Positions 1 through 64,000 of a stretch of DNA of 64,000 nucleotides are shown here, piece by piece. Every line of letters begins with the position of its first letter. The stretch's first letter is position 1. The notes beneath the pieces were generated by a model. That model searched no databases and had not been told where the DNA came from. It saw only the letters and a list, made by a program, of their open reading frames with translations. Origin of the DNA: Cohnella faecalis (GTDB lineage Bacteria > Bacillota > Bacilli > Paenibacillales > Paenibacillaceae); assembly GCF_003570905.1 (NCBI RefSeq), contig NZ_QXJM01000039.1:1550001-1614000 (forward strand), in the 5' to 3' direction. Made by a program: the position numbers and the translations under genes.

Positions 1-261
1 CTAACTGATCTACAATATTTGCAAAGACGAACATTAACATCTTTATGTATGAATGGCCAGCTTTATGGTCTGCATTGGAACGGTAGCACGCAAATCGAGC
101 CTGAATTTGGGCTGTACGATACTGGAGAGCAGTCTTTTAATTTTTTTGTATCGAATTTATTAAGTACTTTGGATAATAGTACGATCAGTCAATCAAAACC
201 ATTATGGTTTCCTGAATCAAAGCAATCTAGAGTACTTCTCAAGAAGAGCATAAGTGTTTAG
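1..261 (+). CDS. Unidentified protein, C-terminal 86 residues only
   Basis: The reading frame is open from the first base of the window to a TAA at 259-261, so the 5' end of the gene lies outside. The visible part has no motif I recognise; it is hydrophilic, contains two tryptophans in WNGS and LWFPES contexts, and ends in a basic stretch (LLKKSISV). The stretch is clearly more AT-rich than the operon that follows. It is separated from that operon by about 340 bases containing a hairpin terminator. Function unknown; I am confident only that the frame stays open to this stop. Confidence 0.4.
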   Translation, partial: LTDLQYLQRRTLTSLCMNGQLYGLHWNGSTQIEPEFGLYDTGEQSFNFFVSNLLSTLDNSTISQSKPLWFPESKQSRVLLKKSISV

Positions 262-419
262 AAAGCTTAGCTAATAAAATGTTGCATTAACTTCCCGAGA
301 TATCGAAATAGTATCGATCATTAAAGTCACTGCAATGAGCATGGAGACTTACAATGTGCTTAACGACAAGCTTGATTTGTATGGAACGAAAGCCGATCCA
401 TACTCATTGCTTTAACCTT

Positions 420-463
420 AAACCTTGATCGAGTGCCCGTCACTCGGCCAAGGTTTTTCTTTT
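420..463 (+). terminator. Rho-independent terminator upstream of the condensing-enzyme operon
   Basis: AAACCTTG (420-427) pairs with CAAGGTTT (449-456), and inside it CGAGTG (430-435) pairs with CACTCG (441-446) around a CCCGT loop. A T-rich tail (TTTTTCTTTT) follows. It insulates the partial upstream gene or a short transcript from the operon starting at 602. Confidence 0.8.
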
Positions 464-496
464 CATTCGCAGTCTGGAAAAGGAGGTTCGCGTTTT

Positions 497-524
497 TTGT
501 CGAAATAGGGGGAGGTACTATAAA
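497..524 (+). promoter_or_regulatory. Predicted sigma-A promoter of the OleA/OleD-like operon
   Basis: TTGTCG (497-502) and TATAAA (519-524) are separated by 16 bases, about 78 bases upstream of the chosen start at 602 and downstream of the terminator at 420-463. Seen by eye only; no operator-like dyad is obvious beside it. Confidence 0.4.
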
Positions 525-601
525 AAATCGGTACTGTTTAAGGATTCTTCCGTCCATTTAGAATGAGATTGTATCGTATGCCGGAAAGCGGAGGGATTGT
601 C

Positions 602-1603
602 ATGAAGACGAGGCGCGTCAAAATACTCGGTACCGGAAAATATATGCCTAGTCGAATGGTGACAGATGAGGAAATGGACCTGCGTCTTGGGACGCCGCGA
701 GGCTGGGTTCGCAAAATGACCGATGTTGCTGTTCGCCATTTTGCAAGCGACGAAGAAACCGCATCCTATATGGGAGCGAGAGCGGCTAAGGCGGCTCTTG
801 CGGAAGCGGGACTAAGCCTTGCAGATATAGACTGTCTCGTATGCACGAGCGGGACGAGAGAGCAGGCGCTGCCCAGCACGGCCTCTTTGATCCAACAGGC
901 GCTTGGCGAAGAGCTGTACGGCGTTCCCGCGTTCGACATCGATGCGACTTGCATCAGCTTCCTTGTTGGTCTTGATATAATGTCTTATTTAATAGAGGCG
1001 GGGCGTTACCGTCATGTGCTGCTCGTATCGACCGAGATCGCATCGGTCGGCTTGAATTGGAACGATAAAAAGAGCGCGGCATTGTTCGGAGACGGAGCGG
1101 CTGCCGTCGTCATCGGTCCTTCCGCAGGAGAAGACAAATCCGGCATCGTCGGAGCTTCGATTCGAACGTACAGCAATGGGGCGAGGCTGTCGGAAATACG
1201 CGGCGGCGGTACGCGCATACATCCGCGTGAGCATAATGCGGAGACGGAAGCCGACTTTCTATTTCGGATGAACGGAGAAGCCATTTTCAAAATGGCCTCG
1301 AAGCTGCTTCCGGGCTTTGTCGATGAACTGCTGGCCCCTTCCGGTTCCCGAATGGCCGATTTTCAAGCCGTTATTCCGCATCAGGGAAGCGCAATGGCCA
1401 TGAGGCTTATGAGAAAGAAGCTCGGCATTTCCGCAGAGCAGCTCGTGTACATCACTCCGAACCACGGCAATACGATTGCCGCTTCGATTCCTATGGGCTT
1501 GCATGAAGCGGTGAGCCAAGGGAAGGTCCGACGCGGCGACCGGGTGCTGTTGATCGGTACGGCTGCCGGGCTGTCGCTCGGAGGGATGATCCTTGACTAT
1601 TGA
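602..1603 (+). CDS. FabH/OleA-like 3-oxoacyl-ACP synthase III family condensing enzyme
   Basis: A 333-residue thiolase-fold condensing enzyme. The Cys-His-Asn catalytic set is visible: Cys117 in DATCISF, His260 in IPHQG and Asn290 in NHGN, with glycine-rich GDGAA and the C-terminal GTAAGLSLGG typical of KAS III proteins. I chose ATG 602 because GGAGGG (590-595) sits six bases before it; the frame also opens at 563 but without a ribosome site. Family members join an acyl-CoA or acyl-enzyme to malonyl-ACP (FabH) or to a second acyl-CoA (OleA). The OleD-like reductase two genes downstream favours an OleA-like head-to-head condensation yielding a beta-keto acid, but the substrate is inferred. First gene of the operon; it overlaps the next gene by 11 bases. 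Confidence 0.85.
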   Translation: MKTRRVKILGTGKYMPSRMVTDEEMDLRLGTPRGWVRKMTDVAVRHFASDEETASYMGARAAKAALAEAGLSLADIDCLVCTSGTREQALPSTASLIQQALGEELYGVPAFDIDATCISFLVGLDIMSYLIEAGRYRHVLLVSTEIASVGLNWNDKKSAALFGDGAAAVVIGPSAGEDKSGIVGASIRTYSNGARLSEIRGGGTRIHPREHNAETEADFLFRMNGEAIFKMASKLLPGFVDELLAPSGSRMADFQAVIPHQGSAMAMRLMRKKLGISAEQLVYITPNHGNTIAASIPMGLHEAVSQGKVRRGDRVLLIGTAAGLSLGGMILDY

Positions 1604-2822
1604 ACACTTCTCCGACGATATTCGCTTGACGATTTTGCTCACAGGAGGACGAGCGCCGGTCACGCTTGAGTTGGCGCGTTCCTTCCATTCCGCAGGCCAT
1701 CGGGTGCTCGTCGCGGAGAGCGCGCGTTACCACTTATGCCGCGTGTCGCGGGCGGTAGAGCGCAGCTTTCAAGTTCCTCCTCCTAATGAGAATACGAAGT
1801 CTTATCTCGACGCTATCGAATCGATCGTAACAAGCGAGCGGGTCGACGTTATCATTCCGACTTGCGAGGAAATTTTTTTCATAGCCAAAGGGCTAGATCG
1901 TTTACGCCGGCATTGTACGGTATGGGCGGCTCCAACCGAACAGCTAGGGGAACTGCACGACAAATGGAGGTTTGTCTTGCTGGCTGAGCGGCTCGGGTTA
2001 ACGACGCCGCAATCCAAGCTCATTCGGACGCGCGAGGAATGGCAGGCTCTGGCCGAGGCTGAGCGGCTAAACGACGATCTCGTTCTGAAGCCCGCGTATT
2101 CGCGCTTCGCATCGCAGGTGCTGTTTCTGGCCAAAGAGCATTCCCATGCGAAAAGAAGACAAGTTCTGTCAAATATAATATCCGCCGCCGTCCCGAAAAC
2201 GCCGTGGATCGCACAGCGCCATGTTTATGGTCGGCACATTTGCACCTATAGCGTCGCTTACGAAGGGGATTTGATCGCACATGCGGCATATCCGTGCCAA
2301 TACCGCGTCGGCCAAGGCGCGACGGTCTATTTTAAGCCGCTCGAACATAAGGCTGCGCAAAAGTGGGTTCGAAAGCTTGTAAAAGCAATCCGTTTTACGG
2401 GACAAATCGCCTTCGATTTCATTGAAGAGGAAGACGGCGGACTGTATGCGCTCGAATGCAACCCGCGCGCAACGAGCGGCGTTCACCTTTTTGGCGAGGA
2501 CGGCGGGCTTGTGCAAGCGTTTCTTCGGCCGCAAGAGCTGAGGGAGTCCGGAGCCGTTCTAACGCCGAAGCCATCGAACGGCGCTATGCTGGCTCCGGCG
2601 ATGTTTGCTTCCGGTATCGGCGGCATTCGCAGCTTTCGCGAGCTGCGCAGCTGGCACCAAGCGTTTCGTTCGGCTCGCGATGTCGTGTTCAGCCGTAAGG
2701 ATATGCAGCCTAGCGTCGAGCAGCTGCGCGTTCTGATTGACGCATGGCGGACAAGCCGTGCTCGCGGCATTAAGCTTGTGCATGCAACGACGATCGATAT
2801 CGAATGGAACGGTGATGCATGA
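1593..2822 (+). CDS. ATP-grasp domain ligase
   Basis: A 409-residue protein starting at TTG 1593, set by GGAGGG at 1580-1585, with the 5' end inside the condensing-enzyme gene. The N-terminal part has a Rossmann-like pre-ATP-grasp segment (ILLTGGRAPVTLELARSF), followed by ATP-grasp elements: the lysine strand DLVLKPAYSRF, the IAQRHVYGRHI strand, and the Mg-binding motif ALECNPRATSG. ATP-grasp enzymes make an acyl-phosphate and join it to an amine or thiol; the substrate here is unknown. In the operon it could couple the beta-keto or beta-hydroxy acid to an amino compound. It overlaps the next gene by ATGA, indicating translational coupling. Confidence 0.8.
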   Translation: MTIEHFSDDIRLTILLTGGRAPVTLELARSFHSAGHRVLVAESARYHLCRVSRAVERSFQVPPPNENTKSYLDAIESIVTSERVDVIIPTCEEIFFIAKGLDRLRRHCTVWAAPTEQLGELHDKWRFVLLAERLGLTTPQSKLIRTREEWQALAEAERLNDDLVLKPAYSRFASQVLFLAKEHSHAKRRQVLSNIISAAVPKTPWIAQRHVYGRHICTYSVAYEGDLIAHAAYPCQYRVGQGATVYFKPLEHKAAQKWVRKLVKAIRFTGQIAFDFIEEEDGGLYALECNPRATSGVHLFGEDGGLVQAFLRPQELRESGAVLTPKPSNGAMLAPAMFASGIGGIRSFRELRSWHQAFRSARDVVFSRKDMQPSVEQLRVLIDAWRTSRARGIKLVHATTIDIEWNGDA

Positions 2823-3814
2823 CGAACGCATTGGTAACCGGGGCTACCGGATTTCTCGGGCAGCATGTCTGCTTGAGATTAAATCGAATGGGATGGAATG
2901 TAACCGGAATGGGACGAAGCGAGTCTGTCGGCGCAAGTCTTGAAAAGCAGGGCGTTCGATTCGTTCAGGCTGATTTGCGCGATGAGGAGTCCGTCGTTCG
3001 CGCTTGCGCAGGCCAAGAGGTCGTCTTTCATTGCGGAGCGTTATCTTCGCCTTGGGGACCGTATCGAGAATTTGAAGCTGTCAATGTTGGCGGCACTAAG
3101 CATGTCGCCGCCGGCTGCCGGAAACATGAGGTGCGGCGGTTCATTCATATTTCTACGCCAACCATCTATTTCGACAATCGGGATCGCTTGGACATTCGCG
3201 AGGATGACCGGCTTCCGGCAAAGCCGATTAATGCGTATGCGGCAACCAAGCTGCTGGCGGAGCGGGTTGCTTTCCAGGCGTTCGCAGACGGACAGCCCGG
3301 TCTCATTCTGCGTCCGCGCGCCATATTCGGTCCGCTCGACCGTGCGCTGTTTCCGCGCCTCATGAGAGCGAACGATTCGCGCGGGATTCCGCTTATCAAG
3401 GGAGGAAACGTTAGGCTTGATCTTACGTACGTTGACAACGTCGTAGACGCGATGCTGCTTGGCTGGGAAGCGCCGCATGAGGCGCTCGGCCAAGCTTATA
3501 ACATAACGAACGGCGAGCCGGCCATTTTGCGCAACGTATTGGAGAAGCTGTTCGCCATGATGGGAGTCCGCCTCCGCACACGGACTATTCCTTATCCGGT
3601 TGCTTATGGCGCGGCGGCTTTATTGGAATGGAGTCATCGTATGTTGCCGGTGTTGGGAGAGCCGGCGTTGACTCGTTACACGATAGGCGTAATGTCCAGA
3701 AGTCAGACTCTGGACATTACGTTGGCTCGCGAACGGCTCGGATATGCTCCGCGAGTCGGTCTGCATGAAGGATTGCGGGCATTTGCCGAATGGTGGAGTT
3801 CGATAGGGCGGTGA
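2819..3814 (+). CDS. NAD(P)-dependent epimerase/dehydratase, 3beta-HSD/OleD-like reductase
   Basis: 331 residues with an extended-SDR fold. The dinucleotide motif TGATGFLG is at residues 7-14, FHCGALSSPWGPY at about 70-82, a serine/threonine-rich strand STPTIYF at 112-118 and the catalytic YAATK (Tyr140, Lys144). The ALSSPWGPY and TPTIYF segments are characteristic of the OleD/3-beta-hydroxysteroid dehydrogenase branch, which reduces the beta-keto acid made by OleA. It starts at ATG 2819, overlapping the stop of the ATP-grasp gene. The OleD-like assignment rests on motif resemblance plus the OleA-like neighbour; a sugar-nucleotide epimerase is less likely but not excluded. Confidence 0.8.
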   Translation: MTNALVTGATGFLGQHVCLRLNRMGWNVTGMGRSESVGASLEKQGVRFVQADLRDEESVVRACAGQEVVFHCGALSSPWGPYREFEAVNVGGTKHVAAGCRKHEVRRFIHISTPTIYFDNRDRLDIREDDRLPAKPINAYAATKLLAERVAFQAFADGQPGLILRPRAIFGPLDRALFPRLMRANDSRGIPLIKGGNVRLDLTYVDNVVDAMLLGWEAPHEALGQAYNITNGEPAILRNVLEKLFAMMGVRLRTRTIPYPVAYGAAALLEWSHRMLPVLGEPALTRYTIGVMSRSQTLDITLARERLGYAPRVGLHEGLRAFAEWWSSIGR

Positions 3815-3819
3815 CTAAG

Positions 3820-4725
3820 ATGACGATGAACACACCACAAACGATAATGCCGAGAGGCTCTGCGACAGCGACGGTTGCTTCGGATGCGCTCGTTGAGCTG
3901 CAATTGTTGACAGCAGGATTTTGTCGGCATCCCGAATTTTTGACGCTGCGCGGCGGCGCGCTGAAGCCCGTTCCGTTTCCGGCGGGATTTGCCGTCATAC
4001 GGCATCCGCGTCACGGCTATATCCTTTTCGATACCGGGTACTCGGCCCGTTTTTTTGACGAGACGAAGCGGTTCCCCGCATTATTGTATCGGATGATGAC
4101 CCCCGTAACGTTCAGCGAAAAAGATAGCGCCGTTAACCAACTGCGGCGGCAAGGAATTGAAGCGGAAGACATTCGATATGTCGTGCTGTCCCATTTTCAT
4201 GCCGACCACGTAGCGGGCATACGCGATTTTCCTCATGCCAGCTTTCTATATAAAAAAGAGGCGTATGCCGCCGTCAAAAATCTCGGTTCATTCGCTTCCG
4301 TCAAAGCCGGATACCTGCCCGGACTGCTTCCGGAAAATTTCGAGAAACGATCTCTGTTCATTGAAGAAGCAAACAGATGCAGGCTGCCGAACGATTTTCC
4401 ATTTTTGACGGGCTATGATCTGCTCGGTGACGGGAGCTTGATCGCGGTTGACGTACCGGGGCATGCGGCAGGGCAGATCGGATTGTTTCTGTCGACGGCG
4501 TCCAGCGATTACTTTTTGTGTGCGGATGCGGTTTGGTCGAGCCGGGCTTTTCAAGAGCGCCGCAAGCCACATGCGGCAGCCCGGCTCATCATGGCCGATC
4601 ATAGACACTATGCGGATACGTTTGAGCGGCTTTGCCTTTTGCATCGGCAATATCCGCATATTCGAATCATACCGAGCCATTGCGGAGAGGCGCTTCTGCA
4701 GCGTACGGGGGAGGAACAAATGTGA
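3820..4725 (+). CDS. Metallo-beta-lactamase-fold hydrolase (lactonase-like)
   Basis: 301 residues. The metal-binding motif HFHADH is at residues 125-130, preceded by the FDTGYS strand and followed by later metal ligands (VPGHAAGQIGLF and PSHCG). The arrangement resembles N-acyl-homoserine-lactonase-type hydrolases. I prefer ATG 3820, preceded by AGGGCGG, over ATG 3790, which has no ribosome site and would overlap the previous gene. In a pathway with an adenylating enzyme and a reductase it could open a lactone or thioester intermediate; that role is inference. Its stop overlaps the GTG start of the next gene. Confidence 0.8.
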   Translation: MTMNTPQTIMPRGSATATVASDALVELQLLTAGFCRHPEFLTLRGGALKPVPFPAGFAVIRHPRHGYILFDTGYSARFFDETKRFPALLYRMMTPVTFSEKDSAVNQLRRQGIEAEDIRYVVLSHFHADHVAGIRDFPHASFLYKKEAYAAVKNLGSFASVKAGYLPGLLPENFEKRSLFIEEANRCRLPNDFPFLTGYDLLGDGSLIAVDVPGHAAGQIGLFLSTASSDYFLCADAVWSSRAFQERRKPHAAARLIMADHRHYADTFERLCLLHRQYPHIRIIPSHCGEALLQRTGEEQM

Positions 4726-6067
4726 AGGGGCTTGCCGCTTTGCTAATGCAGTACATTCGCGTCCGTTACGGGCGAAGGTGGTCCAATCGCGAGGCGTTCG
4801 GGCGCTGGCAAGAACGCCAAGTGCTCCGGCAGCTTCGATACGTACAAGCAAACTCGCCTTATTACAGGGAGCTGTGGGGGGATCGGCCGCTTACGCAGTG
4901 GAGACAGTTTCCGGCAATCGACAAAGCCGCGATGATGAAACATTTCGATCGTCTCAATACGGCCGGTATCCGAAAGGAGGCTGCGATGGAGGTCGCGCTG
5001 AAAGCGGAAAGCTCCCGTAATTTTCATCCGCGCATCGGAGATATCACTGTCGGCTTGTCGTCCGGAACGTCGGGGAGCCGCGGCTTGTTTCTCGTCAGCG
5101 AACGCGAGCAGGCGGCTTGGTCCGGCACTATGTTGGCGAAGCTGCTGCCGGGTCCGCTGTGGAAGGCTGAGAAAGTCGCTTTCTTCCTTCGGGCGAACAG
5201 CAATTTGTACGAATCCGTTCGGAGCGGCAAGCTGCAGTTTGAATATTTCGATCTGCTTGAGCCGATCGAGCGGCATGTGGAGCGACTGAACGATTATCGG
5301 CCCGGAATATGGGCCGCGCCTCCGTCCGTGCTCCGTATGCTCGCCGAGAAAAAGCGCGAGGGGCAATTGACGACGATTCCTCATCGAATCATTTCCGTCG
5401 CCGAAGTGCTCGATCCGATTGACGCTGCAATGATCCAAGAGACGTTCGGCTTGCCGTTGCATCAAGTATATCAATGCACGGAAGGATTCCTCGCAAGCAC
5501 GTGCCGGTACGGAACGCTGCATTTGAATGAGGATGTCGTCCATATTGAGAAGGAGTATGTTCAAGGGGAGCTATCCGCTCGCAAATTCGTGCCAATCGTT
5601 ACCGATTTCTCTCGCACGACGCAGCCTATTATCCGTTATCGGTTGAACGATGTGCTGACGGAAGCCGCGACGCCGTGTCCGTGCGGCTCCGTCTTTACGG
5701 CGATCGAGCAGATCGAGGGCGGTGCGACGATATCTTTTATATGGAGAGCGCAGCGGACGGGAGACTTACTCCGATTTTCCCCGATTATATGACACGCGCC
5801 ATTCTTGCCGCTTCCCCGGCGATTGAAGAATACCGGGTTGTTCAGCAGGGAGGAGAGGAGCTGGAAATCGAGCTTCTAACTGCTGCCGAATCTGATCGGG
5901 AAGAGGTTGAACGGCAAGTATCGGCTTCGATTGGAGCGCTGATGCGCAGGTTAAACTGCCGCATCCCGAATCTCGCTTTTGCAGCCTATTCTTATAAGCC
6001 GGGGCTTCGAAAGCTAAGACGCGTAGAAAGGAGATGGCAGATTGAGCACTCGCATCTTCCTCTATGA
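4722..6067 (+). CDS. F390-synthetase-related adenylate-forming enzyme (frameshift near 5720)
   Basis: Member of the phenylacetate-CoA-ligase/F390-synthetase branch of adenylate-forming enzymes, which activate a carboxylate with ATP. The start is GTG 4722 (GGAGG at 4710-4714). Visible motifs are LSSGTSGSRG (phosphate loop), HQVYQCTEG, and IIRYRLND followed by CPCGS, a typical PaaK-like hinge region. The frame breaks at about 5717-5722 within GAGGGCGGTGC: before it the protein reads IEQIEG, and the natural continuation RCDDIFYMES lies one frame back. Restoring one base gives about 448 residues, the normal size of the family; the unshifted frame stops early at 5792. The tail overlaps the next gene by 26 bases. 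Probably intact in the organism. Confidence 0.8.
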
Positions 6068-7196
6068 ACGCGCCAACCTCGAACGGATCGATTGGCCGGA
6101 CTCGGTGGACGGCCGCTATGCGAGAGCTTATTTGGAGCCGCTCGTGCGCGAAGGGACCGACCGGTACATCCGCAATGTCAGAACGACAATGCTTCTTATG
6201 CGGATAGACGATCTCATTCTGCCCATAACGGTCAACGACGGCGAGTACGACAATTGCTACGTTTGCTCTCCGTACACGCATTATATACGCTATGCCAAGC
6301 GCGAGCTGGAGTTATTGAACCGCCCGGTCATGGAAAAAAGCTTGTCCGCGCTGCTCGATGTGTTAGGTTATTTTATGAAAAGATCGCATTTGAACCGAGT
6401 TGTACACATCAATAACTGGCTTTTGTCGACGAACCTGTATCCCCCTCTTTCGGGTGAACAGGCCAAAGCCGTTTTGAACGCGGTGCGTGAGGCGTTCCCC
6501 GAGCATGCGATCGTGTTCCGTTCGTTATGTCCTTCGCTTCATGCGGAGATGATTGCCGACCTGCGAGCTGAAGGCTGCAAGCTGGTGCCCAGCCGACAGA
6601 TCTATTTGTACCGGTCGAACGATCCGACTTTCGGGAATGCCAAAGCTCGCTGGCTTCTGAAGCGGGATTACGAGCTGCTTTCCGACAACGGGTACGAGTT
6701 TGTTTCTGCGGGGGACATAACGGACGATGATATATCACGGATTGTCGAATTGTACGCGATGCTCTATTTGGATAAATATTCATATGACAATCCGCAATTC
6801 AATGAGGAGTTTATCCGCTTGGCCAAGCGATCCGGCGCGCTGACGCTGTACGGACTGCGCAAAAACGGGCGATTGGACGCCGTTATGGGATATTTTAGCC
6901 GCACCGGAGTTATGACGACGCCTTTGTTCGGCTATGATACGACGCTGCCTCAATCCGTCGGGCTATACCGCATGCTGTCGGCTTGCCTGATGCGTCAAGC
7001 CCGCGAGACCGGCCATTTGCTCCATGAGAGCGCAGGCGCAGCACAATTCAAACGAAATCGCGGGGCGATTGCCGAAATTGAATATTCTGCGGTATTTGAC
7101 AGGCATTTGCCGCTTGGAAGACGATGGTGTTGGTCTCTTTTGGAGCGGCTTTTGAACGGTATCGGCGTTCCGCTCATGCGCAAGCTTAAGCTATAG
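6042..7196 (+). CDS. GNAT/FemAB-like acyltransferase
   Basis: 384 residues from TTG 6042, preceded by AGAAAGGAG. The C-terminal half resembles the GNAT fold seen in FemAB-like aminoacyl- or acyl-transferases: DRISRIVELYAMLY-like helix, a TLYGLRKNGRLDAVMGYF strand pair, and LLHESAGAAQFKRNRGA near the end. The N-terminal half has no motif I can name. The gene lies inside the operon and its start is buried in the end of the adenylating-enzyme gene, so it very likely acts on the same product, for example as the transferase that accepts an activated acyl group. Family level is moderately sure; substrate unknown. Confidence 0.6.
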   Translation: MSTRIFLYERANLERIDWPDSVDGRYARAYLEPLVREGTDRYIRNVRTTMLLMRIDDLILPITVNDGEYDNCYVCSPYTHYIRYAKRELELLNRPVMEKSLSALLDVLGYFMKRSHLNRVVHINNWLLSTNLYPPLSGEQAKAVLNAVREAFPEHAIVFRSLCPSLHAEMIADLRAEGCKLVPSRQIYLYRSNDPTFGNAKARWLLKRDYELLSDNGYEFVSAGDITDDDISRIVELYAMLYLDKYSYDNPQFNEEFIRLAKRSGALTLYGLRKNGRLDAVMGYFSRTGVMTTPLFGYDTTLPQSVGLYRMLSACLMRQARETGHLLHESAGAAQFKRNRGAIAEIEYSAVFDRHLPLGRRWCWSLLERLLNGIGVPLMRKLKL

Positions 7197-7233
7197 TAGG
7201 GAAATAAACGGCAAAGGAAGAGAGCGATCCCCA

Positions 7234-8103
7234 ATGTCTCAAAGCGCAGATCGACTGGAATATCCAACCAGAGAACGTATTGCCATCGTTACGGGTACGT
7301 CAAGCGGTTTCGGCATGCTTACGGCGGTTGAACTGGCCCGCAAGAACTATCGCGTTATTGCGACCATGCGAAACCCTGAACGGGCGATCGAACTGCGTGA
7401 GCGAGCCGAACGCGCCGGGGTAACCGAACGGATCGAGATCCACGGCCTGGATGTGACGGATTCGCTCTCGATTGAGCGAGTCGTCGCCGATACGCTCCGC
7501 GTTCATGGACGAATCGACGTGCTCGTCAACAATGCCGGGTTCGCCGTAGGCGGGTTCGTAGAAGAAGTGTCGATGGAAAGCTGGCGGCGGCAGATGGAGA
7601 CCAACTTTTTTGGGCTAGTGGCCGTGACCCAAAGCGTTATTCCCGCCATGAGGCAGCAACGGAGCGGTTTGATAATCAACATCGGCAGCATTAGCGGCCG
7701 AATGGGGTTTCCCGGCTATGCGCCATATGCGGCCTCCAAGTTTGCCGTCGAAGGGTTCAGCGAAAGCTTGCGCCATGAGCTGGCTCCGTTCGGAATCAGC
7801 GTCGTGCTGGTGGAGCCGGGCGCTTATCGGACGCCGATCTGGGACAAAGGGCTGGAGCAAATCAGTGGTTCCGACAATTCCCCCTACATACACAGACTTA
7901 GGGCGATTCTTCGTTATTCGCGCCGAGCGGCCGAAACCGCACCCGATCCGCAGCAGGTTGCGGATTTGATCGGGCGGCTCGCCGGTGCTCGGTCTCCTCG
8001 TCTGCGCTACCCGATCGGCCGCGGGTCGCTTCTTGCGCTTTGGGGGAAGGCGCTGCTTCCTTGGAAGTGGTTCGAGCGCCTCATCGAGCGGGGAACGCGT
8101 TGA
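7234..8103 (+). CDS. Short-chain dehydrogenase/reductase (SDR)
   Basis: 289-residue classical SDR. The cofactor motif TGTSSGFG is at residues 20-27, NNAG at 99-102, the catalytic serine in GSISG at about 152, and YAASK (Tyr165, Lys169). The PGAYRTPI segment after it is the usual substrate-loop position. It begins at ATG 7234 after AAGGAAGAGAG, 37 bases behind the transferase gene, and is the last gene before a strong terminator. It probably performs a redox step on the operon's product or supplies a reduced precursor. Confidence 0.85.
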   Translation: MSQSADRLEYPTRERIAIVTGTSSGFGMLTAVELARKNYRVIATMRNPERAIELRERAERAGVTERIEIHGLDVTDSLSIERVVADTLRVHGRIDVLVNNAGFAVGGFVEEVSMESWRRQMETNFFGLVAVTQSVIPAMRQQRSGLIINIGSISGRMGFPGYAPYAASKFAVEGFSESLRHELAPFGISVVLVEPGAYRTPIWDKGLEQISGSDNSPYIHRLRAILRYSRRAAETAPDPQQVADLIGRLAGARSPRLRYPIGRGSLLALWGKALLPWKWFERLIERGTR

Positions 8104-8151
8104 GGAGATTATCGAATTTGCCGATGTTCGATCCCGCCGCTAGGATCCCTT

Positions 8152-8197
8152 GCTAAATCAAAAACGCAGTCCATCCGGACTGCGTTTTTGATTTAGC
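8152..8197. terminator. Bidirectional-looking terminator with a 21-bp stem
   Basis: GCTAAATCAAAAACGCAGTCC (8152-8172, given in full because the stem is 21 bp: arms end at the ATCC loop, 8173-8176) pairs perfectly with 8177-8197. The right arm carries TTTTTG and the left arm CAAAAA, so it can terminate in both directions. It closes the seven-gene operon. Confidence 0.9.
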
Positions 8198-8301
8198 GGG
8201 AAGGGAACGAATGAAGGACAAGTCTTGTGAGTTTTTTGAGAGGCTGATAACTTAGAATTAAATGATCCAAAAATGAAAAATCAGGGATAGGGAGTATTTT
8301 C

Positions 8302-11300
8302 ATGAATTCTTTCGGCAAGTTCATGGGCCTTCTGTTCGCGCTGTCCTTTCTTGCGGCATTATGGACAGATATAGTTGTGCCAATGAACCGGCATATGCAG
8401 ACGGCTCGGCAAGGAGTGCTGGATCTTACCGGCAGCGGCTTCCCCGGACAAGGTTCAGTCAATCTGGATGGAGAATGGGAATTCTATGAAGGGGAGCTGC
8501 TGAAGCCTGCCGATTTTCAATCGCCCGTGCCGCGCAAAGCTTCCTATCTGACGGTGCCGGGCACATGGAAAGGAAAGAGCGAGGACAAGGGAGTGAGCCG
8601 AAGAGGATTCGGAACCTACCGTCTCAAAGTTCTCACGGAGCCTGCCGACGAAATCTACGGGATCAAAGTAAGCAGCATCCGCATGTCGCATGAGTTATAT
8701 ATAAACGGAAAACGAATGGGAGGGAGCGGAGCGCCGGCTGCCGTCAAGGAGATGCATTCGCCGGGAAATACTCCTTACACTACTTTTTTTCATGCCGGGT
8801 CGGGAGAGATTGAAATTGTTATTCAAGTGTCCAATTTCATGTATTTCACCGGAGGCGTAGTCAATTCCATTCAGTTCGGCTTGCAGGGCGATATGGCCAA
8901 GCTTGACGCGTTCAAGCTCGGCATCGACATGGCTTGCATTCTTATTTTCATCATGTTCGGCGTTCACCATCTCAACCTGTACGTTCTTCATAAGCGGGAT
9001 AAGAGTTATCTCTATTGCGGACTATACCTTCTATTTCTTTCCTCGACTCAATTGTTGCTGGGCGAGAAGGTGTTTCAAAGGCTGCTGCCGGGATTCCTTT
9101 TGAAGTCGTCTATAAGGCGCTTGATTTGAGCGAGTTTCTGAGCGCGGTGCTTGGCATTCTGTTCATCTGCTCCATCAACACCAGGCTGCTGTCTTCCAAA
9201 GCCCAAATGCTGCTCATTGCACCTATCGTTCTTTACATGGCGGCTATCGTGGTTTTGCCATATTCGGTGTACAACGAAGTCAGGTTCGGATTTTTTGTTT
9301 ACCTGGGCCTCGTAGGGCTGTATACGATCGTTAGAATGATCGTTTTGTACTGGGCAAGCGATAAGGGTACGTACCAACGCAAGGAGCAGCTATTGTTTAT
9401 CGCCGTCAATATCGCTTTGATGGTGTACTTGGCCGGGGACTCGCTCTATTCGGAAAATGTCGTTTCCTCCAACCTGAGCTCGAAATTGGCGTTGATCGGC
9501 TTCGTAATGCTGATGAACATTTTGCTGGCGATCCGTTTCACAAGGGCATTCGAGCAAGCGAAGATGCTGACGCAGCAATTGACTCTCTCCAATCAGGCGA
9601 AAGATGAGTTTCTCATGCATACGTCGCATGAAATTCGTACCCCCTTGCACGGAATTCTCAATATTACTTCCTATTTGCTGGATGACGACGAACGCAATTT
9701 GACCGCCAAGCAGATGCAAAACCTCAGCCTCGTAAAAGATACGGCGATCAAGCTCTCGATGCTGATGCAGGATTTGATCGATGTTACCCGCCTTAAGCAC
9801 GGTGAGCTGCAAATGCAGATGAGGGTCGTCGGTGTGAGGGCCGTCGCGCAAATCGTGCTCGATGTGCTGCAATTTGAGCTGGCGGGCAAGGCTGTCAAGC
9901 TGGAAAATGGAATCGCTGTGTCCGTATGGGTGCAGGCGGACGAGAACCGGCTGCGGCAAGTGCTGTACAATCTCGTTCATAACGCGATTAAGCATACGGA
10001 GAATGGCGTTATTGCCGTAAAGGCGAGGGCTGCCGACGGAATGGTGCATATTTTTGTGGAAGACACGGGAACCGGTATTGCCGCAGAGAAACGACTGAGA
10101 ATATTTGAATATGGAGAGCGCTCCGAGCAGCCGTGGCCAACGGACAGGTATACGGGCATGGGGGTGGGGCTGTATATTTGCTCGCAATTGGTCTCGCGTA
10201 TGGGAGGAGACATTCGGATTGACTGGTCGGAGGTCGGAAAAGGGACAACGATGGCGTTTACGCTGCCTGCCGCTGCCGCCGAACATCCTCCCGCTGCTTA
10301 TGAGGGGAACCGGGAGGAGCGGCTTGTAAGCAGCGAAGCCCGGAACCCCGAATCGCTCGATATTGTGGAGGAGCACGAGCATACGATCCTCATTGTGGAT
10401 GACGAGGCTTCCAACATTCATACGCTGCTGAATATTCTGAGAAGGCAGCGGTGCAATGTCATTGTAGCTTTATCGGCCAAAGAGGCGCTTGCCAAAATCA
10501 ACGGGGAGCTGCGGGTCGATCTCGTTATTCTGGATGTGATGATGCCCGATATTTCCGGCATTGAGCTTTGCCGGATGCTTCGAATGCAATACTCGATTCT
10601 CGACCTGCCGATTTTGTTCGCGACCGCCAAGGACCATCCGCAGGACATTGCGGTCGGCTTCGCGGCCGGAGCGAACGATTATTTGACCAAGCCGTTCGAG
10701 GCGGAAACGCTCATTGCACGAATTCAGACGCTGCTGGCGATGAAGACGTCCATAGGCGAGGCAATCCGCAATGAGCTTGCTTTTCATCAAGCGCAAATCA
10801 AACCGCATTTTTTGTACAACGCTTTGAGCAGCGTCATTTCTTTTTGTTATTCGGACGGGGAGAAGGCGGCTTATCTACTGTCAAGGCTCAGTGAATATTT
10901 GCGCTACATTCTGGATATGGACCGCCATGAGCTTTTTGTTCCGTTGCACCGGGAGCTCGAATTGATCGAAGCCTATATCGATATCGAGAAAGCCCGCTTC
11001 GGAGAAAAGTTCGAGTTTGTATGCGAGGTGGACGACAATTTGCGGCATCTGATGATCCCGCCCTTATGCATACAGCCGTTTGTTGAAAATGCGATTCGCC
11101 ATGGAATGTTCGACAAGGAGGAGCAAGGAACGGTTGCGCTGACGATTCGCGAAGGAGAGCGGTACGTGCAAGTGACCGTTCAGGACGACGGTGTAGGCAT
11201 TCCCGACGATTTGCTCTATTTGCTTCTGAGCGGCGGCGATAAATCCGTCGGCGGTATCGGCATTTTCAATATTCGCCGTCGGCTGGGCTCGATCCCGGGA

Positions 11301-11414
11301 GCCGCTCTGAACATAGACTCCGAAATCGGGCGCGGAACCAAAGTCACCCTGTACTTGCCTTTGCATGCCAGCAAGCCGGAGATCGGCGACGTGGAGGGGA
11401 AAAAGGTTGTTTAA
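8302..11414 (+). CDS. 7TM hybrid sensor histidine kinase with two kinase modules (frameshift near 9091)
   Basis: Starts at ATG 8302 after GGGATAGGGAG. A signal/anchor helix is followed by a galactose-binding-like extracellular domain (NLDGEWEFYEGEL), then seven predicted membrane helices of the 7TMR-DISM type. Next come a HisKA domain (FLMHTSHEIRTPLHG, His near residue 443), an HATPase domain, a receiver (ILIVDDEASN, with acceptor Asp in VILDVMMPD), and finally a LytS-type kinase segment (QIKPHFLYNA and ENAIRHG) with a second HATPase. The frame breaks at 9088-9093 (CCGGGATT): KVFQRLLPG should continue as IPFEVVYKALDLSEF one frame back. One restored base gives about 1037 residues. It overlaps the regulator gene by eight bases and presumably phosphorylates it; the signal is unknown. 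Confidence 0.8.
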
Positions 11415-12525
11415 TGTAGTCATTGTGGAGGACGAGAAGCCGATTCTCGAACTGATGAAAGTCGTAATCGGAAAAAATCCGCTTTATAACATTGTTGGAG
11501 CTTTCAGCAACCCGCTTGAGGCGCTCGCCCATTTGCCGGCGCTTCAGCCGGATGTGGCGTTTCTGGATGTGGAGATGCCGAAGCTCGGCGGTATGGAACT
11601 GGCGCGGAAAATCGGAGAATGCTGCGAACGGACGAGGATTATTTTTGCGACAGCCCATAAGGAATATGCGCTGGAAGCATTTAACGTATATGCCTTCGAT
11701 TATATTCTGAAGCCGGTTACGCCAGCTGCCGTCGAGCGTATTGCAGCCCGGCTGACGAAGCTGGATCGTCCGATTTCCGCTCCGGCTGCCGTCAAGGCGG
11801 CGCGACAGGTTTCTCTTTCGTGCTTCGGAGGCTTTGAAGTCAGGAATGCGCAAGATGAGCTGATTCACTGGCCTACTCGGAAGACCGAGGAGTTGTTTGC
11901 TTACTTCCTTTGCTATTCCAATCAGGATGTCGGCAAGTGGCGGCTGGCCGACGACTTGTGGCCGGAGATGGCGGAGGAGCGAGCGGCGTCGAATTTGTAC
12001 AATACGATTTACCGCTTGAAGAAAACGGTACAGAGTCAGGAGATCGGCATGGATATCGTCAAGACGAACGACGGCTATATGCTGAAGACGCTGCATGCCG
12101 ATTACGATTTGCTGGAATTTCAGCGGGCCGTTTCGGCGCTGAAAAACGAGGCGGAGGATATTGCGGAGCTGGAACGACTGTGCTCCCTGTACCGGGGGCC
12201 TCTGCTGGAGCACAAGGATTATATGTGGAAAATTCAGTTGGAAGCCGGGTACGACAAGCAGTATAGAAAGCTTGCTCTCCAATTAATTCGGCTTTATATG
12301 TCCGGAGAGGAATGGAGCAAAGCCGAGCGGCAAATCGATATCTGCCTGACCGCTTACCCTCTGAACGAGGACATGCACGGCTTGCTCATCGATATTTATG
12401 CGGCGAGCGGGAGAAAGGAACGAATCGCTGCGCATTATGTCGGCTTCAAGGCACACTATCGGGAGGAACTGGGTATAGATCCGCCAGCGGAGTTGAGCGG
12501 TAAAGTGGCTGCTTATTTGAATTGA
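11407..12525 (+). CDS. Response regulator with REC, winged-helix and SARP/BTAD-like domains
   Basis: 372 residues starting at TTG 11407, set by GGAGGGG six bases upstream. Residues 1-120 form a receiver (VVIVEDEK, acceptor Asp in FLDVEMPK, and FDYILKPV). A winged-helix segment follows (LSCFGGFEV, LADDLWPE, NLYNTIYRLKK). The C-terminal 150 residues are a TPR-rich bacterial transcriptional activation domain (LYRGPLLEHKDY, ELGIDPPAEL). This architecture is a streptomycete-antibiotic-regulatory-protein-like output fused to a receiver. It pairs with the kinase that overlaps it; the target could be the adjacent surface-protein locus, but this is only proximity. Confidence 0.85.
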   Translation: MFNVVIVEDEKPILELMKVVIGKNPLYNIVGAFSNPLEALAHLPALQPDVAFLDVEMPKLGGMELARKIGECCERTRIIFATAHKEYALEAFNVYAFDYILKPVTPAAVERIAARLTKLDRPISAPAAVKAARQVSLSCFGGFEVRNAQDELIHWPTRKTEELFAYFLCYSNQDVGKWRLADDLWPEMAEERAASNLYNTIYRLKKTVQSQEIGMDIVKTNDGYMLKTLHADYDLLEFQRAVSALKNEAEDIAELERLCSLYRGPLLEHKDYMWKIQLEAGYDKQYRKLALQLIRLYMSGEEWSKAERQIDICLTAYPLNEDMHGLLIDIYAASGRKERIAAHYVGFKAHYREELGIDPPAELSGKVAAYLN

Positions 12526-12544
12526 CATACGCGATTTACATGGA

Positions 12545-12568
12545 GAGGCGCAGATGCGCCTCTTTTTT
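12545..12568 (+). terminator. Terminator of the kinase/regulator operon
   Basis: GAGGCGCA (12545-12552) pairs with TGCGCCTC (12555-12562), followed directly by six Ts (12563-12568). Confidence 0.9.
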
Positions 12569-12690
12569 GCTGAGTTGAGCTGTCACAGACTTCGCGGGTC
12601 GGTAAGGTCTTTGGAAACAAATGTGCTTTTCGGAATTTATACCATTATCCCCTCCGCTCAGAGAATGGCGAGAACAGGATTTGAGTAGTG

Positions 12691-13703
12691 GGAATAGCCG
12701 GCAATGGTTGGGCTACTGGTCCGGGGAGCGCGTGAGTGGAGGGGATAGCCGGCTATGGTTGGGCTACTGGTCCGGGGAGCGCGTGAGTGGCGGGAATAGC
12801 CGGCAATGGTTGGGCTACTGGTCCGGGGAGCGCGTGAGTGGCGGGAATAGCCGGCTATGGTTGGGCTGCTGGTCCGGGGAGCGCGTGAGTGGCGGGAATA
12901 GCCGGCTATGGTTGGGCTACTGGTCCGGGGAGCGCGTGAGTGGCGGGAATAGCCGGCTATGGTTGGGCTACTGGTCCGGGGAGCGCATGAGTGGCGGGAA
13001 TAGCCGGCTATGGTTGGGCTACTGGTCCGGGGAGCGCATGAGTGGCGGGAATAGCCGGCTATGGTTGGGCTACTGGTCCGGGGAGCGCATGAGTGGAGGG
13101 GATAGCCGGCTATGGTTGGGCTACTGGTCCGGGGAGCGCACGAGTGGAGGGGATAGCCGGCTATGGTTGGGCTACTGGTCCGGGGAGCGCGTGAGTGGCG
13201 AGAATAGCCGGCTATGGTTGGGCTACTGGTCCGGGGAGCGCACGAGTGGAGGGGATAGCCGGCTATGGTTGGGCTACTGGTCCGGGGAGCGCACGAGTGT
13301 AGGGAGTAGCCGGCTATGGTTGGGCTACTGGTCCGGGGAGCGCACGAGTGAAGGGAATAGCCGGCTATGGTTGGGCTGCTGGTCCGGGGAGCGCGTGAGT
13401 GGCGGGAATAGCCGGCTATGGTTGGGCTACTGGTCCGGGGAGCGCACGAGTGAAGGGAATAGCCGGCTATGGTTGGGCTACCGGTCCGGGGAGCGCATGA
13501 GTGGCGGGGATAGCCGGCAATGGTTGGGCTGCTGGTCCGGGGAGCGCATGAGTGGAGGGGAGGGATAGCCGGCAATGGTTGGGCTGCTGGTCCGGGGAGC
13601 GCACGAGTGTAGGGAGTAGCCGGTTATGGTTGGGCTGCTGGTCCGGGGAGCGCGTGAGTGGCGGGAATAGCCGGCTATGGTTGGGCTATTGGCCAGGGAT
13701 GCG
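12691..13703. repeat. Tandem array A: 20 units of 51 bp
   Basis: The motif AGCCGG recurs every 51 bases from 12696 to 13669. A unit runs GGCGGGAATAGCCGG, then CTATGGTTGGGCTACTGG, then TCCGGGGAGCGCGTGAGT. Most units contain the palindrome TAGCCGGCTA. Variants are point changes: CAATGG for CTATGG, GTGAGT/ATGAGT/ACGAGT, and GGCGGGA/GGAGGGG. The spacing is exact except for four extra bases near 13560, which destroy the + strand frame. Because 51 is a multiple of three, long frames are open on both strands (17-residue periods); I see no ribosome site suggesting translation. The last unit decays (GGCCAGGGATGCGC). It fills nearly all the sequence between the regulator terminator and the protease gene. 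Confidence 0.95.
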
Positions 13704-13809
13704 CCGAAGGCGTGTTTGCCGGGCTTCTCGTCTTTTGTCGAAGTTTGGGAGATTTTTGAGAGACCGTCTTTATATACTGTCCATTAGTAGATTGAAAGAG
13801 AGGTTCGAC

Positions 13810-14520
13810 ATGAAGCATATAAACAAAAAGGTGATGCTGGCGGCAGCAGGTTTAATTCTGCTATTGGGCTATATTTCAATTTCCAGCGCTGATCCGTCGG
13901 AAACAAGCGATGCGGAAGGGATATATACCAATGCCGAGCAGGCGGTATTTTATGTTCGGGCTCTAAGGTCCGATGGGACGATAAAGGATACGGGCACCGG
14001 GTTTATGATCCGCCCGGACGGCGTAGCCCTCACAGCTTATCACGTTGTGAAGGAGGCGGATCAGGTAGCTTGCGTCATGAACGACGCCTCCGTCATGGCT
14101 TGCCCGGTTATCGCTTACGATGTGGCGTCGGATACGGCGGTCCTAAAAATATCTCCCGAGCCCGCAGCAGCATCCGAAAAACAGAGGAGCTTCCCGTATT
14201 TGCCTCTTCGCGCAAGCGCGGTGAAGCACGGGGAGAAAGTATTCGCCATCGGCTATCCGATGAAGGATACGAAAATCGTTACCGAAGGCGTCGTGAACGC
14301 TCCGCGAGCGGCCGTCAACGGCAGAGACCGCATCCTGATGTCCGCCGATTTGGCGAGCGGCATGTCAGGCGGGCCGTTGCTGGATCGATACGGCAAAGCG
14401 GCGGGAATTCTCTCAGGTTCCTTGCGCACGATGAACGGCATTCATCTGGCGGTTGACGCCGAAGCGGTGAACCGGGTTTTGAAACAGGCTAATCTATCTG
14501 CAAGCGGAAAGGAAGAGTAG
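13810..14520 (+). CDS. Secreted trypsin-like serine protease
   Basis: 236 residues. ATG 13810 follows GAGAGG; the frame runs further upstream into the tandem array but that part is not protein-like. A basic N-terminus and hydrophobic helix (residues 8-26) form a signal peptide or anchor. The chymotrypsin-fold triad is visible: His78 in AYHVV, Asp108 in SDTAVLK and Ser186 in GMSGGPLLD, which suggests a DegP/S1C-type protease without an evident PDZ domain. It lies three bases upstream of the first giant exported protein, so it may process or quality-control the surface proteins encoded next to it; that role is inference. Confidence 0.85.
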   Translation: MKHINKKVMLAAAGLILLLGYISISSADPSETSDAEGIYTNAEQAVFYVRALRSDGTIKDTGTGFMIRPDGVALTAYHVVKEADQVACVMNDASVMACPVIAYDVASDTAVLKISPEPAAASEKQRSFPYLPLRASAVKHGEKVFAIGYPMKDTKIVTEGVVNAPRAAVNGRDRILMSADLASGMSGGPLLDRYGKAAGILSGSLRTMNGIHLAVDAEAVNRVLKQANLSASGKEE

Positions 14521-14523
14521 AGG

Positions 14524-17500
14524 ATGATACGATTCAGCGCTTTGGCCAAGAAGGCAACGACTCTATTGCTGGGCTTGTCTCTATTGACCGGCATGCTGCA
14601 GGGGCTTACGGCAAGGAAAGCCGAGGCGGCCGGAACATACGAGGACCGGTTCGTGTACATGGCAAAAATTATGAACAACGGCACGAGCGTATCGTGGGGC
14701 GGCGATGAGAACTTTGTCTCGGCTCTGAGCAGCTATAATATGTGGCCCGTTTTTGCCCAGCAGCGGAGCAATCCGTCGAATTTTCCCGGAATTTGGGGCA
14801 AGTCCAGCGAAAGCGACGATATCGAGGATTACCCCAACGGAGGCGGCGTCTATACGACCGACGGGCATTTTTGGGGCGTTATTCAAGTGTCCAGAATTCC
14901 CGCTCTCAAGGCGCTGGCGGAAGGAGGACATGCCAAATTCCGGATCAAAACTCATCTCAATTCCACGACGGATAACGGTGCCTACATATGGGCTTACGCC
15001 AACAATTCCTACAGCTATACGGAATTCGATTACGACGAAACGTACGACAGCAACTACAACAGCGCAGGATCGGCAAAAAGGTGGGAAGCCATCTCCCGGT
15101 CTACCGATCCCGACAAGACGGTCGACTCCGGCTGGAAGTCGTTCGACGCCGACGACTACATCGTCATCCAGACGGAAACCCACGGTGCGGGGACGCAGGT
15201 GGAAGACATCGTCCTTAGCTTCGGCGATTTTACATCTCCTTCGATTACGAACTATACGTTTACGTCCGACGGGACGGAAAGAGAGAACGCGGCGGGACAG
15301 CAGCAGCTATTTTTGAAAAAAAATGAATCTATTCATTTGCAGTACAACTTCAGCGAGCCTGTAAGAGCGACCGGGCTTGCTCCGGCCAATATTTACGACA
15401 AGCATCTGCTCTATACGGTTCCGGGCGGCAACGGCCTGCCTACCGACGGCCAGCCGCAGGGCATGAGTCTGCCCAAGGGTTCTATGACAATTCAATCAAA
15501 TACAATCCGGCCGATTCGAGCACATTCAAATATATTACGAATCTTCCCTATACATACACGGCCTCGGATTATCACCATACCGGCAACATTCCTATTGCGA
15601 ACGGCGGAGAACTGGAATCCAAAAGCCTGAACGTCCTGTACAGCATGAAGGAAAGGCTAGAAGCTGCCGACTTCCACGACGCGGCGGGCAATCCGCTGAT
15701 CATGACCAACATGAACCGAGCGAGCGCGGACAGTCTCGGTTATGTAAGAAACAAGACAGTAAATCCGTTCAATTACGACAATAACGGCTACCGGGTTATC
15801 GTCGATGCCGTGCCGCCGCAATATACGTTGACGGGCAACGGCATTACGCCGGAAATTCCGACGGGGCTAACCCTGAACGAAGGGGATGAGCTGCCGTTCA
15901 CCGTACAGCTTACGGAAGATACGATCGTCAAAGAAGGGTTGTCTGCCGAAGGCCTGTATTTGCTGTTCAACAACGGCATGAAGGCCAAGTACGATGCCCA
16001 GGAGAGCACGGGACCGAACACGAAAATATGGAAATTCAAGCTGACGGTTCCGGCCGGAACGACCGTAGACGCCCCGCTACTGAAAGTGATCGCCTTAACC
16101 CACGAGGACAAAGGAACGGACACGGGAGTTCTTCAGGATTATTCCGGCAACCTGCTGATGGACAAGGCGAACAAAGACAGGACGGAAGCTGCGAACCCTT
16201 CAATGGCAGTGCCTTATACGAAAATAGACTGGGCGCAATTATCCATCGACAACACGCTTCCAGAGGTCGGGTTCCGATATGCCCCGGCAGGCGTCACCGG
16301 CGACGCATACGCCAAATACGGCAAAATCACAATCGACGCCAACGATCCGGCGCTTAAAGTTCCTTCTCTCGACCCGGATCAAAGCGTACCCTCGCGGCCG
16401 AGCAAAGGAATCTATCGTCCGAACAATATGACCGGAGCGGGAACGGGAGGAGCGCCGGAAGTGGGGCTCGTCTACTACACTTGGAGCCGGGATCCGCAAG
16501 ATCCGTTTACCGGCAAGGAAGAGGACAACTTCGCTGCGGTCAAGCGGTTTTCCTTGGCTGCCAAGCAGCCCGGAGACGGACTGTATCCGGGCAATGACAT
16601 GGCGCTTCGCGTGGTCAACAACAAGACGAATGATATCGAGCCTCCGGCAGGCGCTTTGACGGCCGAAAGCAGCGGAGCTTGGTATCTTCACGTCTGGACG
16701 GCGGACATGTCCTGGGATTCCGCGCGGGAGCTCATCCAGTACAAGAAGATGAAATCTTATGAAGCTTCCAACCCGCAAGCTTTTCAGAGCTGGAAAACGG
16801 AATACAAAAATAACAACGCCGGAGCTTCGGACGCCGACGCGCAAAAATATGCGGAAAATCAGGCCATGATGCAGACGGGAAATTACGCCCAATGGCCTCT
16901 GGAAGATTTCAAGCACAACGATTCGAACTGGGTATATGCAAGGGCGACGCTTCTGCTAGACAACCAAAATCCCGAGATCGTTTTCGGGGCCGTCAGCGGA
17001 GACAACACCTCGGAGGTCACCGTACAGGCTGCCGTGACGGACGAGCATAGCGGCATAGACGTTGAACAATTCCAATGGGTCAAGCAGGGGAAGAGCCGGC
17101 GGAAATCGATTGGCTGGATATTCCGGCAAGCGGCGAAATTGCGACCTTTAACCATGTGCAGGAGGACGGAGTCTTTCAACTGTATGCGAAAGCGATCGAC
17201 AAAGCCGGCAACGTGACGGTGGCGAGAATGGACAATGCCGTGACCGTCAACTCTGCCGTCAATGTCAGCGCCGCTTTCCATCCGGGTACGGACGGCAGCT
17301 ACATGAAAAGTCCTGTCGTTTACTTCGGAATTCAAGGAATCGGCGTGGAAAGCGTGAAATATGCCGTAACCGGCTCTTCCGCAGCTCCGGCCCAATATTC
17401 TTCGGTCGCCGAGGCTGTCTATGAAGCCGTTCTCGGACTTGAGAACGGAGAGGTGTACGTCATTCCCGCCAATACCGCCCTTAACGGCACTTATGTCGTC

Positions 17501-19858
17501 CACGTGAAAGTCAAGGAAGCGGCTGCGAACAGGTACTACACCTACTCCAAGCTTTACAGCGCGGACAATGCGGCTCCCAAAGTAACGTTCAGCCCCGGCG
17601 GCGTTTCCTATCCGCTGGAGCGGCACAATGTCAAAGCTGCGGTAAGCGACTCCTTAAGCGGAGTGGCACTCAAGCAATATCAATGGCTGAAATCCGGCGA
17701 GCCGGCTCCGGTCAAGGAATCTGCCGGCTGGGCGGAGCTGCCGGAGGATGGCGCGGTCAGTATTGACAATAACGGCTTGTCTCCGGGAGAAATAGCCGAC
17801 TATGTGCTCTACGTTGTCGGAGAGGATGCCGCCGGCAACAGCGTTGTAGCGAGTACGGGAATATTCAAGGTGACCCGCAAAGCGGAAGCCGAAGCTCCTG
17901 CGGCCGCCGATTCGGAGTTGCTCTATGTCTACGGAGATTCCGGCGACGGATATACGGCGGTAGTGAGATTGAACCTGGAAAATGCGATCAAGGAAGGCTA
18001 CCGTTACTCCTTGTCCTCGGACGGAGGAAGCACATGGAGCAGATGGCTCCCCTATTCCAGCTTCGCGGAGGTCGGAGGACTGACGGATGACAATCCGGCA
18101 ACGATCGGCATTAAAGCGAAGTTCAGATCGCCGGACGGCAAGGAAAGCGAGCCTGTCGGCTTGCGTACGGATTCCGCTTCAACCGACGAGCCGGTGTACG
18201 GCATACCGTCGCACAATACGTTAAGACCCGTCAAATCCGACGATTTCGTTCTGAGCATTAAAGTTCCGACAGGCGTCCGAGCCGTCCCGTCCGTCGGGCT
18301 GAATCCGGCCGAACCTGCCCGGATCCGGGGCAATCAATTCCGCGTGACCAAGAACGGCGTTTATTCCTTCGATCTGACGGACTTAAGTGACGATACGCGG
18401 TCTGCCGTTCTTCTGGTCGTGGTCGACAACATGGACGATATCGCGCCCGAAGGAACCGTCGAATATTCCATGTTGTCGCCAACCAACTCCAACGTTCAAG
18501 CCAGACTTGTAACGTCGTCCGAGCCGGTAAGAGTCCTGAACAATAGCGGCAGATCGGTCTATACCTTTGCGGAAAATGGAACCTTTACTTTCCGGTTTGA
18601 GGACGAAGCGGGCAATACCGCTTCCGTAGTCGCGGAGGTAGATAACATTGACAGAACTCCGCCCGCAGCGAGAATCGTACGCTCCTATGCTTACGGGGAG
18701 AACGGAAGCCGAACCTTCGCAACGTTGAGGGATGGCGACGACAACGTGGTGCTCGCTCAAGGCGTCGTCTTGCACGTCGAGAAAGCGAATCCGTTGGATG
18801 AAGATTTCAAGATCGTTTCGGGCACGAACGGCGGCATAGTCAGGACAAACGGCGAGGTTCATTTTACCGTAGTCGATGCGGCAGGCAATACAGCGGTGCT
18901 GACAGAGGACATTGCCGACCTCGCTCCGTTCCTGTCGGACCCTGACAGCGTGACGTATGAATTTGTCGACGAGAACGGCGTTCCTCTGCCGGAGGATCGC
19001 ATCGCGGTCATAGATGGCGTAAAGGTGGCCAAGGGCAAGGTGAAAGTAACCGTGTCCGGCACCGTGCTTGCGCCGAACCGGGCATTTCTGGGCACGGCTC
19101 CCGCAAGCAACGGCAACGGCGGTTATTCCAATCTGATCAGCGACGAGAACGGAAGCTACAGCTATTCCAGAACGTATTCGGCCAACGGGCAAACGTATCT
19201 GGCAATTAGCGACCTTCTGGGCAATGTGAACAAAGTGCCGATTGTCGTCCGGGGACTGGACAACACGGCTCCCGTCATCAAGCTTAACAGGCCGATTGCC
19301 TCCGTTACGCGGAACAAAGCGGACTTCAACGCTTTAACGGATCTGGGAGGTTACGTCGTGTCCGATAATGCATCGAAGCCCGCCAACCTTGTCGTGGAGG
19401 CCAGCAGCCTGAATCTATCGCAAGTCGGCACGCAAACCGTTGTCTATACAGTTAGAGATGAAGCCGGCAACACGTCCACCATCCAGCAGAAAGTTTACGT
19501 CCTGCCGGAGGACGGCATGATGATTGTCGGCAACGGGCTGCTTCTGTCGGCGGCTCAATCCGAGAAGGTGCTGTTCGATACGAATATCGTTACTTTCGAC
19601 ATATCCAGATACAACCTGATGGATGTCGGCGGCACGACGATGGAGAATGAGTGGGGAACCTACGATATTTACTATCAAAGCGGACTTTACCGGGAAGGCC
19701 AAATGAAATATATCGCTCAGGGCATATCCATGTCGGAGCTTCTAAACCGGACGTTCACGGTACAATTCCCCGCGACGGGCTGGTACACCGTTATTGTCAG
19801 AACGCAGGAGAGAGAACGCGAATTTACGACATTCTTCATCGCAAACATGGGCCAATAA
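14524..19858 (+). CDS. Large secreted Ig-like-repeat protein (frameshifts near 15478 and 17088)
   Basis: Starts at ATG 14524 after AAAGGAAGAG, with a signal peptide ending near ARKAEAA. Two breaks split it. At 15477-15480 (AAGGGTTC) the chain SLPKG should continue FYDNSIKYNPADS one frame back. At 17087-17090 (CAGGGGAAG) QFQWVKQG should continue EEPAEIDWLDIP one frame back. Repairing one base at each gives about 1778 residues. The middle and C-terminal parts repeat a beta-sandwich signature ending in D-x-AGN (KAIDKAGNVT, GEDAAGNSV, EDEAGNTAS, VVDAAGNTAV, VRDEAGNTST), as in bacterial Ig-like modules. No SLH or sortase signal is present, so it is secreted or held by partners. Function unknown; it is immediately followed by the SLH giant. 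Confidence 0.75.
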
Positions 19859-22800
19859 ATGAAAACCGGGCTGGGAGGCAAGATCAGCTTTATGACAAAG
19901 ATGAGGAAAAGACTGATTGCGATAATCGTTCATACGCTGCTTGCGGCATTCATTATGAACATGGTTCCTGCGGCGGCGCTTGCGGCGGAGCTGCGGCAAT
20001 CCGGCGTAACGGAAATAGCGAATGAGTTTATCAAGATTACGGTTGACAATACGTCGGGACGCTTCGGTATTCGCACGGTGGAAGGTCAGCCTATCAGGAA
20101 AAAGGATCAGAACGTCAATATGCTGTTCGGAGGGGATGATCCGCAGACCTCCTTCACCACCTTCCGCATCGACGGAACGGATTACATTTTCGGAAATCCT
20201 TACAAGTTCGCAGCGGATTTCTTTTCCGAGGTCGAGCAGCCCCGGATTGTGGACAATATCGACGGAACGCGTCAAATTGAGACGGTGTGGCGCATCAAGG
20301 GCGTCAGCATCAAACAGATTCTGATGCTGTACACCCGCTCGTCGGACCGCGACAATGCCGGCAACGTCAATATTCGCTACGAGGTTGTGAACCATTCCGG
20401 CGCCGATGTACAGATAGGCAGCAGGCTGCTGCTGGACACGATGGTGGGAGGCAACGACGGCCCCGCTTTTCAGATCGGCACTTCCTACAACGCGCCTCTT
20501 ATGGTGGAGAGAAAGCTCGTTCACAACCCCGAGGACGACCCTAGCATCGCGGAAGGGGAGAGAGCGCTGTACAAGCTCCCCCCTTACTGGGTAATGAGGG
20601 ATAAGCTGAGCCCGACCAATCCGTTGGCAACCCAAGTGATTGCCTACGGACTGAACAACTTCTCGGAGAATAACGTCAACATTGTCGACGAGATGATCGT
20701 AGGCCACTGGAACAGCCTGGCTAACACGAAGTGGGACTATACGGTCAATCCGAATCTCGATTTTACGAGAGATACGAACGACTATGGAACGGCCGATTCC
20801 GCAGTGGCCTTCTACTGGAATCCCGATAGAATTGCAACAGGCTCTTCCAAAAGCTTTGAAACGGTGTATGGCTTGGGAGAGCTCGTTCAGCCGGACAAAG
20901 TGTTTTCCATCCGGTATATGGATACGGCGGAGCAGCTGGCGACGCTTGATGACGGAAGCGCCTATAAAGACGAAGGCATCTTCGATATTATCGCCGAGGT
21001 CGAAAATTTGCAGTCTTTTCAGATGGAGCATTCCGGTATTGAATTGGAGCTTGCATTGGAGGGCGGCCTTGACTTCGTACAGGTGGACGAACGGGGCAAT
21101 GTGGTCCGGGACGAAGACGGCAAAGCCGTTACGACGCCGTACAGATCGGCCAAGCTCACGTTCCGCAAGGAAGCTACCCCCGAGGAAGCGAGCCAGGGCA
21201 TTCAGCCCAAATACAAGCCCGGGGAATCGGTCACCGCATCGTTCAAGGTGAAGGCGAAGGGCAATCCGTGGCCGTCGGTCAAAGAATATATGCTTACGGC
21301 CAAAAGCCCGGAGACCGAACGAAAAGTAGAGTCTATCGAGGACGAAGGAATAAAAGCGGAATACGTTTCTTCGAAAGGGGGATTCATCTTGCTGCCCCCG
21401 GTGGGAGAGGCAACGCCTACATACGTGTATGGGTTGTCCCCCGAGGAAGCGTACCGCGACGATGAGAAATATATAACGGTCAACCTGTCCAATATCGAAG
21501 CATACCATGCAGGCAATGCCAATATCGAACCGAATTTCGATCTGTTCTTTAAAGAGGTGCTGACAGGGAAGCGGTACAAGGTTCCCGTCCGGGATTCGGT
21601 GCTGATCCAGCCTACGGACGAAGGACTTACGGGAGATATGCGCATTACTTACCGTACCGGAGACTTGGTCGACGATTATGGCAATGTCCTGACAGCGAAT
21701 TTGGGTCCGGAGCTTCCGCTCGGGCAGTACCAGGTGCAAATCGACTATAAGGGCGGGACGGGAGCCGATGAAGAAGCGGCTTCTATCTATGACATAACGA
21801 GCAAACAAACATTCCTGGTGACGGATAACCAGAAGGCGAGAATCCGCGAAGCGAAAATTCTTACGGTAACGAAAACGACGCTCGATCTGCGGGTGAACGC
21901 CATCAACGCCGTTGTGAATACGGACGAGAAGCTGGCCGAAATCAATCGCGCGTATCCGAATTACAACGTATCGAGCATCGGTCAGCTTGCGGCGGACGTT
22001 ACAGCGTTCGCAGCCTTCAAAACAAGTCTGGTAGCAGCCAGCAAGGCGATCGACCCCGCCTATGAGGAGTCCGGACTGCTGGATTTCGAGAACGTAGCGG
22101 CGTACCGGATCGAAACTTTCCAAAGCGAGGCGGAGCTTCAGCAAAGCAAGGCAAGCGGAGACGAAATGCTTGTGGAAATTAGAGGGATGATCAAGCAAAT
22201 CGGCAGCGGCGATCAGGCGGAATATGTGGTCGATACGAAAACCGAGCCCGCCCTTATCAATAAAACCGTCGCTTACAAAGGGAAGGACATCGTGTTCGTC
22301 AAAGGGCGGCTGGAAGCGCTTGGCTTGAGCAGCGGCCTCCCGTTCGTAAGCACTCTTACAGTCAAAGGAGAGGGCGACTTAAAAATCGCCAATAGCGGCT
22401 TCCTCTTCTATAGAGGAGAGTGGACGCTAGACTTCTATAACAGCTTCAAGAAGTCTTTCAGACTGAGCGAAGAGGAGCAAGCGGCTCAGGACGAGGCGGC
22501 CAGACAGAAGCTGGCGGAGGAAAAGAAGAAGAAGGCCGAGTCCAATCCGGAAGACAGCAGCCTGAACGGCGCGCTGAAATGGGCGGCAGGCGCGGCAAGA
22601 GAGCGGATGAATCCGCTTAGGCAAATCAACATCGATTCCGTCTATTTCAACAAGTACAGCATGTATGCTACTCCCGGCTTTTCCATTAGCGGTCTTTCGC
22701 TCGCTTTGAGCGATTTCCTGCTCCGCGAGGACGGAGTTTCCTTTGCCGGAACGCTTAATCTGAAAGTGCTGGAAGCCGAGGTCAAGGACGTTCTGTTTAA

Positions 22801-25800
22801 CGACAAAGGCTTCGTAGGCGTGGACACGGCGTTGAAGTTTAATTTGGAGAAGGATATGGGCCTGCTCAAATCCCAGAACACCGAGACGACCGGTCCCGAC
22901 GGGAAGAAGCAGGTTGTGAAAGGCACCGGACCTACGGGTGATGTAAGCGGGGAAATCAATGTTACTCACTACGTGCAGAGCGTTGAGGGCATATCCAACA
23001 AGTACGGACTGAAATTCAATGCGGAGCTGAAGAGCATCGCGACCATTAACGCCGAAATCGGTTTTAAGCAGGTGGCCGACGGCCGCATACTGCCCGATGT
23101 TATCGCTTTTGGCGCAGAAGACATGGACCCGGGCATCATGATCGCGGGAGCGACGTATTTGACGGGCGTAAGAGGGGCCATCAGGGAGCTCGCGGATACG
23201 ATTGCCGGCGGCTCGGACGGCGTGCCTCTCACTTTGGAAGCGGGCGTTGACGTTTCTTTCGGCCTGCCGCCCGCCACCTTCTACGGCTCCATAGACCTGA
23301 TGCTGAAAATGTCAGGAATCAAGCTGGAAGGAAAGCTCGACTACGCGCCAAGCTCCAACTCGGAGCGGGTCGAAATGCTGACGATGGCGCTGATCGAGGC
23401 GCAGTGGATGACTCCGTGGTTCGTGCGGGCCGAGGCGGAGCTGGATGTGTTCGGCTGGGACGTTATTATCGGCAACGCCAGAATTTTCGTCGGTCAAAAT
23501 TTAGAGAAAAACCGCATCGATTTCGAAGGCTTCGTCGGAGCGAAGGTTCAAATTCCGTCGGACGTTCCTATCGTCGGAGGCATCCCCATAGGAAGTGTGT
23601 TCATGGGTCTGAACAACGATAAAATTTGGGGCGGCGTCGGCATCGGAATCGGCTTCATTATGATTCAAGTAGGCATTACGTATTACTGGAGCGGCGATCT
23701 TGAATTCGGCACATCGGGAGAAGGCTTGCCGGACGGGCTTGCCTACCTGCAGGTGCAAAATCCGGAGGGCAGACCGAAGCTGGTCGTAATCGGACAGGGG
23801 ATCAAGCCGGTCGCTACTTCCTGGACGTCAAGAGAAGATCAAATTCACGAGATTACGTACCGAAGCGCAGGGGAAGGCATCAGCATCCTCGATAACGGCG
23901 CCATGGATATCGGAATCGGCGGCATTACCGTATCGAACGGGGGCAAAAACCATGTGCTTCCGATGGAAAGCGTAACCGGCAACGCCTTGCTGGAGGTAGA
24001 GTACTTCGAAGACACGGTTCCCGAGCTTATCTTGCAGGATAAGGCTGCAGGTACAAGCTACCCTGTCGTCTACTACGAGGCCGGGGCAACGGCAACGCAG
24101 GGCAGCGTAAGAGAAAAAGGGCATCTGCCGGGATATACGCAGTTCATCCCGGGCTCCGCGTCGGAAGGCACGTACGACCGGAGAAAAGCGTATATCGCCA
24201 TTCCGAAAGAGGTCATAAGCGGCGGAAGCTGGACGCTATATTCGAGCCGGTCGGTCGAATCCAAGCTGCTGGACGTGCCGCTGCCGTCTACATTGGACGA
24301 GGTAAAGCTTGTCCGCGACGGCTCCAATGCCAATGTGTTTACAGCTTCATGGAAAGCAAGCAACGTCAAGCAAGGGGATACGGTCAACCTTTATTTGACG
24401 AAGGACGCGATTACGGGCCAGAAAGATACGGTTGCGGACAGCAACGGCCATACGTACGACGTTCCTGCGGCCAAGGACCCCGGCGTGCTGATCGCCAAGG
24501 ATTTGCCGGTTGGCGCGACAGGCGTCGGCAGCACAACGATCGATGTCAGCCAGGTTTCTCTACTGGGAAGCACGGAGGACTTGCGCGGTCTGATCAAGCA
24601 AGGGGACTATTACCTGAGAGCGGAGCTGCGGTCCGTATCGAATTTTGCAACGAAAACTTCCGCGGACAAATTCCGGATCGTCGATCCGCTCGCGCCTCAA
24701 GCGACTGGCGAAGTGGAAATCGTTCCCGCAGGGAACGGATATTTCGAGCTGAGCTTCAAGCCCGGCGCAGTCAAGGCTGGGCAAGAGGACTATCCGCGAA
24801 GCTTCCATATCGACGCGCTCCGGGATGACGCAGACGGCGAGCTCTCGCCGTATGCCAACTTCGGGACTGTTGTGCTTGAAGGGGAGGAGCTTCAGAAGTA
24901 CTGGAACCCATCTACAGGCCGTTACGAGCATATTCGTCTCGGAGGCTGGACGGCTATGTCCACCTCGAATGAGGTCGATCACGGCACCCTTGCGGGAAGC
25001 GCTGGAGACGAGCCTGTGAAATATAGAGGTCTTGAAACCGGCAAAGTGTATGCGGTTGGCGTGACAGCCTCCGTGAAGCCTCCGAAGAGCGCGGACAAAA
25101 ATGAGAATTGGCATTTTGCGAGCCGGGTGGATTCCGTAAGAACGTTGCTCCCCGCGCCGCAGAAGCCGAAGCTTACCGCTTTGACAGGGACGACCGGGGC
25201 GGCGGGGAAATCGGTTGCCGTTCTGACGTCGGATACCGCTCAGTCTATCGAGCTCGTATCCGACCAGCAGGATGTGAGAGTGGAAGCCATCTATTCCGAC
25301 AAAATCGTCGCGGGATTGGAGCTAGCGAACAAAGCCGGCGGAAGCAAGGGAGTGCTGAACCTAAGCGACTTTTCCACTGACGGAACTTACGGGATAGAGC
25401 TGAAAGCTATTAATAAGCATACAGGCGATTTCTCTATTACGATGTTGTATTTGACAGTCGATACAACTGCGCCCGTCATTTATATCGACAAGCCGAAGAC
25501 CGGCGACAGGACGGCGAACGGCAGCATTGCCGTATCGGGAACGACGAGCAGCGACGCGGTTCTTACCGTCAACGGAACCGTCATCCCTGTAGAGACGAAC
25601 GGCGCATTCAGCGGAACGGTTCCCGTAACGGGAGACGAGGCGAAGGTGAAGCTGAATTTTGCGGCGGTAGATGGAGTAGGGAACCGCAACGAGGCTGTTG
25701 TGGATGTGACCAACGACGGCTTCAAAGCTCCGGTAGCTCTTGTATTGAGGAAGCCTGCGGCGATGAAGCTCGGGGACAGCAAGAGCGTAGAGGCGTTCCT

Positions 25801-27499
25801 CCGATATCCCGACGGGAAGGATGGAGCGGGCAAGGCTCGCTACAAGGAGGTGCCTGTCCCGGGTGAGGATATGGACAAGCTGAGCTTCTCGATCTATATG
25901 GGCGAAGCGGTCCGGGTCGACGAAGAAGGTGAATTGCAGGCCGTCAAGTTCGGATCCGGCATCGTAAGCGCAAGCTTCCGAGTGTCCGAAGATGCGGTGC
26001 TTAGCGCGATGACGGCGGTGAGCGTTCCGGGCCAGCTGGAAGCGATCGCGGCATCCTCCAGCATCATCGACAATGCAGCGGACAAGACGAGAATCAACAT
26101 TGCCAATGCGGGAAATATGGACGGCGCGGAGCTTGTTTACAAGACAGGAGCCGAAGTACCCGAGCTGTACGATGATTTGTCGGCATGGAGTCTGCTGCCC
26201 GCGAGCATGGCTATTCCCGCTGCCGACGGGGTGTCCGTCGTAATCGCCAAGCGGAGCTCCGACGACAAGCTGGCGCTGGGAGCAAGCTCGAAAATAGCCG
26301 CTCAAGTATGGAAATTTACCGGCGGCGGTGGCATTGGCGGAGGCGGCTTTCCCGGAGTTCCGGAATCTCCGCAAGAGACGGTGGACGTCCTTGTAAACGG
26401 GAACCCCGTTGCCGGACAGAAAGCCGAAGGCATTGTGAGTATCCCGATAGAGGGCAAAGACTTGGGTGCCGGGGAGATCGGCATTTCGGCAAACGATAAA
26501 ACCGCGCATTCCTTCATCTTCAATATGGATAAGGATGTACGGGAAGATCAAGACATTCGATTGGAAACACCGATTGCATCCGTGCTTCTGAGGGCAAATG
26601 CGTTCATTAGCGGCGCGAACGGGTTCCAGGTGAAAATATCCAAAAACACCGATACCGACGCGCAGAAGCTTGGAGAGATCGCGGCGGGCTTGCATGCGGC
26701 GCTGCTCGGACAAGGCGCGACCTTCGATATTCCAGCCAGGGAAGATCGATATACAACGGTCAGAATGCCGGTTCCCGATCATGTCGTCGCCCGGGATATT
26801 ACGGCGGTTATTCTGAAGGATTCCGACGGAAGCTGGACGACCGTCCCGTGGAAGCTGGACATTGTCGGTGACAAGGCCTACGTAGAAGCAAGTATTGCAG
26901 GAAACGGCAGCATCGCCTTTATCGGCAGCCAGTCCTCGTTCAACGACGTCAAGCCCGGTTTCTGGGGCAAGAAGAGCATTGACGAAGCTGCGGCCAAGCT
27001 GTTTGTTGTGGGCAAGGGCAACGGCACGTTCAAGCCGAACAGCGAAGTCACAAGAGCAGAGCTCGTCACCGTGATGCTCAAGGTTGCTGGACTTATGAAT
27101 AAGACCGCGACGGCAAATTTCAGTGACGTGAACAGCAAGGACTGGTTCTGGCGCAGCGCGGCTATCGCGTCGGAGAAGGGGATCGTCTCCGGCTACGAAG
27201 ACCATACGTTCAGGCCGAACGGGAAAGTGACCCGGCTGCAAGCTATGGTCATGGCCGGAAGAGTGCTCGAATATGCGGGCGTAATCAGCTCGATCAGCGA
27301 CGAAGAGGCCAAGCAAATTGTTAGCCGGTTTGCGGACGGCGCTTCCTTGCCGGAATGGGCCCGCAAAGCGGCAGCCCTATGCATCAAGAACGGCGTCATC
27401 GCAGGAAGCGGCGCCGGACTGGATGCGGCAGGCTTGCTGACAAGAGCGCAGGCGGCAGCCATTGCGATGCGTCTTGATAAGCTCGTAACGCCCGATTAA
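19859..27499 (+). CDS. Giant SLH-domain cell-surface protein, 2546 residues
   Basis: One uninterrupted frame. ATG 19859 directly follows the previous TAA; ATG 19892, 14 bases after GGGAGG, is the alternative start. Both give the signal peptide MRKRLIAIIVHTLL ending AALAAE. The N-terminal 350 residues form a beta-rich domain (TVDNTSGRFGIRTVEG). A charged Lys/Glu/Ala-rich stretch (EEEQAAQDEAARQK) lies near residue 880. The C-terminal third contains Ig/fibronectin-like parts (APVIYIDKPKTG) and a GGGGIGGGGFPG linker. Three SLH domains end the chain: FNDVKPGFWGKKSI, FSDVNSKDWFWRSA and FADGASLPEWARKA, each with a TRAE/TRLQ/TRAQ motif. SLH domains bind pyruvylated secondary wall polymer, so the protein is wall-anchored. 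Ligand or enzymatic role unknown. Confidence 0.85.
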   Translation: MKTGLGGKISFMTKMRKRLIAIIVHTLLAAFIMNMVPAAALAAELRQSGVTEIANEFIKITVDNTSGRFGIRTVEGQPIRKKDQNVNMLFGGDDPQTSFTTFRIDGTDYIFGNPYKFAADFFSEVEQPRIVDNIDGTRQIETVWRIKGVSIKQILMLYTRSSDRDNAGNVNIRYEVVNHSGADVQIGSRLLLDTMVGGNDGPAFQIGTSYNAPLMVERKLVHNPEDDPSIAEGERALYKLPPYWVMRDKLSPTNPLATQVIAYGLNNFSENNVNIVDEMIVGHWNSLANTKWDYTVNPNLDFTRDTNDYGTADSAVAFYWNPDRIATGSSKSFETVYGLGELVQPDKVFSIRYMDTAEQLATLDDGSAYKDEGIFDIIAEVENLQSFQMEHSGIELELALEGGLDFVQVDERGNVVRDEDGKAVTTPYRSAKLTFRKEATPEEASQGIQPKYKPGESVTASFKVKAKGNPWPSVKEYMLTAKSPETERKVESIEDEGIKAEYVSSKGGFILLPPVGEATPTYVYGLSPEEAYRDDEKYITVNLSNIEAYHAGNANIEPNFDLFFKEVLTGKRYKVPVRDSVLIQPTDEGLTGDMRITYRTGDLVDDYGNVLTANLGPELPLGQYQVQIDYKGGTGADEEAASIYDITSKQTFLVTDNQKARIREAKILTVTKTTLDLRVNAINAVVNTDEKLAEINRAYPNYNVSSIGQLAADVTAFAAFKTSLVAASKAIDPAYEESGLLDFENVAAYRIETFQSEAELQQSKASGDEMLVEIRGMIKQIGSGDQAEYVVDTKTEPALINKTVAYKGKDIVFVKGRLEALGLSSGLPFVSTLTVKGEGDLKIANSGFLFYRGEWTLDFYNSFKKSFRLSEEEQAAQDEAARQKLAEEKKKKAESNPEDSSLNGALKWAAGAARERMNPLRQINIDSVYFNKYSMYATPGFSISGLSLALSDFLLREDGVSFAGTLNLKVLEAEVKDVLFNDKGFVGVDTALKFNLEKDMGLLKSQNTETTGPDGKKQVVKGTGPTGDVSGEINVTHYVQSVEGISNKYGLKFNAELKSIATINAEIGFKQVADGRILPDVIAFGAEDMDPGIMIAGATYLTGVRGAIRELADTIAGGSDGVPLTLEAGVDVSFGLPPATFYGSIDLMLKMSGIKLEGKLDYAPSSNSERVEMLTMALIEAQWMTPWFVRAEAELDVFGWDVIIGNARIFVGQNLEKNRIDFEGFVGAKVQIPSDVPIVGGIPIGSVFMGLNNDKIWGGVGIGIGFIMIQVGITYYWSGDLEFGTSGEGLPDGLAYLQVQNPEGRPKLVVIGQGIKPVATSWTSREDQIHEITYRSAGEGISILDNGAMDIGIGGITVSNGGKNHVLPMESVTGNALLEVEYFEDTVPELILQDKAAGTSYPVVYYEAGATATQGSVREKGHLPGYTQFIPGSASEGTYDRRKAYIAIPKEVISGGSWTLYSSRSVESKLLDVPLPSTLDEVKLVRDGSNANVFTASWKASNVKQGDTVNLYLTKDAITGQKDTVADSNGHTYDVPAAKDPGVLIAKDLPVGATGVGSTTIDVSQVSLLGSTEDLRGLIKQGDYYLRAELRSVSNFATKTSADKFRIVDPLAPQATGEVEIVPAGNGYFELSFKPGAVKAGQEDYPRSFHIDALRDDADGELSPYANFGTVVLEGEELQKYWNPSTGRYEHIRLGGWTAMSTSNEVDHGTLAGSAGDEPVKYRGLETGKVYAVGVTASVKPPKSADKNENWHFASRVDSVRTLLPAPQKPKLTALTGTTGAAGKSVAVLTSDTAQSIELVSDQQDVRVEAIYSDKIVAGLELANKAGGSKGVLNLSDFSTDGTYGIELKAINKHTGDFSITMLYLTVDTTAPVIYIDKPKTGDRTANGSIAVSGTTSSDAVLTVNGTVIPVETNGAFSGTVPVTGDEAKVKLNFAAVDGVGNRNEAVVDVTNDGFKAPVALVLRKPAAMKLGDSKSVEAFLRYPDGKDGAGKARYKEVPVPGEDMDKLSFSIYMGEAVRVDEEGELQAVKFGSGIVSASFRVSEDAVLSAMTAVSVPGQLEAIAASSSIIDNAADKTRINIANAGNMDGAELVYKTGAEVPELYDDLSAWSLLPASMAIPAADGVSVVIAKRSSDDKLALGASSKIAAQVWKFTGGGGIGGGGFPGVPESPQETVDVLVNGNPVAGQKAEGIVSIPIEGKDLGAGEIGISANDKTAHSFIFNMDKDVREDQDIRLETPIASVLLRANAFISGANGFQVKISKNTDTDAQKLGEIAAGLHAALLGQGATFDIPAREDRYTTVRMPVPDHVVARDITAVILKDSDGSWTTVPWKLDIVGDKAYVEASIAGNGSIAFIGSQSSFNDVKPGFWGKKSIDEAAAKLFVVGKGNGTFKPNSEVTRAELVTVMLKVAGLMNKTATANFSDVNSKDWFWRSAAIASEKGIVSGYEDHTFRPNGKVTRLQAMVMAGRVLEYAGVISSISDEEAKQIVSRFADGASLPEWARKAAALCIKNGVIAGSGAGLDAAGLLTRAQAAAIAMRLDKLVTPD

Positions 27500-27523
27500 T
27501 TCCAATAGCTTGACTATCATCAA

Positions 27524-27558
27524 CAGCCTGAAGCCCGTTCTGTACGGGTTTCAGGCTG
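27524..27558 (+). terminator. Hairpin after the SLH giant (no U tract)
   Basis: CAGCCTGAAGCCCG (27524-27537) pairs with CGGGTTTCAGGCTG (27545-27558) with one G-U pair and a seven-base loop. No T run follows, so it may be a weak terminator, a processing site or an mRNA stabiliser between two giant surface-protein genes. Confidence 0.5.
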
Positions 27559-27595
27559 GATGAGCATTAACGCGAAGCCTGAGGAGGACCTTGTC

Positions 27596-30500
27596 ATGAA
27601 AAGTGTTTTATCCCGAAGAAGCTTGAAGCTCGGCAGCGCTGCGCTGCTGGCGCTGCTGCTTGCTTGGGGGACGATGCTTGTACGCGCATCCGCCGACAAC
27701 TGGACGGATCATGCCGATACGGACTGGTATTTGAATTATGCCGACTACACGACTTTTACGATAGATTCTCCGCCAAGCTGGCGGGAATCGCCAAGCTTGT
27801 GAATGACGGAACGACGGATTTTCAAGGGAAAATTCTTGAAGTGGACAGAGATTTGGCGCTGTCGCCCTATTCATGGGTGCCGATCGGTACGGACGGGAGC
27901 CCTTTTCGAGGGGTTCTGATCGCCAAAGGCGGAGGGCCGTTCTCGATATCGGATATTAAGGTGTCCGGAAGCTACGGTTATGCGGGCTTTATCGGCAGCA
28001 TGGAAAATGCGACGATAGGGGGCTTCACCCTGTCGGGAACCGTTAACGTTAACGCTGCGGGGGATCTGTATGCAGGAGGCATAGCCGGGACTGTCACGAG
28101 CAGCGGCGGGAGCAACAGCTATATTTATGATGTAACCAATTTCATCAATCTGAACTTGACGGCGACGAACGGCGTATTTGCAGGAGGCATCGCCGGATCG
28201 GCAAGCGGGACGATTTCCAATGCGGCCAATAAAGGGACGGTTGAGGTTGCGGCAGCGGTATCCGGCTCCAGCGCCGGAGGCATTGCGGGAATCAACTCGG
28301 GGGAGCTTGTTTTGAAAACCGTATCCAATACGGCAGCCGTTTCGTCCAAGGCAGCGGCAACGTCGGTTGCCGGCGGAATACTCGGTCAGGCCGGCGCCGA
28401 TCTGCTCATGGCGGACGGCCATACGGCCGTCGTCAACAGCGGAAGCGTCACGGCCGAAGAAGGGACGAACGTATACAGCGGCGGAATAGTGGGGCGGCTC
28501 GCGTCTGCAGCGGCTTCCGCTACATTTTCCAACAATACGGCCAATTCGGGCAAGGTGGAAGCGAGCTCCGCCAACTCAACGGAGTCGTACGCAGGCTCGC
28601 TGGCGGCGCTAATCGAGCGCGATTTTGAAGTCGACTTCAACTTCATCAGTACGGGGCAAGTCGTCAATCATGCCAAGGATTATGTTTATACCGGCGGTCT
28701 TGCGGGACGCGTAAAAGGGAGCTTGACGCTAAGCCGGAATTACAAGCAAACGGCGGCTGTCGAGGCATCGGCAAGCGGCACCGAATACGCGTATACCGGA
28801 GCCGTAGCGGGTTATGTGGACGGAGACATATCCGCAGCCTCCGGCTTCAGCTTGAAGAACGAAGCGGCGCTCCGCGTAGTCGGAAGCGCGGCTTCCCATG
28901 TATATACAGGCGGCTTGTTCGGCGCGGCGGACGGTACTGTCGCCTTCGACAGCACGCTGCCGGGCGCTTATGCGAACAGCGGAGACATTGAAGTAACGGG
29001 CCGATCGGACGTCTATACGGGAGGAATTATTGCCGCTCAAGCTTACGGCAAAGCGGCCGACAACGTGCTCAGCGCCGGCAATATTACGGTAACGGGAGAA
29101 AAGGCGCTGTACACCGGCGGGTACATCGGCAAGGTTGCGGGCGCGGCAGCCGACCTCAAGGGAGAAAAATACGCCCGCCGTATCGTTGTGAATGGGAATG
29201 CGACGCTAAATACGGATTTGGCGTCGGGTATTTTTACCGGCGGTATTGTCGGGTTTTATGAGACGTCAGGGGTTCTCGAGGAAGCCGCATTTACCGGAGA
29301 AATTGCCGCGGCGGGCGGAGAATACACCTATACCGGGGGCGTTGCCGGCTATTTGGGAGCCGGAACGGTCAAGAACGTTCAAGCGGGAAATACCGCCGCA
29401 GCCTACGCTTCGATTGCCTCGACAGGCAGTGCGGGAGGCGTAGCCGGGTATGCGGCGGGCGCTATCGAGTCGTCCAATCCGCAATACATTTCCGTTGCTG
29501 CACAGGGACAGGACGGCCTTCCCGGAAGAGCGGGGGCGATAGCGGGGGAAACCGCATTGGCGGCGAGCATCGGCAGTCCTTCTTCGCCGCTCGGTGTTAA
29601 AAATGTCAGTGTAACTTCCGAAGGAGACCATACCCGTCTCGGCGGAGCGGTTGGCGAGAACCGTTCGAGCAGCGTATATATCGTCTTGCCGCTCGATGAC
29701 GCGGACGAGCTGACCGTTGCGTCGGACGGCGACGATTCCGCCATCGGCGGCGTGTTCGGGAAGAACAGCGCTCCGCTTGCGGCAGCCAACCTTAGCCGGG
29801 TTGCCAATATCAAAGTAATGTCAGGCGGGCGGAATGCCATCGTTGGTGGAATCATCGGAGACAACTATGGCGTGCTTGACAGTCTGGGTATTCGGAATCC
29901 CGACGTCTCTTCGGAGGGACAGGGAACGATGGCAGGTCTGCTCGCGGGCCGCAGCAGCGGCAGCATCGTGCACCCGGAAGTGTTCGGCGAGGATAGCGGC
30001 ATTCCAAAGCTTGCCGTAAGCGGGCGGCAATCCGTCGCCGGAGGAATCGTCGGCTTTCTGGACAACGCGGCGATTACCGGGAACGGCACGGACGCGGACA
30101 TTGCCGATGTCCGGATCGCCGCGACGGGAGAGGACAGCGCGGCGGGCGGAATTGCGGGCAAAAGCCGGTCGTCCGATGTGCAATCCGTTATTGTCGACAG
30201 CCCTGTCATTACGATTAGCGGCAACGGCTCCACGGCCGGAGGTATAACGGGGGAAGCGACGGGAGAGCAGCGCCATATTGCCGATAGCGCCGTCCTCAGG
30301 CCTCTGATTACGGCCAATGGCGACAATTCAAAGGCCGGAGGCATAGCCGGATATACGGAGGTTGAAATTGCGGACTCCTCAATCGCCGCGTATGACGGAG
30401 AGTACTCCGTCCTGAAAGTCGGCGGGAGCGGCTCCTTCGCCGGAGGCATCGCAGCCAAAGCTATTGGCGTCTCCATTAGCGGCGACGCGCAGAGCAACAA

Positions 30501-33500
30501 TATCGAAAGTCTGCTCATCAACGTTCTCGCAACGGCGGACGGCGCAACCGTCGGCGGAGCCGTCGGCTGGAATGAAGGCACTTCCGTGCGCAAGCTGTAT
30601 GCCGACAGCGTGAAGATGACCGTGAGCGCCCCTAATGCCAAGGCGGGCGGATTGGCAGGCTACAACAAAGGGACCGAAACCGCTGTTATCGCCGACAACT
30701 ACATGTCGGAAGTCCAGCTTACGGCAGCTTCCACAGCCGGAAATTCCACTTTAGGAGGCATCGTGGGATTGAATGACGGCAGGGACGGCAGTCTCGACAG
30801 CGGCGATCCGAAGACGGCTGTCAGCTCGATTCGGAATAACCGGATTTTGGGCAGCCTGACGGTGAATTCGCCGGATTCCAAGGTCGGCGGACTAGCCGGA
30901 GAGAATCGCTCCGTTGTAGCGAACAACAGCATTTCCGACGGCTTCCGAGTGTCGTCCCAAGGAAGCGGCAACACGGTCGGGGGACTGGTCGGATTGAATA
31001 CGAAAACGGTGTTTTACTCGTTCTCCAATGCGGGCTTGACTCTGGGAGGCAGCCGGGTGGCGGCGGGAGGGCTTGTCGGCGAAAATACCGGACTTGTCAG
31101 CTCCTCCTACATCGCCAAGGATGTGACGGCGCAAATTAGCGGAACGTCGTCCGCTTACGCCTATTTGGGCGGTTTGATCGGCAAAAACAGCGGCATCGTC
31201 GAAAAATCGTACACTTCATCCGTTGTGACCGCCAATGGCGCTTATGTATGCGTCGGAGGTTTGACCGGTTGGCAGGCCGGCGGCAGCGTGACGAGCAGCT
31301 ACGCGGCCAAAAACGTGCTGGCGAAAGGGTCAAGTTCCTTCTCGGGAGGACTCCTCGGAAGAATCACGGCCGGAACTATCGGCGACAGCTATTCGGCAGG
31401 GCGGATTTCCGGAGCGAGCGGCGCCTACAGCGGGGGGTTCGCCGGAAGATACGACACTGCAAACAAGGAGCTTTTGAACAACAGCTACTATGTAAAGGAT
31501 GAAAGCCTCGGCATTAACAGCGGCCTTCTGGACTTTGCGGCAGGAAACTATTACGAGCTGAAGCTCTATATGCGTCTGTCTCCGATTCTATCGGCAAGCC
31601 TGGCGGACAGGGAAGCGTTCAAAACGTTGTCTGGCTGGGATTTCAGCAGCCAGAACAGACTGTGGAAGTACGGTTCGTCTCAAGCGGAGTACGCCTATCC
31701 CGAATTGGTGCTTGATGCGAACAGCGGAGGAGGCTCGCCTCAAACCGATGTGGGCACCAACATTAGCTGGTATACGCAGCATAAGGACGAGCTTCGCTTC
31801 TATATCGATTCCGAAGCCGAGCTGGCGGGGCTGGCGGCTATCGTAAACGGAAGCGTGACGGGACTTCCGAAGTTTGATTTTGCCGGAAGAGTCGTCGAGG
31901 TGACGGCTCCCGTCACGATCCAGTCCGCGCAGTGGGCGCCTGTCGGGAACAGCGAAGAGAATGCCTTTCAGGGCAGCTTCGACGGCGGCAATCATTTAAT
32001 AAGCGGCCTTAGAGCGGATGGACAGGATTTTACCGGATTGTTCGGCGTTATCGGCAATCGCGGCGAAGTTCGCAACGTGAAGCTTGCTCCGGTGTCCGTC
32101 ACGGGAACGGGCAGTGTCGGAGGTTTGGCCGGCTTGAACAAGGGCAGCATCGCGCAAGTGGAAGTTATTCTTGCCGACGGAGCTTACGTATCGGGCGGTG
32201 ACCGTGCGGGAGGCGTAGCGGGTGAGAGTCGCGGAACCGTCCGGGATGTCGCCGTAACCGTGGACTCGTCGGGAGAAGTCCGCTCCGAAACCGTTGGCGC
32301 AGCGGTCGGCGGGGTCATTGGGGAAGCTTCGGCAGGATCGTTAGCCGACGCAAACATTGCATTGAATGGCGGACAAATCAAGGGCACAGGCTCCGGCAGC
32401 AGCTCGGGAGGCGCAGTCGGCGTCTCCGGCGCGGGCCATTCGATCAGCGGCATAAGGCTGCTTGCCGATAATGCTGGCGTGGTTAACCCGGTGAACATTA
32501 CGGGTCACGGGAATGCGGGAGGCATCGCAGGGGACAAGAAGGGGAAAGGAATTGCCGAGTGGGATGTCGCCGATGTGACGGTGGAGCATGTCGTCATTTC
32601 CTCGGGCAACGGCGGAAACGCGGGAGGCATTGTCGGAACGGTGGAGAACGGCGCCGTTCGGAACGCGGTTTTCGCCGGGGCAATTCGCATCAGCGCCGAC
32701 GGCGTAAGCGCGGGAGGGCTTGCCGGTAAAAGCTTGAACTCCATCTTGTACAAAGGAAAAGCGACGCCTGAGCTGACGTTGTCCACAACGTCGGAGGAAA
32801 GCTATGTCGGAGGCTTGGCGGGAATAATCGAAAATACGGGCTCTGATACGGCATTCGATTTCGGCAAGCTGCTTCCTGTATATCGAGGTATTACGCTTTC
32901 CGAGTCCGAGGGCGGAACGATCAGCGTTCAGGCAACGGGCTATCGGGCCGATGTTTCGGTCGGCGGCGTTGCGGGGAAAAATGCGTCCTCATCCGTTTAT
33001 GAGACGAGCTCGGATACGAAGCTTGAGGCGACAGGAGTCAGAACGGTCAACATCGGCGGTATTGCGGGCTGGAACGAAGGCGATATTATCGGCGGCACAG
33101 CCGCTTCCGATATTACGGCTTCCGATTCCGGCATTTACAATGCGGGAGGAGTTGTCGGCTTTACGTCAGGCGGACGGATTGTCTATTCGCGGGCGGATGG
33201 CGGCAAAGCGATTGCAATCGGCAGCGCGGCGGCCATCCAGCAAGTTACTCCCGCCACCTATGCGGGAGGCTTTGCAGGCAGAGCGGCCGATACGACGATT
33301 CGGAACTCGTCCGCCGACTCGGTTGTGACGGTATACTGCGACAATGCGCACAACACGGTGTACGCGGGCGGCTTTGCCGGGCTGCTACAGTCCGGCATCT
33401 ACGGCAGCGGAACGATTAAGCGGTCTTATGCGCAAGGATCCGTTACCGTATCGGGAAAAAGCGGTTCGTATGCCGGAGGCTTTGCCGGAAGCATAGAAGG

Positions 33501-36500
33501 TTATGTCATCGAAGAAGCTTACGCTTCCGCGACGGTAGCGAATACGGCGTTCGACGCCAGAAGCGGCGGCTTTGCAGGCGTAATCGAGCAAAGCGCAACG
33601 ATCGAGCAAGCTTACGCCGTCACGAGCAGCGTGGAGGCCAAGGGCTCGCACGGAGCGACAAGAGCTTATGCCGGAGGCTTCGCAGGGTATAACAACGGCA
33701 GCCTGACGGAAACGTACGCCTCCGCTTTGCGCGTGGCCTCTGTAGCCAATGGCTCGAATTCTTATGTAGGCTCCTTCATCGGCTACAACTTCAGGGACGG
33801 TCAGGTAAACGGCTCTTATTATGCGGATGCGGGCAAAGCCGGAATCGGGCACGGAACGTCCGCTCAAAGTCTTGAGCCGGTCGACTTCTCCGGGCGGCAG
33901 CCTCTTGCCGGATGGGATTTCTCCACAGACGATGCCCATTGGGCTTATTTGGCGGGAGTGAACGGCGATAAACCGGTGCTGAGGAATATAACCAACTGGA
34001 CGTTCGCTCCCGACTTGACCTTCCTCATGGAAGCGGAGTCCGTTGACGAGCTTGTCATTTTCAGCGAACGCCAGCTTGGAGCAGCGGTTCTGTTAAGCAA
34101 TGACGAGGATTTGAGCTTCTACCGTTTGTACGATAAAGCCGCGACGCAAAAGCCTAGGTTATCGAAGCTGCGGCTGGAGGCGGATTTGAACCTTTCAGGC
34201 TCGTTGTGGATTCCCTTTGAGCAGTTCGAAGGCGTCTTTGACGGCAACGGAAAAACAATCGCCGGTATGAGCTACTACGGCATGGACTACGATCGCTATG
34301 GCTTCGTGCGGAGCAACAAAGGAACTATCAGCAACATTGCGTTCAAAGACGCCCGTATCGAAGCGGGGGGCGATGTCGGAATCGTGGCGGGAGAAAACGC
34401 GGAGAGTGCCGTCATATCCACCATCACAATAAGCGGAGAAGTGGCCGGAAGCGGGGACTATGTTGGCGGCGCGGCAGGAAAAAGCGAAGGCTCCTTGACC
34501 GGGATTACCGTTCGGGGGCTACGCGTCGACGGGCGCCATTACGTTGGCGGCGTTGCGGGCGCGGCGGCAGGCATCTCCACGGTAACGGCGGAGGATGTAA
34601 CGGTTAAGGGCCAGAGCTTCCTTGGAGGAGCGGTCGGAAAAGCAACAGGTCTCGTCCGCGATATTACAGCCCGGAACGTGACGGTGGAAGCCGCAGCCGG
34701 AACGGCGGCGGGCATCGTGCCGGAAAATGAGCATGGCGTACAAAACGTTAAGCTGAGCGGGGCAGCCGTTACAGGCTCAGGCCTCGTCGGAGGGATCGTT
34801 GGCAAGTCGTCGTCGGTCATTAGCGATGCTTCCGTTCAAGGGGAGCTGCTTGCGCACGGAGGCGTTGTCGGCGGCATTGCTGGCAGCAACGAAGGGACTA
34901 TCGAAAATTCCCGGTTCAATGGCCTTATTGCGGGCACGGGGCAAGCTGCGGGCGGCATAGCGGGCGACAACGGAGCCCGAATTACCGAATCGTATGCAAC
35001 CGGAAGCGTCGAGCTCGAAGCGGCCGACGCGCAGGTGAAAGTCGGCGGAATCGCGGGAACCAATGGATCGGCGGCAATCGTCGAAGAAAGCTTTTCCTCG
35101 GCTTCCGTTCGAGCGAGGGGCGATAACGCCAGCGCGGGAGGAATAGCCGGAGAGAACGAAGGAAGCTTGCGCGGCGTCCTTAATGCCGGGAATATCGAAG
35201 CTTCGGGAGCAAGCTACGCCCGGGCAGGCGGCGTAGCAGGGTACGCGTTGGCAGGGAGCATTAACAACGCGCTGAGCTACGGGCAAGTCGAAGGAAGCAT
35301 TAACGGACGGATGGTGTACAAAAAGACGTTTTACGGCGGAATCGCGGGGCAGGCGGAAGAGCAAGCGTCTTTCGAAAATTCATACAGCGACAGACAGATG
35401 CTCAAGGAAATCATTGCTTACAGCGACAGCAGCGGCCATTTCGTGCGGTCGGTTCAAGGGAAAGCCGTGAACGCAGGCACCGCCGCTCTTACAGAGGGCG
35501 ACCTGCCGGCAGGCTTGGACGACCAAGTATGGCGGGCGCAAGCGGGATTCTATCCGCGCCTTATTGCCTTCGACGGAGTAGACACGGCGAAGCTGGCGGC
35601 AGCGGCGGTCAAGCTGAATGAACGCGATACGGCCTACGATGTGAAGTCGGACTACGTTCTGACGCAGGATTCCTCCATCGTATGGAGTACGGTCAGAAAC
35701 GGCGGCGTCATTCTGCTTACCGCCTCTCTCCAGCAGGAGAGCCGAACGATAGCCGTGAACAAACCGGCGCTCATGTACGCCGATACAGCCGGGAAGCCGT
35801 CGGGATTGACGGACAGCACCTTCAAGGAATCGGTTCAAGTATCGCTGACTACCGATGAAGCGGGAGGCGTCATCCATTACACATTGGACGGCAGTCTGCC
35901 AACGGAGGAATCTCCGGTCTATGACGGCGAATTGACTTTATCCAAAACAACGACGGTAAGAGCGATCGTCAAGGTTGAAGGCAAAAACGACAGCGATGCG
36001 GCGCAAGCCGTGTATACGAAAGAAGCCGTTTCCGGAGGCGAGGGAGGCGGAGGATTCCCTGCCGGCGGCGGAGCAACGGTTCCTCCGACCGATTCGGACA
36101 CTGAAATTTGGGTGAACGGCAAGGCGGAAAACGTTGGTACGGAAAAGGCGTCGTCCGAAGGAGGACGCGTAACGACAACGATCTCCGTCAATGAAGAGGC
36201 TATGAACAAGCTGCTGCAGACGTATGGAGACAACGCGGAAATCGCCGTTGTTTTCAACAAGAAGTCGGAAGTATCGGCAGCGGAGCTGAGCGCGCAGCTC
36301 GTCAAGGCAATGGCGGATACGAAAGCGTTCCTCAAGGTGGATATCGGCAACGTCGCTTATCGCATTCCGGCAGCTCAGCTTTATCAAGAAGCCATTCTCC
36401 AAAGGCTGGGGGGACAAGCGGCTGCGGCGGCGGATGTCCGGGTTCGGATCGAAATCTCCATTCCGGAACAGGCTCGGCAATTGGAGCAAGCGGCATCCAA

Positions 36501-37359
36501 TGGAGGGTATACTTTTGTCGTTCCGCCGACGGCATTCAAAGTGACCTATGCTCTCGGCTCCACGGTTGCGGAAGCGAGTCTCTATGACGCTTATGTGGAA
36601 CGGAGCTTCGTTCTGTCTTCCTCCGCTCCGGAAGCGTCGGGGATGGCAGGCGTCAGCGTTGCGGAAGATGGAACGGTCAGTCCTGTCCCAACCCGATTCA
36701 GCGTCTCCGGCGGAACAAAGGCTGCCGTTATGAAGAGCCTTGCCAGCGGCGGCACGTTCGCGATCGTCTCCTCCGAGGCGAATTTCCGCGATCTGTCCGC
36801 TCATTGGGCGAAGCAGGCCATAAACGATCTGGGCGTCCGATTGATCTTGAATGGCACCGGAACAGGCTTGTTTGAGCCTAACCGCAGCATTACCCGGGCA
36901 GAGTTCGCGGCGATTGCAGTCAAGGCGTTGGGGCTGCAGGGGGTTTCCAGCACGGGCAGCGCTCTATTCACCGATGTGAAGGCAGCGGATTGGTATGCTC
37001 CTTATGTTGGAATCGCGTATCAATTCGGTTTGATTTCCGGGTATAGCGACGGCAGCTTCGGAGGGAAGAATTCCATTAGCCGCGAGCAGGCTATGGTCAT
37101 TATCGCAAGAGCGATGAAGCTGGCCGGACTTCAAGCAACCGTCACGGAGGCGGAAGCGCAGCAGCTGCTGGCTTCCTTTGCCGACGCGGACGAAATATCG
37201 GGCTATGCCAAAGCCGACATTGCCGCAAGCGTCAAAGCGGGTTTGGTGTCGGGCAGAAGCGGCGCCGAAGGCACGGCAATTTCTCCGGGTGAGCAGATGA
37301 CACGGGCTGAGGTAGCTGCGATTATTCGGAACCTGCTGAATTTGTCCGGCTTGATCTAA
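27596..37359 (+). CDS. Giant GLUG-repeat SLH-domain surface protein, about 3254 residues (frameshift near 27768)
   Basis: ATG 27596 follows GAGGAGG. The signal peptide is SAALLALLLAWGTML ending RASA. The frame breaks at 27765-27771 (GATTCTCC): YTTFTIDS should continue SAKLAGIAKLVNDG one frame back. The body is dozens of GLUG-type repeats (GGIAG, GGLVG, GGVAG plus hydrophobic/polar strands) expected to form a right-handed beta-helix. It is divided by three module starts with an FxI..xxELAGLA..VN pattern and a W.P(V/I)G...F.G.FDGGNH-like strand (near 27770, 31800 and 34080). Near 35830 is a chitobiase-C-terminal-like segment (GVIHYTLDGSLPTEE), then a GGEGGGGFPAGGG linker and three SLH domains (FRDLSAHWAKQAI, FTDVKAADWYAPY, FADADEISGYAKA). 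Likely a wall-anchored adhesin or sheath fibre; ligand unknown. Confidence 0.85.
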
Positions 37360-37381
37360 TTGTACAGAGCATATACGGGAT

Positions 37382-37424
37382 GGGCCGCCAAGACGGATGA
37401 ACAATCTGTCTTGGCGGCCCTTTT
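37382..37424 (+). terminator. Terminator after the GLUG/SLH giant
   Basis: GGGCCGCCAAGAC (37382-37394) pairs perfectly with GTCTTGGCGGCCC (37408-37420), then TTTT. Confidence 0.9.
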
Positions 37425-37569
37425 GTATTGCTTTTGCATGGCTGCAGGAGAGGAGTTACGAGAGAAAATCTTATAAAGTCGGAGCTGCGAGAAACTCCAT
37501 TTTGTTGTAAACCAATTTCAAAGTTATGACAATATATAAGGGAATGGCCATTCGGAAAGGAGCAGCTAA

Positions 37570-38094
37570 TTGGATATCGAAGAGCTAAGCAATCTTGTAA
37601 AGCTGCATGGCAAAGCGATCTACGCATTTTGCTACAAGCTTGCGGGGAATAAGACGGATACGGATGATCTCTATCAGGAAACTTTCCTTAAAGCTATGGA
37701 AGTGCGCCATAAAATGGATCCGAATCAAAATCCGAAAGGATTTCTCATCTCTATAGCGATTCGATTGCGCAAAAACAATCGCCGGAAATTTGCCTGGAGG
37801 CAGCGGATTGCACCCTTAGCCGGGCTCAACGAGGCTGTGGATAATGCTAGCGGGCTTGAAGGAGAAGCAACTCCGGAGGAGGCTGTGCTGTCCCAGGAGC
37901 TTCGCGGCATGATACAAGCCGCGGCCGACAGGCTGGACGACAAGCTGAAGCTTCCGCTCTATATGTACTATACGGCAGAAATGTCCGTCGAAGAGATCGC
38001 GTCGGCGCTCCAAATTCCGGCGGGAACCGTTAAAAGCAGGCTTTACCAGTCACGAAAAGCTATGAAAAAGCTATTGGAGGTTGAGTCTCTATGA
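37570..38094 (+). CDS. ECF-type RNA polymerase sigma factor
   Basis: 174 residues from TTG 37570, set by AAAGGAG seven bases upstream. Region 2 is visible as YAFCYKLAGNKTDTDDLYQETFLKAM-like sequence (residues about 15-40) and region 4 as MSVEEIASALQIPAGTVKSR (about 137-156), the helix-turn-helix that reads the -35 element. A short linker joins them, as in ECF sigma factors. Its ATGA overlap with the downstream membrane protein is the standard sigma/anti-sigma arrangement. The regulon is unknown; the adjoining surface-protein locus is a possible target by proximity. Confidence 0.85.
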   Translation: MDIEELSNLVKLHGKAIYAFCYKLAGNKTDTDDLYQETFLKAMEVRHKMDPNQNPKGFLISIAIRLRKNNRRKFAWRQRIAPLAGLNEAVDNASGLEGEATPEEAVLSQELRGMIQAAADRLDDKLKLPLYMYYTAEMSVEEIASALQIPAGTVKSRLYQSRKAMKKLLEVESL

Positions 38095-39239
38095 ACGATA
38101 CAGAGAAGTGGGACCGATTGCTCAAGCAAGCCCTTGCCCCTGAAGCGGAGCCCGATGAGAAATTGAACGAAAGCATCATTAGCCAGCTGAAGGAGAATAA
38201 CAGAAGCAAGCGCAGTTACAGGAAAAGGATTTCTGCAGCAGTATTGGTTGCCGTATTCACGCTTGTTATGTCGGTCACGGCTTTTGCGGCTTCACAATTT
38301 TTCAGCTCCAAGCAGGTTGCCGAGCATCTGGGAGAGCAAATTTTGGCCAAAGCATTCGATAGCAGCGACGCCATCGAAATCAATCAAACTATCGATTCCG
38401 GCGATTACAGCTTTACTTTGCACGGGATTGTCTCCGGGGCGGGACTTAGGGAATTGAAAAGCTCTGCGCAGGATATTTATCCCGACAGGACATATGCTGT
38501 CGTATCAGTGGCCAGGCAGGATGGCGGCCCAATGCCGTCTACGAGCGACCCGGAATACGGTAAGGAGCCGTTCTTCGTTTCTCCGCTCATTAAAGGCCAG
38601 AAGCCGTGGCAGGTCAATATCGCAACGATGAACGGCGGTTACAGCGAGGTTGTGTTGGACGGAATTATGTACAGACTGATTGAATGCGACGGAGTGGAAA
38701 TGTTCGCCGACCGAGGGGTGTACCTGGCTGTCAGCAGCGGCAGCAGCTTCTACAACAGCGAAGCGTTCGCCTATAATGAGAGTACGGGTGAAGTAAGCGC
38801 CAGAACCGACTATAAGGGAATCTCGCTTCTGTTCGATCTGCCTCTGGACAGAGCCAAAGCCGACCGCGCCAAGGCCGATGCCTATTTGAAGGAGCTGCTG
38901 CGGGAACCGTCGGAGGACGAACCGACCGATCCGGCTTCCGTTGACGATGCCGCTGAAGCGGATTTGGCAAACAAAATAGAAGCTTTGAAGAAAAAAATAC
39001 CCGGTGGCACCGTTATTCCCGAATCGATCAAAGAAGTGACCGCTGACGACCAAGGCAAAATCCACTACGAGTATGACGATTGGACCGTTACGATTCTTCT
39101 TGAGGAGTTGTTTGTGGAAGGCCAAACGGGGATTTCGGATGCCGTTTCCTTCAGTGGGGATGGCAGAAATTACAAGGCGCTTCAATTTTCAAAGGATGAA
39201 AATGGTGTTGTTACCGGCAAAATTATAATCTTGGAATAG
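38091..39239 (+). CDS. Anti-sigma-like membrane protein (DUF4179-type)
   Basis: 382 residues starting at ATG 38091, overlapping the sigma-factor stop. Residues 1-45 are charged and cytoplasmic (WDRLLKQALAPEAEPDEKL), residues about 47-68 form one membrane helix, and about 310 residues lie outside. The outer part contains DRTYAVVSVARQDG and an acidic linker (LREPSEDEPTDPASVDDA). This topology and the coupling with an ECF sigma factor fit a transmembrane anti-sigma factor; the DUF4179 label is by resemblance. What it senses is unknown. Confidence 0.7.
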   Translation: MNDTEKWDRLLKQALAPEAEPDEKLNESIISQLKENNRSKRSYRKRISAAVLVAVFTLVMSVTAFAASQFFSSKQVAEHLGEQILAKAFDSSDAIEINQTIDSGDYSFTLHGIVSGAGLRELKSSAQDIYPDRTYAVVSVARQDGGPMPSTSDPEYGKEPFFVSPLIKGQKPWQVNIATMNGGYSEVVLDGIMYRLIECDGVEMFADRGVYLAVSSGSSFYNSEAFAYNESTGEVSARTDYKGISLLFDLPLDRAKADRAKADAYLKELLREPSEDEPTDPASVDDAAEADLANKIEALKKKIPGGTVIPESIKEVTADDQGKIHYEYDDWTVTILLEELFVEGQTGISDAVSFSGDGRNYKALQFSKDENGVVTGKIIILE

Positions 39240-39248
39240 GTTTGCTTC

Positions 39249-39282
39249 CCGGCAAGAGCGATGCTGCTCTGCCGGTTTTTTT
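39249..39282 (+). terminator. Terminator of the sigma/anti-sigma operon
   Basis: CCGGC-A-AGAGC (39249-39259) pairs with GCTCTGCCGG (39266-39275) with one bulged A; seven Ts follow (39276-39282). Confidence 0.85.
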
Positions 39283-39437
39283 ATGGACAGGAAACATATT
39301 GAAAAGATGAAAAAATAAAAATAGCACAACGTTATGCACAATTATTTTATTCTATTACTAATAGTGATAAACTACGATAAGGCTATCATTGATCCAGAAA
39401 AGATGTATGTAAATCGAAAGCTATAAGGAAGGTAAAT

Positions 39438-40976
39438 ATGAGCAACGAACAAACGAAAACAGACGTTATTTTAATCGGCGCCGGAATCATGAGTGCGACA
39501 TTGGGGTCGCTGCTGAAGGAATTAGTGCCCGACTGGAAAATTACAGTGTTCGAGAGGCGCGCAACCGCAGGAGAGGAAAGCTCCAACGAATGGAATAATG
39601 CGGGAACGGGGCATTCTTCGCTATGCGAGCTTAACTATACCGTCGAAAAACCGGACGGATCCATAGATATTAGCAAAGCTATCAAGGTTAATGAAGAGTT
39701 TCAAGTTTCAAGGCAGTTCTGGTCTTATCTTGTAGACAGCAATGTGATTCGCAACCCGCGAGACTTTATCGTGCCGGTGCCGCATATGAGTTTTGTAAAA
39801 GGGGAGCAAGACGTAACCTTTTTAAGAAAACGTTATGAAGCGCTGGTCGACAATCCCCTGTTTCAAGGGATGGAATATTCCGAAGATCCGGAAAAGCTGG
39901 CGGAATGGATTCCTCTTATGATGAAAGACCGGACATTGGACAAACCTATAGCGGCTACAAGAATCGAATCCGGAACGGATGTCAATTTTGGCGCTTTAAC
40001 GCGCATATTGTTCGACCAACTTAAAAGTAAAGATGTCGATATTAAATTCAATCATCAAGTTGATGATATTAAACGCACTGGCGACGGATCGTGGGAATTG
40101 AAGGTGCGGGATGTCGACAGCGGCACCGCCCAACGCCATACTGCAAAATTCGTCTTTATCGGCGGCGGGGGAGGAAGCCTGCATTTGCTGCAAAAATCCG
40201 GTATTCCCGAAGGAAAAGGTATTGGGGGATTTCCGGTAAGCGGACTATTCATGGTGTGTCAAAAACCGGATGTAGTGGCGCAGCATAAGGCAAAAGTATA
40301 CGGACAAGCTGCGGTCGGCGCTCCTCCGATGTCTGTTCCGCATCTGGACACCAGAGTGATCGACAACAAAGAATCGTTGTTTTTCGGGCCGTTTGCCGGC
40401 TTCTCGCCAAAGTTCTTGAAATTCGGTTCCATGTTCGATTTGATCACTTCCGTAAAACCGCATAATCTCGTAAATATGATCGCGGCAGGCGTCAAAAACG
40501 TTTCATTGACAACCTACTTGATTAAACAAGTGATGTTATCGAAAGATCAGCGCATGGAAGAGCTGCGGGAATTTGTCCCGAACGCCAACAGCGAGGACTG
40601 GAATTTGCTGGTCGCAGGCCAGCGTGTGCAAATTATTAAAGAAACGGCTGCCGGCAAAGGAACGCTTCAATTCGGTACGGAAGTTATTAGCGCCGCCGAC
40701 GGTTCGATCGCCGCATTGCTCGGAGCTTCTCCCGGTGCGTCTACCGCCGTTTCCGTCATGCTTGAAGTTATAAAAAAATGCTTCCCGCAGCATATTAAAG
40801 CTTGGGAGCCGAAAATCAAAGAAATGATTCCTTCTTACGGCGTGTCGCTGTTGAAAAACCCGGAGCTTATCCGTGACAATCATACTTCGACATCGCGATC
40901 GCTTGGTCTAAGCGAAAGCTTGCCGTCAACAGATAGCGCGCCGAACGGTATTATAAACAACGAGGTTTTGATTTAA
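39438..40976 (+). CDS. mqo: Malate:quinone oxidoreductase
   Basis: 512 residues after AAGGAAGG. This is a peripheral membrane FAD enzyme oxidising malate to oxaloacetate with electron transfer to quinone (TCA cycle). The FAD-binding N-terminus [13 protein letters not shown] (residues 11-23), [20 protein letters not shown] and the family-typical [12 protein letters not shown] and [24 protein letters not shown] segments are all present, and length matches the family. It stands alone between two terminators. The preceding 198 bases hold the sigma-operon terminator and AT-rich sequence in which I could not fix a promoter. Confidence 0.95.
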
Positions 40977-41030
40977 GAAAGCTTCTTTGTCTGAATGAGC
41001 TGTTTTCTGTTTAGTTTGCTTCAATAAAAA

Positions 41031-41073
41031 AGCGGCAGTCCAGGACTTTATTTTCTCGTCCATGGCTGCCGCT
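41031..41073. terminator. Terminator after mqo
   Basis: AGCGGCAGTCCAGGAC (41031-41046) pairs, with a few mismatches, with GTCCATGGCTGCCGCT (41058-41073). AAAAAA precedes it, which makes it a good terminator on the - strand; the + strand tail is only GTTTC. Confidence 0.6.
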
Positions 41074-41105
41074 GTTTCTATAACGGGGTAATGGAGGCTT
41101 TGGTT

Positions 41106-42764
41106 GTGAACAACGTTGTCGCCTCGGAATGGGCGGAGTCCCGCTTTCCGCTATATACAGCTGAGAGGATCCATTCGCTGTTTAGCACCTCGAATCTTCC
41201 GGAGTATAAATTTAATGAGAGCTTGACCGTGCTGATTGCGATTGCGGGCGGCGAGGGTATCCTTAAGGCCGACGATCAAATATATGAGCTTATGGAAGGG
41301 AGCGTCATCCTTCTGCCGGCACATAGCGATGCCGCACTAATTGCGAAGCGCCCGCAGCCGCTCCACGCTTATATGCTGGTAATCGGCACCAGAGAGCAGG
41401 CGATGTCCGCAGCTTCAGGCGCTATGATACGGAAAAGCGAAGCGGCTTCCAATTCGACTATTCAAATGTTCCCTCACGAGCCTGCGATTGCGGCCGGCTT
41501 GGAGGAGCTTTACATCCATCGATCTCCGGAAAGCGAAGCTCGCCATGTGCAGAATCAAATTGTGTTTCACCAAATCATTCTCCAATTGCTCGACCGGCAA
41601 GAGTCCAAGTATGCGGCAAGCGAGCAGCCGTCCATGGAACGCAGCATTGCTTACTTGGAGAACCACTACAGCGAAAAAATAACGCGCGAGCGGCTAGCCG
41701 AAATAGCAGGTGTAAGCCGCTCCCACTATTCCATTCTTTTTAAGCAGCTTACAGGCTTCACGCCCAATGAATACTTGTCGCGGCTTCGCGTTCACCGAGC
41801 CAAGGAGCTGTTAATTAACGGATCGGGCACGCTTAGGGAGATTGCGCTGAAGGTCGGTTACAAGGATGAATTTTATTTGAGCCGCCGCTTTAAGCAACAG
41901 ACGGGGGAGCCTCCTTCCGTCTACAACCGCGGATCCTTCGAACGAGTGGCTGTATGGCTTACGCCATATGCCAGCCATCTGCTGCTGCTTGGATTGGAGC
42001 CTGCCGTCATCATTTCGGACAACAGCGAATATGTGAATGCGGCCGGCCTGCAGCCGCCGCAAACGATGATATTTATTAATGCCGACAGCTCTGTAGAACA
42101 AGTGAAGTCGGTATTGCTCGACAACAACGTCGAGCTGATTATTGCGGCCAGTCAGCATTTACAGCAATATGGGCTGAATGCCGGACATATGCGGGCTGTA
42201 GCGCCTATTGTGGAAATTTCATGGATGGAAATAGGATGGAAGGAGCACCTTCGTCTCATCGCTCAGGTTATTCAAAGAAGCGAGCGGGCTGAGCAGTGGT
42301 TAGCGGATTTCGAGAAAGAGGAACAGGCAGCCCGTTCACTGGTGCAGCAAAGCGAAGCCGCGAATGAGATCATAACGATTCTCGTTATTAAGCCGGAGGA
42401 ATTGCTTGTATATGGAGCGCGGAATGTCGGATATGTTGTGTATCAATCGCTTGGTCTGCAGCCCCCTGCAAAAATCAAGCGGGAGATGGAGAAGCTCGGG
42501 GATCGACTTCACTCCATTCCCATAGAGATATCGGAGCTTGCGGATTATGCCGGAGATCGGATATTGGCCATTGTTTTTCCGGACGTTAAAGGTTCCACTG
42601 CGCATTCCGAAGCGATATTCAGCTCCTCCTACTGGAACGAGCTTCCCGCCGTACGGCGGAACTGCGTTCATTATCTGGACAAGGATGAATGGATTCCTTA
42701 CAACCCGGTTTCCATTCGTTTGCAGCTTCAACGAGCTGCCGCTTTATTTGCAGGCCGTCAATAG
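41106..42764 (+). CDS. AraC-family regulator fused to a siderophore-binding domain (Btr-like)
   Basis: 552 residues. Three parts are visible: an N-terminal cupin-like effector segment (residues 1-130), an AraC double helix-turn-helix (ITRERLAEIAGVSRSHYSIL and LREIALKVGYKDEFYLSRRF, about 195-280), and a C-terminal periplasmic-binding-protein-like domain (VAVWLTPYASHLLLLGLEPAV onward). This is the layout of Bacillus Btr/YbbB, which binds ferric bacillibactin and activates siderophore-uptake genes. I prefer GTG 41106, eight bases after ATGGAGG; ATG 41091 is the alternative. The next gene encodes a siderophore-binding lipoprotein, its likely target. Confidence 0.8.
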   Translation: MNNVVASEWAESRFPLYTAERIHSLFSTSNLPEYKFNESLTVLIAIAGGEGILKADDQIYELMEGSVILLPAHSDAALIAKRPQPLHAYMLVIGTREQAMSAASGAMIRKSEAASNSTIQMFPHEPAIAAGLEELYIHRSPESEARHVQNQIVFHQIILQLLDRQESKYAASEQPSMERSIAYLENHYSEKITRERLAEIAGVSRSHYSILFKQLTGFTPNEYLSRLRVHRAKELLINGSGTLREIALKVGYKDEFYLSRRFKQQTGEPPSVYNRGSFERVAVWLTPYASHLLLLGLEPAVIISDNSEYVNAAGLQPPQTMIFINADSSVEQVKSVLLDNNVELIIAASQHLQQYGLNAGHMRAVAPIVEISWMEIGWKEHLRLIAQVIQRSERAEQWLADFEKEEQAARSLVQQSEAANEIITILVIKPEELLVYGARNVGYVVYQSLGLQPPAKIKREMEKLGDRLHSIPIEISELADYAGDRILAIVFPDVKGSTAHSEAIFSSSYWNELPAVRRNCVHYLDKDEWIPYNPVSIRLQLQRAAALFAGRQ

Positions 42765-42833
42765 TCCAAGACGATCTTCAAACAAAAAGGCATGGTTTGG
42801 CGCATTATGCATCTCTATAATAGTTTATGTAAA

Positions 42834-42854
42834 TGAGAATGATATTCATAATCA
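42834..42854 (+). promoter_or_regulatory. Two overlapping candidate Fur boxes
   Basis: TGAGAATGATATTCA (42834-42848) and TGATATTCATAATCA (42840-42854) each resemble the 7-1-7 Fur site TGATAATnATTATCA, the second with about two differences. They lie just downstream of a TATAAT (42816-42821) and 50 bases before the lipoprotein start, the right place for iron repression. Confidence 0.7.
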
Positions 42855-42903
42855 TGATCATCGCGATTAAAACATTGCAATTGAAAAGGGAGAGAGTCAT
42901 TTA

Positions 42904-43878
42904 ATGAAAAAGCTTTCCGTTCCATTCGTTCTAACCCTTGTTCTTCTATTGAGCGCTTGCGGCGGCAACCAAGCGAACAAGAACAACGATGCAAGCAGCC
43001 CTTCCGCCGAGTCTTCCTCGACCGCTCCGTCGGCATCTCCATCGGCGTCGGCTGCTTCGGAATCGGCTACCTTTACTTATCAATCGGAGAACGGACCCGT
43101 AGAAGTTCCGACCCATCCGCAGCGCGTCGTCGTACTTACCAGATTTTTGACGGGTAACGTTATGATACTTGGCGTACCGTTGGTCGGCGTGGATGAAATG
43201 TCCAAGGACAACCCGAATTTCGCAGAGAAGCTGAAGGACGCGGAGGCCGTCTCGGACGAAAGCCTTGAGAAGATCATCGAGCTGAATCCCGACCTTATTA
43301 TCGGTCTCTCGGATATTAAAAACATCGATAAATTCAAGCAAATCGCTCCAACGGTTACTTATACCTACGGTAAAGTCGATTTCAAGCAGCAGCAGCTGGA
43401 AGTCGGCAAATTGTTGAACAAGGAAAAAGAAGCCCAGGCATGGGTAGAAGATTTCGACGCCCGGACGAAGAAAGCCGGAGAAGAGATCAAGGCGAAGATC
43501 GGTGCGAATGCGACGGTCTCGGTCATCGAGACCTTCAATAAGCAGCTCTATGTGTATGGTGAAAACTTTGGCCGCGGAACCGAGCTTCTCTACGGGCAAT
43601 TCGGGCTGAGCATGCCTGAGAAGGTTAAGGAAGCAACGAAGAAAGACGGTTACTTCGCCGTATCGACGGAAGTTCTGAAGGATTATTCCGGCGACTATGT
43701 CATTTTCAGCAAAAACGCAGATGAAGACAACACATTCCAGGGTACCCAGTCGTACAAGAACATTCCAGCTGTCAAAAATCAGCACGTCTTTGAGGCCGAT
43801 GCGAAAACCTTCTACTTTAACGATCCGCTAAGCATGGAATACCAACTGGAATTTTTCATTCAACATTTTCTCGGTTAA
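42904..43878 (+). CDS. Iron-siderophore ABC transporter substrate-binding lipoprotein
   Basis: 324 residues. The signal peptide carries lipobox LLSAC with Cys19, followed by a Ser/Ala-rich linker (residues 25-55). The mature part is of the FeuA/YfiY/FhuD class: VEVPTHPQRVVVL, LNPDLIIGLSDI, and YSGDYVIFSKNADEDN near the C-terminus. The start is set by AAGGGAGAG. It is preceded by Fur boxes and a siderophore-sensing AraC regulator, but no permease or ATPase gene follows, so it must share those components with a system encoded elsewhere. A terminator follows directly. Confidence 0.9.
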   Translation: MKKLSVPFVLTLVLLLSACGGNQANKNNDASSPSAESSSTAPSASPSASAASESATFTYQSENGPVEVPTHPQRVVVLTRFLTGNVMILGVPLVGVDEMSKDNPNFAEKLKDAEAVSDESLEKIIELNPDLIIGLSDIKNIDKFKQIAPTVTYTYGKVDFKQQQLEVGKLLNKEKEAQAWVEDFDARTKKAGEEIKAKIGANATVSVIETFNKQLYVYGENFGRGTELLYGQFGLSMPEKVKEATKKDGYFAVSTEVLKDYSGDYVIFSKNADEDNTFQGTQSYKNIPAVKNQHVFEADAKTFYFNDPLSMEYQLEFFIQHFLG

Positions 43879-43935
43879 ATTTTTATCGCCATACCAAAGC
43901 AAAATGCCCCTTCGATAATGGAGGGAAATGCGGCT

Positions 43936-43977
43936 GGGCCGCTGAGATGGATATTAATCTGTCGCAGCGGTCCTTTT
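43936..43977 (+). terminator. Terminator after the siderophore-binding protein
   Basis: GGGCCGCTG (43936-43944) pairs with CAGCGGTCC (43965-43973, one G-U), followed by TTTT. Confidence 0.8.
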
Positions 43978-44041
43978 GTATTGGGTAAGGGGGATCAACT
44001 CATCGCTAATTCACATTCCGTTCATAAATATGATTTACCAT

Positions 44042-44063
44042 CCTAAGTAATCAGTTACGTAGG
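44042..44063. promoter_or_regulatory. Candidate operator overlapping the DrrA-type ribosome site
   Basis: CCTAAGTAA (44042-44050) and TTACGTAGG (44055-44063) form a dyad with one mismatched pair around TCAG. The right arm runs into the AGGAGG of the ABC gene. The GTAA-N4-TTAC core resembles TetR/PadR-type sites often found at drug exporters; no cognate regulator is adjacent. Confidence 0.4.
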
Positions 44064-44073
44064 AGGAATTGCA

Positions 44074-45078
44074 ATGGATCATTGGGCCGTTGAAGCGCAC
44101 GGGCTCGTCAAAGCTTTTGGCAATAACCGCGCGGTGGATGGAGTAAATCTGAATGTACGCGCCGGTTCGATCTATGGCGTGCTTGGTCCGAATGGGGCCG
44201 GCAAGACTACCACAATACGAATGCTGGCGACCTTGCTTCGACCGGATGCGGGTTCGGCGCGAATTTTCGGGCACGATGTGGCGAAGGAATCGCAGATTGT
44301 CCGTCAATTGATCGGAGTAACCGGTCAGTACGCATCGGTCGACGAGTCTCTCAGCGCTACCGAGAACCTGATCATCTTCTCCCGGCTGCTCGGACTGGGG
44401 CGCGCAGAGGCGCGGCGTAAGGCAGAGGAGCTGCTTGAGGAATTTGGTTTGTCCGAGGCTGCGAAGCGGCCGTTGAAAAATTTCTCCGGCGGCATGCGTC
44501 GCCGACTGGATCTGGCGGCAAGCCTCATCGCACAGCCGCCGCTTATTTTCCTGGACGAACCGACAACCGGGCTGGACCCTCGAACGCGCGCGCAGATGTG
44601 GGAAACGATCCGCCGATTGGTGAAGACGGGATCGACGGTTCTGCTAACGACGCAGTATCTCGACGAGGCGGATCAACTGGCTGACCGGATCGCGGTTATC
44701 GATCGGGGACAAGTCGTCGCCGAGGGCACCGTGGATGAATTGAAAACGTCAGTCGGCACCTCGTCGCTGCAATTGAAGGTCCAGAATCCGCAGGACATCG
44801 AAGATGCCCGTCGGACCATTGAACAGGTGCTCAAAGTCCAATCTAGTATGTCGTCGGAAGCGGGAAAGATTACCGCACCGATGGCGGACGCCGACCGGGT
44901 TACCGACTTGCTTATCGCTCTCCGCGCCGCCGGGATTCATTTGGCCGAGATAAGCGTACAGAAACCGACTCTTGACGAGGTGTTTCTAACGATCACCGGC
45001 CATGGCGTTAAAGAGGACGAATCACTGGCGTCACTGGCGTCCGATGAATCCAACAGAGCGGAGGCGGCAAAAGTATGA
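44074..45078 (+). CDS. DrrA-type ABC transporter ATP-binding protein
   Basis: 334 residues from ATG 44074 after AGGAGG. The Walker A motif GPNGAGKTT is at residues 38-46, the Q-loop in GVTGQYASVDE, the signature FSGGMRRRLDLA and Walker B LIFLDEPTTGLDP. The C-terminal extension ending in a TLDEVFLTITG motif is characteristic of the daunorubicin-resistance DrrA family. With the next gene, which it overlaps by ATGA, it forms a two-component exporter for a drug or lipid-like compound; substrate unknown. Confidence 0.9.
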   Translation: MDHWAVEAHGLVKAFGNNRAVDGVNLNVRAGSIYGVLGPNGAGKTTTIRMLATLLRPDAGSARIFGHDVAKESQIVRQLIGVTGQYASVDESLSATENLIIFSRLLGLGRAEARRKAEELLEEFGLSEAAKRPLKNFSGGMRRRLDLAASLIAQPPLIFLDEPTTGLDPRTRAQMWETIRRLVKTGSTVLLTTQYLDEADQLADRIAVIDRGQVVAEGTVDELKTSVGTSSLQLKVQNPQDIEDARRTIEQVLKVQSSMSSEAGKITAPMADADRVTDLLIALRAAGIHLAEISVQKPTLDEVFLTITGHGVKEDESLASLASDESNRAEAAKV

Positions 45079-45890
45079 GAAAAGCTTCAATAAAGCCGGG
45101 TGCTAATCTTCAACTGAAAAACTATACGAGCTTCGGCCAGACGGTGCGCAACTCATTGACGATGGCCTATCGAGGTCTATTGAAAATTCGGCGCACACCC
45201 GAGCAATTGTTCGACGTTACGTTGCAGCCGATCATTTTCACCCTGATGTTTACGTACATTTTTGGCGGAGCTATTTCCGGAGACGTACAAAGCTATTTGC
45301 CCGTCATCATTCCCGGGATTCTCGTGCAGACGGTGATTACGACTTCTATCGTTACCGGCGTTCAACTGCGCGAGGACATGGACAAAGGCGTGTTTGACAG
45401 ATTCAAATCATTGCCGATCGCGCGCATTGCACCGCTCGCGGGAGCTCTGTTGGCAGACACCATCCGGTATACGATAGCGACGGTGCTTACTTTTTCCATG
45501 GGATATATAATGGGTTATCGGCCCGACGGCGGTCTGGATCACGTCGCCATCGCCGCGGTTCTTGTGATTTTCTGTTCTTGGGCTATCAGTTGGATTTTTG
45601 CCTTCTTCGGCGTTATAGCCCGTACCGCCTCAAGCGTACAAGGGATATCGATGATCGTTCTGTTTCCGCTCACGTTTCTCTCTAACGCGTTCGTGCCGGT
45701 CAAGACTATGCCCGACTGGCTTCAGTGGTTTGTTAACATCAATCCGATCTCGCACCTCGTCTCTGCCGTCCGAGAGCTTTCCAACTCTGGAACCGTGGGC
45801 TGGGACCTTGTTATTTCTCTCATCGGAGCGGTTGTCATTGTATCGATCTTTGCGCCTATCACAGTACGGGCATATATGCGCCGGACGTAG
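45075..45890 (+). CDS. DrrB-type ABC-2 transporter permease
   Basis: 271 residues with about six membrane helices: IIFTLMFTYIFGGA, VIIPGILVQTVITT, LVIFCSWAISWIFAFFG, and SMIVLFPLTFLSNAFVP with the following WLQWFVNINPISHLVSAVREL, typical of ABC-2 permeases of the DrrB group. ATGA overlap with the ATPase gene; strong terminator behind. Confidence 0.9.
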   Translation: MRKASIKPGANLQLKNYTSFGQTVRNSLTMAYRGLLKIRRTPEQLFDVTLQPIIFTLMFTYIFGGAISGDVQSYLPVIIPGILVQTVITTSIVTGVQLREDMDKGVFDRFKSLPIARIAPLAGALLADTIRYTIATVLTFSMGYIMGYRPDGGLDHVAIAAVLVIFCSWAISWIFAFFGVIARTASSVQGISMIVLFPLTFLSNAFVPVKTMPDWLQWFVNINPISHLVSAVRELSNSGTVGWDLVISLIGAVVIVSIFAPITVRAYMRRT

Positions 45891-45904
45891 TGCGGCTAAT
45901 CGCT

Positions 45905-45935
45905 AAGCCCCAAGCTGCATAGGCTTGGGGCTTTT
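45905..45935 (+). terminator. Terminator after the DrrAB-type exporter
   Basis: AAGCCCCAAGC (45905-45915) pairs perfectly with GCTTGGGGCTT (45923-45933) and runs into TT. Confidence 0.85.
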
Positions 45936-46037
45936 CGTCGTTTCTTACACAACAGAAGGAATTTACGGGAATATACTCGAATACATACCGATAAGCTCGA
46001 GAATCCCATACTCTAATCGTGCTAATGGAGGGATAAG

Positions 46038-46118
46038 TTGAACAAATCACTCGCAAATGGCTGGCTCCATGCAAAGTCTATGTTATGAACGACTGCGGTT
46101 GTTTGTATGGAGCCTTTT
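46038..46118 (+). other. Possible leader peptide and terminator hairpin in a gene-free stretch
   Basis: The 331 bases between the exporter and the next gene contain a 16-codon frame starting at TTG 46038 (GGAGGG five bases upstream, TGA at 46086-46088). It overlaps the left arm of a hairpin: GGCTCCATGCAAA (46063-46075) pairs with TTTGTATGGAGCC (46102-46114), followed by TTTT. This could be an attenuator or the end of a short transcript. Nothing else is evident in the stretch apart from the exporter terminator. Confidence 0.4.
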
Positions 46119-46221
46119 AAAGTGACCGCGTTTTTTCATGCCGACTAGGTTGGAGAAATCAGTTTATAGTATAGGCTTTGCTACCTTAAAATCATTTCTA
46201 TTTTAAGGAGCGGAGTTTTAT

Positions 46222-46488
46222 ATGAAATACATTAAAGCGGATACCGTCTTCCCGGAAGAATTGCTCGCGCAAATTCAGAAGTACGTCCAGGGTCGGCTCG
46301 TATACATCCCTAATCCGGAAGGGTTTCGTAAGAAGTGGGGAGAAAATTCAGGCAGCAGAACATACCTTTCCCTCCGAAACAGCGAGATTCGCCGACAATT
46401 CGATGAGGGAAAGACGATCGGCGACCTCATGGATGATTTCAGCCTTTCTTACGATAGCATTAAAAAAATCGTGTACTCTAAAAAATAA
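46222..46488 (+). CDS. CD3324-family small protein with a C-terminal helix-turn-helix
   Basis: 88 residues after TTTTAAGGAG. It begins MKYIKADTVFPEELL, has an aromatic/basic middle (YIPNPEGFRKKWGE) and a C-terminal segment IGDLMDDFSLSYDSIKKIVY that looks like a Mor-type helix-turn-helix. Families of this size and shape (CD3324-like) are common in Firmicutes and of unknown function; DNA binding is inferred from the C-terminal helices. Stands alone. Confidence 0.7.
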   Translation: MKYIKADTVFPEELLAQIQKYVQGRLVYIPNPEGFRKKWGENSGSRTYLSLRNSEIRRQFDEGKTIGDLMDDFSLSYDSIKKIVYSKK

Positions 46489-46649
46489 TTCCAACGCGAG
46501 GCTTGCCGGATTCCGATCCGCAAGCCTTTTTCTGCGCTAATCTCGGTTATTAATTATTCTTTACCTATATGAAACGAAGCGTAAGCTCTATAATTTGGTT
46601 ACGATAGGATGGAAACGCTCCACATTTCGATTATCCGGGAGTGACTGCA

Positions 46650-48163
46650 ATGGTTTATATCGATAAAGATTGGATTAGGGAAGCGGATATCAAAAGCATG
46701 CAAAAAGCGATGGAAACCGGCCATACGAGCTCGGAAGAGCTGGTCGGAATCTATCTTGAACGTATTCGCGAGTATGATCCGGAAATCAACTCCATTCTGG
46801 AAATTAATCCGGATGCGATTGAGTTGGCAAGAGCATTGGACGCAGAGCGAAGAGAACGGGGAAGCCGGGGGCTTTGCATGGGATTCCGATGTTATTAAAG
46901 GATAATATCAATACGAATGACCGGATGCATACGAGTGCCGGATCGGTGGCGTTGGCTGAATCGTTCGCGGGGGCTGACGCTTTCGTATCGGCGAAACTCC
47001 GCGCGGCGGGCGTTGTTTTTCTAGGGAAAACGAATATGACCGAATGGTCGAATTTTATGTCCAGCTCGATGCCCGCAGGGTACAGCTCCAGAGGCGGTCA
47101 AGTTCTCAACCCCTACGGTGCAGACCTATTTGTCAGCGGATCAAGCTCCGGCTCGGCGGCCGCTGTAGCAGCCAATCTGGGGGCAGCTTCCATCGGGACG
47201 GAAACAGCCGGCTCCATTGTAGGTCCTGCCGCTCAACATTCCGTTGTAGGAATCAAACCGACGGTCGGCTTAGTCAGCCGCGCGGGGATCATCCCGATAT
47301 CGAGAAGCCAAGATACGCCCGGGCCCATTGCTCGAACGGTAGCTGACGCCGCTATTATTTTAGGCGCGCTTACGGGGGGTGACGAGAACGACCCGGCTAC
47401 ATTAGCAAGCGCCAATCGTTTTCATCGGGATTACGAGCCTTTTTTGGACGCTTCCTTTTTGAAGCAAGCACGGATAGGAATTCCGAGACACTATTATAAG
47501 CAATTGGACGAAGAACGGCTTTCTATCATGGAGGCGGCGATTGCCGTTTTGAAAAGCGAAGGGGCCACAGTCATCGATCCTGTTACACTTCATATAGAAG
47601 AACACAATTGGAACAATGATGTCATTACCTATGAATTTAAAACGGGCCTTAACGATTACTTGTCTCAACTGTCGGACGAGGTTCCTGTACACTCTCTGAA
47701 ACAATTAATAGAATACAATGTTAACCATGCCGATGCGGCATTAAAATATGGACAAGATACGCTAATAATGTCAAATGAAAACACGCTGACGGAACAAGAT
47801 TATCTTCTAAAAAAACAACAATACTCCCAAGCGGCAAACACAAACGGAATTGACTATGTACTGGATACCTATCAATTGGACGCTTTAATGCTGCCTGGAG
47901 ATGTAGACGGAATGTATATTGCCGCACGATTAGGCTATCCTTTGATATCGGTTCCGGCAGGCTATTCATCGGTTGGGGTTATTGACTCGGACGGAGATTC
48001 GACCAAGGGACCTTTCGGCGCAGTATTCTCAGGCAAAGCTTACAGTGAGCCCACGTTAATTAAAATCGCATACGGTTTTGAACAAGCGACTCAACACCGC
48101 ATTCAACCGAATCTCAAAGGCAAGGAGCCGTCTGCTGGAAGGACGGCAATAACCGATGTCTAA
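46650..48163 (+). CDS. Amidase signature-family hydrolase (frameshift near 46870)
   Basis: ATG 46650 lies eight bases after GGGAG. The frame breaks at 46867-46874 (CGGGGGCTTTG): AERRERGSRG should continue PLHGIPMLLKDN one frame back, so one base appears missing; repaired length is about 504 residues. The Ser-cisSer-Lys machinery is visible: Lys in LLKDN, cis-Ser in GSSSGSAAA and nucleophile Ser in ETAGSIVGP. Related enzymes hydrolyse diverse amides or act as GatA-like transamidases; without GatB/C nearby, a free amidase is more likely. The stop overlaps the start of the WYL regulator by eight bases, so the two are co-transcribed. Confidence 0.8.
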
Positions 48164-49070
48164 AGCCGATAATATGCTGGCTATTCTATGGCTTCTGAAG
48201 TCCCGAAGAAGAATGACGGCCAAGCAGCTGGCAGAGGAATTGGAAGTCCATATTCGAACGGTTTATCGGTGTATCGATGCGCTGTGCATTTCCGGCGTAC
48301 CGATCGTTCCAGAGATGGGACGTGACGGCGGTTACTCCATCCCTGACTCTATTAAGCTGGAGCCCCTGTTTTTTGATGCCGATGAACAAAAAGCGCTCCT
48401 CCAAGCAGCAACGTTCGCACGGGAAGCGGGCTATCCATCCGAAGCGGCATTAAGCCGGGCTGTTGCCAAAATAAAGCGATATTCAAATCCGCAACAATTG
48501 GAGCGCATGGAGCGTCACGAGACTAGTCTCGATGTCATACAACCGCCGACGGATCCCTCGCTTATCTCTTTGCTTGTCGAAATCGAAAGCTGCATAGATT
48601 TGCAATCAAGCTTGGAAATCAACTACAAGTCAGGATATGACGGTGTCATAAACAAGCGTACCGTCGATCCTTACGGGCTCGTCCATTGGAAAAGCAAATG
48701 GTATGCAGTCGGTTATTGTCATCTGCGCGGTGAAATACGAAGCTTCCGCGTCGACCGAATGAGCGATACGTTGCGCACCGATAACAAGTTTCATCGCCCG
48801 TTTCCCTTTTCCGCCGGGGAGTTTTTGTTGGGCAGCTTGCTTTCGGAATCGGGCTCTGAACTCGATGATCATTTGATTTCCTTGCACATCCGAGGCACTC
48901 CTCACGCTTTAGACGATTTATGCGGACATTGGCTGCTCGGTCACGCGCTCGTGGAACGAACGGCGGATAGCGCGCATTTCAGGCTGGATGAGCTGAAGCT
49001 CTACACGCAAGTGCCCTATTATTTATTATCTTTCGGGGGACGATACGAGTTGCGGAGCCCGAGGAACTGA
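48156..49070 (+). CDS. HTH/WYL-domain transcriptional regulator
   Basis: 304 residues. The N-terminal DeoR-like helix-turn-helix is in RRMTAKQLAEELEVHIRTVYRCI (residues about 18-40), followed by ALCISGVPIVPEMGRDGGYSI. A WYL domain follows (residues 140-230) with the characteristic VDPYGLVHWKSKWYAVGYCHLRGEIRSFRVDRM stretch. WYL domains sense nucleic-acid or nucleotide ligands. Overlap with the amidase gene suggests joint regulation. ATG 48156 is used; ATG 48174 is a possible shorter start. Confidence 0.85.
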   Translation: MSKADNMLAILWLLKSRRRMTAKQLAEELEVHIRTVYRCIDALCISGVPIVPEMGRDGGYSIPDSIKLEPLFFDADEQKALLQAATFAREAGYPSEAALSRAVAKIKRYSNPQQLERMERHETSLDVIQPPTDPSLISLLVEIESCIDLQSSLEINYKSGYDGVINKRTVDPYGLVHWKSKWYAVGYCHLRGEIRSFRVDRMSDTLRTDNKFHRPFPFSAGEFLLGSLLSESGSELDDHLISLHIRGTPHALDDLCGHWLLGHALVERTADSAHFRLDELKLYTQVPYYLLSFGGRYELRSPRN

Positions 49071-49126
49071 AATCATTCATGGCGGACATCGCGGCATCCC
49101 TATCGGATTATTATCGATCCTAGCTT

Positions 49127-49157
49127 GCAAACACTGACCTATGTTGTCAGTGTTTGC
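49127..49157. promoter_or_regulatory. Perfect 12-bp inverted repeat before the SRPBCC gene
   Basis: GCAAACACTGAC (49127-49138) and GTCAGTGTTTGC (49146-49157) flank CTATGTT. A TATAAT follows at 49162-49167. No T run follows the hairpin, so an operator at the promoter of the next gene is at least as likely as a terminator for the WYL regulator. Confidence 0.5.
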
Positions 49158-49198
49158 GCTGTATAATGGATCAAAAAAAGAAGCGTCGAGGAGGAGAA

Positions 49199-49816
49199 AT
49201 GATGCCGGGCCCCATTTTTAAACAAGATTTGAAGGAAGCAACGGGAACCTCTTGGGAACAATGGATTATTGATCTTGGGCGGGTCGTCGATCCGCTATGG
49301 TCCCATGAACAAATTAAAAATTATATTCGCGAGAGCTATCCGGTTACAGAGGAGTGGAGCGAATGGCTCGCCATCATGTACGAACAAATAATGGGCCGAA
49401 TACCTGTCGGAGTAACCAAGGATGCGGGCGTGCAAATTGGCGTCAGAAAGACGATAGTCGCTACTAAGGAGCAGGTTTGGAATTTTCTCGCATCGCCCAA
49501 GGGGTTGTCGTTATGGATCGGGGATGTGCCATCTTTAAGGCTGCAGGTCGGGCATGAATATGAATCAAAGGAAGGCGTATCCGGCAAGATCACAGTGGTC
49601 ATCCCTTACCATAAGCTGCGCATGACATGGAAACGCCCGGAGTGGGACAAGCCGTCCCGGCTGCAAATTTACACCTTGGCTGCCAAATCCGAAAAAACAA
49701 CCGTCGCTATTCATCAGGAAATGCTGGACGACGTCTACATGAGAGAAGTCATGCGGCGTTACTGGGAAGGGATGTTGAATTCTCTCAAAAATGTGGAGGA
49801 GCTGCGAAGTGAATAA
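49199..49816 (+). CDS. SRPBCC (START/AHSA1-like) domain protein
   Basis: 205 residues from ATG 49199, set by GAGGAGG; upstream in-frame starts lack a ribosome site. Residues 1-75 are helical, resembling a DUF4287-like region (KEATGTSWEQWIIDL). Residues 80-200 resemble SRPBCC domains: VRKTIVATKEQVWNFLASPKGLSLWIGDV and YHKLRMTWKRPEWDKPSRLQI. Such domains bind hydrophobic ligands; no function can be named. A weak hairpin (CGGCTGC at 49856-49862 with GCAGCCG at 49876-49882) follows. Confidence 0.75.
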   Translation: MMPGPIFKQDLKEATGTSWEQWIIDLGRVVDPLWSHEQIKNYIRESYPVTEEWSEWLAIMYEQIMGRIPVGVTKDAGVQIGVRKTIVATKEQVWNFLASPKGLSLWIGDVPSLRLQVGHEYESKEGVSGKITVVIPYHKLRMTWKRPEWDKPSRLQIYTLAAKSEKTTVAIHQEMLDDVYMREVMRRYWEGMLNSLKNVEELRSE

Positions 49817-49994
49817 ATTTAGCCAAAGTATGGGGTCTCGTCCTAACGTTACCTCCGGCTGCATTCGATGACCAGGCAGCCGCATTTATCCGTGACAGAA
49901 AGCGAGTCATTTCCTTATGAAAAGTTGGTTCGCTCGAATAGGGCTGACGATAGTCATGGTCTCTTCCTGCTCATTCAGCTAGCCATGATAATAG

Positions 49995-50626
49995 ATTCTG
50001 AGATTTGTATCTGTTTTAGACCTTGTTGAAAGTTTGTTGGGTTATTTGCCAGGTGAGCACGAACAGAAACTTATTGAGGATTACGTTGCAGTGACGGGAT
50101 CTATGGAAAATAACCAGGAACTCTTGAGGAAATTAAGCAAGTATAAAAACGACACCAATTCAATTAACAGAATTGCATTGGATACCCTACAGAGAGTTAT
50201 TACGGAGCAGCTGGAGAATAATAAACTGGTAAATTGGATATATAAACTTGTGTACCCTCACCCACATTATAAAGAAATTCGAATGAATGGAGACAGAAGT
50301 GGTATTAATGTAAAGGATGTTACCAGTAATGTAATTCTTGATCATTGAGCATATTTCTTGGTCTAGGGCTAACACAGAATTTTTCAAGTTGGGATCAGTT
50401 ATTTCTTGATGACCCAATCCAAAGTATGGACGACATAAAGATTCTATCCTTCATTGATGTCCTTCGTGCAATAAGTGACTCCAATTTCAAGAAGCAAAAC
50501 TTAATTATTTCAACACATGATGATAATTTTGCGAAACTATTGGCAATTAAGTACCGTAATAAGTCGCTCACACAGTATAATTTTATCGGCTATGGTTTAC
50601 AAGGACCGTTAATACAGAGAGTGTGA
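49995..50626 (+). pseudogene. Remnant of an SMC-like/AAA ATPase
   Basis: Two AT-rich fragments in different frames. The first runs to 50348 (EDYVAVTGSMENNQELLRKLSKY, then YPHPHYKEIRM) and lacks a proper start. The second, to 50626, contains the end of an ABC/SMC-like ATPase: SIFLGLGLTQ, Walker B-like LFLDDPIQSMDD, and the H-loop ISTHDDNF. The segment that normally links them, with the FSTGQ-type signature, is missing, so an internal deletion is likely in addition to a frame change. Walker A is absent. Codon use and AT content differ from the neighbours, suggesting a horizontally acquired gene, perhaps from a defence or restriction-linked cassette, now decayed. Confidence 0.65.
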
Positions 50627-50686
50627 GTCAATAACTTGTTATTTCTTTTATTTAATTGGTCACATTTTTGGTCACACTTTTTTTAT

Positions 50687-50779
50687 TTCTGGAACGCCAG
50701 CGTAGCTATCGACGAGGACTCAATTAGGAAAAGCCTTATAAATTAGTGGATTTTCGTTCGAGTTATAGGCGTTCCAGAA
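50687..50779. repeat. Small inverted-repeat-bounded element (MITE-like)
   Basis: TTCTGGAACGCC (50687-50698) is the exact reverse complement of GGCGTTCCAGAA (50768-50779). The 69 bases between have no gene. A direct doublet of TGGTCACA lies just upstream (50658-50677). It follows the ATPase remnant and may be a scar of a mobile element. Confidence 0.4.
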
Positions 50780-50810
50780 CCCCATCTCTCCACTGGCAGC
50801 GATGTGGTCA

Positions 50811-50847
50811 GGTGTTCAGTCCACTTACAGAAGGCGGACTGAACACC
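50811..50847. terminator. Perfect 12-bp hairpin behind the TetR gene
   Basis: GGTGTTCAGTCC (50811-50822) pairs with GGACTGAACACC (50836-50847) around a 13-base loop. It sits 44 bases beyond the - strand stop of the TetR gene but has no T run on either side, so termination is uncertain. Confidence 0.45.
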
Positions 50848-50890
50848 GCGACTGAATCTATCTCTGTATGCCGATACTTTTCTCCTGAAT

Positions 50891-51469
50891 TCAATCGAAG
50901 TTAAGTCCCGCAAATGAATATTTCACTAAATTTTCAACATAAGCATCGTCCAGATTGTCATCTAGTACTAGCAGTCGATAGAAAATCGGCCCGTAGATGA
51001 GGTCGATGCTTAATTCGATATCGAGATTTGCCTTTAATTCCCCGCGCTGAATTCCCCGTTCTATAAGCTGCCCGGCCTCAAGCCGGCGAGGATGGAAGTA
51101 TCGGGTTCGGTACGCCTCCGCCAGTCCTGAATCAAATTGCCCTTCGCCTATTAGCTCCTTAATGATTTTGCCCTCCCGGCTAGTCAGAAAACGAGCTAAA
51201 TTAGCGGCATGAATGAGGATATCATTAAAAACCGAGCCTGTGTCGGGGACGGGCAATCTTGCTGCTGCGGCAGAAAGAAAGCCATCCATTACAACGGCAG
51301 CTTTGTTCGGCCACCATTTGTAGATGGTGGCTTTGCTGACTCCGGCGCGCTCGGCAATTTTCTCTACGGTGACTGACCCAAAGCCATTCTCCAGCAACAA
51401 ATCGTAGGAAGCGGAAAGGATGGACTTTTGCGTTTCAACATTGCGTGGACGCCCTCTTTTGGCATTCAC
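50891..51469 (-). CDS. TetR/AcrR-family transcriptional regulator
   Basis: 192 residues, read on the - strand from GTG 51469 with AAAGGGTG upstream. The N-terminal helix-turn-helix is typical: ILSASYDLLLENGFGSVTV followed by IAERAGVSKATIYKWWPNKAAVV. The C-terminal two thirds are the ligand-binding helices. It is divergent from an MFS transporter gene and very likely represses it; the shared intergenic region holds three copies of TACGTTCATTAT-like sequence. Confidence 0.9.
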   Translation of the reverse strand: MNAKRGRPRNVETQKSILSASYDLLLENGFGSVTVEKIAERAGVSKATIYKWWPNKAAVVMDGFLSAAAARLPVPDTGSVFNDILIHAANLARFLTSREGKIIKELIGEGQFDSGLAEAYRTRYFHPRRLEAGQLIERGIQRGELKANLDIELSIDLIYGPIFYRLLVLDDNLDDAYVENLVKYSFAGLNFD

Positions 51470-51502
51470 ACGGATACACCCTTTGATTTAATAAAAACGA
51501 TA

Positions 51503-51613
51503 CGTTCATTATACATAACGCACAACGGAAAGAAAAATGAAATCGCCTATTTACAAAACGGAACGTTCAGTATATTATTCAATTATAAATTACTAAACTG
51601 TACGTTCATTATT
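51503..51613. promoter_or_regulatory. Three TACGTTCATTAT-type direct repeats, candidate TetR operators
   Basis: TACGTTCATTATA (51503-51515), AACGTTCAGTATA (51564-51576) and TACGTTCATTATT (51601-51613) lie between the divergent TetR and MFS genes. The AT-rich surroundings contain the promoters. Recurrence only in this interval supports them as regulator sites. Confidence 0.5.
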
Positions 51614-51655
51614 TAATTTATGATGACAGTACCGAAATGAAAGGGGAGGATGGCA

Positions 51656-52849
51656 ATGCAAACGAAACAAGTCATCGAGAGTAAGCGTATTTCGGGTTGG
51701 ATTATGTTTTTGTTAGCGTCCGCATGCGGTCTTATCGTTGCCAATCTTTATTATGCTCAAACTCTCGTAGGGCCGATCAGCGTCGCAACGGGTCTTTCTT
51801 CCACAGCAGCAGGATTAATTGTTACCGTAACTCAAATCGGTTATGTTCTGGGGCTGCTGTTTATCGTACCGCTCAGCGACCTTATTGAAAATCGGCGTCT
51901 TGCGGCAATATCGCTAATTGTTGCGGTATGCGCATTGCTTGGAGCAACGTTCGCGACCACTGCGCCATTGTTTCTGGCGGCGTCGCTGTTTATTGGACTG
52001 GGGTCGGTAGTAGCCCAAATATTGGTTCCCTATGCTACTTATTTATCGTCCGAAGAGCAGCGCGGCCGTGTAGTCGGAAACGTGATGAGCGGACTTTTGC
52101 TTGGAATTATGTTTGCCCGGCCGGTGGCAAGCTTTATAACTAGCATTTGGGGATGGCAAGCCGTATTTGCTTTGTCGGCGATTGTAATAGCTTCGTTGAC
52201 GGTTCTGTTGTCGCGAGTTCTTCCCGAGCGTATGCCTTCGCCTACGATGAACTACGGCAAATTAATTGTCTCGTTGGGCGTCCTGCTCAAACAAACGCCG
52301 GTATTGCGCCGCCGGGCGCTGTATCAAGCCTTTTTATTTGGAGCGTTCAGCCTCTTTTGGACGGTGGCACCTCTCCGATTGGCGGATGACTTCGGAATGA
52401 GCCAGCAAGGCATTGCGTGGTTTGCTTTAGCGGGAGTGGGAGGCGCAATAGCGGCGCCGATTGCCGGAAGATTAGCGGATAAAGGCTGGAGCGGGTTTTT
52501 GACCGGGCTGGCTATGATTGTTGCCGTCTTGTCCTTTTTGTTGACCTATCTTTTTCAAGGTCATTCGACAACGTCTCTCGCGCTGCTCGTTATTGCCGCT
52601 ATTACGCTGGATATGGCCGTATCGGGAAATCTGGTGCTCGGACAGCGTGCGATTTACTCTTTGGGGAGTGAAGCAAGAGGTCGTCTGAACGGGCTTTTCA
52701 TGTCCATCTTTTTCATTGGCGGAGCCATCGGGTCGTCTTTGGGCGGTTGGTCCTATGCCCATGGCGGCTGGAGTCTCGCTTCTCTAATTGGAATTGTTAT
52801 GCCGCTTGCAGCTTTGCTTTATTTTTTCACCGAAAAAAAGAAGGTTTGA
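51656..52849 (+). CDS. MFS transporter (drug-efflux type)
   Basis: 397 residues with about 12 membrane helices. ATG 51656 is chosen because GGGGAGG ends six bases upstream; ATG 51650 overlaps that site. Motif-A-like [17 protein letters not shown] lies between helices 2 and 3, and a second copy, [10 protein letters not shown], after helix 6/7. The overall pattern is that of small multidrug or sugar-type efflux pumps. Divergent TetR regulator supports an efflux role; substrate unknown. Confidence 0.85.
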
Positions 52850-52959
52850 TTTTTCGAACTTTGGGAGGCAGCGTTAAGCAGGCGTGTTTTGTGCTGAGGT
52901 AATGATTTAATTTCTTTTATGGGGGATGTGCCGGCAATAATTAGCATTAATGTGAGGGA

Positions 52960-53943
52960 GCGCTCGATTGCACTTTTGGCCGAATGTACGGTACCTCGTC
53001 CCACTGTTGCGCGCTCGACTGCACTTCCCGCCGAATGTACGTTACCTCGTCCTACTGTTGCGCGCTCGACTACACTTCCCGCCGAATGTACGGTACCTCA
53101 TCCCACTGTTGCGCGCTCGACCGTACTTCCCGCCGAATGTACGGTACCTCGTCCCACTGATGCGCGCTCGACCGCACTTCTCGCCGAATGTACGGTACCT
53201 CATCCCACTGATGCGCGCTCGACCGCACTTTTGGCCGAATGTACGGTACCTCATCCCACTGATGCGCGTTCGATCACACTTTCGGCCGAATGTACGGTAC
53301 CTCGTCCCACTGATGCGCTCTCGACCACACATCCCGCCGAATGTATGGTACCTCGTCCCACTGTTGCGCGCTCGATCGCACTTTTGGCCGAATGTACGGT
53401 ACCTCGTCCCACTGTTGCGCTCTCGACCGCACTTCTCGCCGAATATATGGTACCTCGTCCCACTGTTGCGCTCTCGACTACACTTCCCGCCGAATGTACG
53501 GTACCTCGTCCCACTGCTGCACTCTCGATTGCACTTTTGGCCGAATGTACGGTACCTCGTCCCACTGTTGCGCTCTCGATTGCACTTTTGGTCGAATGTA
53601 CGGTACCTCATCCCACTGTTGTGCTCTCGATCGCACTTTTGGCCGAATGTACGGTACCTCGTCCCACTGTTGTGCTCTCGATCGGACTTCCGCCGAATGT
53701 ATGGTACCTCGTCCCACTATTGCGCTCTCGACCGTACTTCCCGCCGAATGTACGTTACCTCGTCCCACTGTTGTGCTCTCGATTGGACTTCCCGCCGAAT
53801 GTATGGTACCTCGTCCCACTGTTGCGCGCTCGACTGCACTTCCCGCCGAATGTACGGTACCTCATCCCACTGTTGCGCGCTCGACTGCACTTCCCGCCGA
53901 ATGTATGGTACCTCGTCCCACTGTTGCGCGCTTGACCGCACTA
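52960..53943. repeat. Tandem array B: 20 units of 51 bp
   Basis: GCGCTC/GCGCTT recurs every 51 bases from 52960 to 53928, with one missing base near 53690 (CTTCCGCC for CTTCCCGCC). A unit reads GCGCTCGACTGCACTT, then CCCGCCGAATGTACGGTACC, then TCGTCCCACTGTTGC. Units vary between CTTCCCGCC and CTTTTGGCC, between TGTACGG and TGTATGG, and between GTTGC, GATGC and GTTGT. Nearly all carry the palindrome GGTACC. All three + frames and at least one - frame are open with 17-residue periods, and the single-base loss shifts them, so I treat it as non-coding. It occupies most of the 1.2 kb between the MFS and oxidoreductase genes. Confidence 0.95.
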
Positions 53944-54086
53944 TAAAGGGGTCTTTACAGACCTTCCGGGACGGGGACAGCCTCGGCTCTGACCCCCCTC
54001 CATTTTCCAAACCCATACTTTAGTATCTTTATGCCATCCATGAACTGCACATATACTAATTGCAAACGAAGACACGGAGGAAGCTT

Positions 54087-55072
54087 ATGAGAGCAATGGT
54101 ATGCACCAAATACGGATCGCCCGAAGTTCTTCAGCTCAAAGAGGTGGAAAAACCGACGCCCAAGGACAAGGAAGTATCCATCCGAATATACGCGACAACG
54201 GTGACGGCGGGCGACTGCCGAATTCGCGGCATGAATCCGCCTCCGATGTTCAAGCTCCCTATGAGAATCGTGCTGGGCTTCAGAAAACCCAAAAAGAAAT
54301 TCTCGGAATTGAATTGGCCGGTGAAGTCGAAGAGGTTGGCAAAGAGGTGACCCGATTTCGCAAAGGCGACCTGATTTTCGGATCAACCGGATTTGGATTC
54401 GGCACTTATGCCGAATACATTTGTCTGTCGGAAGATACGGCGCTGGCAATCAAACCGGCCAATATGACCTATGAGGAAGCCGCAGCCCTTCCTGTCGGGG
54501 GAGTCACGGCCTTGCATTTTCTTAGGAAAGCAAATATCCGAAGCGGACAAAAAGTGCTCATTTACGGCGCCTCCGGAAGCGTAGGTACTTATGCGGTACA
54601 GCTCGCCAAGCACTTCGGAGCGGAAGTGACCGGAATATGCAGCACCGCGAACGTAGAATTGGCAAGATCGCTGGGAGCCGACAAAGTCATCGATTACACG
54701 AAAGAGGACTTCTCTCGAAACGGCGAAACTTACGATATTATTTTTGACACTGTGGGCAAAAGCTCATTTTCAGCTTGCAAAAAATCGTTGAAGAAGCAAG
54801 GCTTCTATCTCTTGGCCGTTATGGAGCTGTCGCACGTTGTTCGAGGGTTGTGGATGTCAATGACGAGCGGCAAAAAAGTCATATCCGGGGCGTCCAACGA
54901 GAGATCGGAAGATTTGGTTTTCCTCGCAGAGCTTATGGAGGCGGGAAAAATAAAGCCGGTTATCGATAGGCGCTATCCGCTGGAGCAAATTCCCGAGGCT
55001 CACAGCTACGTGGACAGAGGGCATAAGAAGGGGAATGTCGTCATCACGGTGGAGCATCGCAACAAAATTTAA
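54087..55072 (+). CDS. MDR-family NAD(P)-dependent alcohol dehydrogenase/quinone oxidoreductase (frameshift near 54293)
   Basis: ATG 54087 follows GGAGGAAG. The frame breaks at the A-run 54291-54295 (CCCAAAAAG): LGFRKPKK should continue [15 protein letters not shown] one frame back, so one A seems missing. Repaired length is about 328 residues. Features are the GroES-like N-terminus ([13 protein letters not shown]), [12 protein letters not shown], and the nucleotide motif [16 protein letters not shown]. No structural zinc cysteines are seen, which favours a quinone-oxidoreductase-like member. No operon partner: the next gene has its own promoter and Zur box. Confidence 0.8.
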
Positions 55073-55082
55073 CCATTTTCAA

Positions 55083-55115
55083 CTATACAATTGACACTGG
55101 ATATTATTGTATAGT
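55083..55115. promoter_or_regulatory. 10-bp inverted repeat spanning the -35 region
   Basis: ACTATACAAT (55083-55092) and ATTGTATAGT (55106-55115) are perfect reverse complements with a 13-base spacer. The left arm overlaps the -35 element and the right arm ends at the -10. No U tract follows, so a second operator is as likely as a terminator for the oxidoreductase gene. Confidence 0.5.
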
Positions 55116-55120
55116 ATATT
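55091..55120 (+). promoter_or_regulatory. Predicted sigma-A promoter of the metallophore operon
   Basis: TTGACA (55091-55096) is a perfect -35; TATATT (55115-55120) is the -10 with an 18-base spacer (GTATAT one base earlier gives 17). Transcription would start near 55127, just before the Zur box. Confidence 0.65.
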
Positions 55121-55134
55121 CACTCCAATACTTA

Positions 55135-55149
55135 TTGTAATAATTACGA
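55135..55149 (+). promoter_or_regulatory. Zur box (14 of 15 positions match)
   Basis: TTGTAATAATTACGA matches the Bacillus 7-1-7 Zur site TCGTAATnATTACGA at all positions but the second. It lies immediately downstream of the predicted -10 and about 28 bases before the first start codon, so bound Zn-Zur would block transcription. This predicts that the whole operon is induced by zinc starvation. A Fur or PerR site would have TGATAAT/TTATAAT half-sites, which fit less well. Confidence 0.8.
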
Positions 55150-55177
55150 TTATGACAACGGTTATTGGAGGTTTTCG

Positions 55178-56437
55178 ATGGCGCATCTTTTAATGATCGA
55201 AAGTTGGGTAGGAGCGAGCGGCAACCTGTTGCCGCCTCTCCTTCATTCGCTTGGACACACCTATACTTTCGTTACCCGCAAGCCCGAGCATTACCAAAGC
55301 GCGCACAGCACGGAGAAGCATCCGGTGGTACGGTATGCCGACTCGGTGCTCGTCGCGGAAACGAATGACAGCGCTGGCTTGATTAAGCTTCTGCAGCCGT
55401 ATCGTTTTGACGGAGTCATTACGGTCTGCGATTACTACATCGAGATCGCGAGAGAGGTAGCCAAAGCCTTTAGCCTCCCTTGTCCTTTTCCGGATGAAGT
55501 GAAAACCGTACGGCAAAAGCATCTCATGCGCCAAGCGCTTGACCGGGCTGGTCTTGCCAACCCGAGCTATCGTCTCGCGCATAGCCTGCCCGAAGCGGAA
55601 GAAGCGGCTGCTGCGATCGGCTATCCGTTAGTGTTAAAGCCGGTTGATCTGGCATCCAGCGCATTTGTTAGCCTCATTCGCAATGAGAAGGAATTGCAAG
55701 ACGGTTACGAGGCTCTGGAAGCTTTTCCGCTTAACTTCCGAGATCAGGAAAGAGACTGCACTTATCTCCTTGAGGAATATATGAGCGGAGAGGAGGTTAG
55801 CGTAGAGAGCGTCTCTTATTATGGCGAGACCGCCGTGCTGGGCGTTACGGACAAATCCGTTACGGGGACTCCTTATTTCATCGAAAACGGTCACATGTTC
55901 CCGGCAAAGCTGAGCGATGAAGCACGCACCGAGGTTACGCAATTTGTCCGGGACGCGCTGAAAGCCGTCGGCTTTGATCATGGCATTGCCCATACGGAAG
56001 TGAAGCTTACCGCGGAGGGTCCCCGGATCGTCGAAATCAATCCAAGAACGGCCGGAAATTATATTGTGGAGCTTATCCAACGAGTTACGTGTGTCGATTT
56101 GCTCCAAGCGTTTGTCGAACTTTCCTTAGGCAAAAAACCAACTATCGCAACAAAGGACGACGGTATGGCCAGCGCGGCGGTTATGTTTCTCGTTCCCCCG
56201 CAAAGCGGTACCCTTGCCCGCATTCAGGGGCTTGAATCGCTCGAGTCGGATGAGCATATTGTCCGCTATAAGGTGGACAACTGCGAAGGTCGGTCTATTG
56301 CGGCCCCGATCGATAACGCTTGCTACCTGGGTCACGTTATCACGCAGGACAGAGAAGGGTCGAATGCAAGACTTTATGGCGAAGAAGCGCTCAAGCGAAT
56401 TATCCTCAGCTTTGAGAATAAGGGGGCGGAGGCGTGA
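55178..56437 (+). CDS. ATP-grasp ligase of the Zur-box operon
   Basis: 419 residues from ATG 55178 after GGAGG. A CarB/BacD-like layout: N-terminal pre-ATP-grasp segment (LLMIESWVGASGNLLPPLL), ATP-binding lysine strand YPLVLKPVDLASSAFV (about residue 150), LLEEYMSGEEVSVESV, and Mg-binding RIVEINPRTAGNYI near residue 290. Such enzymes join a carboxylate to an amine through an acyl-phosphate. In this context it may build an amide or peptide-like bond in a metal chelator. First gene of the operon; GTGA overlap with the next gene. Confidence 0.8.
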   Translation: MAHLLMIESWVGASGNLLPPLLHSLGHTYTFVTRKPEHYQSAHSTEKHPVVRYADSVLVAETNDSAGLIKLLQPYRFDGVITVCDYYIEIAREVAKAFSLPCPFPDEVKTVRQKHLMRQALDRAGLANPSYRLAHSLPEAEEAAAAIGYPLVLKPVDLASSAFVSLIRNEKELQDGYEALEAFPLNFRDQERDCTYLLEEYMSGEEVSVESVSYYGETAVLGVTDKSVTGTPYFIENGHMFPAKLSDEARTEVTQFVRDALKAVGFDHGIAHTEVKLTAEGPRIVEINPRTAGNYIVELIQRVTCVDLLQAFVELSLGKKPTIATKDDGMASAAVMFLVPPQSGTLARIQGLESLESDEHIVRYKVDNCEGRSIAAPIDNACYLGHVITQDREGSNARLYGEEALKRIILSFENKGAEA

Positions 56438-57282
56438 AATCTGTTCCGATCCATTCCCGATACTCCGTGTCCGAGCTGCGAGAGGCCATTCTGGAAGGCA
56501 AGCTGGGACCTAAGCCGGAAGTCTTGCCGGTTACGGGATCGTCTTCCATTTACCAAACGACTCAGTTTCCGTCCTCCAAGATCAAATATCACAATCATTA
56601 TTTGCTGTTAAGAGTAGAATCGTATTTTGGCGCTTGCTCTCACACAACGGATCAACTGGATTGGGAAGCTGCGGCGCAATTGTCCGGGCTTTCACTCGAT
56701 GCCGTCCTGCGGGATGAGAGACTCCCCGTACAAATTGCGGCGATGGATGCTTATCTGGGCGTCGTCTATCCGCACCAAAAGCACTGTACCCAAGTCGTTG
56801 ATATTCCGGCGGGAACGCCCATTCAAAAAGCAAAGCTGCGCGATGCCCTAATCGCGGATATGGCCGACATCAAAGCGTCTCAGAAAGTAGCGCTTATCGG
56901 TGTGGTCAATCCTCTTGTCGAGGCCATCCGGCAGCGAGGGGGAACTTGCCTGCCTTGCGATTTGCAGCTCGAAGAAACGCAGTGGGGAGATGCGGTTGAA
57001 AAGGATATGGATCGGGTGCTGGATCGTGCCGACAGCGTCATCTGCACCGCTATGACATTGAGCAACGGGACGTTCGACCGAATTGTGGAGCGCGTCCGCG
57101 TAAGAGGGATTCCTCTGACCGTCTATGCGCAAACCGGAAGCGCCGTTATCGCTCAATTCAGAACGAAGGGCGTTACTTCGCTTATTGCAGAGCCATTCCC
57201 TTTCACTCAGTTCAGCGCCGGCGCTTCGCAGCTCTATTGTTACTCAAGCGGCAAAGGGAAGGAAGCTGCCCATGGATTATAG
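56434..57282 (+). CDS. DUF4213/DUF364-like protein, putative metal-chelation family
   Basis: 282 residues from GTG 56434, overlapping the ATP-grasp stop. The N-terminal half resembles the enolase-N-like DUF4213 domain (SSIYQTTQFPSSKIKYHNHYLLLRV, GACSHTT). The C-terminal half is Rossmann-like DUF364 (KVALIGVVNPLVEAI, DSVICTAMTLSNGTFDRIV, GIPLTVYAQTGSAV). Pfam describes both domains as putative heavy-metal chelation; no reaction is established. Within a zinc-regulated operon it may be a biosynthetic enzyme or metal-handling factor. It overlaps the methyltransferase gene by 11 bases. Confidence 0.65.
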   Translation: MKSVPIHSRYSVSELREAILEGKLGPKPEVLPVTGSSSIYQTTQFPSSKIKYHNHYLLLRVESYFGACSHTTDQLDWEAAAQLSGLSLDAVLRDERLPVQIAAMDAYLGVVYPHQKHCTQVVDIPAGTPIQKAKLRDALIADMADIKASQKVALIGVVNPLVEAIRQRGGTCLPCDLQLEETQWGDAVEKDMDRVLDRADSVICTAMTLSNGTFDRIVERVRVRGIPLTVYAQTGSAVIAQFRTKGVTSLIAEPFPFTQFSAGASQLYCYSSGKGKEAAHGL

Positions 57283-58069
57283 AACGGATACGGATAACTT
57301 CCTGCATACGAATCCCTCGCTCTATCTGGCGTTTAACGGTGAGCATGACTCCAGCATGGCGCACTTCATACATACGCTGCTGATCGAATACAAGGCTGGG
57401 AAAAAGGTGCTGGACGTCGGTTCCGGACCGGGGCGCGAGGTGGCTTATCTAAACAGCGTCGGTTACGAGGCCGTCGGTCTGGACAACTCGGAAGCTATGC
57501 TTTCATGGGCTAGAGAGCATTATCCCGGATCGAAATTTGTACTCGGCGATCAGTCCGACTTTTCGCTTCAACAGATGTTTGATGCCCTTTATTGCGTAGG
57601 CAGCACCTTCTTGTACAACTTTACTAATGAAGAGGTGCTCGCAAGCTTGCAATGCTTCCGCAAACATCTTCGCCCAGGAGGGCTCCTCTATCTGGATATG
57701 CGAAATGCCGCCTTCTTCCTGACCAAGGAAGGGCAGTGTTGGCTTACGGAAGAGCTGGTTGAACAGAGAGAGGCAAACGGCACGACAGTATCTCTTAAAA
57801 CGCGCTTTAGCATCGATTTGGCCGCTCAAATGCTGGAGCGGGACTATTGCTGGACGGTTGCCGGGTATGACCCTATTGAAGAGCATTTGAGACACCGGCT
57901 TCTATTCCCGCAAGAGCTGGCGCATTATCTCGCTGTAAGCGGGTTCCGTCTCGTGCAGCTTTTCGATAAACCGGCGCCGCATGTAGACAGCTTTGATCGG
58001 GATCGTCCTCTAACCTATAGTCATGACTTGTTGGGCACCCGCATGCAAATCATTGCGCAAGCCTTATGA
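57272..58069 (+). CDS. Class I SAM-dependent methyltransferase
   Basis: 265 residues from ATG 57272 (AAAGGGAAGGAAG upstream); the frame extends further 5' only into the preceding gene. SAM-binding motif I VLDVGSGPGREVAYL is at about residues 48-62, acidic motif GLDNSE follows, and CVGSTFLYNFTNEE and LRPGGLLYLDMRN are the later core motifs. It probably methylates the product of the operon or an intermediate. A nicotianamine-synthase-like aminobutyrate transfer, as in opine metallophores, is not indicated by the sequence. Confidence 0.8.
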   Translation: MDYRTDTDNFLHTNPSLYLAFNGEHDSSMAHFIHTLLIEYKAGKKVLDVGSGPGREVAYLNSVGYEAVGLDNSEAMLSWAREHYPGSKFVLGDQSDFSLQQMFDALYCVGSTFLYNFTNEEVLASLQCFRKHLRPGGLLYLDMRNAAFFLTKEGQCWLTEELVEQREANGTTVSLKTRFSIDLAAQMLERDYCWTVAGYDPIEEHLRHRLLFPQELAHYLAVSGFRLVQLFDKPAPHVDSFDRDRPLTYSHDLLGTRMQIIAQAL

Positions 58070-58107
58070 AAATCATATCCCCACAGCATTGTGGAGCGGA
58101 GGTTACT

Positions 58108-59700
58108 ATGAAAAATCTTTTTTTCGCAGCGCTTCTATTCGTAATTATTACAACATCTGCATGCGGCAACAATACGAATTCAACAAACGACGCTGCCGGT
58201 AAGCCTAGCAACGGGACGGGGACGGAGCAAGCAAGCGCAGGCACGGACAAACCGAACGATCAAGAACTGATTGTCGCAGGCCAGGAAATCGCGGCAAGCC
58301 TGGACCCTGTCCAACCGCTTACGTCCAGCTATCTGAGAAATATCGGCGCGGCGGAAGCGCTGTTCATCGTTAACGCCGAGGGCAAGGTCGAGCCTTCGCT
58401 GGCCGAAAGCGCAACCGAGGTCGATCCGACTACGTGGGAGATCAAATTAAGACCTGAAGCGCGCTTCTGGAGCGGAAAAGCGATCGATGCGGATGCGGTC
58501 ATCGCCTCCCTGGAGCGCTCCAAAGCTCTTGATCTGCAAGCGAAGCCGTTTCTGGAGGAATTAACGTTCGCCAAAGCGGACGATTACACTCTGCGCGTCA
58601 AGACCAAGCGCAGCCATCTGTCGGTGCCCTTGAACCTTTCCTACTACCAGACGGTTATTCACAATACGGCGGCCAAGCACGATGCCGTTCCTACGATGGA
58701 CCTGTCCGGCATGTACAAAGTGACCGAGTTTATTCCCAAACAGAAATTGGTTCTGGAAAAGAACGAGAGCTATTGGGGTAAGAAGCCGAAAATCCAACGG
58801 GTCGTCTATGAGGAGATTAGCGAGGAGCAAACGAGGGTGCTTTCCGTATTGAGCGGACGAAGCCAAGTCGCATTGAATATTAGCCCTTCGAGCTTGGCTC
58901 AGCTCAAAGACAGCAAGGAGGCGGTTCTCTCCGCCGTTCCGGCGGCCAACACGCAAACGATTTATCTCAATTTGAGCCGGCCGCAGTTGAAGGATGTCAG
59001 AGTCAGGCAAGCTCTGTCATGGGGACTGAATCGGGAGGATCTCGTTATTCTGGCTGCGGAAGGGCAGAGCTTTCCGGTCAGCACATGGTTAAGCTCCAAT
59101 CCTGCTTATGCAGAAGCGCGAAACGCGGTTTACGCCAAGTTTGACCCGGAAGAAGCTTCCCGGCTATTGGATGAGGCAGGCTGGAAGAAGGGCTCCGACG
59201 GCATTCGATACAAGGATGGCAAACCTCTTACTTTGCGCTTAATGACCTGGGGCGGCGATAAAGCGTTGGGCGAAGCTTTGCAAAATCAATGGACCGGCAT
59301 CGGCGTTAAGGCGGAAGTGCAGCACGGGGACTACAGCTTAATCGAAACGGCGCGTGAATCCGGAGATTGGGACGCCTCGATTGAAGCATGGAGCACCTTC
59401 GGGGATGAACTGTCCTTATTGACAGGCCAGTATGCGCCGGAAGGAAGAGCGAACTATGGCGGCTATAACGATGAAGAAACTAATCAATGGTTGTCGCAGC
59501 TGGCCGAGGCGTCCGACGAGGCGGCGCGCCATTCGTTGGCGCTCAAGATTAACGAGAGGGTCGCGCAGCAGGCGCCCGTCATCAGCTTGTTCCCGCGTCC
59601 ACAAATTTCGGCGATCAGCAGCAAGCTGCATGGCTTCAAGGAACACTTCAGACAGTTTGAGAACGTCGTGAATGCGGATCTGACTTTGGATTCCAAATAG
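58108..59700 (+). CDS. NikA/CntA-like ABC transporter substrate-binding lipoprotein
   Basis: 530 residues from ATG 58108 after GCGGAGG (an ATG at 58066 has no ribosome site). Lipobox TSAC with Cys19, then a polar linker rich in Asn/Gly/Thr. The mature part is of the peptide/nickel-binding family: LDPVQPLTSSYLRNIGAAEAL, WEIKLRPEARFWSGKAI, DVRVRQALSWGLNRE and LLDEAGWKKG. Family members bind peptides, nickel, or opine-type metallophores. Position in the operon suggests uptake of the metal-loaded chelator. Confidence 0.85.
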   Translation: MKNLFFAALLFVIITTSACGNNTNSTNDAAGKPSNGTGTEQASAGTDKPNDQELIVAGQEIAASLDPVQPLTSSYLRNIGAAEALFIVNAEGKVEPSLAESATEVDPTTWEIKLRPEARFWSGKAIDADAVIASLERSKALDLQAKPFLEELTFAKADDYTLRVKTKRSHLSVPLNLSYYQTVIHNTAAKHDAVPTMDLSGMYKVTEFIPKQKLVLEKNESYWGKKPKIQRVVYEEISEEQTRVLSVLSGRSQVALNISPSSLAQLKDSKEAVLSAVPAANTQTIYLNLSRPQLKDVRVRQALSWGLNREDLVILAAEGQSFPVSTWLSSNPAYAEARNAVYAKFDPEEASRLLDEAGWKKGSDGIRYKDGKPLTLRLMTWGGDKALGEALQNQWTGIGVKAEVQHGDYSLIETARESGDWDASIEAWSTFGDELSLLTGQYAPEGRANYGGYNDEETNQWLSQLAEASDEAARHSLALKINERVAQQAPVISLFPRPQISAISSKLHGFKEHFRQFENVVNADLTLDSK

Positions 59701-59709
59701 GCGGGATTT

Positions 59710-60678
59710 ATGTACAAGTCTTTTTTACGCAAGCTGCCGGAAGCTTTCATCACGTTATTTTGCGCCACGCTTATTATCTTTGTATTGATTCGTCTGGCTC
59801 CCGGAGATCCGGTTAAAGTGCTGCTGAGCCATTCGGGAGAGGTCGCCGGAAGCAAGCAAGCCTATGACGAGAAAGCGGCCGAGCTGCGCGCGCAATGGGG
59901 CTTGGATCGAAACATGATCGTACAATATGGGGAATGGACCAAGCGCTTGCTGCAACTGGACTTGGGAGCTTCCATCCATACGGGAAGACCGGTCGGCTCG
60001 GAAATAGCGGGCAGACTTCCGGCAACGATCATGCTGTCTGTATTCGCTCTTCTCGTTCAAGTCGTGCTGGGACTGTTCTTCGGAACGGTCTCGGCGCTTA
60101 AGGCGGGCAAGACGTACGACAATGTCATCAGACTCGCCTGTGTTACTCTGGCTTCCACCCCGGCGTTCGTTATGGCGCTGTTCTTATTATCTTTTTTTGC
60201 AGTGACGTTGAACGTCTACGAAATAAGCAGCGAAGCTAGCTTTGCTAGACTATGGCTTCCCGGCGTTACATTGGGCCTTATGGGAGCACCGCCGTTCATA
60301 CGGATCGTGAGGGCGAACCTGTTGTCCGAGTTTGGCAAAATTTATGTGCTCTCGGCTATATCGAGAGGGTTGAATCGAAAACGGGTAGTCGGGCATGCCT
60401 TGCGCAACGCGCTGCTGCCGGTCATAACGATGGTTGCGCTGTCTCTTGCGACTCTCGTTAGCGGCGCCGTCGTTACCGAAAGCATTTTTTCCTGGCCGGG
60501 CGCCGGCAAGTATGCTCTCGACAGCATTCTGCTTAAAGATTACCCGGTCATTCAAGGGTATGCGTTGGTCATGGTATCCATCGTAATTCTTATTAACTTA
60601 CTCGTCGAAGTTGCGTACGCTCTCATCGATCCTCGTATCCATCGCAGAGGAGAAGCAGGGGGAGAGCGGTATGCCTGA
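59710..60678 (+). CDS. NikB/CntB-like ABC transporter permease
   Basis: 322 residues starting at ATG 59710, nine bases after the lipoprotein stop. About six membrane helices; typical features are the N-terminal helix ITLFCATLIIFVLIRLAPGDPV, the conserved YVLSAISRGLNRKRVVGHALRNALLPVIT cytoplasmic loop (EAA-type) and GAVVTESIFSWPGAGK. Forms the transmembrane channel with the next gene, which it overlaps by eight bases. Confidence 0.9.
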   Translation: MYKSFLRKLPEAFITLFCATLIIFVLIRLAPGDPVKVLLSHSGEVAGSKQAYDEKAAELRAQWGLDRNMIVQYGEWTKRLLQLDLGASIHTGRPVGSEIAGRLPATIMLSVFALLVQVVLGLFFGTVSALKAGKTYDNVIRLACVTLASTPAFVMALFLLSFFAVTLNVYEISSEASFARLWLPGVTLGLMGAPPFIRIVRANLLSEFGKIYVLSAISRGLNRKRVVGHALRNALLPVITMVALSLATLVSGAVVTESIFSWPGAGKYALDSILLKDYPVIQGYALVMVSIVILINLLVEVAYALIDPRIHRRGEAGGERYA

Positions 60679-61498
60679 CTCCAACAATCCGATCAGCTTC
60701 ATTTTCGGCCTCCTTATCTTAAGTCTGTTGGCCGTTTCTATTTTGGGCGCGCGGTGGATTGCCCCTCATGATCCGGTGAAGCAAAATGCGTCCGAACGAC
60801 TGGAGAAACCAACCGTCCAACACCCTTTGGGTACGGATCGCTTCGGCAGAGACGTCCTTTCCCGAACGCTTTACGGAGGGAAAAACACGATGCTTTCGTC
60901 CGTCTTCGCGCTATGTACCGCTCTTTTGATCGGGCTGCTGACCGGCTTGGCCGCCGGAATGTTTCACGGCGCGATCATCGACAGGCTGCTGATGCGCCTC
61001 ATCGATGTGCTGTTAGCCTTTCCCTTTATGGTGCTGGCCATGGTCATTGCGGCTTTATTCGGCACCAGCCTGATCCACCTTCTAATCGCTGTCGTGTCGG
61101 TATGGTGGGTTTCCTTTGCGCGATTGACGCGCAGCGTCGTGCTGCATGCGAAGAATGAAACCTCCTTTGCGGCGGCCAAAGTTCTCGGGGCAACGAGCGG
61201 AACGCTCATCTTCAAGGAGCTGCTTCCGAAAGCGTTAAGTCCGGTTCTTATTTTGGCGACCTTTGAGCTGGGCAGCCTCATTCTGTCCATAGCGGCGCTT
61301 TCTTTCCTGGGATTGGGCTCGCAGCCGCCGACTCCCGAATGGGGCAGCATGCTGGCGGACGGGCGCGATCATTTTATGCAAGCTCCGCACATTCTGATCG
61401 GCCCCGCTTTGTTTATTTTTCTGACGGTGCTGGCTTTTAACTTGATCGGAGAAGGGCTGCGGGATCGGCTGGATCCTTATGAAAAATCGGGGCTGTAG
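60671..61498 (+). CDS. NikC/CntC-like ABC transporter permease
   Basis: 275 residues from ATG 60671 (GGGGGAGAG upstream). The IAPHDPVKQNASERLEKPTVQHPLGTDRFGRDVLSRTLYGGK stretch, split over residues 30-75, is diagnostic of DppC/NikC-type permeases, as are AAKVLGATSGTLIFKELLPK and LGLGSQPPTPEWGSML. About six membrane helices. Co-translated with NikB-like and the dual ATPase. Confidence 0.9.
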   Translation: MPDSNNPISFIFGLLILSLLAVSILGARWIAPHDPVKQNASERLEKPTVQHPLGTDRFGRDVLSRTLYGGKNTMLSSVFALCTALLIGLLTGLAAGMFHGAIIDRLLMRLIDVLLAFPFMVLAMVIAALFGTSLIHLLIAVVSVWWVSFARLTRSVVLHAKNETSFAAAKVLGATSGTLIFKELLPKALSPVLILATFELGSLILSIAALSFLGLGSQPPTPEWGSMLADGRDHFMQAPHILIGPALFIFLTVLAFNLIGEGLRDRLDPYEKSGL

Positions 61499-61509
61499 GA
61501 GGCTCAAAC

Positions 61510-63123
61510 ATGTCGACAAAAGAAGGCGGGACGATCTTGCAGGTCAGCGGCCTGCAAGTGGCCTATCGCCAAAACGGGCAGTCCGTAACGATATTGGATA
61601 ACCTCGCGTTTGAGCTAAAAAAAGGCGAAATCCTTGCCCTGATTGGAGAAAGCGGGTCGGGAAAATCGACGATTGCCAAGGCGGTCACAGGTTTGCTTCC
61701 CCCTTCCGCACAGATCGGCGGCGGAGCTTTGAAGATCGGCTCCGCCTTGATCGCGGATATGTCCGACAAGAGCGTACAATGGGAGCGGATTAGGGGAAGA
61801 GGGATCGCCATGCTCTTTCAGGACGCGCAGCAGGCGCTTAATCCCGTCATGAAAATAAAAGAGCATTTTCGAGAGAGCCTTCTTTTTCACCGGCTGGCTT
61901 CATCCGAAGCTGAAATCGTGTCCATAAGCGTCAACCTGCTGACCAGGCTCAACTTTGCGGAGGGGCATCGCATTCTCGATTGTTATCCTTTCCAGCTCAG
62001 CGGCGGCATGTGTCAACGGATCTGTCTGGCTCTGGCGCTATGTCTTAAGCCGGCCGTGCTCATTGCGGACGAACCGACCTCCGCGCTGGACACCGTAAGC
62101 CAGAAGGAAGTGCTTGATTTGTTGAAAAGGATGCAGGAGGAGCTTGGCTTGACGGTTCTTCTGATTACTCACGATATTGCCGTGGCGAATGCGGTGAGCG
62201 ATCGAGTCATTGTGTTGAACAAAGGGGTTATAGCGGAAGAAGGCGACACGAGAGCTGTATTCTCGAAGCCCCAGGCTGCCTACACGCGTCAATTGCTGTC
62301 TTCGCGATCTTCAATCGCCAAGCGGCCGCGAAATCGCGAGCAGCCGCATTCGGGCAAGCCTTTGCTCGAAATCGTTCGGCTGGAAAAGACGTTTAATCGG
62401 AAGAAGCGAGTTTTGCACGATGTCAATCTTACGTTGAACAGCAAGGAAATCGTCGGCATTCTCGGGCAAAGCGGCTGCGGAAAATCAACGTTGGCCAAAT
62501 GTATCGCGGGCTTGGAGACTCCGAACGGAGGACGCGTGGTCTATCGCGGCACCGACATTAGCCGTCTGCAAGGCAGGGCGAAACGCGACATTTGCAAGCA
62601 CATCCAATTGGTGTTCCAGGATGCGAGAGCCAGTCTTAATCCGGGGCGCACTGCTTTGCAGCTCGTTCAGGAGCCGCTTCGTTACTTGCGGATCGGAAAC
62701 GAAAAAGAACGGGAAGCAATGGCCAGGTTCTATCTGCAAGAAGTGGGAATTGTCGGAGACATGCAAACAAGGAGGCCTCCTCAGCTAAGCACGGGGCAAT
62801 GCCAGCGTATCGCCATTGCAAGAGCGCTCGTTCTGAGTCCGGAAATTCTTATTTGCGATGAAGCGGTATCCGCTTTGGATATGAGCGTGCAGGCGCAAAT
62901 ATTGGCGTTGCTGCAGCGCCTTCATAAGCAATTCGGATTTTCGATCCTTATGATTTCGCACGACGTCCGAGTTCTCCGATCCTTTTGCCATCAAATCGCA
63001 GTGATGAACGATGGAAGCTTCTGCGAAGTGAAGAGGGCAAGCGAACTCATTCATGAAAGCGATCAGCCGCATACGCAATTGCTGCTCAAATGCGCGGGAG
63101 ATTTGGAGCAAGGTCTTTATTAA
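61510..63123 (+). CDS. Dual ATP-binding subunit of the Nik/Cnt-type transporter (NikDE/CntDF fused)
   Basis: 537 residues from ATG 61510 after TAGGAGG. Two full ABC ATPase domains are fused. Domain 1 (about 1-265): Walker A GESGSGKST, signature LSGGMCQRI, Walker B VLIADEPTSALD. Domain 2 (about 285-530): Walker A GQSGCGKST, signature LSTGQCQRIAIARAL, Walker B ILICDEAVSALD. The second signature has Thr in place of the first Gly and the second Walker-B loop reads DEAVSALD, both tolerated variants. In nickel and staphylopine transporters these are two separate genes. Confidence 0.9.
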   Translation: MSTKEGGTILQVSGLQVAYRQNGQSVTILDNLAFELKKGEILALIGESGSGKSTIAKAVTGLLPPSAQIGGGALKIGSALIADMSDKSVQWERIRGRGIAMLFQDAQQALNPVMKIKEHFRESLLFHRLASSEAEIVSISVNLLTRLNFAEGHRILDCYPFQLSGGMCQRICLALALCLKPAVLIADEPTSALDTVSQKEVLDLLKRMQEELGLTVLLITHDIAVANAVSDRVIVLNKGVIAEEGDTRAVFSKPQAAYTRQLLSSRSSIAKRPRNREQPHSGKPLLEIVRLEKTFNRKKRVLHDVNLTLNSKEIVGILGQSGCGKSTLAKCIAGLETPNGGRVVYRGTDISRLQGRAKRDICKHIQLVFQDARASLNPGRTALQLVQEPLRYLRIGNEKEREAMARFYLQEVGIVGDMQTRRPPQLSTGQCQRIAIARALVLSPEILICDEAVSALDMSVQAQILALLQRLHKQFGFSILMISHDVRVLRSFCHQIAVMNDGSFCEVKRASELIHESDQPHTQLLLKCAGDLEQGLY

Positions 63124-63139
63124 GAAGGAGTGATCCGCT

Positions 63140-64000
63140 ATGATCGCCACTATTTTGGACACAATCGGCCATACGCCGCTTATTCGGATTCCAAATACGA
63201 ATAAGGCGAATGAAGGCCAAGTGCTGCTCAAGTACGAGCGGTACAACCCGGGAGGAAGCATCAAGGACCGAGCGGCCATCTATATTGTTGAGGAAGCCGA
63301 GCGCAGGGGGCTGTTGAAGCCCGGGGGTGCGATCATCGAGTCTTCAAGCGGCAATTTCGGTATATCCTTGGCGATGATCGGAGCGGCCAAAGGCTATCGC
63401 GTAATTATTCTGGTAGATCCGAAGACGACAAGCGCCAATTTGGCGCTGTTAAAAGGGTTTGGAGCGGAAGTCATCGTTGTAACCGAGCAAGACGACTCCG
63501 GCAGCTATCATAAAACAAGAATCTCATTGGCCAACAAGCTGGCGCGGGAAATCGAGAATTCCTATCGTCCCGACCAATGCTTTAATCTTCTTAATAGCGA
63601 AGCGCATTACAATAGCACGGCTCGCGAAATTGTGGATAGCTGCTCGAATAAAATCGCGGCCTTCGTAACGGCTGTCAGCACGGGGGGACAATTAGGCGGC
63701 ATTTCGAAATATTTAAAACGAGTTGCGCCGAACGTGCAAATCATCGGAGTGGATGCGGTCGGTTCCGCTATTTTTGGGGGACGTTCCGATTCCTATCGAA
63801 TACCCGGCATAGGCTTGAGCTGGACGCCGCTTAATTTGAACATGGAATACGTCGATTGCGCCTATAAAATAACGGATGAGCAGGCATTCCTCGCGGCCCG
63901 GGCGTTTGCCCGTCATGAAGGCATCCTCATGGGTCCCTCCAGCGGAGCTTGCGCGCTCGTCGCTCTCAAGATGGCGCAGGAGCTTGCGCCGGACCAATGT
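63140..64000 (+). CDS. SbnA-like PLP-dependent synthase (cysteine-synthase family), 3' end missing
   Basis: 287 codons from ATG 63140 (AAGGAG eight bases upstream), open to the window end. Fold-type II PLP enzyme: TIGHTPLIRIP at residues 8-18, PLP lysine in NPGGSIKDRAA, phosphate-binding SSSGNFG, and VSTGGQLGG. The pattern NPGGSIKDR, SSSGNFGI and TEQDDSGSYHKTR is closer to SbnA (N-(2-amino-2-carboxyethyl)-L-glutamate synthase, from O-phosphoserine and glutamate) than to cysteine synthase proper. SbnA with SbnB provides 2,3-diaminopropionate for staphyloferrin B. Here it is probably the entry step of the chelator pathway; an SbnB-like gene may lie just outside. Confidence 0.75.
   Translation, partial: MIATILDTIGHTPLIRIPNTNKANEGQVLLKYERYNPGGSIKDRAAIYIVEEAERRGLLKPGGAIIESSSGNFGISLAMIGAAKGYRVIILVDPKTTSANLALLKGFGAEVIVVTEQDDSGSYHKTRISLANKLAREIENSYRPDQCFNLLNSEAHYNSTAREIVDSCSNKIAAFVTAVSTGGQLGGISKYLKRVAPNVQIIGVDAVGSAIFGGRSDSYRIPGIGLSWTPLNLNMEYVDCAYKITDEQAFLAARAFARHEGILMGPSSGACALVALKMAQELAPDQC

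Follow-up and report, generated by a model that had tools for sequence, protein, structure and literature searches.

Opine metallophore systems (staphylopine, pseudopaline and bacillopaline; Cnt) combine Zur-type control, an exporter of the CntE family and an oligopeptide/nickel-type ABC importer. The staphyloferrin B route goes through L-diaminopropionate, which is made by SbnA and SbnB. Opine-like zincophores have been surveyed using the opine dehydrogenase as seed, and the authors of that survey state that zincophores made without this enzyme are missed (PMC7438024). [S,S]-EDDS of Amycolatopsis provides another case of a Zur-controlled small chelator (PMC6103462, PMC9252823). Finally, genes of the DUF364 family occur near metal ABC transporters, and DUF364 proteins were proposed in 2010 to take part in the synthesis of metal-chelating compounds (PMC2954201).

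We analysed a 64,000-nt stretch of the Cohnella faecalis genome (hereafter the window; all coordinates are relative to its start). It carries most of a ten-gene operon that we predict to be a Zur-repressed metallophore system with a DUF364/SbnA-like/ligase core, CntE-type export and Nik-type import (probability of about 0.8). This prediction draws on gene content, gene order, conservation, promoter and box, and exporter family, all read from sequence; the substrates, step order, product, metal and Zur binding discussed below are putative. No description of such a metallophore class was found in the open-licence papers searched.

Operon organization

All eight genes listed in the first-pass annotation are confirmed on the forward strand by open reading frames and Pfam/NCBIfam matches, which agree in kind with the names given then, and some starts and ends are corrected here (methyltransferase, NikC and SbnA-like genes; Table 1). 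The SbnA-like gene is truncated by the window end and is followed, on the same strand and at close spacing, by MFS and GNAT genes. The first-pass annotation had proposed looking past position 64000 for further genes: the exporter is present there, and neither a CntM opine dehydrogenase nor an SbnB-like gene was found anywhere in this genome. With completeness at 92% and contamination at 7%, such gene absences are provisional.

Table 1. Features of the predicted metallophore operon
Feature	Position	Strand	Basis or remark
Sigma-A type promoter, TTGACA-N18-TATATT	55091..55120	+	TTGACA at 55091-55096
Zur-type operator TTGTAATAATTACGA at operon promoter	55135..55149	+	13/14 informative bases
ATP-grasp L-amino-acid ligase-like protein (ATP-grasp_4 + LAL_C2)	55178..56437	+	Pfam; nearest solved relative 3vot
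DUF364 protein (PF04016)	56434..57282	+	Pfam; AlphaFold model; Foldseek
SAM-dependent methyltransferase (PF13649)	57272..58069	+	start most likely near 57272, by comparison with relatives
NikA/OppA-type substrate-binding lipoprotein	58066..59700	+	true start probably near 58108
Second Zur-type site, in signal-peptide codons of binding-protein gene	58139..58153	+	13/14
NikB/Opp2B-like permease	59710..60678	+	Pfam/NCBIfam
NikC/Opp2C-like permease	60671..61498	+	start most likely near 60671, by comparison with relatives
Fused NikD-NikE-type dual ATPase	61510..63123	+	Pfam/NCBIfam
SbnA-like PLP enzyme, 379 aa	63140..64279 (window part 63140..64000)	+	extended sequence
CntE-family MFS exporter	64295-65500, past window end	+	extended sequence; curated model
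GNAT acetyltransferase	65520-66035, past window end	+	extended sequence

Zur-type and Fur-type sites

We scored sites against TCGTAATNATTACGA, which we take to be the Zur-box consensus (14 informative positions). The promoter and operator of the first-pass annotation are both present, its count of 14/15 for the operator having included the N. The two sites of Table 1 are the only ones in the window with at most two mismatches (shuffle mean 0.26). The Zur box in relatives, on which the first-pass annotation had staked its metallophore reading, recurs: 17 of 27 testable loci, our own included, score at least 12/14 at the operon start, compared with a mean of 0.04 and a maximum of 2 in 200 shuffles. 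The other 10 score below 12/14; three clostridial loci (L034, L037 and L038) reach 9-10 of 14. In 21 of 26 loci, the box with the highest score is preceded by a promoter with at most three mismatches (a count without shuffle comparison). Together with the CntE-family exporter described below, the recurrent box leaves the central claim of a Zur-controlled metallophore operon standing as a prediction.

A whole-genome scan allowing one mismatch returned five places, versus one for a reversed control pattern. Two belong to this operon, a third is a duplicate of the operon promoter on contig C44, and the other two have no adjoining gene that we would link to zinc; the best Zur-type site of znuA scores only 11/14. 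Little was thus gained on a genome-wide Zur regulon, as the strict sites point to no zinc-linked gene outside this operon.

The operon could instead encode a broad or an iron, nickel or cobalt metallophore that came under Zur by chance in Paenibacillaceae, with zinc not as the main cargo; we regard this as unlikely, if well worth weighing. In its favour, locus L023 carries a perfect Fur-type site (TGATAATGATTATCA) at its promoter in place of the Zur box, nickel systems are the closest to the importer, and the permeases of three actinomycete gene sets (see below) carry an iron ABC transporter annotation. Fur-like 19-mers also exceed shuffled expectation at thresholds of 13/19 (11 of 26 loci versus a mean of 2.41, largest 6), 14/19 (4 versus 0.47, largest 4) and 15/19 (2 versus 0.07), although several of them overlap Zur boxes. 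Zur-type boxes are nevertheless the more frequent (17/27), and COG0523/CobW-type GTPase genes lie near the operons of L012, L018 and L020. Similarly, the best match to what we take to be the actinomycete Zur consensus falls at the operon promoter in 6 of 9 actinomycete loci, whereas none of the four best IdeR-type matches does so in the 5 of 9 loci scanned. Dual control by Zur and Fur is suggestive only, given the partial overlap and a single clear case, L023. Because of that relative's Fur box, we caution against a "zinc-only" label for the predicted Zur-repressed system.

Export and import

A spacer of 15 bases separates the SbnA-like gene from that of the operon MFS protein, which is assigned to the CntE family by its score against the curated model NF047574 (576.8 bits, cut-off 235). 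Its identity to the MFS proteins of relatives' opine operons (seen in 4 of the 8 stretches fetched) is 53-61%, and in a tree 20 operon exporters cluster together next to four opine exporters (support 84/99). Of 30 loci, 21 were found to have a CntE-type MFS; none adjoins the operon in Paenibacillus L018, L020 and L028, in the clostridial loci or on two MAG contigs, and L034 has an MdtH-like MFS.

The binding protein of the importer, a member of the peptide/nickel family in Pfam, reaches 108 bits against the CntA-type model NF047575 (cut-off 800) and 224 against Opp5A_nikA (cut-off 600). Like the permeases, it exceeds none of the curated Nik or Cnt cut-offs, whereas the fused ATPase exceeds those of NikD and NikE, as the sum of its two halves. 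Curated models place the importer nearest to nickel systems, and its parts are 24-40% identical to relatives' opine-operon importers (6 of 8 stretches with a match). The Nik-type binding protein, permeases and fused ATPase would be candidates for import of a metal complex. Taken singly, each of these parts looks ordinary, as would be expected if the locus held an everyday nickel or peptide importer flanked by metabolic genes, with no metallophore; yet the gene set is largely conserved with a Zur box and usually with a CntE exporter, and related synthesis sets exist in a second phylum, making such an arrangement highly improbable.

Synthesis genes

The ATP-grasp protein exceeds the cut-offs of ATP-grasp_4 (83.4 bits, cut-off 27) and LAL_C2 (53.1, cut-off 29.4); its nearest solved relative, 3vot, is an L-amino acid ligase, and it is related to BacD and dapdiamide synthase. 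The products of these two enzymes are antibiotics. This kinship, and a binding protein of the peptide/nickel family, would fit a dipeptide antibiotic or other metabolite secreted under zinc starvation, with the MFS for self-protection and the ABC transporter for peptides. Such a role seems improbable: the exporter is a CntE-family protein that groups next to those of opine metallophores, and in most loci the importer genes stay linked to the synthesis genes, frequently accompanied by a Zur box.

The DUF364 protein of the predicted metallophore operon matches PF04016 (45.1 bits, cut-off 23). Its AlphaFold model (pLDDT 89) finds the DUF364 structure 3l5o as best Foldseek match (E 2.4e-10, TM-score 0.61 on the query). 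It shares family and fold with the solved proteins 3l5o and 3npg, and differs from them in its placement within a metallophore-type operon. Cys172, Cys175 and Cys204 are invariant in a first alignment of relatives; a catalytic-Cys or Fe-S protein was considered and rejected, since Cys172 and Cys204 are not kept in five actinomycete rows.

The SbnA-like enzyme belongs to the same PLP SbnA/cysteine-synthase family as SbnA, with about equal phmmer scores against SbnA and cystathionine beta-synthase. It scores 307 bits against TIGR03945 (SbnA; cut-off 350), compared with 433 for the SbnA adjoining SbnB in L012. The positions of SbnA Arg132 and Ser185, residues which we assume to have a role in SbnA, are kept here and invariant in 25 SbnA-like rows; five actinomycete PLP enzymes keep the Arg and have Gly for Ser. 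The operon enzyme differs from SbnA by a Cys at the Tyr152 position and a C-terminal extension of about 65 residues. In contrast to the SbnA-SbnB route, no SbnB-type enzyme was found in this genome by a PF02423 search, which 8 of 14 control genomes match. Because no such gene was found, free diaminopropionate is probably not the product of the SbnA-like enzyme, and we reject the SbnA/SbnB route for this genome, in keeping with the earlier exclusion of staphyloferrin B.

Staphylopine-type synthesis, also dismissed in the first-pass annotation, is rejected on similar grounds. A PF10100 search for CntM gave no match in this genome (nor in its 14 controls) and detected CntM in 8 of 60 genomes; blastp (E 1e-3) against the frames of 34 loci, a set in which four come from a repeat retrieval of genomes already included, gave none. 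Profiles of the DUF364 and SbnA-like proteins show no similarity to CntK, CntL or CntM. The operon differs from opine systems in its synthesis genes (ATP-grasp, DUF364, SbnA-like) and its fused ATPases. Unrecognised replacements of CntL and CntM could still yield an ordinary opine: exporter family and Zur-type box are common to both (7 of 8 opine stretches of relatives hold a site of at least 12/14, just upstream of the first opine-cluster frame in L071, L072 and L075), and extra methyl- and acetyltransferases, as here, are also reported in some opine clusters (PMC7438024). With no CntM by either search and profiles unlike those of all three Cnt enzymes, we judge this variant quite improbable. 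The predicted Zur-controlled small chelator would share its regulation with EDDS, as set out above. To our knowledge, the EDDS genes include neither a DUF364 nor an ATP-grasp gene.

Relatives and spread

Most of the gene set recurs in 29 loci, as the gene-order search suggested by the first-pass annotation brought out; the methyltransferase is not present in all of them, and L039 lacks its own SbnA-like gene and has a short DUF364 frame. No match at E 1e-20 was found in a phylum sample of 398 genomes besides our own genome, nor any in phage records.

Nine actinomycete plasmids carry related gene sets. Six of these sets have an additional gene that is annotated as, or matches, a dipeptide epimerase, a hint that the product of the ligase is a dipeptide; this epimerase scores best as N-acetyl-D-Glu racemase, below all cut-offs (236 versus 400), so a dipeptide substrate is not established. 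Among the sets scanned for a pump, L091 has an MdtH-like MFS and L089 another kind. The operon is also found in a stretch common to two gut anaerobes, which, with the plasmid locations, suggests that it moves between hosts.

Predicted pathway and implications

Under zinc scarcity, Zur would dissociate from its promoter site and from the one within the binding-protein gene, and all ten genes of the operon would be expressed. The SbnA-like enzyme may attach a three-carbon unit derived from serine to the nitrogen atom of an amino acid or of a dipeptide. A peptide bond would be formed by the ATP-grasp ligase, and DUF364 may carry out a further step, either joining or trimming. Decorations that some relatives lack could be added by the methyltransferase and the acetyltransferase. 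Export of the product would fall to the CntE-type pump, and the metal complex would be taken back up by the Nik-type importer with its binding protein, two permeases and fused ATPase.

More tentatively, at slightly under even odds, the loci may represent a metallophore class of at least two phyla (Bacillota and Actinomycetota), set by DUF364, as class-defining protein, and the SbnA-like enzyme. Its scaffold would consist of an amino acid, or a (sometimes epimerised) dipeptide, bearing an amino-carboxyethyl group derived from serine; importers (Nik or FecBCD type) would have been exchanged, and the opine-type exporter would have been taken up in Paenibacillaceae. We are slightly less sure of this reading because the actinomycete epimerase scores closer to an amino-acid racemase and the actinomycete PLP enzymes have Gly at the position of Ser185.

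The operon would be a zincophore case outside the survey seeded with opine dehydrogenase. Its exporter ties it to metallophores, and its Zur box predicts when to seek the product. Through this operon, the 2010 question of what DUF364 enzymes do becomes testable.

Operon layout and exporter

We extended the reading of this stretch (G000:C33:1550001-1614000, G000 being the C. faecalis genome) beyond the window's end, and found there an exporter, one of the gene types that the first-pass annotation had proposed to look for past position 64000. The identity of this MFS protein is the main new fact on the operon: it scores 576.8 bits against the curated NCBIfam model of CntE, the staphylopine-family exporter (cut-off 235). 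Downstream of the last operon gene lie frames that resemble, by look only, a regulator of the TetR type and a short-chain dehydrogenase. The beginning of the operon region is found again, as a frameshifted near copy, on another contig (L046, G000:C44, around position 2794), probably through duplication in the assembly. Repeat frames similar in look to the array that precedes the operon are also seen at L002:14010-14345 and, in L035, ahead of the operon.

Features of the window and of the extended operon in order, with the number of loci (of 30) having a blastp match
Feature	Position	Size	Loci
Two giant proteins with S-layer homology domains	19859-37359	2546 and 3231 aa	
Tandem array upstream of operon, about 19 copies	52960-53942	51-base unit	
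Promoter TTGACA-N18-TATATT (first operon element)			
Zur-type site	55135-55149		
ATP-grasp ligase			27
DUF364			29
Methyltransferase			22
Binding lipoprotein			29
NikB-like			29
NikC-like			28
Fused dual ATPase			29
SbnA-like enzyme		379 aa	27
CntE-type MFS exporter		401 aa	21
GNAT (last operon gene)		171 aa	10

Conservation and distribution

A search with six peptide patterns in one genome per species (84,980 species), which reaches close relatives only, detected 29 DUF364 loci, 21 of them in Paenibacillaceae going by record title. Gene counts, based on blastp thresholds, cover these loci and the window's own; several loci end at contig ends, and L034 and L036 are counted separately. The first-pass annotation had proposed a search across relatives; in it, most genes are present in 27 to 29 of the 30 loci, the methyltransferase in 22, the exporter in 21 and the GNAT gene in 10. 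At three Paenibacillus loci (L018, L020, and L028), blastp within the locus detected no CntE-type MFS.

The distribution of the operon is patchy. It is present in 5 of 60 genomes and in 12 of 394 genomes of the family (own genome included in both cases; two of the 12 carry an internal stop), and in a phylum sample of 398 genomes only the own genome matches. About 35.9 kb around the operon are at least 99.9% identical between Hungatella hathewayi (L034, CP102274.1) and Eisenbergiella tayi (L036, NZ_MPDJ01000006.1), hosts that share 79% identity over a 2470-base rpoB-region alignment. On one flank this likeness breaks off sharply, and on the other it runs to a contig end. Upstream is a gene for a MobA/VirD2-like relaxase. 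The shared stretch probably reflects a recent horizontal transfer.

We did not recognise the operon among the papers listed in full-text searches of open-licence literature, where DUF364 is named in 7 papers and PF04016 in 2; subscription journals fall mostly outside this scope, and an earlier description may exist. Morey and Kehl-Fie 2020 (PMC7438024) state that their search detects only zincophores requiring a CntM homolog.

Zur-type control

For scoring we used the Zur consensus TCGTAATNATTACGA; the window contains only two sites with at most two mismatches from it, both inside the operon. We then scanned 27 loci, the window's own included, from -250 to +30, and compared them with dinucleotide shuffles (L036, a copy of L034, and L027 and L040, with no gene-1 match, were omitted; L037 was anchored at DUF364). 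The first-pass annotation had made its reading depend on conservation of the Zur box in relatives, and 17 of the 27 loci score at least 12/14 (shuffle expectation 0.04), 10 at least 13/14, and four the full 14/14 (shuffles 0 in both cases). Against this count the weak boxes of L034, L037, and L038 (9-10/14) and of L025 and L041 (10/14). In counts made without shuffle control, 21 of 26 loci have a promoter with at most three mismatches ahead of their best box (taken at any score), at a spacing of 8 or 9 bases in 13 of these 21. A further counter-case is L023, where the synthesis genes are divergent from the transport genes, and a perfect Fur-type site, TGATAATGATTATCA, replaces the Zur box in their common promoter region (L023:8470-8720).

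At its 5' end, the binding-protein gene contains a second Zur-type site, which reaches at least 12/14 in 7 of 28 loci (mean of the shuffles, 0.01); five other gene starts, with 21 to 28 loci for each, have no such site. The second site occupies one common reading frame in all seven loci and in L026 (11/14). In the six of the seven with displayed translation, it lies directly 5' of the lipobox cysteine, the remaining signal peptide being variable. Shared descent weakens this recurrence as independent evidence, as some of these loci (L016 and L017, for example) appear closely related.

Zur-type sites also occur beside other genes of these regions. In L012 (11676-17468), a CobW/COG0523-type GTPase gene with a 13/14 site upstream and an sbnA-sbnB-iucA/C set adjoin an operon version without its own SbnA-like gene. 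L018 and L020 each carry two relatives of this GTPase (61-63% identical) about 7 kb or less upstream of the operon, both genes being preceded by a 12/14 site in L018. In L028 (12401-14812), three sites (13-14/14) lie ahead of an additional binding-protein gene (SBP_bac_5) that follows downstream of the operon.

Synthesis enzymes and actinomycete relatives

On the SbnA model, the SbnA-like enzyme stays below the cut-off of 350 with 307 bits; in L012, an SbnA adjoining SbnB and an IucA/IucC gene reaches 433. By hand count on the alignment, the SbnA-like enzyme shares Arg127 and Ser180 with SbnA (Arg132 and Ser185), but has Cys147 where SbnA has Tyr152. These three SbnA residues were reportedly placed in phosphoserine recognition by Kobylarz and others in 2016. 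Arg127, Ser180, and Cys147 are invariant across 25 aligned SbnA-like rows; in five actinomycete PLP enzymes, Arg is retained, Ser is replaced by Gly and Cys by Tyr. No SbnB-family gene was found in a search of the own genome.

The ATP-grasp protein contains the L-amino-acid-ligase domain LAL_C2, and among solved structures it is most closely related to an L-amino acid ligase. The predicted DUF364 model (pLDDT 89) best matches the DUF364 structure 3l5o. DUF364-type proteins are suggested by Miller and others 2010 (PMC2954201) to condense or hydrolyse side chains in metal-chelator synthesis. In the pathway that we propose, the SbnA-like enzyme would form an amino-carboxyethyl adduct, the ligase would add a peptide bond, and DUF364 would complete the chelator.

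Searched by tblastn, 72,556 plasmid records yielded nine matches, all in Actinomycetota, each with a PLP enzyme of the SbnA-like superfamily near DUF364. Six sets (L090-L095) have DUF364, PLP enzyme, epimerase, MFS, and Nik-type importer genes in a common order. Five of them add ATP-grasp in front, a binding protein, and a methyltransferase, none of which was found adjoining the L093 set. The other three (L087-L089) have a GHMP kinase and a FecBCD-type importer in place of the epimerase/Nik-type arrangement. The two actinomycete exporters scanned are not CntE. The epimerase is annotated as dipeptide epimerase; the one scanned scored best as N-acetyl-D-Glu racemase, under every cut-off. Its presence in these sets hints at a dipeptide stage in the pathway. 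The best match to an actinomycete Zur consensus lies in the operon promoter region at six of the nine loci (no shuffle control). In L093 the promoter-region match ties for best, and in L091 and L095 the best match is outside this region (about 350 bases upstream in L095).

Comparison with opine systems

We compared the operon with eight opine-dehydrogenase regions from relatives (L071-L078). The window exporter is 53-61% identical to an MFS of the same family in four of them (L071, L072, L073, and L075), whereas importer parts, which match in six (L071-L075 and L077), are far less alike (24-40%). No CntE-type MFS was seen in L076-L078, and L074 ends at a contig end. Seven of the eight stretches contain a Zur-type site of at least 12/14, L077 having none; in the L071 cluster, for example, TCGTAATTATTACGA starts 44 bases 5' of the first frame. 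Opine dehydrogenase is present in 8 of the same 60 genomes searched for the operon, and both occur together only in G039.

The MFS tree has 26 rows (20 operon, four opine, and two distant; L016 had been excluded in advance). In it, the operon exporters make up a single group among the opine exporters (support 84/99; 83% of bootstrap trees). Because the exporters are alike, our analysis suggests that the operon product may be, like the opines, small and polar.
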